Under the pieces are notes generated by a model that made no database searches, was not told where the DNA came from, and was given only the letters and a program-made list of their open reading frames with translations. Shown here piece after piece: positions 1 to 64,000 of a DNA stretch of 64,000 bases. This stretch comes from Heterostelium album PN500 (Eukaryota > Evosea > Eumycetozoa > Acytosteliales > Acytosteliaceae): contig NW_008805076.1 of assembly GCF_000004825.1 (NCBI RefSeq), positions 990,920 to 1,054,919 of the forward strand, read 5' to 3'. Position 1 is the first letter of the stretch. Each line of letters begins with the position of its first letter. The translations under genes and the position numbers were made by a program.

Positions 1-3000
1 GATTCGATTGTTGTGAGTCAACTGTTACTGAAACTGTTTTCTCACCTTCAGAACTGGATTGAGGAGCAACACATACAATCTGTTCATGATTCCATGTGAA
101 AACATTACAATCTTTACCATCGATGCTGACTTTATCTTGGACATTTCCAAAATTGGTTCCTTTGATAGTGACGATTGTATTTCTTGCCATTCTTCCTTTC
201 TCTGGTGTTATTTCACGTATATTTGGTTCTAAAGTTAGAAATAGGAACAAGTTATCATGTTAATAAAAATATACTATAATAATTATTATTATTGTTGATT
301 GTAAAATAATTTTAACATACTGTCATAAGAGAAATAGGTATTTTGTTGATTTAATTGACCTCCAACTTTGATTTCAATTGATTTCTTGACACCAGTACCA
401 ATTGGAATCTTACATTGTAATGAGTTCGAATCTTTCCAAGTCAGTGATTGACATGATTTACCACCAATCTTTACATAATTGTTTTGATCATTGGTTGGTG
501 TTGATGATGCCAAATCAGAAGGTACAAAGTTTGATCCAGTGATCATCAAAGTCAAATCACCATTGGTTGGTCCCGAATAATCTGAATCACTTGGTAGTGA
601 AGGTGCTATTATTATAGTTTGATATTAATATTAGTATTAATATCAATGTTTAATGAATGTTTAAAAATATTTAAACTTACGATTATAATCGATATGTTGA
701 TTGTTTGAATGTGTTTGTTTTCCAATGTAAAGTTTAAATGGAACATTCTTTCCAATACCAATTGGGATTTTACATGAAAGTTGATTGTGATCGATCCAAT
801 CGTAATCTGTGCATTTCTTTCCATTGACTTCGATATAACTCGAGGTTGGTCCACCATCTTGAACATCTTTTGGAACAAAGTTCTCTCCTTTGATTGTGAT
901 CGTTGATCCAGATGTATCACTGTTTGGTATTTCTGTAATCTCTGGTATTTTGTAATTGAATTTAGCTTTGACACTTTGTGAATCGATCGATATCGATAAT
1001 GGTTGGTCTTTTCCGATACCTTTGAGGAATTTGCATGATATTTGTGTTTCATCGATGAATGTGATATCATCACAAAGTTTATCATTGATGGTGAGATTGG
1101 AACCTTTTGGATCAACATCTTTCGGAACGAAATTGGTTCCTTTGATTGTGATCAATTCACCATGCGTCAAAACATTTGGAATCTCTTCAATGCTTGGTTC
1201 ATTGTATTTGAATATGTTTTCAGTTGTATTTTGATTGGCGATTCCAACTTCCAACGATATATTTTTACCAATTCCAGGTGGTGGAGTGCATTCGATTCTG
1301 TCTTGATCAATCCAATTGATATTTTTACATTCAACGTCATCGATTAAAACTTTAGAGTCTTTTGGATCAACATCTTTCGGAACAAAGTTGACACCATGAA
1401 TTGTAATGACTGATCCTCCTTTGGTATCACTTGAATCTACACTCTTAATGTGAGGTTCAGAATAAGAGAAATTCTTGACTCCATCGATATTCGATTGATT
1501 TCCAATGAAAACGGTTAATGTCAAGTTGGCACCAATTCCTGGGTGGAGAGTGCATGTAAATGAAGTTGAGTTTGTCCAAGTTGGTGTTGTGCAATTGTTT
1601 TCTCCGATTGTTAAATAACTGGTGTCGAAATCTGATTGTTTCAAAAACGTTTGATTTTTGGGAATGAAATTGAAACCATTGATTGTAATTTCATTGTTGG
1701 CACTTGTATTCAAATTTCCAACAATCGCCGAGATATTTGGTCCTAAAATATAAAATAAAATATAGAAAGAGAGTGTATAAAGTTAATATCTATCAAATTT
1801 ATAAGAATAATATTATATAAACTTTTAAAACTTACTTTCATATGAGAAATTAAATAGAATTTGATTTGGTTCAATGTTTAACATTGATTGATTTCCCAAG
1901 AAGAGAGAAATGCTAAGATTGGCACCAACACCAGCATAGATCTCTGTGTGTACCAATGATGAATTCACCCATGTGATATTCTTAAAATGGTAGTGACCAA
2001 TGGAAATATTACTTCTGTCAAATCCACGTTCATATTCGATAAGTGGAACTTCATAATAATCCTCAGATTCTTCATCATAAACGAATTTTTGTTCTTTTGG
2101 TGAGAAATTCGTTCCAAAAATTGAGAGTGTTACTGAACCATCAGTTCCAGATGTATTGTTGGTTACTTTGGAGATTAATGGTCTTGGGAAAACGAGTGAG
2201 TCTGTTGAATTTCCAGATAGTTGTTGAAGAACTTCAAGAATGACAATGTTGTCATTTCCAACACCTGTTGGTAGTCTACACTTAATACAATCAAATTCCA
2301 TTGATCTGAATTCTTTATCTATTTCAATGTATGGATCGAAATCTTTATCTGGTGTTTGTTGTGTTGGTACTTCAATTGCTTGGCCATCTTCATTTGAATA
2401 TAACTTGTTTGGAAAACAAACACTTTCTTCATCTACAATACACTCATAAAGTTGATAATGATCATTGGACATATTAACTGATGGAACAAACTCGGTCATT
2501 GTTGCAAGATTGAGACCAACAACCCAGAAATTACCTCCATATGATGTGTTGACGAATGGTTCTTGAACAACTTGAAGAATAGTTGGTGCAATATAATCGA
2601 AAGGTAAAAAGTTGGATTGTTGTGAATCGACATGAATACTGAATTTAAGATTCTTTCCACCACCAATGACAGATTTACAAGTAATCTTGTTGTCACTGTC
2701 ACGAATGAGACTATTGCAGGTCAAACTCGAGATTGGTGATTCATCAATTGTCAGAGATTCATCACCAAATTGAGAACCAGTGATAATTATATCTTCTTCT
2801 CCATTGGTTTTCCACATTACTTTGGAGATTGAATCGATCTTTGGTGCTTTATGATCAATAAAGTCAAGTTGTTCATAAATTTGACCACCAACTTCAATTG
2901 AAATATTTTTGTTCAATCCAGATCCTCTGGTTTTAAAAGTAATATATTCTTTTGAATCTTGGATACCACCAGAGATCAATGCGATTGAGACTCCACCAAT

Positions 3001-6000
3001 CTTTAACTTAATGTCGTTTACTGTTGATGTCATGGAGAAAAGATTGCTTCCATAAAGTGTAACCTCTGAACCTACTGTGTTGAATTGTTCAGATGGTCGT
3101 GGAGAACTGATTGTTGGTGCATTGTATTGGAATTGGAATGTGTTTGGAAGTCTAAGTAAAGGTTTTTTTGGTGTAGTGATTGAAATCAATTTGGTTCCAA
3201 GTCCAGATGGAATTGTACATTGCTTTTGGTGGAGATCATCTTCATTGGTATAGTCACAGTCTTCGAGGTAAATGTCACCAAACTTTACTAGGAGATATTG
3301 AAGATTTCGACCTTTGATGATGAGTGTTGTTTCATCTTTGGTGTCACCTGTCAATGGTCCAACGGATAGAATGAATGGATCAACTGGACAACTTTGAAGA
3401 AGTTCTCCACTTTCAAACTCAACTTTTGTTGAATGAGTAAAGCTACAGATCTTTCCATCAAACATGACAATTCCAAAACCTTCTTCTGGTTCATTCTCCA
3501 ATGGAATAAAATAGGTTGAAAGGTGATCTCCATAGGTGATAACTTTTTCTGTTTGAGTTAAAACACCAATCAATTCCGTGATAATATCAAGACCAAGTGG
3601 AGTGATCGAAGAGAATGGATAACCTTGGTGCATTGGAATATTACAGTAATATCTATCTCGAATACCAATTTGATACTTCAAATATTGTGAACTACGTAAA
3701 TATCTGTTCAACGGAGATTCATAAATCGCCTTCCAAATAACATTGGATGATAATTGATGTTCATCAAATTGAACCCATTTTCCAACAGTTTCATAAAGTT
3801 TACTGAGTGAAAGTGTTTGGAAATTCGATTCACAAACTTGAAATCTTCCTAATATCTCATAAATTGGGTCTGTTGGTGGATTTGTTGGACTCTGAAAATT
3901 AAAAAGTTTGATTGTTAGAATGATATTCATAAAATAATAAATTAAATATTACTTACATCCAAACAGAAATTACATTTGTAAATATAATTTAAATTCATGA
4001 CACGATCTAAGTTGTCAAAAATCATTGTTGTGTCGATGACAGAACTCTGAATCTTTGACTTTAGAACATCGATGACTGTGAATATATCGGATGGAACATT
4101 CTCTTTGATGATCTCTTTGATCAGTGGGAATGATAAGGAATCTAATCCACTGGTAAAGCTATCTTGGTAGAATATCTCATCTTGATCAGCTTGGTTATCG
4201 ATGATATCCCAAAGGAATGATGCAATGAGTCCTGAAGAACGAGCAACTGGTTGAACAACTCCATTCTTTTGATAGATTTCAAGTGAAACAGGTGAATCAC
4301 AATGAATGATTTGCTTTATATCTGATCTCAGATATGGGAAAATATCCTGTTAATTTTGAAAAATAAAATATTATAATAAAAATAAATAAATAAAAATAAA
4401 TAAATAAAAATAAATAAATAAAATAAATTTAAAAATTAAATGAAAAATAAAAAAATAAGAAAGAAATAATCAAAATAAATTAAATAAAAAATAAATAAAT
4501 AAAATAAAAAAATAGTTAGTAAGATATTTTGATTTAACGATCAATCAAAAAAATATAAAAAGAGCGGGGTTTTTCATTCTTACCTGTTTGAATTTGAGCG
4601 CGAAAGAATAAATCAATGCTTTTCTTATTGCCAATTGTTCATCTGATTCTTTTTGTTGAATTCGATCATTAATATTTAGAGAATCTAATTTATAGTTATT
4701 ATTTAATGATGTTATATAGTGATAAGAATATGAAAGGAACAAATCATCAATACACAAGTTATCGATTTGTATTCCATAGTTGTTGTTATCGTTGATTATT
4801 GCTGTGTGTTGATTATTAATTTTAACTGTAATTTGTGGTTGTGTGAAAGTGCTATCAGTGTTGACAATTGGATACAAATCTACCAACATTTGTAAAGTAC
4901 GATAAAACATTAATACATTTGTATCGTAAGTACTGACAGTCTCTGGTGAAAATAGATTGTCTTGATACTTTAGAATGGTAGAGTATACAATGTATTCAGA
5001 GTCTTCAGAATAGTATTGAATACTAATACCTCTCTTATTATCTTTCAGATACAATCTAATCTCAGGAGTGTAATACTTGACAATGTCAACAGAAGCAAAT
5101 TCATTGGTTTGATATTCAAAGATACCACAATCACCCTGACATAACGGATCGGAAGCAGGCACAACAGTCAATTCAGTATCAGGAAGACTTGAATCGAATG
5201 GAGTACGAGAAAGGAGTGAACCGATATTGGTACTGACAGTGTTGACTTGGAATCTAACTTGACCTTTTCCATTGAAATCACTCTGCAGTTTAGTCTCACA
5301 ATCAAGTGACGAGCAAATACTTGATCTAAGTTTGTAGGCAGTATTGATTAGGAAAGTATTGGCAGCACTCGAGGTAACAACACACACAAACGAGGCAGGT
5401 GATGAAGACAAAGTTGGATGGTAATCACCAAGACATATTCTGAGTTTGTCAAATGCAAATCCTGGTGCCTCGACATCTGATATCCAATGTCTACTCTCCA
5501 AAGGTATGTTGTATTGATTTGAAAAATCAATTGGCAATCTATTCTCGACCAAACTACTAAAACTAGCAGTGGCAACGGCATCTCTCTAATTAATACAATA
5601 GAATCATTAGTATTTATATTTATATTAACTTTGTTACAGTGTAATTCAATATCATCTATTTACTTACAGGAACGGTAGTGTATCCAAAGAAAGATTGCCA
5701 AGCACTTGATTGTAAACCACTGTGGATTTCAATAGTTGGGCTGATGTACTGTTTGGCTGAGGAATCAACGATTGATCCTTCAAATATATTATTCAAGAAT
5801 CTTAGATTTCTTTCACTGAATGTGTTAAAATAAATCTTTGGAACCAATGGCACTAAAGTATTAAAAAATGCAGTCATCTCTAAATCGCTAAGGCCGATAA
5901 GAGTATGACATAAAAATGAATGACCGATATTCAAATTAATCGATTGTTCATCAGCCAAATGGTAGTCTTGAGGGAACCACTTTCCTGGATAGCTTGAAGG

Positions 6001-6450
6001 CATTGCAACCTCATTATTAGTGGGCAAAATAGCAGGAAAACCAGGCATAGTGTGTTTTACGTGAATTCCATTTCCAGAACTGGTAAGTGCAACAAATCCT
6101 TTGGATGTACCATACTGATCAGGTTGCCACTGGCCATTTAGAGGTGTCTCTTGATTTCCATTTTTGTCACCAAACTGCCAAGGCTTGTCATTGAACATCA
6201 AAACTTCATTGTTTTTGATACTCTCAAGCGTTCTTCCAAGTGCACTTTCAGCCAGAGTGATATCACTAAGAAAAATTACATTATGCTCGTCCATGTACAA
6301 ATATGCATTGGTTAATGGTAGTTTTTTGATATACCACCATTGCACATTATTGTTGTCAGGTGACAAACAACTTGGAATAGCTGTAATAAAAGAAATATTA
6401 TTACAAATAAATATAATTAATATATAAATATATAAATATTTATTCTTCAT
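1..6450 (-). CDS. Secreted DNase II-like / IPT-TIG repeat protein (3' end outside window)
   Basis: Large spliced gene; about 1,935 residues lie in the window. Predicted exons: 6450-5668, 5585-4584, 4346-3957, 3891-1836, 1742-681, 605-321 and 228 to beyond base 1, all with GT..AG borders that keep frame. The start at 6450 opens a typical signal peptide (MKNKYLYIYILIIFI...). Residues about 25-300 match the DNase II fold: WWYIKKLP, YLYMDE, GRTLESI, MFNDKP, SKGFVAL, HVKHTMPGFP, GHSFLCHTL, and LGDYHP in place of the usual GDMNR. DNase II enzymes need two HxK motifs; here the first reads GTSKG and the second ESRHW, so both catalytic histidines appear lost. A helical linker follows, then at least ten IPT/TIG repeats (GxNFVPKDV, CxxPxGIGKN), several with one phase-1 exon per repeat. 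Probably a secreted or surface binding protein. It is divergent from, and paralogous to, the gene at 7691-19501. Confidence 0.85.
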
Positions 6451-7690
6451 ATTTTTTTTAAATAATAGTATTATTATTAATTTTAATAAAATTTTACATG
6501 TGATTAGATACCCAGATGAAACTCGTCCAATCAATCACTCGTTTCAAACTAATAAAAAAATTTATTAATTTTTTTTTGAAAAACTATTATACAAAAGCTA
6601 GATATTTAGCGATCACGGTTTGTCTCTCAACGGAATCATTTTACTTCTGATGGCCTAATGTTAAATACAAGTGCAAAGTGTAAACTAGCTCTTGGGGCCT
6701 GTAACCCAAATAAAATAAATACACCAACCCTTGGTTTTTTTATTTTGGAGTAATTCTTTTTTTTAAAAGATCCTTGTAGTTCTTTTAATCCAAATCATAG
6801 TGTATATTAACGATATACAGAGGGAAGATAGTTTTGATTGGTAACCTCAAACATGAATTAATTACTTAACGCCGAAAAAAAAATTGTAATTTTGTACGTA
6901 AGTTTGCATTATTATGGATTCCTAAAAAAAGTTTTATGAAAATTTTGATGCGAGTTTTGTAACACATAACGAGTGAAAATGTGCCTGTTTTTAGTGGGGG
7001 TCCAAAATTTTTTAATGTGATAACTGTACTTCCCTCATTTGCAAACTTTGTGAAAAACTGTGAAACAACATGGTTCAAAGTATAGAGTAAAAACGTTTTG
7101 ACTTATAGAAGGATGTGAAGGAGAGATTATATTAAGATTTCGTGTAATGACAACACAAGAATTAAGATCTTTCTGATGTTGTTGTTTTTCACAGAGTTTA
7201 CAAATGAGGGAAGTAAAGTTGGCTCATTAAAACTTCGTCAATCAATATGCAAATAAAAATTTGATATTTTTATGATAAACGAAAGTAAAATGATCTTGAA
7301 AAAAATCTTTAATCATTCTATAACGAGATGAAAAAGGATGCATATTGATCAATTTTTTTTTTTTGTTTACAAAAACGAGATTCCTAAAAATCTTGAATCT
7401 TTTTTTGCGATCAAACCTTTACCACAGAGCATACTTTTTTGGTTTTTTGATTGATCCCTCATTCTTTTCATTAACCGAATAAACCTTTGCTACAACTTTT
7501 AGGGAATGGGATTCAATTCAATACTATTATAATCTTATTTTTCACTGGTTAATCGCCTGAATCAATTTGGTCAATAGTTAACCAATCACTCGTTTTAAAA
7601 ATAAAATAGTTTTTTAATCATTTACAAATCTTCATTATATAATAATATATAAAAATAATTCAAATAATTCTATATATTATAAAATAAAAG
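6451..7690. other. Divergent intergenic region between the two DNase II-IPT genes
   Basis: About 1.2 kb without a convincing gene, holding the 5' flanks of both neighbours. It contains an imperfect inverted repeat (arms 7023-7059 and 7183-7219, about four mismatches) sharing the core CAAATGAGGGAAGTA. A 70-codon ORF on the minus strand spans the left arm, but its composition is not protein-like. Confidence 0.6.
7023..7219. repeat. Imperfect inverted repeat, about 37-bp arms
   Basis: The reverse complement of 7023-7059 matches 7183-7219 with about four differences. The loop is about 120 bp. It could be a decayed foldback element or a transcribed hairpin in the shared promoter region. No target duplication was seen. 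Confidence 0.55.
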
Positions 7691-10600
7691 ATGAAAGAAA
7701 TAATAATATTATTATTTTTATCATTTATCGTTATTGTTTGGACAACTGATCAGGTAAAATTCGAATTTGATAATGAAATCTATCAAGATGGTTTTAGGGT
7801 ATCGATCAAACTTCCAGATGGATATTCTTTTGACAAGGATAAATTCAAGGTTACTGCTGAAGATGGAACTAATGTTAAACCATGTACTTTTGTTGAAAGA
7901 GTTGGTACTAATGTAGTTTACAAAATTCCAAATCTGAGAGTAGTATTTGACATTGATGATGATGATGATGATGGTAGTGATGGTAGTGATGGTATGGTTG
8001 GTAGTGATGGTAGTGATGGTAGTGATGATCGTCCTAAGTCAACCCGTCCACTCAAACGAGGTAAATCATCAATTACCAATAGTTACTCTCTTGTCATCTT
8101 GGATCAATCAACAATGAACCCACCACAATCCTTTTTATTGCAATTCACAAGTATGTATATATCTTATTATTCAAAAATGTGTTGAAAATGATTTTCTAAT
8201 ATTTCAAATTTTTTACTCAATAAAGATCCTTCTATCATTTATGATGATCTTGTGATTCTAGAAGGAACAAAAACCTTCAAGTTTAAAGGTTATTCTCTCC
8301 ATTTTCCAAACTATGCTCCAAAGATAACTCTAGTCCGTATTCCCCAAGGTGTACCAGTTGTCAAGTTTGAATGTTTAATCACGGCAGTCATTTCAAAAGA
8401 TGAAATCGAATGTACCACCACTCAAGTAGTTCCATTTGGTAGTTATTTTTTTAATTTTGAATATGCTGATTCGCACAACAGAAATTTTCCATTCACAATC
8501 ACAGCACTTCGTAAGTTCACCAAATTTGATTAAATTATTTTTTTTAATTTTAATTTTAATTATTTTTTTTTATAATTTTTTAGCAAAAATCATCCCAACA
8601 ACAGAACTCTCTTTAAACTCACATCTATCATATGATGACATTATTATCAAGACTGATTCATTCATTTCAAGTTTTAAAAAAGATCAAGTTGAAGTGAACT
8701 TTATTAATGAAGATCAATCTAAAACTGTAAAGTGTACTGTTAAAGAACTTTTGAAAGATGATAATCAAATCAAATGCTCTTTAGATGTCCCAACCAACTT
8801 CCCTTCAGGTATTGTCAATGCTTACGTCAATGTACTTGGTAAAACAATCACTGGTTCACAAAAGTATAACTTTTTTGGTAATTATCAAATTGTTTTATAG
8901 ATTAAAGAATCTTTTAAATGATCGCTTTATTTACAACTCTGTGTTTCTCTCTTCTTTTTTATTTATTAGTTCCGAGTTTCCCAAGTATGGGACTTGATAT
9001 TTCGGGTCCTATGACAGGAGATGTAAAGTTTGTGATTGATGGTGAGCATCTTGACCCATCTGGATCTGTTTTCATTGGTACAAGTGATATAAAACTGGTG
9101 TGTCAATATAAAGCAGCTGTACCACCATCGACATGGGACCAATACGAATGTCTTTCACACTTGTATTTCCCAGATGCTACAAATCCACCTGTTTGGGAGT
9201 ATAAAATCAATACAAAGATGTATGGAAGAGACTACCCAACTGAATATACCTATATATTTAATTGTATGTAAAGTTTAGATTATCTTTCTTAAAGAGTCAA
9301 TATCTAATTTAATCTTTTAATTTCATACAGATCCTAAATTTGATTTGACACCAACTCAATCGATTAAGATTATCAATATCGGACATTCAATAAGTACACT
9401 CAAAGGTAAAAACTTGGAAATCATAAACAAGATTACATTGAATGATATCGCTTTGAATACCAATGACTTCCAGATTGTAGACAATACTCTTTCAATTGAA
9501 ATTGTTAGTACTGCATTGGTTGGTGATCAAACAATCAAATTCTTTGTTGAGAAGAGTCTAACCTCGAATGATGGAACTGTCGTTGAACATTCATATCAAG
9601 TTAAACCCGATATTGAAATGAAATTACTTGGTAACTATCATCAATCAGTTATAAATATTATTGATAAATTGATTATTAATGATCTATAATAGCACCGACA
9701 ATCAAGGCCAAAGATGATAATACACTTTCATTTTACTTCTTGGATGACGCAACCAGTAAATCAATTATCTTTGATCTCACAGATTTCCCAGAGAAACAAG
9801 ATTATTTGATTAAAATTGGAACCTACAATAAAATTGGAACCTACAACTTGAATTGTGCTCCAGAAACAACTTCTGCACCAACTCCAATTAAATGTAGTGG
9901 TATCCAAGATTTATCATTGAGCAATCTACCAACTGAATTCCCGATTTCAATTGTATTTGATCCAAACAATGCCAAACCAGGTTTTATCAAGACAATTGAT
10001 TCCACTCTCAAATTCAAATACACTGGTAACTATCATATAATCATTTATTTATTATTGTTTCACAAAACTAATTTATTTCAATTCAGGACTTGTATTTGAT
10101 GTTCAAAGTCTCTTTGCTAATGATATCCAAAGTACTTATGGAGGATACTTTAGAATGCTAAATGGAGAGGAACTTAATCGTATTGAATCTCTTTCAATTG
10201 GTGATGCACCACTACCTATTGACCATGTTCTAACTATCAGAAGAGATGGAATTGCCGACGATTTATTTGTAACTGGAAGAGTATTAAACTATGACACTGC
10301 AACCCAGAGAATGAGAATGCTCATCGATAAACAAACTGTTAATTATTCAGAAGATCTATTCACGGTGTCGTTCGTTGGTGTTTATAGTAGCCATACTGCA
10401 AATACAGTTACAATGTTTGAGGTAGATCCTCTTACTCATGAAGAGCTTATAACCAACTATGTTGTAGATGGTATATATGTTGGTCATGTCGATTCGATTT
10501 GCACTATTGTGGTCAATGGAGATTTCGACTACAATACATTTACTCTCACAATTGGAAATGAGGAGTATGAAATCGACAAAGCCAAGAGAGTAAAACCAGT

Positions 10601-13600
10601 CTACTCAATCACATCAAGTACTCTTGGATTAGATCCAACAACAAACACATTCCCACCCAATCCACCAAGAGAATTCATTGAAATCGAAGTGATTGGTGTC
10701 ACTTTTACCAACAATGAAATTACTTTCCCTTCAGAACATTCATTCACAGTGAGTGCTGATCTTGAGAATATCAAAGAAAGTGGATGCCTTCTCATCAATC
10801 CAACAGCTCCACTCAAACAATCGATGATATGTTCACTCCCAGAACCAAAGACCACTGATTTAAACAAAAGAGCACTTCGATACACCGTTGGAGGCAGAAC
10901 AATCACCAATCAAATTCTTCAATTTAAAGTTCCGAGAATCATCAATGCAACACCATTATTTGGTTCAAAATATAATGATGATCGATTGACGATTTCCTAT
11001 ACCAAAGGTGACTCAACAGCTGTTCAAATCAGACTTGTTAAACTTTCTGGTGTGACGATTGCTCTCACTTCTTGTCACCCCGAGACTGCACTTGGTAATA
11101 ATCAGTTCCAAATGTCATGTAACAAAACAGCAGGTCAAGCAAGTGGAAAATATTTGAGTTCGGTAAGTATTCGATCCAACTCTATCCGCTTATTCATTGG
11201 AGAGAATTTATTTCAATAACTATGGTAACTATCAAAATGATGATCAATCTTTTAGTTTTTTTAAACTAATATCATTTCTTTTTTTGAATAGGTATTTCAT
11301 GCTTGGGACAAGCAAATGGACCAATTAATCAATATAATAATAAACCAGTTTCATGGTGGTTCACTTATAAATTACAACACACAGCCAAATATTTTAACCA
11401 AGATACAACCAACAGTTATTTATACACCGATGAATCAATGGATAGTATGATTATGAGGGATCATCTCACACCAGAAGGAGATTATGTAAAAAATCCAGAT
11501 AAAAATTATAATATCGACCTAAACCAAAAACTTTCACCACTTGCAGCCACCTTTAAACAATTGAGTACAACCAACTCCTACTATTACGTGTATGTATATT
11601 CATTACCAAAACAAGCTATAAATGATTCAAAATTATTAATGAATGAGAAATCTTTTGAACTCATCCAGTTGGAACGACCAAACAGGTAAAAGAACAGAAA
11701 CAGGTGGAAGAGGAGACATAGATTCTGCATCTCTATTTGCTCATTCCAAAGGATTTGTTATTTATGATATCGAGGATGGTGTTGCCAAAGGAATTCATGT
11801 CACACATACAAATCCACTTTTTCCCACAAAAAAAACAGATTTCTATGAACATTTCACTCAAACCGGTGTTAATCTATACAAGTGGCTTGGTAAAGCAGAT
11901 CCAGGACAGAATTTCTTTTGTTACAACTTTGAAGATCTCTCTGATGTTATTGATACAATGGTGAAAAACAAGGTATATATGAGTAACCACCAAAATGGAC
12001 AAAGAATACCAGCGAACACAGTCATGTGTCGTGGAAATATTCCATGTGTTGACCTCTATAGAATCACCAATGTACCTACATTTAATACTAGATCTCAATT
12101 CTATACAACTGTAAGCAATTCATTTGAATGTATATTTATTTTTTTTATATTAAATAATCAATTCTTCAACTTTAGCAATGTACCAATAGAATACAAGCAA
12201 TCTATGATCAAAGATGGACAGAAATCGAGGATGACAGGGATGATGACTTCATGGAAAGGTTACAAGATAATGATTTGACTGATATTGAAATTGAAGAATT
12301 AAATGATGATTTTCCAATTCAAAGATATCAAAATTTACAGGATCATTGCTATTGGATGATTGAACATAGAATCAAAGGTCTTCAAAAACCATTAATTTCC
12401 AAAGTCATCAAATCATTCGCTAAAACTAATATTGAAATTCCAGCTTTGGAAAAAAATATTTTGTCAATAAGAGGTAGACATAATTATAAATTCATCAATC
12501 CATTATTACCTTGGGAGCTAGTCCAAAAACCGGGAACACCACAATTTGACGGTGTTGATATTTATGAAGTTATTGCTTCAGTTTACTATAAAAGAAAATT
12601 CTTTGTCGCCACTTATCACAGTAAGTACTACATTCCAAGTCAATACAATGCAAAAGAGCTAACAATAAATATCCATTCCGATTTTAGTGGGAGGTGCTCA
12701 GATACCTTTGTACCAAGTTGCAACCCTTGCTCAAGTTGGTTTTCTTCGTAAGTTGACCAAAAATTATAAATCACTTTTACGATGCAATCATTAACACTTT
12801 AAATAGAATTAACCTCTGAACTCTTGGTAAGAAGAGATGCACTTGGAACTCCTGTCACACCAGCAAATGATTGGCCAAACCTATCTTTTTCAGGATATAA
12901 ACAAGATCACTCGAAATTTATGATCGACATGTTCCCATATGATGTTCCAAATCCAACAATTTGTTTTGGAGAATCAAATCGACATTCACTCCAGGTATGA
13001 CTGATTCTTTTAATTAAACTGATATTAAGTTCACTAACATTAATAATTTAATGATGTAGCCACATAGAGGTGGAGGTTGCACATGTTTTGAAGACGAAAA
13101 ACTTTCACGTGAGATGCATAGTTTTATTAGATCATATTCAGTCAAAATTGCAGGTACAGATGAGAGTGAAAACTATAAACATCGTAGTAGAGTTATTTCA
13201 CATTTAGTTGATCAAATAATTAGGATCAATGTTCCAAACTTTGATGGTCAAGTTCAACTTTTAGTCAAGAAAGGAAACGGACATCACTTTATCCCTGAAA
13301 TTCCTTTACAAACACTCACAATCACCGCGGCCACCCCAACTCACGATATCACGAGACAAATCAGAATTGTAAGAACAACATCACCATATACAACAGATGC
13401 TCAGAACACAAATGAAGAGGAAGTCTCCCAACTTAAACCATATGTATCAAGTTACCTATGGACACCAATAACACCACTCCAATCCAGGTCATTGAAGACT
13501 TATAGTGAACCAACACATTTAACAGTTGAATACAAAGCATTAGATGTTACTGGAGCAACCATCACTTCAATCAATACACTTCATACATGTACCAACGATC

Positions 13601-16600
13601 GAACAGCTCAGATATCAAATGAGGTCAGACAATGTCTTGATCAAAAGCTGAACCTCAATTATCACCTATACTGGAGCCAACGCAGTCTTTGTTGACAATC
13701 AACCAACTCAATTAAACGGAAATAGTGATGCAAGACGTTCCAATCCCCAAGCAAACACAAGAATATATGATTTGACTGAAACAACCAATATTGAATTTAG
13801 AACAATTGCTTTCACCAAAAAGTTCCAAACTGCTATGGGAGATACATCAAGATACAATATCATCATTGATCCAACACTCAGCACAGCATCTCAATATAGA
13901 TATCCATATATTTATTCACAAACTTCGAATATTCCAGATGATTTAGTATTGGTTTACTATCTATTGACTCAAAGATTAATGAGTGTTACTAGATACCCAA
14001 CGATTTCAGACAACAATGATCAATTGGGAAATGCTGTATTATTGGTTGCATCGAAATTCATTCATATGAGAATGATAACTCCAACCAACATTGCTACTCC
14101 TCCACTTCCAACACCAGATCTTTTAGGCATTACTTTTACAATTCCAATTAAATCCAAGAATACAATCAACACACTACCGTAAGTTAATGATGAATTTAAT
14201 TGAACTTTCAATTTAATCCAAATTCTAACCAAATCTTTTCAATTAGTGATGTAAATGATAATGAATTTACCAAAGTTACCTATTTGTTCTGGAAATTGAT
14301 GTCTCAAAGCACCAATCCTTTGACATATGCTCTACTTTTCTCAGATCTATCAACATTCCAACTTACATCAGCAGTCGATGTTTATGATAAGTTCAAAACT
14401 AGAATTGTTCCAGCAGATCCAGCAATTGAGAATTTATTCAGACCCGCTACCAACAATAATAACAATAATAATGGAGGATCTTCAAATTCACGTTCATTCA
14501 AACTTCAATCTCAAATCAAACATGCAAGTTCATCACTTTTAGTTTCACTTTTACAATCGAATCATTTCAAATCAAATGAAATATTTGAATTGGATACTCT
14601 TGAAACTGAACAATTGACAGAATCATTGGATATGTGGCTTGAAAACAGAATGATCTCGACACTCCTCGGATCATCACGTTCCAACGAAGTCAAATATCTC
14701 CAAGAAAGATTTAGATTCTTTTTGACAAATGAAATATGTCCACAATATTCACCAACCTCAATTACACATTATGAAATTTGCAGACCAATGTCGATTGTTG
14801 AATTCACCAACATTATCAAACACACACAATTATCTACAAAATCAATCAAATATTCTTTTGGCGAGCTCGAATATTATTATTCAGCATATCCATCAACTTT
14901 CCAATCGATCTTTTTGGATAAGACAACATTTGATGGTATTTTAATTGCCACAATCAATTCGAAACTATGTGATTTCAAACTTGTCAAACAAACAGAACTC
15001 AGCAATATTGAATCAATCGATATCTGTAGAATTCCAATAATCAACAACATCATACCAACATCGAATAGTATTATTACGATCAGTGGAACTCATTTCGATT
15101 CATCCACCCAAGTTACAATTTCCAATGGATATCGATGCATTTCAAAACAACTTCTCAACAGTACAAACATGCTTTGTGAATTACCAAAACTAAACGATAT
15201 CAATAATATTATTAAACTTGATAATTCAATCAATGATCATTCATTCTATGTCACCAACAAATGTCCAATCATCAATGAAGTTGATGTAGGAACAACAAAC
15301 AAACTTCTTTCAGTATCAGGTGGTGATATCGTTGAAATTAAAGGAATGTTCTTTGGTTCATCATTCTCTGATATTCAAGCATTTATTGGTCACCAAGAGT
15401 GTTTCATCATTAAAATTCAAGAGTCTTCAATCACCTGTATAACACCTTCATACACTGGTCAGAATATCCCGATTGGAATTCAACTTAGAAATTGTCCATT
15501 TGTTCAATCAATCGATAATAATCAAAGAGTATCATATGAATCACCAGTTATCCTCTCGGTTATTCCAAGCGACCCATTGTTAACATTCCCAGGAGATTCT
15601 ATCTTGATCAATGGAAAATCATTTGGAACAATTGAAAACACCAAACTATTCATCTTTGACAAAGAATATCCATTTGAATTATTCAGTTCCGAAACATTAA
15701 GAATCACTATTCCAGATGATATGTTGATTCCAACAAAACAAATTCCATTAAAAGTTAAAGTTGGAAATTCGATTGCCACCTCATCATTCAGTTTATCAAG
15801 AGGTTACTTCATCCCAACAACATCACCGATGATTGTTCCAACGAAAGGATGGTATGTAATTTTTGATGGTGATTCATTTGGAATATCATCGAGTGAACTT
15901 GACAATATCAAATTGAGTAATGGTGTCAAGCTTATTGGATGTCACCGTTATCAATTCTTTATTGAATGTTTGGTTCCACCTGGAATTGGTGCAGATTATT
16001 CAGTTAGTGCAACAATTAACTCAATCAATATTGTTTCACCATTGAAATATATTTCCTATGAAGTACCAACCATTGGAAACTATGTAAACTCTGGAAATAC
16101 ATTTACAATCTTTGGTAAAAACTTTGTTCCAAAAGGAGTTGCACCAGCAACATCCAATATCTACTTTAGTAATAATCAAATTGATTGGAAGCCATGTTTA
16201 AGTCCAGTTTTTAGCGATGAAAGTACAATCAATTGCAATGAAATGCCTGCACTTAGTACCAACCAAATTTATGCTTATGTTGACATTGGAAATCAAAAAT
16301 CAAACACAATTATGGCAAAAGTTACGTTTGTACATGGTTATGTTTATTTGGACAAGAATTTTAATAATGTTAGAGATTCTAGTGAACAAGTATTCACAAA
16401 CTGCAAAGTTACCTTGTCTGTTAACTCTGTTGCCAAATATGTTGCATCTTGTGATTCCAATGGATACTATTCATTTGCATCACTTGATGCACCTGCAACT
16501 TATGAAATTACATCAACTATCAACAGTCCAACCAAATATTTCGTTGTGGTTTCTTCACATTTCTTTGATATTCTCAAAGATCAAATCATCCAAAGAGATA

Positions 16601-19501
16601 TTAGTGTTATTGAAGACACAGGATACAATTGTTTCGCAACATTAACAACTTTTCAATCTTCAACAATGGTATTACCATATGGTGAGTATGACCTTTTATC
16701 ATATGAAATGTGTCAATCACCACCCAGTACTTGTAAATTCCAGGTTTCCTCAATTGTAACTATTTAATTCAACAAAATTTTATTAAATTTGAAAACACTA
16801 ATTTATTTTTTCTATAAAGACTACCAATGGTAATGATTGTGCAGCTACTCTCACTGGAACCAAACTATCTATCTCATATTGTAAGTAATAACATGTCCAT
16901 TTAGGATATTGATAGAATTATACTAACCAAAAATTATTTAATAGCATCTATTGTCTCATTGAATCTAAAATTAGATTACTTGGTCCCACCAAATTATACT
17001 ACTACTGTGTACCCTGATTCATTAGCTTTTGCAGAGATTAAATTTACCTACCTTCAAAAGGATTACTTATTCAAACAATACAATAGGAATGGTCAAATTT
17101 TATTTAAATTACCAGTTGGAATCACTGGTGTCGTCAATATCCAAACTCAGAATCAAAATACATGGCCAATCATCAACAATTTTGAAGTTCTATCACCAAC
17201 AACAAAGACTCTCCCAATGTACTCTGGAATATTCCCAACAGTTAACTTTTATGAAAAACCAAACAAATTGGGTTCATCACTCACATTACCTGTGGGATAT
17301 TACACTCAGGGAGATCTCACTCATATTGGATGGTCCAAAATTGTTCAATCATTGGTTGTCCCAGAGAAATGTGTTCTCAATACCAATCTTATTTTTAATC
17401 CAGGATATTCCTCTGTGAATATACAACTTACTAAATTTGATCTTTCTTATCAAAGTAAATACCGATAAATCAAAAATCCCAAAAATATTTTATATTCTAA
17501 TAATCTTTATATTTATAAACAGCAATGTTTGATAGAATTAGTTTTGCAGGTGGATACCATAATATTCTTAATCAATATCCAAATCCCTCACTTATTAAAT
17601 ACTACATCGGAAGTAAGTAATCGACATATATTAATTATCTTTAAATCGATTTACTAATATTCAATTTACAAATAGGTGAAAATTTGAAATGTACTCAAAC
17701 CCAATGTTACTTCAAATCTGATATTGGTACCAAAACACTTACCATCAAGTACAACGATGCTCAAATATCAAAAACATATTCCATTCAATACACATCACCA
17801 TATGGCGATGAAGGACAATATCCAACCCTCGATTCACAGTCTGCAACTAAAAATGTTTTGAAATTGAATGAAAATCTCCAAATTCAATCTGGATCATCTA
17901 TTACCTCACAAATATCATTGACTTCAAGTGGTTTGACAATTTCATCGATGGGAACCACTCTTTTCTCTGTGTCATCATCTCTTTACCTTTCAAGCAGTTG
18001 CAATGGAGAGGACCGACTTTTCATTCAACCCGATGGTAATCTCTGCATTAACAATGTTATCTCTGATAAATCATGTCCCAGATGGTGTCTCTCTAGTCAC
18101 CACTCTAGAGCTAGATACCTCAAATTAATTCCATATGGTGTTGTTCTCCAAAATGCCAATGGACAAATTGTTTGGTTCAAATATCATTCTTCTTATATCA
18201 ACAATCTTGCAGGTACCGAGTTTAAGAAAAACTTTGTCAATCCATTGGTTTATGCACCAAACTTCCTTGACAATACAGGATCAAATAATGTACTCTATTC
18301 TTGGCAGTCGGAGTACCTTCCAAGTGTTCTCACCAATGGTGTCCACTATTTGATAATGGACAAAAACCAATGTCAACTCAAGATATATGACAACGTCCAG
18401 ATAAGTGGTAATCCAATATACACATCAGATTATACCAACATATTATTACCTAATGTTCCAACAACAAATTGCAAGTTGGTTTTTGGTACTGATGGAAATC
18501 TTTGTGCACAAATACCTAGTGGACAAGTTTCATGGTGTACATATTCGCATAAGCTTGATGGAAGATACTTTGGATTGGCACCTGCCTTTACAACAACTCA
18601 AATTGGTTTCTATGTCCTCAATTCCAAAGGTAGAATGGTGTACGGTAGATTCACATCACTACAAGAAAGATCAAACCTGAAGATGATCCCAGGAAGTTTC
18701 ATTGTTGCAAACAATCAAGAGTATTATCCAGAGACTGAAGATAGAATTATCAATGAAGGAGGTGTTTTGACAAATGGAAAATCATATATCAGATTGGAGA
18801 GTAACGGTCAACTTGCTGTATATGACTCGAATCCATATAATGCAGTTACACAACCAATAGTACTCTGGAGATCAGATTTACCAGCTGTTGCACCGACAAG
18901 ACCATTCTATGCTCAACTTGAATCCACTGGTATTGTTGTGGTTGGTGCCAACGTTCGTTACTTAGCAGGCAAACTAAATGTTGCAAGTGCAACCGCATTC
19001 CAAATGAATTGGATGGGTTCCACTCGTTCTGATGATTGGGGATTCTCTTTCATCAAGGATACAAAGATTATTGATGGATACTTGTCAAAACCTGGAGTAT
19101 GGTCAAACTACCAACAAATCGAAAATAATCCTCTAAAGAATTTTACAAATGCATACTTCGGTTTCAATTGGAATGACCAAACTGGAATTATTGCAGCAAA
19201 AGACTTTAAAACAGGTGAAGTTCTATGGACAAGTCCAACCACCAACATACCACCAAAACTATGTGGAAGATATTATGCTGATTTTGGTATTTACTTTACT
19301 CCAGCTATGCCTAGTCTTTGTGTGTATTCTTCTACTGTAGCTAGTTCGTGTACATTTCTATCGTATTGGTGTCAAAAGTTCCCACTTACAACCTACTACA
19401 TTCAAGCACCATCTGGTGTTCCTGAATTCATTGCTACCAACATCGATGGAAGAATCACTTGGACTGCAAACTCTATAAAATATTTACAACTCACTAAATA
19501 A
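7691..19501 (+). CDS. Giant IPT/TIG - DNase II-like - IPT - SdrD-like - lectin-like secreted protein (two frame breaks)
   Basis: About 3,550 codons. Predicted exons: 7691-8150, 8226-8510, 8584-8877, 8970-9263, 9331-9630, 9693-10025, 10087-11224, 11292-11589, 11669-12110, 12176-12620, 12688-12747, 12807-12994, 13060-14178, 14247-16743, 16820-16880, 16945-17454, 17523-17612 and 17676-19501. A signal peptide is followed by about six IPT-like modules, each ending at a phase-1 intron, and a Gly-Ser-Asp run near 7970. A DNase II domain lies at 11.3-13.1 kb: WWFTYKL, YLYTDES, AHSKGFV, HVTHTNPLFP, DHSKFMID (HSK at 12908-12916), ICFGESNRH, RGGGC. Both HxK motifs are present, so nuclease activity is plausible. 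Then come a helical linker, more IPT repeats, an SdrD/Cna-B-like module (GYVYLDKNFNNVRD, about 16.3 kb) and three B-lectin-like repeats (QPDGNLC, GTDGNLC, ESNGQLAVYD). The frame shifts by one base between 11167 and 11216 and again between 13652 and 13692. It is therefore either a recent pseudogene or affected by sequence errors. Confidence 0.8.
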
Positions 19502-21087
19502 TAATAATATTTTATTATTATTAACAAAACATTTAAAAATAAATTAATAAAAATCAAAAATTATCAAATCGTCTTGAGTTTGTTATCTATTCCACAAAGA
19601 TTCTAAAAAGTTTAAATTGTTCTCAATAATTCCAGTTTGGTCATTCCAATTGAAACCGTATTGAGAAGTATTAGGATAGAATAATTCTGAGATTAGATAA
19701 ATTTTTTTAAACTCGAATGCTATTCGTATTTTCTGGCGATTTTCTAAAACAGGGTTTTACATCAATATAGATGTAAAACCAATAAACCCCCACACCTGAC
19801 TAGACATAGCGAAACAGGACGGCTGAGGTTTTAATATAAAAAAAGCAAAAAAAAATGAAAAATCGAATTAAATTTTATTTATTTCGATTTTTCATTGGTA
19901 AAACTCAACGACTATTCAAAAAACGAACGATCAACTTTACTATTCAAGTTCTTACACTAACTTTGAATAGGTATGATCAATTTATATTTAATAAACGTAA
20001 AACAAGTTCTTACACTAACTTTGAATAGACTTTGAATTATTTGAGTTGATAATTAATAAATAAATAGACTGATCATCTACCTATTTATTAAATGAACCTT
20101 CTTTTTTTTTTTTATATAACTAATGTGGTATACATGTTTTATTTAAAGTGATTGAAAGAGGTATTTAAAATTGGAGAAGGAGGGTTGTACCGCTCAATTG
20201 AACGCTGTAATTTTGATTAATATTCCACCGGTTTACTTTCATGCTTGATTTATCCTTAAAAAGATGTATTTGATCCACGTCATACGATTCTCCCATTACC
20301 CTAAAAGAATTGTTGTATGAACTTTACCATTTCTAGATTCTATATCTAGTCATTCTAACTATTAAATTTCCATCGCCACATTCCACGATTTGATGGCTTC
20401 TATCTACGTTGACAAGGCGTATGATTAGCTGTTAAATCATTAAGGAGTGTGTCTATTCTCGATTGTTGATCGCTGCTATATCCATTAAGTACTGGTATCT
20501 GTTCACTCTCACCCGAAACTAAGAGCGAATACCAATGTGAATAGTATGACATACTGATGGATACCATATCCTCTATCCCGTCTGAGGTGTAAATGATTGA
20601 TTGTTATCATTTGCCAGCGAAGGTTCGAAAGATATCTCAGACCATAATATCGATCTCGCCAGAAGCATCAAACAATTTTACACCAATCTACATGATTCCC
20701 AGCACACTATAAGAAACACTTTTTTGTGTAGCGCAGTCACAAGAGGGCGAAGTCATCCCAACGGACTAGAATAGCAGAATGTAAGATGACAGTGACGTTC
20801 TAAGATTTCTAAAAAATGAAAAAAAAAGTGAAAAATTTATGAATAAAAACGAGTGATGATTGCAAAAAAAGGCTTTATGTTAAAAAAGTAAAAATCAACT
20901 TAACAATGCTGTGATTGAACAAATATAAGTTAATTTTTACCATACAAACGTGACTAATGTTTTTATATACAGATAAATAAATAAATATATACACAACTAA
21001 TTGAGAGAAAAAACAAAAGCTTAAATGAACCTTCTTACAAAAAAGAAATTTTTTACGCATGCGGTAATGTGAATATTAAATTGATGT
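19502..21087. other. Intergenic region with a hairpin and a decayed coding relic
   Basis: Mostly AT-rich. An 11-bp perfect inverted repeat (GGTTTTACATC / GATGTAAAACC, arms 19753-19763 and 19770-19780) lies just before a GC-richer segment to about 19830. Bases 20165-20800 are clearly less AT-rich than the surroundings and hold coding-like fragments on the minus strand. No intact gene was seen. Confidence 0.5.
20165..20600 (-). pseudogene. Degenerate coding relic
   Basis: On the minus strand the last open stretch starts near 20300 (MGESYDVDQIHLF...) and ends in SGTTLLLQF before a stop near 20166. Upstream, other frames give protein-like runs (VNVDRSHQIVECGDGNLIVR) separated by stops and frame changes. 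The higher GC and mixed polar/hydrophobic composition suggest a dead gene or element fragment. The family is not recognised. Confidence 0.35.
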
Positions 21088-21167
21088 GCAAGCTGGGAGA
21101 TTCGAACTCCCGAACCTTGCGGACTAGAACTTGAGTCTAGCGGATTTAACCACTTTCCTAAGCTTGC
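21088..21167 (-). tRNA. tRNA-Leu (anticodon CAA)
   Basis: 80 nt on the minus strand. The 7-bp acceptor stem GCAAGCT/AGCTTGC, anticodon stem CTAGA/TCTAG with loop CTCAAGT (anticodon CAA), long variable arm and T-arm GAGTTCGAATCTC make a class II leucine tRNA. No intron is seen. It is identical to the copy at 54406-54485. Both copies share TTACCGCATGCGTA just downstream. Confidence 0.93.
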
Positions 21168-21795
21168 TTTAATGTTTCATTTAAATTCTAATTAATTTTT
21201 TATTTTTAAAAAAATGTCTCTATTTGTTAACATGTTAATTTGGTAACTCATCATTTGGAAGATGGGTTTTAGAACTACCAGTAATTTAAAAATAAATAAC
21301 TTGGTAAAAAGTTTCTTATTTAAAATACCTACTATAATTCTTATTCTTTTCCACACTCTCATTTGATATTAAAAATAATTATGCACCTAATCCCTTGATC
21401 CAGACAATAATATCTTTAAAAACCAAATAAACTTTTTTTTTTCTATCTTATCTATTTTTATGACTTACCAAAGAATTCAGGAAAAGGCTACAAATATAGA
21501 ACTTTGTGCAGATATATTCATAAATATATTTTAATAATAGGCTATTAATATTAAGTTATTTATTTGATCAATTTATGAATATTAAATAACTTTCCGTTAT
21601 CCTTTACAAAAAAAACAAAATAAATAATACTGGGAATTTATCACCCTGTTTTGCAAGTCAGTTTGAAATTTTTATTTTTTTTGATTTATTTTTTTTTTGA
21701 GAAAAAAAACACCCCTCATGTGATTATTATTCTTTAAAAATATCAATTGTGTTTATTAAGTTTAATTTATCTTTGTAATAACAATAAACCAAACT
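21168..21795. other. AT-rich spacer
   Basis: Only AT-rich sequence with poly-A and poly-T runs. It presumably holds the promoter of the TM2 gene next to it. No ORF or RNA signature was seen. Confidence 0.5.
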
Positions 21796-22598
21796 ATGAA
21801 ATCAATTGGTGTAGCTTATATTCTCTGGTTCTTCTTAGGTTTCCTAGGAGTCCACAGATTCTATTTAAGTATGTCTAAAATAGCAAATTCATTGCAATTA
21901 CCGAAACTAACCTTCTCTATTCTATGTTTTACAGATAGAACATGCTCTGGTATTATTTATCTCTTTACCTTTGGTATCTTTGGTATCGGATGGTTAATTG
22001 ACATCTGTTTGATTCCAGGTATGTTTAAATCACTTTATTTTCGTTTGTAAAAAGTCATCTTGGATACTGTCGCCACGATATTTTGTTTTTTTGTCAAAAA
22101 TTTTGATGGTTTTCCGATTTGTTTGGTGTAACCTTTCAAACACCAACCTTATACGACCTCATACATACACAATCAACTAGTTGATTAATCATCTCCCTAT
22201 GTTGTTGATGTTGATGATGATCACATTAAGATAATGATGACATTGATCCCATATATATATATATATATATAATGTGATGTAAAACAATGTACTAACTAAT
22301 TTTGATTTTTCAATTCTTATAACCTTATTTAGGTATGGTCGAACATGAGAACACCAAACACTGTCACGAGACCACCACAAGTGTAGTTGTTGTTCAACAA
22401 CCAGCTCAACCAGTCATGTATCAACAACCACCACCAGGTGCCCCATACCAACAACCATATGGTCAACCATATCCAGGACAACCATACCCAGGTCAACCAT
22501 ATCCAGGTCAACCATACGCACCACAACAAGCATATCCAGGTCAAGATCCAAATCAACCACCAATGATGTACCCACCAACTGCTCCACCACCCCAATAA
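21796..22598 (+). CDS. TM2-domain membrane protein with a Pro/Gln/Tyr-rich tail
   Basis: Predicted exons 21796-21868, 21935-22018 and 22333-22598 give about 140 residues. Residues 1-53 form a TM2 domain: two transmembrane helices (VAYILWFFLGFLGVHRFYL, then IIYLFTFGIFGIGWLIDICLIPGM) joined by a short turn, with the family's G-x-HRFYL motif and the Asp in the second helix. The tail, from about residue 55, is rich in Pro, Gln and Tyr, with tandem YPGQP units (about 22465-22515). Such tails occur on many dictyostelid TM2 and annexin-like proteins. Probably a small endomembrane or plasma-membrane protein of unknown role. The second intron contains a TA dinucleotide run (about 22254-22271). Confidence 0.85.
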
Positions 22599-22825
22599 AC
22601 CAACATCTAAATATTACTTGACACTATGTTTTTAATTTATATATTTATTATCTATACAACTTAAGTGTTATAAATAAAGCATTAAAAGAAAAAAAAATAG
22701 AAAAAACCTTTAATTAATTAATTATATAAAATAACATAAAGTTTAATAATTCTATTGATTTGATTGATTTAATAAATCAAAATGATTATTATGTTTTTTT
22801 TTTTTTGTTAATCCTTTAATCGGTT

Positions 22826-24536
22826 TTAAACAATTTCATAGATATATTTTACAATTTCTCTTATTCCTTCGATGAAACTCTTCCAATTCTGAACGACACG
22901 ATCCTTGTGACTGAGAGACAATAGGATGAGTGCTTCTGGTGAGAATACCTCAACCATGAACATAAAGAATGTATCTGTTTCGTCACGTGTCAGATCCATA
23001 CGTTTCAGTGGATCGATGATCTTCTCGATGATGTCTTCAAATAGGTTTCTAAACTCTTTGCTGTCAGATAAATTCGATCCAATAGCAAGAATACCTTTCA
23101 ACAATGATTTGAATTTAGAATCCATCGCCTTTAGTTTCTCGTTATTGAGTAGTGCGATGATCTGTGCAAAGTTGTTGATACTGATGTTTGCTGGTGTCGA
23201 AGAAGAAGCCGTTGTCATTGTGATCTGCTGTTGACTACTAAATATCGGCGGCAAATTAGGTGCAATTGAATTCATTATATTATTGGCAGAGGTCGACGTC
23301 GATGTGGCGATGGGTGTTGCGCTGTTGGTCGTCGACACCGAGGTGAGTGGTGGCGTTGGCACTGTATTCGACGATTGATTCATCATTAGCTGTTGACTGC
23401 TATTGCCTGTCAGAACTCTAGGTGATTGATTGACATTCAGATTACCAGTGCTTGTATTGGTAGTTAGTGGTGGCACGACAGTTGTCGCCGTAGAGGACGA
23501 CGATGAACTTGTGCTTTGATACCGACTCTTTATCAGTCGCCAATAGCGGTCTGTCTCCTTTGATAGATATACCTTGAGATCTCTGACGTCTTCCTTCAAC
23601 TTGATATCGAGATCCATGCAGTACAACTTCATAGGATCACCCCAATACGACATGACCTGCTCGGCAGCACGCATCAACTCTTGTGTATTCAAAACATTGA
23701 CTCGTTTGTGCGACAGATCGAACCTATGAAAACACAGAAACAATACACGAGCATACTTCTTTGCCAAGTCTCTACTCAGTGAGAATTCATTCGTAATCAA
23801 ATCTATCGAATTTGACTTTACATCTGTAAAAACAACTCTACTTATTCTTTTTAAATTATCAAACTATATTATTTGTAAAAACAAGTTTAGTAAGAAGTTG
23901 GTTGATTGATTGATAAATGGTTGTTATCAATATATTGATAAAAAAAAAAACCGAATAACTTACTTGTCTTTCACATGTAGATAATCTAATTTTTAATTTC
24001 TCTGAAGTATCATCTAGATCTCTACGTTGTCCACTCGTCAGTTTTCTACCTATGAGTTCACGCATGAGGTAATCATCGAATTCGTAGTAACCCTCGATGA
24101 GTAATCGTCTAGAGATAAGATCCATTTGGAACATTGAGTGATTAGCTAATGTCTTTGGATGTTCCAATGCCGTCTGAAGTAAAGAGAAGTTCCTATATTG
24201 ATCCTCTGTCTCTTCTAATAACAACTGCCATGATCCAGTAGTTGAATTCGATGACATCTTATCGATAGCATCTCTTCTAGATGCACATTCTCTCTCTATA
24301 TATATATAAATTATCATCATTAACACCGATCATATAAAAATATTAATAATAGTTACATCTATAGTTTAGTTTAACTAAAGTAATGATAACATACCTGTGA
24401 GACCATCTAACCATGATTTATAGATAAAAGTATTTACAGGTATTGGATCAGATACGAATACATCGAACAGAATCTTTGACTTTCCATAGAATTGATTATA
24501 ATTTGCTAATAGATTACGATATGAATCCTCATTCAT
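22826..24536 (-). CDS. Conserved-looking helical protein, family not recognised
   Basis: Predicted exons 24536-24395, 24295-23964 and 23863-22826 give 503 residues; every junction keeps frame. The start MNEDSYRNLL follows an A-rich leader typical of dictyostelids. Residues 1-270 and 400-503 look folded and helical (for example SYWGDPMKLYCMDLDIKLKEDVRDLK and VEVFSPEALILLSLSHKD). They are separated by a Ser/Thr/Asn-rich linker of about 110 residues. There is no signal peptide or transmembrane segment, so it is probably cytosolic. I do not recognise a catalytic motif and assign no function. Confidence 0.75.
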
Positions 24537-24802
24537 CTCAAAATATATAAATAATATAAAATAAATAAAATCTAATATTTGTTTTTTAATTTTTAAATAT
24601 GAAAAAAAAAACAAAAAAAAAAAGAATCTTAATTTAAAAACTTCATTGACACTTATAATTCCTTGGTGAGAACAAATAAAAAACAAAATCAAATGAAATT
24701 TCAAGATGATGTTTAATACATTTATGAATATTCAAAAAAGAAAGAGACTGAATTAATTTTATGACAATAGAAAACTTTAGTTAACTTTAATTAAATATAA
24801 TT

Positions 24803-26289
24803 ATGGATTCTATTGAAGATGATGATGATTTTCATTATCCTTTTAAAACGACGACGACAACAACAACGTCCACAACTACTACATCAACAACTACAACCAA
24901 TCAATTAGGTAACGATATAGATATGATACCTATAAATAACAATATTGAAAATAATGATATCAACGGTAGTAGTAGTAGTAGTAAGAAATTAATAAATGAA
25001 GAACATTGTCCTATTTGTTTATCTGAAATAGAAGATATTACATTTCTTGATATATGTTTTCGTATGTATATTATTTTATTAAACTATCATTTAACTTTTT
25101 ATAATTCTTTAATACTAACTCTTTTTCTCTTTATTAATTAATAGATCATTTTTGTTATATTTGTATATTACAGTGGTCAGAGATATCTGGTAACTGTCCA
25201 CTTTGTAAATCTAATTTCCAGTCATTAATTCACGATGTAAAATCAAACAAAGAATATAAAAGACATTTAATAAATAATAAAAATAGTAATAACAATGCTA
25301 ATAATAGTAATAATAGAAGATTAAATCATCAACAACAACAACAACAACAGCAGCAAAGAATTTTCATACCAAATAACAATTCAAATACAAGCTCACATGA
25401 ATTTAGAAGAAGTGTATATGCGAGACAGATTAAAGCAATACCGATGGTACCTCCTTTCAAGTTGTATCTAAGTCCACAAATGATCAGTGCAAACTATAGC
25501 AGGTGGAAAAGCAGGTTATCACCTTGGATCAAAAGAGAGTTACAGGCAATACTACAAACGGAACAAGTAGATATCCTTGAAGAGATGATACTCTCACTTC
25601 TCAAGAAACATACCATCGACAGTGCCATCATCATCGATACTCTCAAGCGATTTCTATTCGATAAAACAGATCTATTCTTACATGAACTACTATGTTTTGC
25701 ATGTAGTCACTATAATATACAAGCATACGATCAAAATGTAACATATCATAGACTTAATAATAATAATAATAACAATAATAATAGTGAAACACAAAAGAGG
25801 AAAAGAGATATTGAAGATAATAATAATAATGTTGATGATATTATTGATGTTGATGCTAAACCGCTGACAGATTACATGAAGAATTCGAAATCTATATTCT
25901 CTGGTCATATACCACCAATTCTTAATCAAATCATTTTGGAGAAGGAAAGAGAGGAAGACGAGACCATCAGGAATCAGAGATTAAAGCGATTACTCCGATC
26001 TGGTGTATCTAAGGAACCGAATTGGTGTGAACTCTCCAAGGATAACCAACTGCTGACTGCAACCATCAGCACTCTCAATAGCAATATCCAAGATTTCGAA
26101 AGTTTGTTAAATCCAACCACCAACACTCTACAGTCATCAACATTGTCAACATCAACATCAACAGCAGCAACATCAGTAGCATCTACAACAACATCATTTC
26201 CTACCAGTAGTACCGAAAGCAGATCTTTTTTCCACACATTTGAAAATCAAAAATATCACAAAAACAACAACAATAACGACAAACTGTAG
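24803..26289 (+). CDS. Topors-like RING-finger E3 ligase
   Basis: Predicted exons 24803-25061 and 25145-26289 give 467 residues. After a Thr-rich N-terminus, a C3HC4 RING finger spans the intron: CPICLSEI, then HHFCYICI and CPLCK. It is followed by an arginine-rich segment (EFRRSVYARQIKAIP) and a conserved helical block (SRWKSRLSPWIKRELQAIL ... LFLHELLCFACSHYNIQAYD) that matches the region after the RING in Topors-family ubiquitin/SUMO ligases. The C-terminus is low-complexity (poly-N, Ser/Thr). Likely a nuclear ubiquitin or SUMO ligase. It is convergent with nothing nearby; a 4-kb gene-poor region follows. Confidence 0.82.
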
Positions 26290-26897
26290 CAAATAACAAA
26301 TAACAAACAAGCAAACATTTATCTATTTCAAAGTTTGCTATGATTATAATATTATAAATATTTGCTTTCTTTTTGTTTTTTCTTTTTTTCTTTTTTGCCT
26401 TTGCAAAAATTTGTTACAAGTGCTAGGTTTTTTTGTTTTGTTTTTTTCGGTGTAAAAATTGAATCGAAATAATCTGTTTGGCATTATGTGAATGTAAAAG
26501 TCGAAGGTTGATGGAAAATTATCATTTTTTTTTTTCGAAAGTTACAAAAAAGGATTTTAACACGATGAAAAAAATTTCACCAAATTTGGAGTAGACATTT
26601 TACCACATAAACACATAGACCACTTGATGAATTAGATGATCCTCCAATTAAACACTAACTCCGAAAATTAAACAAAAAAAAAACAATTAACAAAAAAATA
26701 ACAATGAAACCTTTTTTTTTTTTGTGACAATGGTTGTATAAACAACATCAAGATCCATTTAAAACTCTTATTATTTTATAAAAAAATAAAAAAAAAAACA
26801 AAAAAAACATTATAGTGCAAACCCTTATTTGATTGTCCATCGGAATCTCCCCATCACTCGTCATTCCTATTTTGAAAAAACACACATCAAATTTTGA

Positions 26898-26972
26898 TCA
26901 ACTATCATCATCGTGTTTCTTGTGCATGACTACACCGATGCCGTACATCAGAGCCCCCGATAAAATTGACAT
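26898..26972 (-). CDS. Possible micro-ORF, 24 codons
   Basis: ATG in an AAAATG context at 26972 encodes MSILSGALMYGIGVVMHKK followed by HDDDS and a stop. It has a short hydrophobic segment, a basic patch and an acidic end. GC content is far above the flanks. An alternative splice (donor GT near 26902, acceptor AG before GAATGACG) would extend it with MTSDGEIPMDNQIR. It could be a small membrane peptide or a first exon. Confidence 0.3.
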   Translation of the reverse strand: MSILSGALMYGIGVVMHKKHDDDS

Positions 26973-28207
26973 TTTCAAAAATAAAAAATTAATTTAATTT
27001 TGAAAAATTTTATAAAATTTAGATTTTTGTCCGAATTTTAAATCCTACAACCCATTTATGACAATTTTTTTCCAAAAATAATTAAATATCAAACCTCAAT
27101 TTTATTTAAATTATTTTTTTCTTTTTCTTGATTTTATTTAATTTTTTTTTGTGTTCCTAATCAGGCTCCTAAAAAATTAAATAAAATCAAAACCAAAAAA
27201 AAAAAAAAACACATTTTATATTTTTATTTATAGATAAACACCTTTAGAGCAAGACTCAATTAGAATTGTAAAATTAATAAATATTATTTAACTAAAATAG
27301 AGAGATATAAAAGAGAAACAACTCACAATCAGTATCATTTTAGAGATTCACATAACAGGTTATTTTTGTACAAAAATCAAACAACAACAACAAATCATAA
27401 AGTATATAGATCATACAATTAAATTCTCAAATTTCACTTTTCTTTGTGGTTTTAATATGTTTATCGATTATTCTTGTTACTTTTCAATTTCATCAATTTC
27501 ATTCATTCCCCTAATTAAATTTGTAATTGAGTGGGTGATGGTAATGGGTGGAATCTAAATATATGATTCCATTGCATTGATATTCAAGAAATGTAGTTTC
27601 TGAATTAAAGGTCGTAACACGGTCCAAATCACTTCAGAAGATCACATTTATGATGTATTGGGATACCAGTAACACTATCGCAACAAACCATCGACAAATC
27701 TTCTACCATTCCATTCCCATTGTCAATGGAACTTTTATTTCTTTTTTTCTGAAATTTTTATTTTGAAAAACAATGTTTGCAATTCAGAATAAAAAAAATA
27801 TGGTTCAAAAAAAAAGATCTAGATTTATAGTTTTGGCAAAGCTTTTTTTGTGTTTTTTGTTATTTCTGATTTAATTCCTCACCAGGTTGTATACAATTAA
27901 ATTTACAAATCACAACACATTTAATTTGGTCTCCCCAACATTTGGGAATATATATTTATCCATAATTCCATATTCTAATTAATCATAAAAAAAAAAAACA
28001 GCAAAGTAATTTCATTATATTATATTTTATTTATTGTAAATAGATAACAACTTTGTTACACTTTTTTTTCATCACATTTCCAAAATATAATTTGTTTTTT
28101 TTATATATAAAAAAAAGTAATTCATAGAAAAAAAAAAAAGAAAAAAAAAAACAAAACTTAAAAAAAAAAATCTGTCGATCATCACTTCCCATCTAAATAT
28201 TAAGATA

Positions 28208-28360
28208 ATGGGTGTGTTGTCCAAATTGTTTTCAGTTGTGTTATTGTTTGTAATGAGTTGTGGCGCGCATTGTCTCTTGGCTACATTATCAGTATTTCTC
28301 GCATCATTCTTAAGATGCTCTACCTTTGACAAAAAAAAACGACAAAAAAACAATAAATAG
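28208..28360 (+). CDS. Possible small hydrophobic protein, 50 codons
   Basis: The ORF starts MGVLSKLFSVVLLFVMSCGA, continues with a second hydrophobic run (LLATLSVFLASFL) and ends in a lysine-rich tail read through an A-rich tract. GC is about 40 percent over 28208-28330 against strongly AT flanks. The hydrophobic N-terminus resembles a signal peptide or membrane hairpin. The opposite strand is also open for 93 codons, so the coding strand is uncertain. Confidence 0.3.
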   Translation: MGVLSKLFSVVLLFVMSCGAHCLLATLSVFLASFLRCSTFDKKKRQKNNK

Positions 28361-30288
28361 TTTTTTCTATTTTTTCCATTTTTTTTTATTTATTCGGAAT
28401 TGTTTCAAAATACTCATACGCTCATATTACATTGGATTATAAAATCAACCGACAACAATCCCAAAAAAACTGTACAGTTTTTTTTGTATTTTTTTTTAAA
28501 AAAATCATTTTTTGCAGACTTTTTTTATTTTTATTATTTTTTTTCAAAAAAAATCATTTTGTTGCTTTTTTTTTTCTAGACCAATCAACAACAAAAACTC
28601 CCCATTAAATCCAATCAATTAACAATATAAAACTTACAAACCTATTTATTTATTTATTACTTTTGACAACAGAAGCAAAAAACAAAACAAAACAAAAAGT
28701 AACAATACAACAATAACAGCAATAGCAATAACAAGTAGGTTTTTTACAGTATTTAGATCATTGCAATCTTATCTTAATTTGTTGTCACCATTTTTTTTAT
28801 TTCATGCCAATTGGTAATGGTTTGTCAAGCTTTCCTCTTTTCAATATAAAACACTTTTAAACCATCAAAAAAAATAATTAGATAAATTTAAAAATCAAAA
28901 AAAAAAAAAAGCAAAAATCAAAAATCAAACAATTTTTAAAATTGTCTATTGATAGAAACCAAATTGAGTCTAAAATATAATATTACATTAATACAATCAA
29001 GCTAAACATTGTTTAAAAGAGAAATCATAAATCAACATAGAATTAAGATAGAGTTTTTTTTTTTAAAGGATTACTTAAAACAAAAAGTACTATAGCAAAT
29101 TAAACAAATCCCTTCAAATACATCGATCAAATCGCTGTACATCCAGAATCATCACCATATCACAGTAACTCCAACAAATTGTTATTTATAGACTCACTCC
29201 ACTCACCCACTATCATATACAGAATAATATTGCTTATTGTTTGGTCGCTCTATTTATTATTATTTTTTATCTGTTTGTTCAATTGTTATTATTTATAACA
29301 GATTTATTTTAACCTTTTTTTATTTGTTTTTTTTACTTTTATTATGGAGGATTAATATGTGGTACGCTGGATATTCAATTGATTATTTTTTATATCTTGT
29401 GGTTTGTGTTTTTAATTAATTTATTTTGGGATGATGTTTGTTGATTGATTAATAATTTTGTGGTAATGGTGTGGTTGGTGTTGATTATTATTATGCTACA
29501 GACACAGTTCATAGTCGAAATCAAATCAATATTATCCCTTCGAAGATTAAAATAAAGATAATCAAAACAACAAACAACACAGCACCCCCACACTTATCCT
29601 TTAAACGTTATTTTAATACTTCATTTCTACGCCCTCTTTTCTTCTTATTATTGATCAACAACACACCAACCACATCACACAACAACTTAATTATTAGATT
29701 TTTATTTTATTTTATTTTTTCCCTTTTTTTTAAAAAGGAAATAAATAATAACAAATAAATTATCGACTATCATACATACATACATAACCAACAATCCTTC
29801 AGTCATTTGCTGGCAACTGCTATTCATTCATTACCACACCATCCACTACTAATTAAGTAGTTCACTCACGCACCAAACAACAACAACAACAATCACAACC
29901 AACCACTTAAGTTTGTTCCTTAAAAATTGAAATATCTATTAAAGTTGTTCATTTAGTAGCTTGTAGTTTATTGAATAATTCCAAACTCTTTTTTTAAATT
30001 TATAATAGTAGTGATAATAATTAACTAATTTTTAATATTTTAGATTTTGTAAATATTACATTTAATTTATAGCATTACAAGATATACCAATACACAATAC
30101 CAGAACAACAATCATCCAAATTATCTTTAAGAAAAAGAGATTTTAGTAACAACAAAAACCAAAACATAGATAGTTTAGATAGAGTATCAAGACAATAAAC
30201 AAGTCATACAGCAGCAACAACAGCGATAACAAACATCATTAAAATCAGTTATTGTCAATATCAATAAATATATATATATAAAGAAAAG

Positions 30289-31446
30289 ATGGGAAATTTT
30301 TGTGGTAAAGCAGAGATGGGTACAGCCGAGGAAATCAAGGCTAATCATTCCATCAATCATATGTTGAAACAAGCAAGATCAAAATTAGAGGGTGAAATTA
30401 AACTACTTCTTTTGGGTGCTGGTGAATCTGGAAAAGTAATTATCTTCAACCACGTTATTTTTTTTTAAAAGTAACTTATCATAATTTACTAATATTTATT
30501 ATTAATTTTATTTAAAATTTAGTCAACTATTGCTAAACAAATGAAGATTCTGCATTTGAATGGTTTCACAGATGAAGAAAGATTATCATATAAAACTATT
30601 ATCTATAATAATACAGTTGGTTCAATGAGAGTTTTGGTCAATGCCGCAGAGGAACTAAAGATTGGTATCAGCGAGAGCAACAAGGAAGCAGCATCGAGAA
30701 TCGCCAACGACTTGGGCGAGCACTTCAATGGTGTTCTCACACCAGAGTTGGCTAAAGACATCCAAGCATTGTGGGCCGATCCAGGCATTCAAACCGCCTT
30801 TTCCAGATCATCAGAGTTCCAGTTGAACGATTCCGCCGCATACTATTTCGATTCGATCGAGAGAATCTCCAAACCAACCTACCTGCCATCGGAAGCCGAC
30901 GTCTTGCGTTCGCGTACCAAGACCACCGGTATCATAGAGACAGAGTTTGAGGTGCAAGGAACCAGCTTCAGAATGGTCGACGTCGGTGGTCAGCGTTCAG
31001 AGCGTAAGAAGTGGATGCACTGTTTCCAAGAGGTCACAGCCGTCATATTTTGCGTGGCACTCAGCGAGTACGATTTGAAACTATACGAAGACGACACCAC
31101 CAATCGTATGCAAGAGTCACTGAAGCTCTTCAAGGAGATTTGCAACACCAAGTGGTTCTCAGAGACTGCCATGATCCTCTTTTTGAACAAACGTGATCTC
31201 TTTGCCGAGAAGATTACCAAATCACCGCTTACCACCTGCTTCAAAGAATATAACGGTGCTTCCACCTACGAAGCTTGTGCAGACTACATCAAACACCAAT
31301 TTTTGAACCAAAACGAAAATCCAAAGAAATTAATCTATCCACATTTGACTTGTGCTACCGACACCTCCAATATTGCACACGTATTCAACAGTGTAAAAGA
31401 CATCGTACTCAATATTACATTAGATGAAGCTGGTATGGCAATCTAA
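30289..31446 (+). CDS. gpaA: Heterotrimeric G protein alpha subunit, G-alpha-1 type
   Basis: Predicted exons 30289-30435 and 30523-31446 give 356 residues. The N-terminus MGNFCGK has the myristoylation glycine and a palmitoylation cysteine. GTP-binding motifs are complete: P-loop GAGESGKS (residues 43-50, split by the intron), switch I RSRTKTTG, switch [18 protein letters not shown] and TCATDT. The alpha-helical insert (about residues 65-180) is intact. The sequence agrees closely with Dictyostelium G-alpha-1 through the whole length, including [20 protein letters not shown] and [16 protein letters not shown]. The C-terminus ends EAGMAI, without the cysteine targeted by pertussis toxin. It acts at the plasma membrane in receptor signalling; in D. 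discoideum G-alpha-1 acts on phospholipase C. The long upstream region suggests complex control. Confidence 0.95.
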
Positions 31447-32509
31447 AAATAATAATAATAATAAAAAAAAAACAAATGAATAAAGAATAAGAAAAATAAC
31501 ACCAACCAAACAAACAAACAAACAAACAAACAACCAACCAAATCAAATCAATTCAATTCAATCAACCAATCAGTCAATCAATCAAATACCATTGAAAGAT
31601 ATATAGTAGTAATATACTTTTCAACTCAACCAAATTTTTCACAGTTCTATAGTCAAATAATAACCTATTGTAATCATTTCAAACAAAAACCCAAAAAGTC
31701 AACATTAATCAATTTCATAGAACCAAAACGATCACACCAAATTCCCTTTAGTCCACTTTCTATCTTACAATAATCGAAATCTTTCAACCCGATAGAAATG
31801 GAAATCAAAACTACCTTTTTCACATATTTGTATTTTATATATTCAATAAATTTAAACTCAATTTATTAATTATTAAGAATCTGGTCTGTTTAAGTTTTTT
31901 GCTTAAGATTTAACATATTATATTTTTCGCTATTTTATTTTAATTGGTGAAGTGACAAAAGTTACTGCTGAATATTTATTTTTGTAATCTTTGAAACTAA
32001 AATAAATTAAACACCAAAGTTAAAGTGTGGTCGACCACTGCAAAGATTTCTTTAAAATGATTTGACAAAACAAAAATAATTTAATAAATGTGGGGTCATA
32101 CCTGTTTAAACATAACTGCAGTAAAACTCTAGCATTCTTATCACATATTAAACTTTCTCTCTTTGTTTTTTTAAATCTATACGTATACTTTCAAACATTC
32201 GTTCATTCAATTCAATCGTTGGTAGGTTTTATTTCTATTTAGAGGTTAATAATTTTCGAAATAGATGTGCTACTCTAGTGTTTATATATTTATAACAAGC
32301 ATTTCAATAGTTTTCAAAACTTATTTATTTTGACAAATAGTTTATGTTTGGATTATAATATAATTATTAATAAGGTTATTAACTAGTTTTTCCTCTTTTG
32401 TTAAACTCATAAATCTAAATTTTATATTAATATAAAAAAATAATACTCTTTATTCAATACAAAGTTTTATTCTGCATTTCAAGTAAAAGAGAGTTCATTC
32501 TATTTTAAA
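31447..32509. other. Intergenic region, AT-rich
   Basis: A CAAA/CAAC-rich 3' flank of the G-alpha gene (31500-31560) is followed by AT-rich sequence and the leader of the hydroxyacid oxidase gene. No further feature was seen. Confidence 0.5.
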
Positions 32510-33785
32510 ATGTCACACAATAACTATCAAGATTTTGTCAATATCGATGAGTTCAAGTATGCTGCTGAAAAGAAGTTACCTCGTATGGTTTACGATTACT
32601 ATGCCTCTGGTTCATTCGATCAAGTAATGTTATCATTAAACTAATATGTTATCATTAGTTTGATCTAGATGTATCATTTGTACTTTTACTAATCTTTTAT
32701 AACAACAGATTACATTAGCAGAGAATCAAAACTATTTCTCTAGAATCAAACTACTACCGAGATGTCTGATCGATGTTTCCAATGTAGATATGAGAACCAA
32801 TGTATTGGGTATTGATTTATCATTTCCTCTGATGATTGCACCGACCGCTATGCAAAAGATGGCACACCCAGTAGGAGAGACCGCCACCTGGAGTGCAGCC
32901 AACGAGCTAGGTACATCTATGACACTATCGTCACTCTCCACCACCAGTATCGAAGAGCTCTCTAAACACGCAAACGGAAATCCAGGTTGGTTCCAACTCT
33001 ATGTTTTCAAAGATCGTGCTATCACAAAGAATCTTGTACAGAGAGCCGAACAAATTGGTTATAAAGCAATTGTTCTTACAGTAGACACACCGTACTTGGG
33101 TAGAAGAGAAGCTGACTATAGAAATGGGTAAAGTATTGAAAACAATTAATCATAAATAATCGATCGATATTCAGAATTCAATCATTTTATTAACTTTTAT
33201 ATATGGATTTTTTTTAGATTCCGTTTACCTCATGGACTTAAATTACAGAATTTCTCTGATCTACCATTGGCAGATGTAGAAGGAGGATTGAATGCATATG
33301 TAGCGACAATGATCGATAGTAGTCTGACTTGGAAGGATTTAGATTGGTTGAAATCGATCACTAAACTACCAATTATTGTAAAGGGTGTGATGTCACCGAG
33401 AGATGCAGAGATTGCAGTGACACACGGTGTAGATGCAATCATTGTCAGTAATCATGGTGCACGTCAACTTGATACTGCACCTTCTACCATCGAGGTGCTA
33501 CCATACATTGTCAAGGCTGTCAATGGACGTTGTCCTGTCATCTTGGACGGTGGAGTCCGTCGTGGTACCGACATCCTCAAAGCATTGGCTTGTGGTGCCA
33601 AAGCAGTGATGATCGGTAGGCCTGTTCTCTGGGGATTGGCAGTTGGTGGCAAAGATGGTGTAAAACGTGTCTTATCTTTACTGCACGATGAATTGAAACT
33701 ATCGATGGCTCTAGCAGGTGTTAAATCTATCAGCCAAATTAACAAATCTTTAATTTGGGATCCATCAGAATATACTAAACTTTAG
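32510..33785 (+). CDS. haox: FMN-dependent 2-hydroxyacid (glycolate) oxidase
   Basis: Predicted exons 32510-32623, 32709-33127 and 33218-33785 give 366 residues, the usual length for the family. It opens with [26 protein letters not shown], the N-terminal signature of glycolate/lactate oxidases. FMN-barrel motifs follow: [46 protein letters not shown], the active-site motif SNHGARQLD with catalytic His and substrate-binding Arg, and [32 protein letters not shown]. It oxidises short 2-hydroxy acids such as glycolate with oxygen, making hydrogen peroxide, typically in peroxisomes. The C-terminus is EYTKL, similar to but not a standard SKL-type peroxisomal signal. Confidence 0.95.
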
Positions 33786-33876
33786 AATAAAAAAAAAAAA
33801 AAAGATAATTGCAAAAAAAGTAACAATTTAGAATGAACAAACATAAGATAGTTAAAAAAACGTTTCGAAAAAATGT

Positions 33877-36800
33877 TTATTGTGGTTTATAAACTTTCTT
33901 TGACATACAAACATCGTTTGGTAGAGTAACGATGATTGAGTTGTCACGATTAAACTTGAATTGATCTGCAATAATCTCAGTGTTGAACTCTTGCATTTGA
34001 TAGATGTCTAAAATGTTTTGTTTGATCTTTCTAAAGTTCCAAGTTATCAAGAAATTACCGGAGGATGTTACAATCGATGTTTCGGATTGATCACCAGGTG
34101 CAATGTTAAACTTGGCTGGTGTAAATGAAACTCTACCACCTAATCTCTTCAAATCGTTTGGTTTCAATAGCAGTCTCTTTGGTGTTGGCTAATAAACAAA
34201 AAAAAGTAAATAAAATTAATATTAATATTTAACTTAAGCTAAAACACTTGATATTTATACTTTACCTTCTTAGCACCTAATCTATCTTCAAAACCATTCA
34301 ATCCTTCTTTGGTTTCAGCTGGTACGATCAATAGATATTGTTTGCAGGTTGCAACTACCCATTTACCATCTTGAGTTGTATCGATACCAATGATTGGATC
34401 ACCAATACCAGGTAGAGTAGTTCTCGAACGAAGGATCTTACCGAGTGGATCTTCAGCAGTGGATGATCTCTTCTTGGTGTCAAACTGAGTCTTTGTGAAC
34501 AACTTGATTTCACCTTTGTTTGTACCGAGTGCGATGTGTCCTTGGTCAGAGGTGGCACCACATGTATTAATAGAGCTTGGATTGGAACCACCATAGAATT
34601 TTTGTGTGATCTTATCTTTTCCTTGACGTGGATCAACCAAGAACAAATTGTTTCCATTCATACCAACGAATGTTTCTCTATTGGTTGTTTCATCAAACTT
34701 GTTTTGTGGTAGGATCTGAGTGGCAACTGTATTTTGATTCTTCCAATTCAAATCCTAAAAAGAATGATAAATATAATTAATAAAAGTAAATTGATTGATA
34801 TTTTTAATGTTTGATTGATAGTTACCCATTCTTGTACAATATCAGGTCTGTTTAGATCCATTTTAAATACTTTGTTCTTTGAAGTTGGGTTGAGCATCAA
34901 GAGTGATGAATCTTGGTTTTGCAGCATCAGTCTCTTTGGTGAGAAAGTCTGACCGTTCTTATCAGAAATACCCTTAATGATAGAGTTAAACTGAACATCA
35001 TTCTCACCAGTATTGAATACACCAATGTTAGAGCCACGAACTACATATGATCTATCTTTGTAGCCTACTAGGAGCTCACTGTTCTTTGCTCCACTTCCAC
35101 CTTGTTCCATTTTAACACCTTGAACTTCATCTTCCTCTTCACTCTCATCTGAATCCTCTTCTTCATCTTCATCTTCATCCTCGCTCTCACTCTCTACAAT
35201 GGCTGGAGGTGGTTTCTTTACTGGTGTTCTTGTTGATATGTATTTTTGATGAACTATATCAGCTTCGGATTGCTCGTCATCTGATTGATCTTCTTCTTCC
35301 TCTTCTTCATCTTCATCTTCCTCCTCATCTTCTTCCTCTTCATTATCACCTTCATGCTCATCTTGTTCATGATAAACTACATTGTCTGGTCTTTTTACAA
35401 ATTTGCCTGGTTCACCTTCAGACTCTTCTTCCTCTTCCTCTTCCTCATCTTCCTCGTGCTCTTCATCCTCTACTTCGTTTGAATCTTCGTCTTCCTCATC
35501 CAAATCATCACTTTGGACACTGACGATATCACTTTCATTCTGACGCTCGATTTCAGCTTCCAATTTTCTCAATTGGTCATGCTCTTGTGCGGTGAACTCT
35601 TGAGAGGATGAAATCTTCATATCACTGAAATCCTCTAAATCCTTTGTTGTAAATCCATCGTCTGTATCGAAAATAATATTTGGATCTTCATAATCATCTG
35701 TCAGTGCACGTGCTAAATATGAAACATCATCTTTCTATAATATTATGACAGTGAATAAATTAATATTTGGTTATTGTTTAATTTAAATTTTTAAGAATTC
35801 AATTACCTTTCCTTTAAATTTAGTTTGATGTGATGCTTCATAATGTAAAACAGTGAATTTATCTCTGAATGATTCAAAATCTTTGTCAGAGTCGAATCTT
35901 ATACTCCAACGTGTATAGTTATTTCCAATTCCAGAGAACCAAATGAATGATATTTGCTCCTAAAAAATAAATAAATAAAAATTAATTTATTGTTTTATAG
36001 CTATTAATAAAAGCTGTTATTAGATATTTACGTTAAAGAAATGTGGATACATATCAGAGTTGATAATTTGTGAAATAATAACTTTATCATTTTTAACAAT
36101 AAAGAATGTGACTATATCATTGTAATTTAGATGATTTGATGGGATATTAGTAACTATAAAGTATTAATTAAAAAGTAAAAAATGTTATCTATATATATTT
36201 ACATTCAATTACAGGAGTAGTACGTGTCTTATTCATTAAAACAAATACATCTGCATCTTGTAGGTTGAATTGTGAACCTGTTTCAAGATAGAGTGAACAA
36301 TGACTACGGAATAGTTCTTCACCGGTTGGCAAAGCAGATCGAATATTCTCGAAATTGAGTTTGGTTGGTTCGACCTCTACTTCCTCTCCACCCTCCTGTG
36401 GGTATATAGATGTTGGTTGTTCTGGTGATGTTGGAGTGTTGCTGGTGGTAGTTGTGGTTGTTACTTGTTGTCTACCAGTTGGCTGTACAGTCTTTACTTT
36501 AGTTTCGAGTTTCTGCATTGTCTCTGTCCTCTCGTTACGGCAGTAGCTGTTGACTTCCGATGCCTCGGCATTCGAGTGGTGCTGTTGGAACTTTGACTCG
36601 TAGATGCATTGGCAGAGCAACTGCTGTAGTTTCTCAACGTTTTGCTCGGCTTGCTCGTCATTCTGCTGGTCAAACTCAAACATGAAACGAGTCTGTGTTC
36701 CACGCCACGATAGAGCAGGGCCATTGAGCGGACCCTCCTCACGATACAACTCTAATCCCACGGTAATCGGGAATTCATAGCTGTTTGGTTCGTCGTCATC

Positions 36801-37118
36801 GTCTGCCGCCACAGCCTGACTCTCATCCTCAATGATACGAGTCACCTGAACACAATAGGAATATTTATTTACATCTGGTTTCTTTAGTATTGCAATTTCA
36901 CATTCATTGAATCTGAATATGTTCAAAAATAGAATATCTTATAATTAGGATTATCATTACAAATAATAGTATCTATATGAATATAATATTTAAACTTACA
37001 AACAACTCCATTGACCACGCGAGTAATGATAGAACAAACCAGTGTATTCAACGAGAGTCTCTGGTGAGGAATTTGCACCTCCATATAAAAAACTAGATAA
37101 TCTTTTAAAGAATGCCAT
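33877..37118 (-). CDS. vid27: VID27-like WD40 protein
   Basis: Predicted exons 37118-37000, 36912-36203, 36153-36032, 35959-35807, 35734-34826, 34754-34266 and 34188-33877 give 937 residues. The N-terminal half contains PH-like segments ([19 protein letters not shown]), a Gln/Thr-rich linker and, around residues 390-480, a long Glu/Asp-rich stretch typical of this family. The C-terminal half is the VID27 propeller: [56 protein letters not shown], and the end [14 protein letters not shown]27 proteins are conserved cytosolic proteins; the yeast name derives from a vacuolar import and degradation screen. The biochemical role is not known. The divergent neighbour is the coiled-coil gene at 38032. 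Confidence 0.88.
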
Positions 37119-38031
37119 TATTTCCTTTTTTGTTGTTGTTTTTGTTTTTGTTGTTGTTGTTGTTGTTGTATTGTTGTCACTATTGCTTTTATTTTTTTAT
37201 TATTATTATTAAATTATTACTTTGTTTAATGTTTGTCGATGTCTTTTTATTTTTATAAAAAATAATAAGATAATTAAATAAAAATTTAATATAATATTAA
37301 ATTTGGAGATCTACTTTTCTTATTCTTTTTAATATTAATTTTATTTATCACTACTATTGTTTTATTACTACTACTAATAAAATAATCACCTTTTTTTTTC
37401 TTTAATTTCAAAATAAATAAATTAAATTTTAAGAGATTATGTGAACAAAAAAAAATCCCTCCTTTTTTTGAATTTTTTTTTAAAAAAAAAGTTTGGATTT
37501 TATTTCTTTGCTGAATCATTTACATTTTTAGTTATTTTTAGAATAATACAACCTTGTCTTTGTTGTTGTTGTTTTGATCAAGTTATTTCTATCATATGTT
37601 TAGTTTTCCTATAATAAATAATATCTCAATTTTAGTTATTTTATTTATAAAAAAAAACAAAAAAATGTGGTAAGAATGTTTGTCGTCAGAGGTTGTTGTT
37701 GTAAAAGATATTTAACAGAAAACCAATGCTACTATTTAATAAAAATTCCAATGACCTAATGAAGATTTGTTATGGTGTTGATAAAAAAAAGAATATATTT
37801 CTTGATATCGACAAGAATTATTAAATGAATTCATGTTACTCTGAATCGATGTTCTCCATTGAATAAAAAAAAAAAGTTTAAAATTATTATTTTTTATTGT
37901 ATTATTACTTACATTGTGTTTTATTGAATAAACTAAAATTAAATATTTATTTGTTAGTTGTTTCTATCTATCTTTAAAATATACAATAAGAATAAGTAAT
38001 TTTTATTTTCTTTTCTTAACAAATAATACTT
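37119..38031. other. Divergent intergenic region, AT-rich
   Basis: CAA/TTG-rich leader of the VID27 gene (about 37120-37175), then AT-rich sequence with long A runs. It must contain both divergent promoters. No RNA gene or credible ORF was seen. Confidence 0.5.
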
Positions 38032-38663
38032 ATGGATTTTGATGAAGAGTTATTATTAAACAATTCAAGTTATAATCTAACTTTAAAAATAGGTATTGAA
38101 TTAAATTATAAATAAAAAGATTATTTTTTTATAGAAAACTTATTATTTACTTTTTATTTTTTTAAAAAAAATAAGAAAATTTATTTAAAGATATAAATAA
38201 ATCATTTCTACCTCCACCTCTAAAGAATAAATATGTAGATAAAGTTTATCATACCTATAGTAATGGAGGATTAGATAATTTGAGATCACAATTTGAAACT
38301 CATTTGAAACAATATCAATTTCAGCTAAAGATTGAAGAGGCTGAGAGAAAACTAGCAACACTTGACAGAGATCTCTCTACTTTAGCAAGTGAACGTATGG
38401 AGTTATCAAATGATTTGAATACATTGAAATCGAATCTTTCAACTATTTCCACATCAAACAATACTCTAAAGGTATTCTACTCTAACAATGAAACTGAAAA
38501 AAAAAAAAAAAAACAAAATTAAATTAATTTTCTAACCTCATACAACTTTTTATTAAAAATCTTCTTTAAAATGCAGGAAAATCAATTTAAACTGGAAGTT
38601 GATAAAGTAAAAGCTTTCGTGAACAACAATAGAATGAATGATATAAATAAAAGATTTAAATAA
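38032..38663 (+). CDS. Small coiled-coil protein
   Basis: Predicted exons 38032-38092, 38191-38471 and 38577-38663 give 142 residues and keep frame across both introns. The protein opens MDFDEELLLNNSSYNL, has a Pro-rich turn (SFLPPPLKNKY) and then a long amphipathic helix (about residues 55-120, for example KIEEAERKLATLDRDLSTL). It ends in a basic tail (NDINKRFK). This layout suits a subunit of a helical complex. The family is not recognised. Confidence 0.65.
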
Positions 38664-38925
38664 CTATTATTCTTACTATATGTATAGATCTAACTTTAAA
38701 TAAATAATAACTTTAATAAATAAAGATAGTAATATTAATGTAAAGTAAGTATCAAATGATACTTAAAGTGAAAGGTTTGTTTTTTATTTTTGTAGCTTTG
38801 ATCTTGATATTACTACGAATAATTAATAAATAAATATATAGATTGTTTTGTATGTTGGAGTGATTATTTATCTGTAGTTTGTTTGTTGTTTGTTTTATAC
38901 ATTATATTATTGGATGTTTTTCTAA

Positions 38926-39490
38926 CTATTTACGATATCTTGCAATTACAGCAATTGTTAATACAATCAAGATGATCGATCCACCTACCCAACAGTAGAT
39001 ATACTCATCCCCTTTGAGGTAGAAGTATTGATAGAGACCACCTACGATCAAACCAACACCGACAATTAAAAGTAGCGATGCGAATATCTTTGTGGTGACA
39101 CTCTCTGATTTCTTTGTTCCCCATTGACTAGTTGAGTAACCACCCAACTCTGCGTTATGACTGCTAACATTGTAGTCTGTATTGTATCCTGCACCATAGG
39201 TATTGTTGTTATTTCCAGAGGTTGTGCCAGTTCTCTGAAATTGTTCTGCTGTCACACCCAGCGGTACCAATGGCATATGTTCATTGCTTTTATATCTAAT
39301 ATAGAAACTAGAATATTAGTTGATCTATTTTATTTATATTGATCTTGTTTTTTATGATCAATATTTTTTTTTAAAATTTTTTTTTATTAACAAACAAACA
39401 ACAAAAAATAAAACAAACATAAACATTGTAACTTTTATCAAATAAATATGAAAATTCATACGAGTTACTTCTGCCCCAGTTATAAGACAT
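38926..39490 (-). CDS. Small two-transmembrane protein
   Basis: Predicted exons 39490-39462 and 39295-38926 give 132 residues (start MSYNWGRSN, then YKSNEHMPLVPLG). The N-terminal 75 residues are polar, with an Asn/Gly/Tyr-rich stretch. Two transmembrane helices follow (FASLLLIVGVGLIVGGLYQY and a second ending LIVLTIAVIA), joined by a short acidic loop, with a short basic C-terminus (RYRK). The topology is reminiscent of TMEM230/TMEM134-type vesicle proteins, but no diagnostic motif was seen, so this is only a suggestion. Confidence 0.65.
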
Positions 39491-39930
39491 TGTTACTATT
39501 ATAATAGCTGTTATTATCTATAATAATATTGCTGTGGATTAGATGAGCAAATAAAAATAATAATAATATTATAATAATATTTTGTGATAATCAATCACCT
39601 GATCCCTATGCACATTTTTTTATTTTTATTTTTTATTTAATGGGCACCCAGAAATTTCGAACCAGTTTAAAATGACTTCAGATTACATTTCATACCAGCT
39701 GTGATTGAAAATTCAACCACCTTTTTTTTTGTTTTTCTTTTGAATTAAATATTTAATTATTTTTTTGCACTAATATTTTAAGTTTAAACTTATAATAATA
39801 ATATTTATATATTTTCATTGTTTGTTCTTAGGACAAAATAAATTTCATTAATTTAAAATATTTCAATTATTTTTATATTATATTTCTAAACTATAATATA
39901 AATATTATATATTTTTTTACTAAAATAAAA
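39491..39930. other. Intergenic region, AT-rich
   Basis: AT-rich, with a slightly GC-richer patch near 39640-39720. That patch contains TTCGAACC, a T-loop-like string, but no tRNA can be folded around it. No other feature was seen. Confidence 0.5.
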
Positions 39931-41388
39931 ATGGAAGATGTAATTATACATATGGATATCGATGACAAATATGATAGAACAAATTTAGGCGAAGTTGTTG
40001 TTCCATCAGAGGATTTTAAAAAACTCAAGGAGGAGATTGTTATCCTTAGAAATCAAAACATACAATTGAACCTTATTCTTAATACAAATACAAATATGTT
40101 TAACTGTAGTAAGTGTAAACATTTTGCCGAATTCCACAAAAATGAACACAGCTTTAGTGAGTTGTCAAAAGAATCTACTAAAAAATGGACAGAGAAGTTT
40201 CCCAGTATTTTTAAGAACAAGGAAATACCATTTTGCAACAATGAAACTCACCAAAACCTTCAAAAGCAACTGGAGTCACAAAGTGATTTATCAAATATGC
40301 AACAAAATAACTACAATAAACAAATGGAAATGCAACAAAATAACTACAACCAACAAATGGAAATGCAACAAAATAACTTCAACAAACAACTAGAAGTGCA
40401 AGAAAGAGATTTATCAATCAAGCATCAAAATAATGTCATCAATTTTATGAGAAAGTTCTATGCTCATCAAGCAAGTTTTAAATTTGACGAGTACATTCCT
40501 CAGGCAATATCAGACCCCAAAGAAAATCAACCAAGTTTTATTGATCCAAATCTTGTCTCGTTAGCTCTTGCCTTGAACCAAAAAATTGCTAAATATGAAA
40601 GTTTGACTGCTGGATTTTTAGAAAAGGACAATATATTAAAAGAAATCTCTGATTATATTAAAAGTAAGAATGCTAATACAACAACAACTCATAATGATAA
40701 TGATAATAATTATAATGATAATATTAATTATAATAACAATTGCAATAGCCATAGCAATAATCATAACAATAATCATAACATTAACCATAATAATAATAAT
40801 AACAATAGTTATAACAATAATGGCAAACAGATTGTCAACTACAATCTAAATAATAATATTGAATCTCACAATGGAGCACAACAACAATCAACTTCAAATT
40901 CTATGCTAGCTTTTAGAGGTAGTAGAAAGTCGCACAAGATAGATATTTATCTTGTAAAGGCATCTAATGATGATAGAAATATTATCTCTAAATTCTTCTA
41001 TGACAATTTGCATCATAGTTACAATATTACTTTCAAGAATGAATCTCAATACAATGAATCTATTTCAGACACGAATAAAATCAATCCAAGCATTATATGT
41101 TATGTTCTGGCCACTGGTTCCTCTAGAATTACCTATGAAGAGTACAATGATAAGCTTGACCATTTCAAAAACAAACCAAATTCGATACTGTTGTTGACTT
41201 TGATTAGATTTGGAACGAATGCTGGAGTCCCAACACTGGAAATCAAAGATATCGATTACATTGTAATCAACACCACAATAGTTCCAGGTGGTAATCAAAA
41301 AGTTGTCAATTCAAACAATCAATTGACAAAAGATGCTGTCACCAAAATTGAAATGTGCATCAAATCCTTGTATGATAAACCAAAGTAA
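39931..41388 (+). CDS. Zinc-finger-like N-domain plus alpha/beta C-domain protein (long paralogue)
   Basis: Single-exon ORF of 485 residues. The N-terminus (residues about 1-110) has a CxxC-H-H pattern (FNCSKCKHFAEFHKNEH), suggesting zinc binding. Three near-perfect 11-residue repeats follow (MQQNNYNKQME, about residues 124-156), then a conserved block (FDEYIPQAISDPKENQPS ... LTAGFLEKDNILKEISDYI), a long Asn/His-rich linker, and a C-terminal domain of about 150 residues with alternating strands and helices (KIDIYLVKASNDDRN, PSIICYVLATGSSRI, SILLLTLIRFGTN, DIDYIVINTTIVP). The C-domain resembles Rossmann-like folds such as TIR or SEFIR in pattern only. The N-terminal half is shared with the next gene. 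Confidence 0.75.
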   Translation: MEDVIIHMDIDDKYDRTNLGEVVVPSEDFKKLKEEIVILRNQNIQLNLILNTNTNMFNCSKCKHFAEFHKNEHSFSELSKESTKKWTEKFPSIFKNKEIPFCNNETHQNLQKQLESQSDLSNMQQNNYNKQMEMQQNNYNQQMEMQQNNFNKQLEVQERDLSIKHQNNVINFMRKFYAHQASFKFDEYIPQAISDPKENQPSFIDPNLVSLALALNQKIAKYESLTAGFLEKDNILKEISDYIKSKNANTTTTHNDNDNNYNDNINYNNNCNSHSNNHNNNHNINHNNNNNNSYNNNGKQIVNYNLNNNIESHNGAQQQSTSNSMLAFRGSRKSHKIDIYLVKASNDDRNIISKFFYDNLHHSYNITFKNESQYNESISDTNKINPSIICYVLATGSSRITYEEYNDKLDHFKNKPNSILLLTLIRFGTNAGVPTLEIKDIDYIVINTTIVPGGNQKVVNSNNQLTKDAVTKIEMCIKSLYDKPK

Positions 41389-41884
41389 AGAATCAATCAA
41401 TGTATAAATGAATTAAATTCATTTATTTCTTCTCTATTTCAAAAAAACAAATAAATAAATAATATCTTTTCCTGAACTACCACTGAATGAATTACAGCTA
41501 TCAAGATAGATTCTCTTTGTTTTTGGTCATTTTTAAAATCTTAGTTAAATACTCCCCACTTAGTTTAAATAAAAAAAAATATTTCAAAGAAGTCACATTA
41601 ATAAATGTTATTGAGTTGTTTTAATTAACAATGTTGGGATAAAAACATTGTTTTTTTTTTATATAATTTTATCTATCATATGTGTTTTTAGTGCTAAGAT
41701 ATGACAATCAAACTTAAAACTTTAGGTTTATTATTAAATTTTTAGTTACTAATAAACCTAAAGTTTTAAGTTTGAACTTTAAATAATAAATTTGAATCTA
41801 TTTATTTGTTATTAAAGACCATATTTAAATATCATTCAAATTCTTATTTTTTATATCATTTTAAATTTTTCTAACCTTTGTAAA
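41389..41884. other. Spacer between paralogues, with hairpins
   Basis: Contains a 10-bp inverted repeat with a 3-nt loop right after the upstream gene (about 41407-41429), a 7-bp CAATGTT/AACATTG pair (about 41627-41649) and the 25-bp perfect inverted repeat listed separately. No coding potential. Confidence 0.55.
41709..41774. repeat. Perfect 25-bp inverted repeat (hairpin)
   Basis: Arms 41709-41733 and 41750-41774 are exact reverse complements (left arm begins CAAACTTAAAACTTTAGG), with a 16-nt loop. A perfect stem of this length is unlikely by chance even in AT-rich DNA. It could form an RNA hairpin upstream of the short paralogue or be a relic of a small foldback element. Confidence 0.85.
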
Positions 41885-42559
41885 ATGGAAGTTGATAATA
41901 ATTATAGTAGAACAGATTCTGGAGATATAATTATACCTTTTGAGGAATTCCAAAAACTCAGAAATTCCAAAGTTCTTCTAGACAAATCAAACAAATACAT
42001 GAAGGAGAATGAAATCCTTATAAATCAAATCAAACAATTAAACCTTATTCTTAATACAAATATGAATATGTTTAACTGTAGTAAGTGTAAACATTTTGCC
42101 GAATTCCACAAGAATGAACACAACTTCAGTGGATTAACAAAAGAATCTACTAAGAAATGGATGGAAAAGTTTCCCAATATTTTTAAGAACAAGGAAGTAC
42201 CATTTTGCACCGATGAAACTCATCAAAACCTACATAAACAACTTGAAGAACAAAGAGATTTATCTATCAGGTACCAAACTAATTACATCAAAATTCAAGA
42301 TGATATAAAGAAACTTTTCTATAATTATATAGATAATTTTAAATTTGACGAGCACATTCCTCTGGCAATATCAGACCCCAAAGAAAATCAACCAAGCTAT
42401 GTTCATCCAAATCTTGTCTCGTTAACTCTTGACTTGAACCAAAAAATTGCTAAATATGAAAGTTTGACTGCTGGATTTTTAGAAAAGGACAATATATTAA
42501 AAGAGATCTCTGATTATATTAGAAGTATTAATGCTAATAGAACAACAATCTATAAATAA
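41885..42559 (+). CDS. Zinc-finger-like N-domain protein (short paralogue)
   Basis: Single-exon ORF of 224 residues. From the CxxC-H-H block (FNCSKCKHFAEFHKNEHNF) to the end (LTAGFLEKDNILKEISDYI) it is closely similar to residues about 40-250 of the gene at 39931. It lacks the 11-residue repeats, the poly-Asn linker and the whole C-terminal alpha/beta domain, ending in a stop where the linker would start. This is a tandem duplicate that lost, or never gained, the C-terminal domain. A 14-bp inverted repeat follows the stop. Confidence 0.72.
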   Translation: MEVDNNYSRTDSGDIIIPFEEFQKLRNSKVLLDKSNKYMKENEILINQIKQLNLILNTNMNMFNCSKCKHFAEFHKNEHNFSGLTKESTKKWMEKFPNIFKNKEVPFCTDETHQNLHKQLEEQRDLSIRYQTNYIKIQDDIKKLFYNYIDNFKFDEHIPLAISDPKENQPSYVHPNLVSLTLDLNQKIAKYESLTAGFLEKDNILKEISDYIRSINANRTTIYK

Positions 42560-42568
42560 ATAAATAAA

Positions 42569-42612
42569 TCTCTTTTCCTAAAATCTACTTTTAATAAATT
42601 TAGGAAAAGAGA
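42569..42612. terminator. 14-bp inverted repeat after the short paralogue
   Basis: TCTCTTTTCCTAAA (42569-42582) pairs exactly with TTTAGGAAAAGAGA (42599-42612) across a 16-nt loop, 10 bp after the stop codon. It may help form the mRNA 3' end. It could equally be an unrelated AT-rich hairpin. Confidence 0.5.
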
Positions 42613-42830
42613 ATTATTAAAAGTTCATTTAAACACGCGATATCTTCTCTTCAAAAATATTAATGATGCATCAAGATTTTTTTTAATAGCAATTAGTCAA
42701 CATTCTAAGAAAAATATTTTTGTATGCTTCTGTTTTTTTTTTTTTTTTTCTTTTTTTTTGATTGTTTCTATTGACATGTTGTAATTCATTGTTCATTTAA
42801 TATATACTCAGCCAATATAAACATATAAAT

Positions 42831-44494
42831 ATGACAACATTATTATTTAAAGAAGAAATCAAGTGGTTTTGGTATAACGATAGTGCGTGGGTTGCCTATA
42901 CACAAGCACAGATAGACGATTTCGAAGCTGCTTACGCAAAGAAACCTGGTGAAATCAAAGTGGATAACGATCGTTTCATAGATTTAAAACTTACACACAC
43001 TGAAGTATGTTATTATTTAGTTTTATAATAATAGTTTTTATTAAAATATTAATATTTTTAAATGGTTTGTTGTTTGTTTATTTAGATTGTTAATAATTTC
43101 TCTGGAATCAACGATAAAGATCTTATTGGTATTCAAAGAAGATATGATGATCACATGAAGAGAAGAGCTGTCAAGCGTACCCATATAGGAGTTGCTCCAC
43201 TGACCTTTTTCCACGGAATCGAATTCTGTTTCATGGAGACTGTCTTGGGTGGAAAATCAGACGGCACAACAGCAACCAATATCACCAAGCTTGGTGGTAT
43301 TCTATCCACAAAGATTACACCGACCGTATGTTTACTAGTTACATCACTACATTCAATCATTTTACTAAATGTTCAAAAAATATCAATATAATAGCTTAAA
43401 TTTTTAGTTATCTCATCAAGTGAAGTTAAAAAAACAGATCCTGTACAGTTCAATAAAGTCATTACAGATGCTGAAGCAGTAAAAGCCGTTCCAGTAGAAT
43501 CAAACTATATCAAGAGTTGTGTTAGTAACAAGAAGAAGCTAGACCATACACCATTCATAGTTGTAAGTTATTAACATTTAATATTACGATCAATTAACAT
43601 TTATATTAACATTTTTATCATTGTTTACTATTGATAGAGTAAAAGTATGATATTCTTACAAACAATAATATCTAGTTTATTATAAACTAATACTAATTCT
43701 ATCTTTTTATCTGAATGTTATGATTATAAAGAGGCTGTACCTGTAAAAGTAGATACTGCAACACCAACACCAGTTGCGACACCCGTTGCAAAGTTAGATT
43801 CTTCATATGTGTTGGCAGGAAGTGAGTGGGCTGGTGTATGTACAGTCGATGGTGATCATTATCCAATGACTTTGAAGGTCGATACTTTGGATGCTTCGAC
43901 TGGCGAGTTGAATGGTACTCTGTCGTGGGCAACGCTCGGTGGCGCCATCACAAAGATAAAGGGAACCGTGAAAGAAGGTAAGTTTGATTTCGAAGAATAC
44001 GAACTGGTATCTGGTGATCCCGATGAGATCGAGCTTCCCAACTCGTACGTATCGACCGTCTCGCTCGAGAGCATGACCGGTAACGTCGACGGCTCGATCT
44101 TCCAGTTGAAGCTAACCAAGTCACCACCTGTCACCACCATGAAACCCTACACCAACTACAAGGGTAAGGTTACACAGATCGATAACTTCAAACTCAAAGT
44201 ACTCAAGCGTGAAGATGAAAAGATCAGCGGTACTCTTCACTGGCCATACTACAATGCCACCGCCGAATTCGATGGAACCATCCTCGAGGAGACCATAACA
44301 ATCAAACAATATAAAGAAGGAAAAGAGTTGGGTCCAGAATTAAAAGTACCATTTAACAGTAAGTAGTAAATCAATCATTTATTATTTTCTAAAAACACAA
44401 TAATAACTTCTTTTATCTTTATTTTTTCATTTCTCTTAATTTAGTTGTTGTAACAAAAGTAAAAGATCAAATAAATATGAAAATTTCAATGTAA
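42831..44494 (+). CDS. WWE-BRCT domain protein
   Basis: Predicted exons 42831-43004, 43086-43325, 43395-43562, 43734-44358 and 44445-44494 give 418 residues. Residues 5-80 fit a WWE domain (IKWFWYNDSAWVAYT, then IDLKLTHTE, IQRRYDDHMKRRAVKR), a module that binds poly-ADP-ribose. Residues about 88-190 fit a BRCT domain (LTFFHGIEFCF, ITKLGGILSTKITPT, LVISSSEVKK, VESNYIKSCV). The C-terminal 220 residues are beta-rich, with two similar halves (SGELNGTLSWATLGGAITKIKG and KISGTLHWPYYNATAEFDG); I do not recognise them. The combination suggests a nuclear protein of the ADP-ribose/DNA-damage response. Exon 3 acceptor choice is the least certain junction. Confidence 0.75.
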
Positions 44495-44753
44495 ATTTCA
44501 ATTAATTATCAAAAGATTATCACTTAAATGATTATTTATAAATAATATATGATGTGCACCCAAAAATGGAAAATCTATGCTTTTTCCTTATTTTTTTTTT
44601 TTCAGAAAAATTTAAAAAAAAAAAATTTGGGCTTGTTTTTTTTTTTTGATGACACGAATGGTCCATACCACTTGATATAAAAATATCTTTTATTAAATTT
44701 TTAATTCTTTCAATCTATCTACATTTAATAATAGTTAATTAAATAGAATAAAG

Positions 44754-47700
44754 ATGGGTGTACCTTCTTTTTATAAATGGTTAACTGAAAAGTATCCAAA
44801 AATAACCTGTACAAATTATTTATTGGAAAATATAGAAAATAATAATAATAATGATAATAATAATAATGAAAATGGTAATGGAAATAATAATAATAATCAT
44901 GGAAATAAGGAAAAGAAAAAGTTGAGATTAAATAATCTTTATATTGATATGAATGGTGTGATTCATAATTCTACGCATGCAAAGAATTCAACAACTTTGT
45001 CACCGGTTGAATCCGACGATGTTTGTAGAATGAACTTGTTGAAGAATCTCGATGAATTGGTGGGAACTGTTCAGCCAACCAATCTGTTGTACATTGCAAT
45101 GGATGGTGTACCACCACGTGCCAAAGCCATCGAACAACGAAAGCGAAGATTCCGTTCTGCCAAAGACGCAAAGGATGCTCTCTCCAAGCGTTTACCAAGC
45201 GATCCAGTATTCGAACCGTTCGACTCCAATTGTATTTCGCCAGCAACTGAATTCATGTGTAAGGTGAACGAGTGGGTTCTCACCTATGCCCAAGCACTGG
45301 TGAAGCGAATGCCATCCGTCTCCATTGTTGTCTCCGATGCTTCGGTCCCGGGTGAAGGTGAACACAAGATCATTGATTTCATTCGTGCGCATCGTGAACA
45401 TTGGCCATCGGATACCAGTCACGTCTTCTATGGTATGGATGCAGATCTCATTTTCCTTGGTCTATCGACACAACTCTCACATTTCTTTGTGCTTCGTGAT
45501 CTCGGTGCTCAGATTTATTGCTCCACCTGTAAGAACAATGGACATCTGTGTTACGAGTGCGAGTGTGCAGTTGCCAAGAAGCGTATGAACGATCCGGAAC
45601 GATCCAGCCGTCTCTCCATTAGAAACATTCCAATCCAGGCGGACGAAGAGTATATTCGATCGTTTTTCGGAAGATTCGGAAAAGTTTTGAATGTTCGATT
45701 GGAACGAGCACTCACCAAGCGTCCATCGCTAACTGCATACGTCGAAATGGACAGTGTGGAATCAGCTAGAAGTGTATTGGCATATGGAGCAAACTATTTT
45801 ATCAACGACACTAAACTGTCGGTACACTATGTCGTTGAGAAAGTAGTGTCGCCTGCCACTGCCGCTGGCGGATCGACTACACCACCAGCTGCTGCCGATC
45901 AAGAGGATATCGATAATGTTCCACTCAAGGCTATTTTCATTCCAAACTTGGATGTTAGAACTCAGATGTTCGATGTCAATGCATTCTTCTCTGGCTGTGG
46001 AGCCATCGAAGACTCTACATTTATCAAATCACCAAAAGATCCAAAAATCAAGTTTGTTGTCATAAAGTTTGTTGAAGAGGAATCAGCTAAGCGTGCATTG
46101 GCCATGAATGGTGTAGATTTCTATGGAACCAGTCTCATCATCAGAAAATCAAGACCCATGACCAAAGAACCAAAAGCACCACTTACAGACCAACAAAAGA
46201 AACAAAAAGATCAAGAAAAAGAAGATAAAAAGTTGAAAAAACTTGAAGTCGTAAATGAATTCTTGACCAAAGCAGATCCAAACACAAACATAGATACTGC
46301 TTATTTTTATTTAGGTGTAAGTTATTAATCATAATAATAATATGTAAAAGAAAAAGATATTAAAATTTGTTAAATAGATGGCAGAATGGAATATAGAAAA
46401 AGCATTTGAAACATATTTAGCATATGGAAAATCACAACATAAATTGTTGTCCGATACACCAACAATGAGAGATGATGATTCATTTGATTTCGTTAATCTC
46501 GATTACCTTAAGGAATACTTTAGATATTCAGTGTTGTCTGGACTGTCTGAATCTGTAGCATCACGTGTCGATTGTAATCGTATGATCAATGACTTTACCA
46601 TGATGTGTATGTTGCTTGGTAATGACTTTTTACCACACCTCCCAACAATGGCTATTAAAGAAGGTTCAATCGAATTGATGATGACATGGTATAGAGATTG
46701 GTTATCATCATTCAAAGATGAATCATCAACCATTCAATATTTAACAGATGGTCCAAATGTAAATATATTATATTATTATTTTAAAGTTTTATATTTTAAT
46801 ACTTACTAAATGTAATGATAATTATAGATAAATTATAAACCATTCCACAAATTATTATTGATGTTATCAAAATGGGAATCATTATATTTCCCAGATAAAT
46901 TGGAAAAGATGTACAAGAAGGAGATATTCAGATTGGATAATCTTTTAAAGACAAGTCCACACTTGGAATCGCATAGAAGAAATTTAGATGGTGATATCAA
47001 TTACTACAAGTTAAAGATTGGTGTTACCATTGACAAGGTTGAGGAGACTGCCAATGATATCTGTAAGGCTTTTGTCGATGGTTTGGCTTGGGTACTTAGA
47101 TATTATACTGTTGGATGTCCAGCTTGGAGTTGGTACTATCCATATCACTATGCGCCATTGATATCGGATTTGGCCAAATTTGTTGAGAAACAATCGCAAG
47201 TCTACAACGATACTAAGCATATTGTCTTTGATTATGGCGCACCATTGGAGCCATATATTCATCTGCTGAGTGTTCTCCCACACTACAGCTCCAAGCTGTT
47301 GCCACCAAAGTTGGCCGATTCCATTGTACGTGAGCCAGCTCCACTGTCTAGATTGTTTGAAGAACGATTTAGAATCGATCCTAACGGTGAGGAAGTCAGT
47401 TGGAAAGGTGTTGTGCTGCTTGATTTCATTAATACCAATGTGCTAAAGGAGCATGCCTCCCCGATTATCAAAGATCAACTGAGTGCAGAAGAATTGGAGA
47501 GAAATAAATTTGGAAAGGACAAGTACATAAGATTCAACAGCGAGATATTGGATATCAATCAGCATCTCGATGTGGTGAAGCAGCAGTCCACCGATAGGGA
47601 GCAAGGCAAACACAAGTTGGAGATCGACAATCACTATCAACCACTGTCGCAATTGGATCTGTTGTGGTGTGAGCGAAAGTTCTACACTTTGAGTCCAAAC

Positions 47701-48367
47701 ACACCGGACAGCTACGAGCAACTACCGATTGCACATCCAATGATCAATCCACCAACCTCGACACTACCGACCGAAGTAGTAATCAGTGACGAACAAAATC
47801 AATTTTTAGAGTGGCGTGAGAAGCAATCGCACGTCGAAGGTTCACTCGAGACTCTCATGTCGTCGGTCGATCTCAACAAGTCATTCACAGTCGGTGTCAA
47901 CAAGAAACTATCGACCCCACTAGATCGTGTTCTATCGAATGAAATCTCAAAGACCAAACATATTCAATTGGTATCCGATGTAGATCAACAAATGTTAATA
48001 CATATTCAATTTAACAAACAAACTAAATTGAATGGTTTGAAATTAATATCAACAATTTCAAAGGGTATGTTTTTTTTTAACAATTAAATTATAAACTTAC
48101 TAATATATAAATGTCTATTTAGAAACAACACCAAAAGTATTAAAAGTATATTTTAATCAACAATCAGTTGATTTCAGTAGTTTACAAAGTTTGAAACCAG
48201 CTTTTAGTTTCGAGTTGGATGAGCTTAGTTGCTCGCTGATCAGTGACTACCAAGCATTCGGTCAAACAAAAATACATCAAGCCAACTCTATAACACTATT
48301 CGTAGAATCCAACCACAGTTCATCCGATGATTGTAAATCAATAATTGAAAAGATTGTATTAATATAA
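44754..48367 (+). CDS. XRN-family 5'-3' exoribonuclease with two inserted RRMs and a C-terminal PITH domain
   Basis: Predicted exons 44754-46316, 46378-46758, 46828-48064 and 48123-48367 give 1,141 residues. XRN catalytic motifs are all present: MGVPSFYKWLTEKYP, LYIDMNGVIH, IAMDGVPPRAKAIEQRKRRF, PGEGEHKI, GMDADLIFLGL, MLLGNDFLPHLP, and WSWYYPYHYAP further on. A zinc knuckle (CSTCKNNGHLCYEC, about residue 255), as in Rat1/XRN2, is followed by two RRM-like domains (about 284-358, RLSIRNIPI; about 391-465, KAIFIPNL) and a Lys-rich coil before the rest of the XRN core. Residues about 985-1130 match a PITH domain (QQMLIHIQFNKQTKLNGLKL, KVLKVYFNQQSVDFSS, SITLFVESN). It should degrade 5'-monophosphate RNA processively. 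The N-terminus has a poly-Asn insert. Confidence 0.88.
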
Positions 48368-48675
48368 TAAAAAATTTTTTGAGATTTTAAAATAACATAT
48401 ATATTTTATTGAACTTTGTGAAAGAATGGATTAACTTTTAACATAATATGTCTGTTTGTGTTAGCACTCTTTACCAAAGTCAATCCGTGGTCGATATTAG
48501 AGAAGAAATAAAGTTTGATCAAAAAATATAATTTAATTTTGTTGGGTGATTTCAAACTTTATTTTTTTAATAGAAAACGCGCCTTTAACTTTGAATTTGA
48601 TCAAACTATTTTGCATTATTTAATATATTGATTTTTATATTTTTAGATTATTATATATAAATAATATAGTTAGTT
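48368..48675. other. Short intergenic region
   Basis: About 310 bp of AT-rich DNA between the exonuclease stop and the Mediator gene start. No feature was seen. Confidence 0.5.
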
Positions 48676-50012
48676 ATGGACTCTGTTTGGTCATTAAAGA
48701 TAAATGATGATTTAAATAGCAGTTGTGTCAGTGTCACTGATCATAGTGGTACAACAACAACAACAACAACAACAAGTCGTGTAGCTAATGATAAGATAAA
48801 TAATATCCAACAAAATGTTGTTGTAGTAAAGAGTAAAGATAATAGTAAAGATGATCATTCATTGATGGATTTAGATAGTGAAATCAATCAAATGTTAGAT
48901 GATAATTCAAATAATGATGTAGGAAATGGCAGCAGTAATAATAACAAAAATAATAATAACAAAGAGAATAAAGATATATTATCATATTTGACATTGAAAC
49001 ACGATTGGTCAAACACTCAATATAGACATCTACTTCCACAGTTGACAACACCTGCTGCCGTTCAACTAGTTGCTTGGTCTACAGATAACTTTATTGCATT
49101 CGTACTGAACGAGCGTAGAGAACAATTAGATCTATTCGATTTCGATGATATCAATAACATTAATAATAACAGTACTAATAATAATGTTATAAATATAAAT
49201 GATGGATTACAACAACAACAACAGCAGCAACAAAAGAATAACAGTAGTAATAGTAATAGTAATAATGGTGGTAAAGATTATGCAACTATATATGTTGTTA
49301 GAGTTGATCTACCACATGAGTATATGGCGATTAGAACTAAACATACATCAGCTATCAAGTACTTGGAATGGTCTAATCAAGTGCAAGGTTCGTTATTGAT
49401 GTCTGTAGATCTTCAGAACAATCTGTCGTTGTGGAAGAAACTAGATCAGCTAGATGATTGGGAACCTACCATGCCATCTACATTGAACATACCTTACCTC
49501 CTCTTATGTAAATGGATAACGATCAATGCATCCTATCTACCTATTGATTGTCAACTACAAGAACAAGAACAAGAACAACAGCAACAGCAACCACGACCAT
49601 CACCATTACAACAATTCAATAACAATCCAACCAATGAAATAGTTACACAAACATTCATTACATTATCAAAAGATGGAAAGGTATAATATGATCAAATTTA
49701 AATGATTATTATTAAATATATATATATATATTAACTTTTGTTATTTTTTAAAGATTAATATAGTTACATATAATCTATTAGATTCAAGTTGGAAACAAAT
49801 TCAAGGAGAGATTATCATACCTATGTACTATTCAATTGATTGTGCAGATGTGATATCGCTCAAAGATGAGACAATCATGATTGCTATTTACTCTGAAAAG
49901 ATGGGAAATGTCATATTATTATATAAAGTTACATATGATATCTATACCAATTGTAAGTATTATTAATATTTACTAAAATCTAAAGAATTGTATTTTAAAC
50001 TTATTAACAAAT

Positions 50013-50045
<33 letters not shown>

Positions 50046-52529
50046 TTAGATGTACATGTCTATCAAATAGATAGAATAAACTTGAACGATTATATAGAGT
50101 CTGACGATATACTGTTGAATACAAAGAGAAATATAAAGGTAAACTCTATTGTATTTGACAACTCTGACAACGCATTGATCGTTCTAAAGAGTGGTTTGAA
50201 GTGTTCGATACTCTATCGTTGGGAGAAACGTGAGAATCACCAATCGCAACATAGTGCCATATTATCTTTGTTTGGTAATGGTTCAACTTCACACCGAGAC
50301 GTAACCGAATGGACATGTACAAACAAACAATATTATTTTAACGATAACAGCAACAGCAACAATAATAATAATAGCAATAATAATCAAGAGAATAGTGAAG
50401 ATGATGATGACGATGTACCTTTAATTACATCTATACATTTTACACAGGTAACAGGTGTGTTATGGTTGAACTTTTCCAATGGTAAACTAGAGTGTATAAA
50501 GAGTAGAACGTTTGAACCGATCTCCAGTTCGATGCTCTCTGACATCAATGGAAATAGCTGTGCCGACGAGAGAGTCTTGTCAATTGCAACATCACCTAAC
50601 GGTGCACTAGCTGCCTATCTTAGTAACGAGAATAGAATTCAGTTGTTGTCACTTCCCATTAGAACGATTAAAGCCAACAAGAATCAAGTGTCTACTTGGT
50701 TGTCACATCTATTCCAACATTCTATTCTTCGATCTACCGACTGGTGGGATCTCCTTGTTCTCCTAAGAATCTATTCAAACACACCAGAGACACACGATAC
50801 CTATCACCATGTAATAGTTAAACTATCAACTGAATGTCAACATTATTATCCAAATACCAATAGTAATAATAACAGCAACAACAATGTTAACAACAACAAC
50901 AACAATAATAATAATACTGGATTATCATCATCACAATGTAAATCAACTTTAGATGCAATTAGAGCTACTATCTATAGAATGGTGAATGGTAGAGAGTTGG
51001 CATTCATTGATTCTCAAGCAAAAGCATTCATCTACTACCTACAGGATACTCTAAAGTCATCGTATCAACCGTTGTGCCAAGAGACAGGAAATCCTGAAGA
51101 CAAAGAAAACATGTCGTACCTCATTGACTGGGCAATCGATTTTACTTATTTCTTCTTGCGAAATGCATTCTACATTGATCTAGTTCACAAGAAAGATTCT
51201 GCTCTTATGTTTAATGTCCCACAAGGTAAATATATATTTAATTTTAAAATTTTATTATTAATTAATATTAACAAATAATTACATTTATAACAGAGTTTAT
51301 GAATGTAGAGGTTTCAAGTTATTATCCATTATATTATTTAGAAAACAAACCACCAAAACCATTCTCTTTTCCATTTGTATGTTTATATAAACCTACCCAA
51401 CCAATGATAATAATCTATAATTCATATTAACAAATGTTTTTATTTTTACACACATTTATATATATATATATAGATAAGTTTACTTTATGATATTAATGTT
51501 TTATTGGCTTTGTTTGAGTTGTTAAACTTATCAAAAGCATTCAAAGAGAAATACTCTGTTCAAAGTAACAAAGTCAGGTTTAAAGTATCCGATGCCAAAT
51601 TATTATTGGATATATTTGGTCCATTATTGAATGATCTTTGTGTGAAGCTTGTAGATCGTAAGTTTTAACAATAGATGTAGTACGACATTGATCTATTTTA
51701 AACAACTAATATTTATTTATTATTATCATTGATATTAATTAATTATTTAGCTTATGATGTAAAAGATGTTCAAACCTTTATTAAAGACAATTATATGTCT
51801 ATTGTAACATCACAAAATCCAATGCCAAATATACCGATCTACAAATCGTTTACCTCTGACCGACTACAAACCTATACTGAAGAGATGCTACAACTAGTCA
51901 AACAGTACATTCCACAGAGTATCAACAAAGATATCAATGAGATTTCAATGACCAATACATTCACTATTCTTGACTTGGACCCACCACTCGATGGATTCTT
52001 GGATCAGAATCCAATTACAACTATCGCCACTACAACTGCAGCAGCGGCAGTTACAGCTTCTACTGCCAATACAACAGTACCACCAAACCAACAGAAACAA
52101 CCAACAACAACAACAACTACTACTACTACTACTACTACTGCTACAAACACTAACATAAATAGTACAACCGGCGAAATTACACCAGTAAGCTTTAAATATG
52201 CTCCAAAATGTTCAGACTACATCAATATGGTTTATGACATAATTACACGTATTCCAATTCCAACCAGAATAGAAAAACCAATCAAGAAATGTACTAGATG
52301 TCATAGAATGACCATACTTAGAAGGACTACCTCGTTGTTCTGGTCAGATAGATGGTCTTTGGCATGCCCTCTTTGTGGTGGAAAATGGAAGATATACAAT
52401 GAGAATGTTTACATTCAACAGATTTTACATCAACAAAAACTATTACAGCAACAGCAACAACAAAAATTTTACAACAACAACAGCAACCTGTTCAACAGCC
52501 GATTTAAAATAGATCACTTAATAAATTAA
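48676..52529 (+). CDS. med16: Mediator complex subunit 16
   Basis: Predicted exons 48676-49680, 49754-49952, 50050-51225, 51294-51376, 51474-51657 and 51751-52529 give 1,141 residues. The N-terminal two thirds read as a WD-like beta-propeller ([55 protein letters not shown]) with poly-N and poly-Q inserts. The middle is helical. The C-terminus carries the paired CxxC cluster of MED16: [14 protein letters not shown], then [15 protein letters not shown]16 is a tail-module subunit of Mediator that links activators to RNA polymerase II in the nucleus. Thr-rich and Gln-rich repeats near 52090-52140 and 52440-52490 are simple-sequence expansions usual in this lineage. Confidence 0.85.
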
Positions 52530-52633
52530 TTTTATTGCAATGACATTTGTAAATTTATTTTTTTTAAAGTAGTTTGTATTGTGCCAATCAAGAACCTTGC
52601 CTTATTATATTAACAAAAGTAATTGGAAACTAT

Positions 52634-52905
52634 CTAGAGATCTAGATTTAAATAAATATTGGAGTTTAAAGTAGATCCAAGATTTAATCTAATTAAGCCC
52701 TTCAATCTAAGTAGTTCAACATCATTATTAGATTGGTTTAAAGTGCTACCAATTTGATTTGAAAATAATTGGTGATTATTTGAAGATTGACCTTTGAAAG
52801 ATCCAAGTTTTGAAATTGATGCTAAATTAAAAAAAAAAATAATGTTAATAAATTATTTGTAAAATAATTTTGTTTTTTTAGAAATATCTTACAAATTAGA
52901 GTCAT
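52634..52905 (-). CDS. hssA/UPF0512-like mini-gene
   Basis: Predicted exons 52905-52893 (13 nt) and 52821-52634 give 66 residues. The first exon encodes only MTLI plus one base, and the intron falls inside the next Ser codon, giving MTLISSISKLGSFKG. This start and the tiny first exon are the hallmark of the dictyostelid hssA/2C/7E and UPF0512 families of small proteins, many of them prestalk-expressed. The C-terminus here is Asn/Leu-rich, without the Gly-Cys-rich tail usual in hssA. It is a short gene, easily missed. Confidence 0.55.
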
Positions 52906-53695
52906 TTTTTTATAATATAAATAAATCATTTCCTAAAGCAGTATTTATAATCTCCGATTATACCTCGAGTAAAAAATTATCATTTACATACTGCGAATAA
53001 TAAACTTTATCAGATTTTCATACCCCGGATTTTATTTTTTTTGGCATGTGGCAACTGAATATATAGATACTATTAAGTTCTATGACATAGAAAACTTTGA
53101 TAGGTGAATTTTATTATTCCTATTTTTAATAGGAAATAAAAAGAATAATAAATATGTAATTTTTGGAAAATTTTGGAAAAAATTATTTATTTTTATTTAT
53201 ATTAGTTTCATAAAATATTGTTTTATTTTTCTTTCAATTTACTAAAAATATAAAATGATAATTCCGAATATCTATGACCCAACGACTTGTATGGAACTAA
53301 AATCCAAAAATATGAAAAACCTTCTCTTTAACTATTCCATTAACAATAAACAACTTTCAAAACAAAGAATCTTTGGAAAATTCTTCAAAAAAAATATACA
53401 AAATGTTGGAAATTAAATTATGTTTCAAATAGGAATAAAATAGTTCGAAGTAGAATTGTAAAGAAAATAAAATAAAATTATACAAAGATTAACAATTCAA
53501 TTTCTAATTTGTTTTAACGATTCTTAAAGCTTCTATGTCTTGAATAACAAAACTATTTACTCAAATAAATAAAAATAAGTGATTAAAAGACAAAAAATGA
53601 AATTTGATATCGAATTCTATTGAATTTTAAATGATAAAAAAAGTGTCAATATAAAAAATTACATACAATTTTAGGTCTCCACCATAATGTCATAG
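52906..53695. other. AT-rich spacer with a 53-codon ORF
   Basis: AT-rich. A plus-strand ORF at 53255-53416 starts in a good AAAATG context (MIIPNIYDPTTCMELKSKN...) and ends FFKKNIQNVGN. It may be a small gene, a lone exon or chance. Nothing else was recognised. Confidence 0.35.
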
Positions 53696-54393
53696 AAATA
53701 GATTAAAATTTTTTTTTTTTTTTTTTTAAAGTATTCTCATATCTTGAAGAATACTCAAATGGATTTTATTTTTATTTGTTTATTTGCTAATGAGGTGGGA
53801 TGGCGTTGGGAAGTTCCAGGTTTGGTGGCTCCAGATGAGTTTGAAATCGTCTAGCTTCTTCAGCCATTTTGATTGATATGCTTGAATGTTTGAGTAGTTT
53901 CGACCGAAGTCTTGTTTTGATTTTCTGATTAGTTTGTGGTATTCTAGTTTAGCTAGTCTGTTAATGTTGTTAGTTGTTGTGTGATAGAAGGTGGTCGGTG
54001 TGCTGGGGGAGTTGTGTGCGAGTTTGCAGTGGAGAATCCAGACCTGGTGTAGTACGATAGCAATAACGTTTTGGTGTAGCTCGTTATTGTTTGTCATCTT
54101 GAGGATGTCCAGCTCCCAGTCGAGGGTTTCCCCTGTATATTTGTGTATGATTCGTTTTATGGTAGGTTTGTAGGTGTTAATTATTTTGCATTTGAAGAGG
54201 TGGTGCTCGGTGATCTTGATCGGTGGGAGACCTGTGAATACGAATGGTAAGCAGTGCATACAGAAGGTGAGAGTGTCTCGCCCTTTTTGGTCTTTGATCT
54301 TGGCTATGGTGGTGAAGGTATCCGGGAGGGAGAATCCTTTGTTGATGAGGATTTCCTGTCCTTTTGTGATTAAAAATTTTAAAAAAATAGATT
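53696..54393 (-). mobile_element. 5'-truncated TRE-like non-LTR retrotransposon with target duplication
   Basis: The 3' end of a minus-strand non-LTR element. A run of T at 53709-53727 is its oligo(A) tail. Just inside is a small hairpin (AGTATTC...GAATACT). The 9-bp direct repeat AAATAGATT flanks the insert at 53696-53704 and 54385-54393, the expected target duplication. The element is about 0.68 kb, cut at its 5' end, and sits 12 bp upstream of the tRNA-Leu gene. Dictyostelid TRE elements are known to insert beside tRNA genes. Confidence 0.8.
53780..54384 (-). pseudogene. C-terminal fragment of retrotransposon ORF2
   Basis: An open frame of about 200 codons on the minus strand encodes the tail of a non-LTR reverse transcriptase ORF: TFCMHCLP and EHHLFKC form the C..C..H..C zinc-binding pattern found after the RT/RNase H region. 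It is followed by a Trp/Leu-rich helical tail (VIAIVLHQVWILHC). No RT catalytic motif is present, so it is a 5'-truncated, inactive fragment. Its base composition is richer in G+C than the surrounding DNA. Confidence 0.72.
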
Positions 54394-54405
54394 CACACAT
54401 GAAAA

Positions 54406-54485
54406 GCAAGCTTAGGAAAGTGGTTAAATCCGCTAGACTCAAGTTCTAGTCCGCAAGGTTCGGGAGTTCGAATCTCCCAGCTTGC
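54406..54485 (+). tRNA. tRNA-Leu (anticodon CAA), second copy
   Basis: 80 nt, identical to the gene at 21088-21167: acceptor GCAAGCT/AGCTTGC, anticodon loop CTCAAGT, long variable arm, T-arm GAGTTCGAATCTC. It is flanked by retroelements on both sides, upstream by the non-LTR fragment and downstream by a solo LTR. The motif TTACCGCATGCGTA follows, as at the other copy. Confidence 0.93.
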
Positions 54486-54524
54486 AGAACATTTTAAAAC
54501 ACTATTTACCGCATGCGTACAGAC

Positions 54525-54826
54525 TGTTGAAGAGTTTAGAACCATCGTGAATAATAGTCATGAATATTTCAGTGAACACTCTTTTAGAAATTCCATAGAA
54601 ATTCCAGAAGACTTTTATTAACGTTCCATCGATGAATCACCAACCAGAGAAGTTCTAGAATTGTTTACCAGGATGAAGTCATCAACCAATCCCGTCCAAC
54701 CGATGGTAAACCAAGAGTATAAATACCCGAGAGAACTCCTTGTTTCGATATCTCATTTATTAATATCGAATCAAGGTATGTTTAAAGATAATAATAAAGT
54801 TATATCTCATTATTAATATCGAATCA
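54525..54826 (+). mobile_element. Solo LTR, 302 bp
   Basis: Starts TGTTGAAG and ends CGAATCA, fitting TG...CA, and is flanked by the 4-bp direct repeat AGAC (54521-54524 and 54827-54830). A TATA-like string (AGTATAAATACC) lies near 54717. The sequence TATTAATATCGAATCAAG occurs twice, near 54761 and 54811. It begins 39 bp downstream of the tRNA gene. The orientation is assigned from the TATA box and is tentative. Confidence 0.65.
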
Positions 54827-54830
54827 AGAC

Positions 54831-55998
54831 CTTTCTACATATCTCTCAATCAACCTTTTGATAAAGAGCAATACTTAAAAAGTTATTCCAATTTTACTTT
54901 ATTTCAGCTTTAAATAAAGATAAATATTATAACTTATTATATACTCATTTTTAAACTTAAATGTTGTAAAATACAAAAGATATATAAATATTATAATTCA
55001 TTCTTTATTCTTTAACTTTAATACATGATCTCAGTGAGACAACAAATGACTTTTGGATTGAAATTAATTTAACATATTAAAACCTAATTAAGTTTAAGAT
55101 TAATAAATCGCTCCTTATAGTAGTAGAGTATTCAGCGTGTTGAAAATTAATATAGAATATTATAAATCTATTGTTTGCAACTCATTCTTTCTAATCTGGG
55201 AAATTAAAAATTTTAATTAACAAGATTAGAATTTATTAATTAACAAGGATTAGAATTTTTTTTAAATCCAATTCACCACACTTTTTGGCTTTGGAAGTAA
55301 TTTACTGTGTTTCTTACAAATTTTAATGATATATATTTTTTAGTAGTAGATCAATTTTACTTATTTTTGTGATTTTCAGAATCTGATTTCATATTTTTTC
55401 TATTCTATTTCAGTTCTCAATTTATCTATATCTGGATGAATATCTGGATAAATATATCTAGATAATGGTGTATATTTAATTGTGCCACAGCATCTATCCA
55501 AAATAGGAATAAAATTGGAAAATACATTAATCTAATATATTGTCCAAAAAAAGAAATAAAATGTTTATTTTGAATATCCATTTGTATTTTCAAATACGAA
55601 TAATATTCAAAGAATAAGTATAATTAAATACTTTAAAAAAAGTTAATAAATATTGTAAAGATTTAAGTTTTAACATTATTTGATCTTTAATATATATAGA
55701 TAATAACATTTATCTTTATATGATTTTAAATATAGAATACTTTAAAAATTATGATAAAGTTAATTGAATCTTTCTGAGTATTGATAAAGAGTACTATCCT
55801 AAGGTATAATACCTCAGGTATTACTACTTTTCAAAAGAAGTTTGAGCGGTAGAGCCAGAGATCATGTTCATGATAAGTTCAACGAGATGTATTGGTGTAC
55901 CAACATGAAGTTGAGGATGGATCCAGGCAATATGGAGTCAATTGCTCTGCATTAACGCTTAAATTTAAATCTGATTGGAATCTAAATCCTTCCTACTA
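54831..55998. other. AT-rich region with a retrotransposon-like remnant
   Basis: Mostly AT-rich. Bases about 55840-55955 are GC-richer and read on the plus strand as DKFNEMYWCTNMKLRMDPGN, resembling a copia-type gag fragment. No longer frame is open around it. Confidence 0.35.
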
Positions 55999-56177
55999 CC
56001 AATACTCCTAAAGTGCTAAAATATTTATTTGCATTTAAAAAAAATTAAAAAAAAATATGTTTTATATTTAGAATCATATGTAACATTGATTTAATATTTT
56101 TTTCAATTTTTAATTAATTTATTAATAGTACATTTTTTTAAATGCACATAAATATTTTAGCACTTTAGGAGTATTGG
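55999..56177. mobile_element. MITE with about 45-bp terminal inverted repeats
   Basis: The two ends are inverted repeats of about 45 bp with one mismatch (outer sequence CCAATACTCCTAAAGTGC). If a TA target duplication is assumed (56003-56004 and 56172-56173), the element proper is 167 bp (56005-56171), with CTCC at its ends, as in Tc1/mariner-type MITEs. It has no coding capacity. Confidence 0.75.
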
Positions 56178-58509
56178 CAACTACATGCCACTACTTTATA
56201 CTGTTGTTCATCAACACGCAACTACTGTTAGATCTATTCTATCCTAATACTACTCAACTTATTAATTAATAATAACTAAAAACAATAATAATAATAATAA
56301 TAATAATAATATTTTATTGGCTATTTCTCACGGCCTGTAGAATGTATATATAATATAAAACTCTAACTAGCAGGTTAATATCAATACCTGCAATTTGTTG
56401 ACTGATCATGAGTCAACAAATCTTTTTTTAAAAAAAAAAATTAGATCCAAAAGGAATGAAATTAATTTTATAACTTTCGTAATCTTATCTACTCTCAATC
56501 TCGTACTGGGATTCCAACAAATAATATGATCAACTGGTGGAGGTTAATTTCAGATTCTTCTATTGTATTTTTCATAAAAATATATTAATCAATATTATCA
56601 AAGTGAACCATTCTTGGTAAACCTGAAATTACTGTATTGGAAATAATAACTTTGATTTTAGAAGCACAAGTAATGAAAGTGGAATCTTTGAATTTAGTGT
56701 TGTAGAACCGGAACTTACAAGATCACAATTGAATACTATTTTATAAATGAAATAAAATAGTTTTTTTCAATAAAAACTTTCTATTTCAGAGTTTCAAATC
56801 AACCTTCAATTTATTTTTATATCACTTAGTTCCTACCAATTTGTAAAGTAAATTCAGAAGATTCAATTATTACTCTTAAAAAAGATAATTAAAACTGGAA
56901 TAAAAAATAATAACTTTTAGAATCAATTCTGAATTTATCAGAATTCTATGATTGGAATTTCAATCACTATACAACAAACCCTGTGAATATATCAGTTTTA
57001 TTTCTCAAATTAGAAAGGTAAAAAAATTGATAGATCTTTTATCATTCATAAAGTTCCATTCTTTATTGCGACAGATATTCCTGGTGACTCTATTATCAAA
57101 AAGACAAAAATAATAGATTCATGGAAATAAGAAAGGGATTCAAAAACTATTTATTTCCAGATGCAAAATTATTCTCAACAAAAGACGGAAGTTTAATATT
57201 TTTTACATCGAATCCAAACAACACAATATCTACTTTGAATGACTGAAGTATCATTTGATCAAATACAATTCAACATTCTTTGACAATTTTTCATGGAATT
57301 CTTCAAATTTGATATTGACTATAATGCTAGATCAAAATATTGTAATAAAAATGGAACAAGTTTCGTCTACTGTTAGTGAAAACAATCAAAAATCCAACTT
57401 TAATAATTTAAATATTACAACGATTGAATTGATCAATTTTGATCTTTTCAAGGAACTCCCATTGATTCCATTGGTTGGTTGGTGGTTCTATTAAGATATA
57501 CAATGTTTATTGGAATTATCCGAATAAACAGAGCTATCAATTGAAGGATTCAAGATGAACTGTTTAATTTCAACAATGGCACAAGAAGTTATTGGTTTAA
57601 AATACAATTCTAACTTTCAAAAGTTTACAAGACGAAAAACTAAAGCAAAAAAAATCTCAGCAAAGAACACAAATACTATTTGTATAAAAAGAGTATAAAT
57701 TTAAAAGATTACAATTTTATTTAAAAAAATTTAAAATTTTGTTTAAAAACAATTATATCATTGAAAAAAAAAGGATATCAATTCATTTTTAAAATTATAA
57801 ATCAATAACATTATTAGAAGAATAATAAACGATTAAGGAATTTCTTTGAGAAATAATACAAAAAAAAAAACTATTTAGACTCTTCTTCATATTCAAAATG
57901 TAAAGGTTTTTAACAGATAGAATCGATTTGCAAATCCTTTAAAGAATAACCTTTCTTCATACTATACTCTCCTTGTTTTATTTTAGTTTCATCTGTTAAA
58001 TTACTTTTCTAAAAACCAATATCATTGTTTTTGTAAAATAAAACAACTAAAATTCAGTCATTAAGTTGAAAGTGGTAGATTCAAATTCAATCTTTACTCG
58101 ATTTAATTTAATATGGAACTGGATACTTAGACAATCTATCTTAAGCTCTAGATTCCCAGATTTTTTAGAAATTTTAGAGTATGATATAGATCGTCGAATA
58201 AAAAATATTGTTTAACTAATTTTAGAATATTCCACAACTGCACAAGACATCTCACTTGTCATCAATAAACTAAAACTCATAATATTAATTTTTTACTTAA
58301 AATGCATTCTTAACTAAATTTGATATATAAACAAACCAGTCAGGACCTGAAAGTTTTTTTAAATTGGGTATTCATATATACTAGATGCCATTCATTCTAA
58401 ACTCAATAGAGCTCTTAAATAATGTTAATAGTGGTGATATGAAATGACACCGGAGTTGTTATCCAATAATATTAGATAATATAGATAATTAACACAATAT
58501 TGTCTATTC
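56178..58509. other. Gene-poor region with decayed exon-like fragments
   Basis: Contains an AAT microsatellite (about 56285-56312). Scattered protein-like runs on the plus strand (FDFRSTSNESGIFEFSVVEP near 56660; ATDIPGDSIIKK near 57072; LFPDAKLFSTKDGSLIFF near 57150; an open stretch at 57255-57494) are separated by stops, with some intron-like breaks. They look like a dead spliced gene of unknown family. Confidence 0.35.
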
Positions 58510-59876
58510 CACTACAATTTTTTCGTAGTTGTTACGAAGTTTTTACATAGTATTCAACTCAATAAATGCAAAAAAAAAAAAATTTGTATGAAAAAGCATA
58601 CTACGAATGGGATTCGTTATGCCCTTTTTTACACATTAAATTCGTAGTTGTTACGACAATTTATTTTTTAATGAGAAAAAATAACTTTAAAAAGAACACT
58701 TGCAACGATTTTATAGATAATCTATATTATAAATGAGAATATTTATTTTTTTGTTAATCATAATTACTATATTAGTATTTATTCAGAAGATAAAGCTTTT
58801 AAATGTAAACATACCAATATTGCATTCATAGACATGTCTCGTAGTTGAATCTACTATTGCAAAAGATCGTCAATGCATCATCGATCTCTACAATGTCAGT
58901 TTCATTTGTCTTTTGTATCTTTTCACCACCTTGTTTGAATTTGATACTGTTTTCAAATGAATTATTGATTATACTATACAATGTTTGTTATTGTAGCTTC
59001 CCACCAAGTGCTATATCGACACCATCTATTTTTTTTTTTTTGTTAGTTCACATTCTAAACATCAATTAAATATACACTGGAATGACATACTATTTGATTT
59101 AGCAAAGACTTTTTTGTCCATTTTGGAATAACGATGGGCGAACATCAGATGATCGATTATTCTTCTCTCTCTTTGTGTTGTTTGTCTTTGTTGTATTTCA
59201 GAAGTTCGAACGATCGTTGTTGTTCTGTGGTTGTAGTTGCTGTAATTTGAGTTGTTGCTGCTGTTGATGTTGATATTGTTGTTGTTGGTTCGTTGGTCGC
59301 ATTTGTAGTGTTTGTTGGTTTAGTAGCAATATCTGCTGAGAAAGATATTCGATCTCCATATCTTGACTCTCCAAATAACTAATAAATGGATGATTTAAAT
59401 TAAAAAAACTATTGTTATAGTAATTATTGTTATTATTGTTATTATTATTATTATTATAATTAATATTGTTATTGCTATAAGTGAAGTTATTGTTATTGTT
59501 ATTGTTAATGTTACTGTTGACTATCTCAAATTAAATAACTATTGTTTGATATTGCTATCAAATCTGCAAATCGATAATAAATAACTATTAATTGACTATC
59601 TTAAATTAAATCTTAAATATTATTATTAATTGACTATCTCAAATTAAATAACTATTGTTTGAAATGATCATTTTTTTTTTTTTTTTTGGTTCGAGTCATC
59701 AAAATAAATTTTTAAAATTAATGTGGTAAAAATCTCGACAAATTGTAAAAAAATGATAACCACACTAGCACACCTTAAATTTTTACTATGATCAAAATGC
59801 ACGTTTCAAAAGTGAAAAACTTTTTTCACACACTGATTTGTGTGGTGCCCATGACAACTACGAAACAATCGCAGTG
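58510..59876 (-). mobile_element. CACTA-like DNA element, copy 1
   Basis: 1,367 bp, starting CACTACAATTTTTTCGTAG and ending CTACGAAACAATCGCAGTG; the ends are inverted repeats of about 23 bp with a few mismatches. CACTA...TAGTG ends mark the CACTA (En/Spm) superfamily. Inside, the minus strand has coding-like blocks: Asn/Gln-rich, then LESQDMEIEYLSQQILLLNQ, then DHLMFAHRYSKMDKKVFAKS, and after a likely intron KFKQGGEKIQKTNETD and ALTIFCNSRFNYETCL. A stop lies within the last block in both copies. No transposase was recognised, so it is probably non-autonomous. No 3-bp duplication flanks it (TTC left, AAC right). Confidence 0.7.
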
Positions 59877-60183
59877 AACTACCAACATATCAATATACAA
59901 TTAACCCAATAATTAATATTACAATTCAGATAATTATATTCAACATATAATCCAGCATACAAATCATCCAGATGATTTTATTATATTCAACGAATCAACT
60001 ATACTACAATTCGGAATAATAATGTAAAATACCAACAAACAACAGATATAAATATCCCAGATAGAGATACAGAAAGACAAGAAAGATAGACAGAAGATCT
60101 AACATTAAATTAATAAATAAAACTAAATCTATAAACAAAACTAAATACTTTATTTAATTAATCATATATTATTATTAACTACT
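59877..60183. other. 5' flank of the Ty3/gypsy remnant, possible LTR/leader
   Basis: About 300 bp of AT-rich sequence between the CACTA-like copy and the gag-like start. It ends in an A-rich leader before ATGGACATAAAT. An LTR would be expected here but its ends cannot be fixed without the second LTR, which is outside the window. Confidence 0.3.
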
Positions 60184-60495
60184 ATGGACATAAATAACAA
60201 TAATAATAACAATCAGGAGTACTGTCAATCACTATATGAATCAAAGCCAAACAGATTGAATCAATAATATCAGTAAAAGTTAATAATGATATACACAAAC
60301 TAATTAATCTTAACAAAAATAGTTTAAACAAAAATCTAATAAAAATTAAATTAAATGAATTAAAGAACGAACGTAAAGTTCAAGATAAAAATATTAATTT
60401 TTTGAAAAATAAAATTAATAAAATAAATGTGAAAAATCGTGATCAGTTTAACGAATTAGATCGATTATTAAAAAAACAAAATTTTTCTGTCTGAG
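60184..60495 (+). pseudogene. Ty3/gypsy gag-like fragment
   Basis: Starts [19 protein letters not shown], stops at 60265, and continues in another frame as a Lys/Asn/Leu-rich coiled-coil-like stretch (KIKLNELKNERKVQDKNINF). That stretch stops near 60494, where a third frame leads into the polymerase region. No zinc knuckle or protease is seen, so most of gag and protease is missing or decayed. Confidence 0.5.
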
Positions 60496-61492
60496 ATTAA
60501 AAAAATTATTGATGACGTAAATAAAGATAATAGGGTTAAAAATAAAAATAATACTGATTTCACGCCCCATTATGCTTGGGTGAATATAAATGAAATCTAT
60601 GATGATATTTCAAAAGATGTAGATACAGATAATGATAAAAAAATGAATGAATCTGTTACAGATAATATCGACATCGAAAACGAAACAAAAGTTGTAGAAA
60701 CTTTGAAACGGTTATTCCCAAACGTGTTTATACCGTTTGATGGTTTACCACCTTCAAGAGGTAAACAGTTTGATATGACAATTAAATTAAAAACGGAAGA
60801 GATTCCCAAATCAAAGTTATATCCTGTACCAATAGCACACTTAGAAGAATTAAAAAAACAAATTAATGATAGATTGAATAAAGGGTGGATCAAGAGATCT
60901 AGATCCCCATTTGGTAGTCCTATCTTATTCGTCTCTAAACCAGACGGTGGATGGAGACTTTGTGTCGACTACAGAGAGCTAAATAAAATTACTGTTCGTG
61001 ATGATTATCCTCTTCCAAGGATTAATGAATTATTAAATAATACAAGATTAGCTTACTGGCTATCAAAGTTGGATCTGTTAGACGGATACCATCAAATTCG
61101 TATCAATGAAGGCGAACAATACAAAACTGCTTTTAAAACTACATTTGGTACATTTGAATATACAGTAACACCGTTCGGGTTAGCCGGAGCAGGTGCTAAT
61201 TTTCAACGATTAATGGATCACATATTCCAGTTGGAAATTTTAAATATGAAAATATGTGTATATCTAGATGATATATTAATCATGACTAATTCAGATAGTT
61301 TAGACGATCATATCAATGATTTGATCGAAATTTTTAAAATTTTACAAAAACATGACTTTAAAGTCAAATTATCGAAATGTAAATTTGCTAGACGAGAAAT
61401 TGAATTCTTAGGTCATGTAGTTGGTCGTGGAGTAATAAAACCACTTCACAATAAAATAGAATCAATTTTAAATTGGAAAAAACCCGAGAATA
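60484..61492 (+). pseudogene. Ty3/gypsy reverse transcriptase, truncated
   Basis: Open frame through 61492 (an ATG is at 60580) encodes a Ty3/gypsy RT: FPFxxLPPSR-type entry (FDGLPPSRGKQFDM), KGWIKRSRSPFGSPILFVSKPDG, LCVDYRELNKITVRDDYPLP, KLDLLDGYHQIRI, KTAFKTTFGTFEYTVTPFGL, and the catalytic YLDD (CVYLDDILIM). It then runs FLGHVVGRGVIKP and ILNWKKPENT, where the CACTA-like copy 2 begins. RNase H and most of integrase are absent. The usual TNAPATFQ segment reads AGAGANFQ here. Confidence 0.88.
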
Positions 61493-62884
61493 CACTACAA
61501 TTTTTTCGTAGTTGTTACGAAGTTTTTACATAGTATTCAACTCAATAAATGCAAAAAAAAAAAAATTTGTATGAAAAAGCATACTACGAATGGGATTCGT
61601 TATGCCCTTTTTTACACATTAAATTCGTAGTTGTTACGACAATTTATTTTTTAATGAGAAAAAAAAATGTTAAATAACTTTAAAAAGAACACTTGCAACG
61701 ATTTTATAGATAATCTATATTATAAATGAGAATATTTATTTTTTTGTTAATCATAATTACTATATTAGTATTTATTCAGAAGATAAAGCTTTTAAATGTA
61801 AACATACCAATATTGCATTCATAGACATGTCTCATAGTTGAATCTACTATTGCAAAAGATCGTCAATGCATCATCGATCTCTACAATGTCAGTTTCATTT
61901 GTCTTTTGTATCTTTTCACCACCTTGTTTGAATTTGATACTGTTTTCAAATGAATTATTGATTATACTATACAATGTTTGTTATTGTAGCTTCCCACCAA
62001 GTGCTATATCGACACCATCTATTTTTTTTTTTTGTTAGTTCACATTCTAAACATCAATTAAATATACACTGGAATGACATACTATTTGATTTAGCAAAGA
62101 CTTTTTTGTCCATTTTGGAATAACGATGGGCGAACATCAGATGATCGATTATTCTTCTCTCTCTTTGTGTTGTTTGTCTTTGTTGTATTTCAGAAGTTCG
62201 AACGATCGTTGTTGTTCTGTGGTTGTAGTTGCTGTAATTTGAGTTGTTGCTGCTGTTGATGTTGATATTGTTGTTGTTGGTTCGTTGGTCGCATTTGTAG
62301 TGTTTGTTGGTTTAGTAGCAATATCTGCTGAGAAAGATATTCGATCTCCATATCTTGACTCTCCAAATAACTAATAAATGGATTATTTAAATTAAAAAAA
62401 CTATTGTTATAGATTATTGTTATTATTGTTATTATTATTATTATTATAATTAATATTGTTATTGCTATAAGTGAAGTTATTGTTATTGTTATTGTTAATG
62501 TTACTGTTATTGTTATTGTTACTGTTGACTATCTCAAATTAAATAACTATTGTTTGATATTGCTATCAAATCTGCAAATCGATAATAAATAACTATTAAT
62601 TGACTATCTTAAATTAAATCTTAAATATTATTATTAATTGACTATCTCAAATTAAATAACTATTGTTTGAAATGATCATTTTTTTTTTTTTTTTTGGTTC
62701 GAGTCATCAAAATAAATTTTTAAAATTAATGTGGTAAAAATCTCGACAAATTGTAAAAAAATGATAACCACACTAGCACACCTTAAATTTTTACTATGAT
62801 CAAAATGCACGTTTCAAAAGTGAAAAACTTTTTTCACACACTGATTTGTGTGGTGCCCATGACAACTACGAAACAATCGTAGTG
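61493..62884 (-). mobile_element. CACTA-like DNA element, copy 2, inside the gypsy element
   Basis: 1,392 bp, near identical to copy 1; differences include a small insertion near 61665 and an extra TTATTG/TTACTG tract near 62505. Starts CACTACAATTTTTTCGTAG and ends CTACGAAACAATCGTAGTG, the expected TAGTG end. It interrupts the gypsy pol region after RT and is followed at once by integrase C-terminal sequence. Flanking triplets differ (ATA left, CAT right), and the intervening RNase H and integrase core are missing. Insertion followed by deletion or recombination is likely. The same minus-strand coding-like blocks are present. Confidence 0.75.
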
Positions 62885-64000
62885 CATTCTTAATTGCTTA
62901 TGGTAGAAATCCATCTACTGTCGCTGACTTGGCAATTCCTTTAAATAGAGAACCAAGTGATACAGTGAACGATAATGAGATTGAATCATTATTAAATTAT
63001 ACCTCTACAATCATTATAAATGTTAGAAATAACTTAATTAAGATTAGAAACAAGATGTTGTCTAATTATAATAAAAATAAAAAGTATAATGATTTTAAGA
63101 TCGGTGATAAAGTGTATGTAAAGGAAAAGAGACCTTCCAAGAAGTGGAACAAATTAGAAGCAGTATACGCTGGTCCCTATGAGATCATCGATATTGACAA
63201 ACAAAATTTAAATATAACTATAAGAGATTATATCTCTGGAGTTTCAAGAATTAGAACAACGTCTAAAACGTTGCACGTAAAATACTTTAAACACGCTCCA
63301 AAGGATGACGTGAACGAGAGAGAATACATTCCAGTAGAAAAATTAGATTCTTTTCTAAATAATGATGAATTAATATCCGATGTAAAAATGTCTGATATCA
63401 GTAATGAAGACGAAATCACAGATGAAACTATGGATCAAGACGACGTAGTTAATCATCAAGATGAAATTAATCAAGACGAAGATGATATCTCTGATCTTGA
63501 AGATTTAAATGATTTGATGACTGATATATCAAGTATTGATTCGTCATTAGAACCTAAAGGACATTTTTCAGATTTACAGTTATCGAGAATCTTAAATCCT
63601 GAAAAAAATACATATCATAAAGTTAGAGAAATTTTAAATAATAATAAATCTAGCCCAAATACATTTATAAATCTTTTAAGAACTTTAGAAGAAAAGGAAT
63701 CAGTAATAGATTACCCTCACAACAAAGTAACAGAGGAATCTAACCTTTTAATAAATAGTATTATGAAATTTGCAATATCGCCAGAATTATTCGAAATGAT
63801 TCAGAAAAGATCATTTAAAATAGTATCTAAAAGAAGATTAACTAGTAACACTGATTATTTAGTTAAAATAAGTAATACTGTTGGATGGGTTTCAAGACAA
63901 ATCCTCGCCAAACATGCATCCAAACAAATCAACGATTTCAACAAGAAAATCGACAACCTCAACCCTGTAGCCAATATTAACAGTTTACTCACTGCGATTG
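62884..64000 (+). pseudogene. Ty3/gypsy integrase C-terminus with chromodomain-like tail (runs off window)
   Basis: Open to the window end. It begins within the late integrase region (FLIAYGRNPSTVADL), then IKIRNKMLSNYNKN, FKIGDKVYVKEKRPSKKWNK and YAGPYEII (the GPY/F motif region). A long acidic linker rich in Asp, Glu and Ser follows (about 63390-63560). Near the end, SNTDYLVKISNTVGWVSRQ with HASKQINDF fits a chromodomain-like module as in chromoviruses such as dictyostelid Skipper. The N-terminal zinc finger and DDE catalytic core are absent. This frame is intact, so loss of the middle may be recent. Confidence 0.78.

Follow-up and report, generated by a model that had tools for sequence, protein, structure and literature searches.

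At one end of the window, by which we mean the whole 64,000-nucleotide stretch of Heterostelium album PN500 DNA that was analysed, two giant genes stand head to head, each joining a DNase II domain to IPT/TIG repeats. One belongs to a class of loci that has lost the catalytic HxK motif, and the other to a class that keeps it. The best reading of these loci, held tentatively and on the strength of sequence comparison, is that they encode secreted enzyme/pseudoenzyme pairs arranged like tgrB1/tgrC1, of which the window would carry a recently duplicated and now damaged copy. Motif loss against motif retention, the place of this pair as one of eight and the damage in this copy were out of sight for the initial annotation.

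The head-to-head orientation described in the initial annotation is borne out, with starts 1,240 bp apart, and Pfam searches of open frames and exons return DNase_II and TIG matches in both genes. The layout is as follows.

1..6450, minus strand: gene 1, part inside the window, HxK-less class (script exon model, GT-AG introns)
6451..7690, no strand: intergenic region of 1,240 bp between the two start codons (sequence)
7691..19501, plus strand: gene 2, HxK-keeping class, many exons, frame broken here (ORFs and C3 sister layout)

Gene 1 is composed of the following parts.

6450-5668, 5585-4584, 4346-3957, 3891-1836, 1742-681, 605-321 and 228-1, then leftward, minus strand: exons (script model)
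6376..6450, minus strand: hydrophobic leader, first ~25 residues, putative signal peptide (sequence)
5330..6375, approximate, minus strand: DNase II-like domain without HxK, GTSKG / ESRHWIS (PF03265, alignment, motif scan)
3380..5329, approximate, minus strand: linker, ~500 residues, common to the HxK-less class (hhalign)
1..3379, minus strand: TIG array, extending to C15:990336 left of the window (PF01833)

The hydrophobic leader directly precedes the DNase II domain. The domain matches PF03265 with an E value of 2.6e-22 (79.9 bits against a cut-off of 23) and aligns with the genome's ordinary DNase II with HxK missing; HxK is lacking in both halves, the motif scan finding GTSKG and ESRHWIS instead. 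DNase II is indeed joined to Ig-like repeats of the surface type, but for gene 1, which has lost the catalytic motifs, the label "DNase II-like" is not to be taken as meaning a nuclease. The many IPT/TIG repeats are found as PF01833 matches in both genes, gene 1 having four stretches in one exon, four more, and three further ones of which one lies at the left edge of the window and two beyond it. The linker of gene 1 is homologous to those of its class (hhalign probability 99.5%, 488 columns). The similar helical linker ascribed to both genes finds no support, as hhalign detects no homology between the two (probability 0.15%, the gene 2 side being two sequences). Nor does gene 1 lie whole within 1..19501, since more open frames follow beyond the left edge, and with them an ORF that encodes the cellulose-binding domain CBM49. 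That ORF (C15:984.4-985.0k) holds two CBM49 stretches (PF09478, E 1.8e-13, 51 bits against a cut-off of 23.4) beyond the gene 1 stop of this copy; it would belong to gene 1 through putative exons between the stop and CBM49. CBM49 sits at the matching place beside all three copies of the pair on C15 (the window copy, W, and copies A and B).

Gene 2 runs in the other direction.

7691..11224, plus strand: leader and N-terminal region without Pfam TIG match (ORF scans, C3 sister comparison)
11292..13130, approximate, plus strand: DNase II over several exons, AHSKG, DHSKF and GESNRH (PF03265, motifs)
13131..15050, approximate, plus strand: linker, no relation to the gene 1 linker detected by hhalign (sequence)
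15051..16330, plus strand: TIG repeats, four stretches in one exon (PF01833, 1.5e-22)
16339..16541, plus strand: SdrD_B-like domain, under the Pfam cut-off (PF17210, 9.5e-6)
17645..19501, plus strand: C-terminal tail, weakly lectin-like (conserved in sister genes)

The DNase II follows some 3.5 kb of other coding sequence (7691-11224), and a Pfam scan of seven ORFs in this N-terminal region finds no TIG. The DNase II call, clear in gene 1, holds in gene 2 exon by exon: one exon passes the PF03265 cut-off (E 4.1e-8, 33.2 bits), and the exon of the second motif, taken alone, falls under it (13.9 bits). HxK is present in both halves, as AHSKG and DHSKF, in a reading frame that is broken in the window copy; the C3 sister of gene 2, whose exon model reads through, likewise has both motifs. 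A first automatic model of gene 2, with its start placed far downstream, was dropped. Of the lectin-like tail, the conservation in sister genes stands and the lectin identity is weak: there is no Pfam match, the NCBIfam lectin-like bacteriocin match (6.1e-4) is far under its cut-off, and single-sequence fold prediction reaches a pLDDT of 35. An extracellular or phagosomal location, as proposed at the outset, would be in keeping with the TIG arrays, with the leaders, which are hydrophobic, and with the CBM49 domains beyond gene 1.

The genome of H. album PN500 has 65 PF03265 matches, and its DNase II-like loci comprise 15 HxK-less and 27 HxK-keeping ones (42 classed) and 11 unclassed, the last including ordinary DNase II and fragments. 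Among the TIG matches listed for the genome (150, from 729 candidates), one falls within 10 kb of 15/15 HxK-less, 23/27 HxK-keeping and 1/11 unclassed loci. Gene 2 of the window is one of the four HxK-keeping loci without a listed TIG, yet it has Pfam TIGs. Of the 150 listed TIG matches, 137 have a DNase II-like locus within 10 kb, and such neighbourhoods cover ~3.4% of the genome, so the association is not chance. The resulting proteins are about 1,100 to 3,500 amino acids long. In the HxK-less class, motif 1 is absent from all 15 loci and motif 2 from all nine loci read; of the fetched loci of the HxK-keeping class, 24/26 show motif 1 and 25/26 show motif 2, and the GDxNR motif is mostly retained. 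Such loss is unusual, since bacterial relatives keep motif 1 (23/23) and motif 2 (22/23, the one miss being a locus end that cuts the motif). TIG is found beside none of the 23, as searched up to 3 kb on each side with a small HMM from three gene 1 TIGs, and viral contigs yielded no relative. A 27-row tree groups the 13 HxK-keeping rows into a single clade (support 100/99). Its 13 HxK-less rows come together on one side with weak support (44/65, and 48% of bootstraps), and the tree has long branches.

Selection acts differently on the two classes. The HxK-less DNase II domain is under purifying selection, with a dN/dS of 0.26 over four duplicate sets (different from 1, p 1e-6). The HxK-keeping domain evolves fast, at a dN/dS of 1.21 over five sets that does not significantly exceed 1 (p 0.30); the TIG parts of HxK-keeping genes give 0.44. 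The classes differ by Fisher test (1.9e-6), a comparison in which low GC may distort dS, an effect that the internal contrasts lessen without removing. Within the HxK-keeping pool, the short piece from C12 yields 0.58 when taken by itself. No stop interrupts the domain alignments of C9-C28, C25 and C3-C23, despite 28, 43 and 42 amino-acid differences. Comparisons that are not independent were kept out of the pool, namely C15 W-B (0.90 in the HxK-keeping gene, with a high-dS patch that is perhaps gene conversion, and 0.26 in the HxK-less gene) and the HxK-keeping C9-C14 (1.53). The older comparison C12:1063k-1006k (0.29) was also not pooled, and C16-C24, with no alignment at 70% identity, stands outside the pool. 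Recurrence in C9-C14 of the sites changed in C9-C28 was rejected as a signal, being mostly the same changes on the common C9 side; three different residues occur at sites 92, 195 and 380 only.

The classes also meet in the genome in a particular way. Among classed loci, head-to-head neighbours within 20 kb form eight pairs, all eight with one member of each class, although the pairs are partly related via duplication and represent about three lineages. Four of the eight share an element in the space between the genes.

7090..7320, no strand: intergenic element between head-to-head pairs (genome matches; fold z -7.3)
7010-7058 / 7184-7232, no strand: inverted-repeat arms of the intergenic region (sequence)

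Each of the longer matches of the element elsewhere in the genome falls in the gap of a head-to-head pair (C15 copy A, C3:17.7-18.1k and C23:9.7k), and it is common even to C15 and C3:17k, two pairs that have diverged far; it was not found in the other four pairs. A single weak miRNA match in Rfam, far under the gathering score, was rejected.

These observations bear on a possible alternative with an appreciable, if minority, claim: that the loci encode an expanded set of nucleases of the ordinary digestive or defence kind, each working alone in phagosomes or outside the cell, the head-to-head order being left over from local duplication and the HxK-less proteins being adhesive or DNA-binding with a task of their own. 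Many loci lack a head-to-head neighbour within 20 kb (7/15 HxK-less and 19/27 HxK-keeping), as this alternative would have it. Around the HxK-less locus C12:1006k the HxK-keeping neighbour lies tail to tail, and at C25:424k, also HxK-less, it points in the same direction 19 kb off. "Deoxyribonuclease II activity" is moreover among the GO terms common to dictyostelid lineage-specific expansions (PMC8535579). Solitary nucleases would account poorly, however, for the mixing of classes in 8/8 head-to-head pairs, for the intergenic element common to the diverged pairs C15 and C3:17k, and for the opposite selection regimes of the two classes.

Under the favoured reading of enzyme/pseudoenzyme pairs, the gene 2 class would supply a secreted acid-type nuclease whose DNase II fold is borne on TIG repeats. 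The gene 1 class would supply its secreted partner, in which a catalytically dead DNase II fold, also on TIG repeats, has been preserved by selection and which in this lineage probably bears CBM49 domains near its far end. A common control region would cause both to be made together, and they may work as partners, in phagosomes or in the extracellular matrix, through TIG contacts, pairing of the DNase II domains, or both. The dead partner might anchor, present or restrain the live one, and the live nuclease head would keep changing because it meets a changing counterpart, for which a microbial inhibitor, a DNA-coating protein or a protein of another strain are candidates.

Two further readings, each improbable, give recognition the leading part. 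The first is a nuclease-based recognition or conflict system in which a conserved, catalytically dead relative would bind a fast-diversifying secreted TIG nuclease and license or neutralise it, so that strains or microbes would be told apart by the nuclease that escapes. The two genes of each pair, lying back to back, would be driven from one control region, and some pairs have the common hairpin element. The second, about equally doubtful, is an allorecognition or kin-recognition pair like tgrB1/tgrC1, with the DNase II folds serving as recognition modules and not as enzymes. TIG repeats, divergent pairs and damaged recent copies recall tgrB/tgrC as described in PMC12324515, and one fast-changing domain would also fit. 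Tgr proteins are transmembrane according to that source, and here hydropathy scans of the ORFs of L009-L034, P0001 and P0002, of the window and L011/L034 pieces and of some C-termini show no convincing helix. Motif 2, kept in 25/26 loci, would not be needed for recognition alone, and one partner is conserved, which also argues against this reading.

The window copy itself is damaged in both genes. An in-frame stop that copies A and B lack interrupts gene 1 near C15:990304, slightly beyond the left edge of the window, and gene 2 has two frame changes of its own.

11160..11163, plus strand: 4-nt frame change in gene 2, window copy alone (three-copy alignment)
13642..13652, plus strand: net 2-nt frame change in gene 2, window copy alone (three-copy alignment)

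One-base differences in gene 2 may be assembly errors, and the 4-nt difference is of another type. A supposed lesion common to the three copies at 11590-11670 was withdrawn, the C3 sister gene placing an intron there. Because both of its genes are interrupted, the window copy may do nothing; the pair C3:2647k and C3:2653k, by contrast, looks intact. That the whole is pseudogene debris, a decaying duplication whose differences reflect relaxed constraint only, is very unlikely: frame changes do occur in all three C15 copies of gene 2, beside the stop in gene 1, but gene 1 indels in exons are all multiples of three with a dN/dS of 0.23-0.32 across the 6.4 kb up to the stop, gene 2 gives 0.24-0.25 at 14250-16065, and the C3 sister gene reads through in its exon model, so that debris is likely to describe at most the window copy of gene 2.

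It would be unusual for an enzyme gene and a pseudoenzyme gene to form pairs under opposite selection, and such an arrangement would be easy to test. If the favoured reading is true, social amoebae would possess a large extracellular nuclease system, which would be relevant to the handling of bacterial DNA or of extracellular-trap DNA, DNA nets having been described in D. discoideum (PMC4773522), or of each other. It may also lie behind some of the expansion in DNase II annotation (PMC8535579) and some of the 110 IPT/TIG proteins given for P. pallidum in Table 4 of PMC4931340.

The literature searched holds no description of a TIG-DNase II architecture. A protein search with residues 1-900 of gene 1 gave none scored at E <= 1e-3 among 5,211 candidates. 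Outside the Heterostelium genome, the sole dictyostelid protein of this architecture to surface is SAMD00019534_069820 (P0001) of Acytostelium subglobosum, which has TIG and DNase II Pfam hits, both HxK motifs and 41% identity over 97% of the queried stretch. PPL_09790 (P0002) of H. album PN500 is a database protein with the same two Pfam hits, and the two are named merely hypothetical protein or IPT/TIG domain-containing protein. Among solved structures the only DNase II matched is that of Burkholderia (5i3e/5unb, E 0.0022 and 0.2), other weak matches being unrelated.

Three known systems offer comparison. With DNase II (PF03265; human DNase II alpha) the loci share the Pfam domain, and the HxK-keeping class retains both motifs; ordinary DNase II stands alone at about 350 amino acids (a 360-residue ORF in the PN500 genome), whereas here the domain lies inside TIG proteins and, in one class of the two, is without the catalytic motif. 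The tgrB/tgrC genes of Dictyostelium are paired, diverging TIG genes with a common promoter and many shortened or deleted pair copies (PMC12324515), and the present loci resemble TgrB1/TgrC1 in their TIG repeats, diverging pairs and damaged extra copies; the Tgr proteins, however, are described as transmembrane, where the pieces scanned here show no convincing helix, and the available portion of that source does not mention DNase II. In Trichinella, PMC4148230 reports 125 DNase II-like genes, with around half of the products excretory-secretory and the HKD motif in plancitoxin-1 alone. TIG domains and divergent pairs go unmentioned in the available portion of that report.

The window spans 990920-1054919 of contig C15, up to its right end, in a genome of 32.9 Mb and 39 contigs. 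The following features are used below.

Gene 1: start 6450, leftwards, (-) strand; hydrophobic leader, DNase II, linker of ~500 residues, TIG repeats
Intergenic element: 7090-7320; inverted-repeat arms 7010-7058 and 7184-7232
Gene 2: start 7691, rightwards, (+) strand; leader, ~3.5 kb coding, DNase II, linker, TIG, weak SdrD_B, tail
Copy A of the pair: C15:489-507k
Copy B of the pair: C15:943-960k

The DNase II domain that the initial annotation had proposed for gene 1 is borne out by HMM search (PF03265, 2.6e-22). Gene 1 extends beyond the left edge of the window. Past that edge, SdrD_B-like matches occur in open frames, and one ORF contains two CBM49 stretches. CBM49 stands at the equivalent position beside all three C15 copies, and the ORF is a putative far end of gene 1. 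In gene 2, a Pfam scan finds no TIG in the ~3.5 kb of coding sequence preceding DNase II, which is itself split over several exons. Four TIG stretches follow the linker, then the weak SdrD_B match and a tail of 618 residues.

Among dictyostelid lineage-specific families, an expansion of DNase II activity appears as a GO term in PMC8535579, and Table 4 of PMC4931340 gives 110 IPT/TIG proteins for P. pallidum. The literature matches listed, covering few subscription papers, hold no description of a DNase II-TIG fusion, of two classes or of pairs; database entries carrying both Pfam domains exist.

TIG and DNase II occur together in this genome. With 150 of 729 candidates scored, 137 of the 150 TIG matches listed fall within 10 kb of one of 53 DNase II-like loci, ~3.4% of the genome. 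These loci comprise 15 of an HxK-less class, 27 of an HxK-keeping class (named after the catalytic HxK motifs) and 11 unclassed, class being assigned by the better-matching of two query proteins and not by motif. Only one of the 11 unclassed loci has TIG nearby among the matches listed. Short unclassed matches, most of them to the profile's C-terminal part, cluster at C27:317k-362k and C9:28k-31k; they run in same-strand rows, with no TIG nearby among the matches listed.

Ordinary DNase II has one HxK motif per half, according to PMC9208542 and PMC4148230. Both are present in an ordinary stand-alone DNase II of this genome (L001, C3:2986732-2987703, 360-aa ORF), and both are retained, by eye, in the Acytostelium protein P0001 (SAMD00019534_069820). 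Bacterial relatives keep motif 1 in 23/23 cases and motif 2 in 22/23. The HxK-less class is missing motif 1 at all 15 loci and motif 2 at the nine read. Among 26 of the 27 HxK-keeping loci, 24 show motif 1 and 25 show motif 2; motif 1 was not recovered at C12:1022k, and neither motif at C3:998k, where stops break the frame. A tree of the N-terminal half covers 13 of the 15 HxK-less rows, 12 of the 27 HxK-keeping rows, P0001 and ordinary DNase II. The HxK-keeping rows group there as a single supported clade, the HxK-less rows occupy one side with weak support, and the tree has several long branches. Judged from sequence, gene 1 is classified as a predicted DNase II-like pseudoenzyme rather than a DNase, and neither gene is placed among the Tgr proteins. 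Most HxK-less members (gene 1 and relatives such as loci L014 and L050) have H-I/V-K in a neighbouring strand (IHIKHS, IHVKHT), the K of which is mostly replaced in the HxK-keeping members seen. The HxK-less database protein P0002 (PPL_09790 of Heterostelium album PN500; 3,226 aa) carries a very long TIG array before DNase II, whereas gene 1 begins with DNase II.

Ten neighbour pairs of classed loci lie <20 kb apart.

Head to head (eight): C15 (three), C3:2647k/2653k, C3:17k/21k, C23 (an 11,158-bp contig), C12 (two; only directions certain)
Tail to tail (one): C12:1006k/1021k
Same direction (one): C25:404k/424k

Each of the eight head-to-head pairs joins one HxK-less and one HxK-keeping gene, with DNase II parts 3.7 to 8.2 kb apart. 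The eight would represent about three lineages and not independent events, since the C15 pairs are related to C3:2647k, C3:17k to C23, and the C12 pairs to each other. At this spacing, a head-to-head partner is missing for seven of the 15 HxK-less loci.

Selection differs between the classes in recent duplicates, with the DNase II domain pooled per class. The HxK-less domain has a dN/dS of 0.26 (27.0 non-synonymous changes/3,032 sites; 28.0 synonymous/826), with four sets at 0.20, 0.35, 0.14 and 0.49. The HxK-keeping domain has 1.21 (177.6/4,153; 38.4/1,082), with five sets at 1.38, 0.98, 0.58 (a short 82-codon piece), 0.92 and 2.04. The two classes differ (Fisher 1.9e-6), and the HxK-keeping domain lies above the TIG parts of the same genes (0.44; Fisher 5.4e-5); its excess over 1 falls short of significance (p 0.30). 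Aligned domains of C9-C28, C25 and C3-C23 have 28, 43 and 42 amino-acid differences, many altering charge, with zero stops. At sites 92, 195 and 380, C9, C28 and C14 each have a different residue. Because these many differences are stop-free and the HxK motifs are kept, the pattern looks more like diversification than decay, short of proof. In gene 2, the segment 10112-12990, which takes in DNase II and the part before it, is enriched in non-synonymous change relative to 13063-16065 (Fisher 8e-7 to 8e-21, three comparisons).

The C15 copies match the window at 93-98% identity in matches >1.7 kb. In gene 1 up to the stop codon, exonic indels between copies are multiples of three only and dN/dS is 0.23-0.32; an in-frame stop near C15:990304 occurs in the window copy only. 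Gene 2 of the window is disrupted near 11160 by a 4-nt frame change and near 13645 by one of net 2 nt; copies A and B have other frame changes, and copy B a stop in the tail. An exon finder built to seek open frames reads gene 2 of the older fourth pair, C3:2647k/2653k, through ~3,500 residues, and the same kind of finder recovers only the part of the window's gene 2 from 13835 onward. Given these lesions and the read-through C3 sister, the window pair is most likely a recently duplicated, damaged version of a pair surviving elsewhere; assembly error is a possible source of single-base differences. Against copy B (L009), segment 11690-12080 in the gene 2 DNase II has a dS of ~0.20, above its neighbours, perhaps through gene conversion from another family member.

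Between the genes, element 7090-7320 has four matches besides itself and its own inverted arm, each >100 nt and each between head-to-head pairs: C15 copy A, C3:17.7-18.1k (two tandem copies) and C23:9.7k. The genome search did not find it at C15 copy B, C3:2647k or either C12 pair. It is common mainly to intergenic regions of other head-to-head pairs, even where the encoded proteins share only about one third of their residues. The element coincides in part with an inverted repeat of 49 nt (88%). Its predicted fold is far more stable than those of shuffled sequences (z -7.3), as would be expected of any inverted repeat. A regulatory element and gene conversion are possible explanations, as is a small mobile element, since the whole intergenic region as query gives extra short matches at C3:1402k and C17:888k.

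Elsewhere in the window, ORFs at 60472-61533 and 62863-64000 resemble, by eye, reverse transcriptase and another retrotransposon part. Two similar adjacent genes at 39832-41388 and 41816-42559, with common stretches such as MFNCSKCKHFAEFHKNEH, are likely a tandem duplication.

From their leaders, both products would be secreted, and CBM49 together with the weakly lectin-like tail suggests contact with a matrix. We think that the products of a pair act jointly, extracellularly or in phagosomes. Most simply, the predicted-dead relative would bind the enzyme, its substrate or its opponent, since selection keeps it beside a predicted live, fast-changing enzyme. Tgr proteins are transmembrane, whereas hydropathy scans gave no convincing helix in the pieces of the window family scanned. 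The likeness to Dictyostelium tgrB1/tgrC1 is in the paired diverging arrangement; those genes, as described in PMC12324515, diverge from a common promoter and have many damaged copies.
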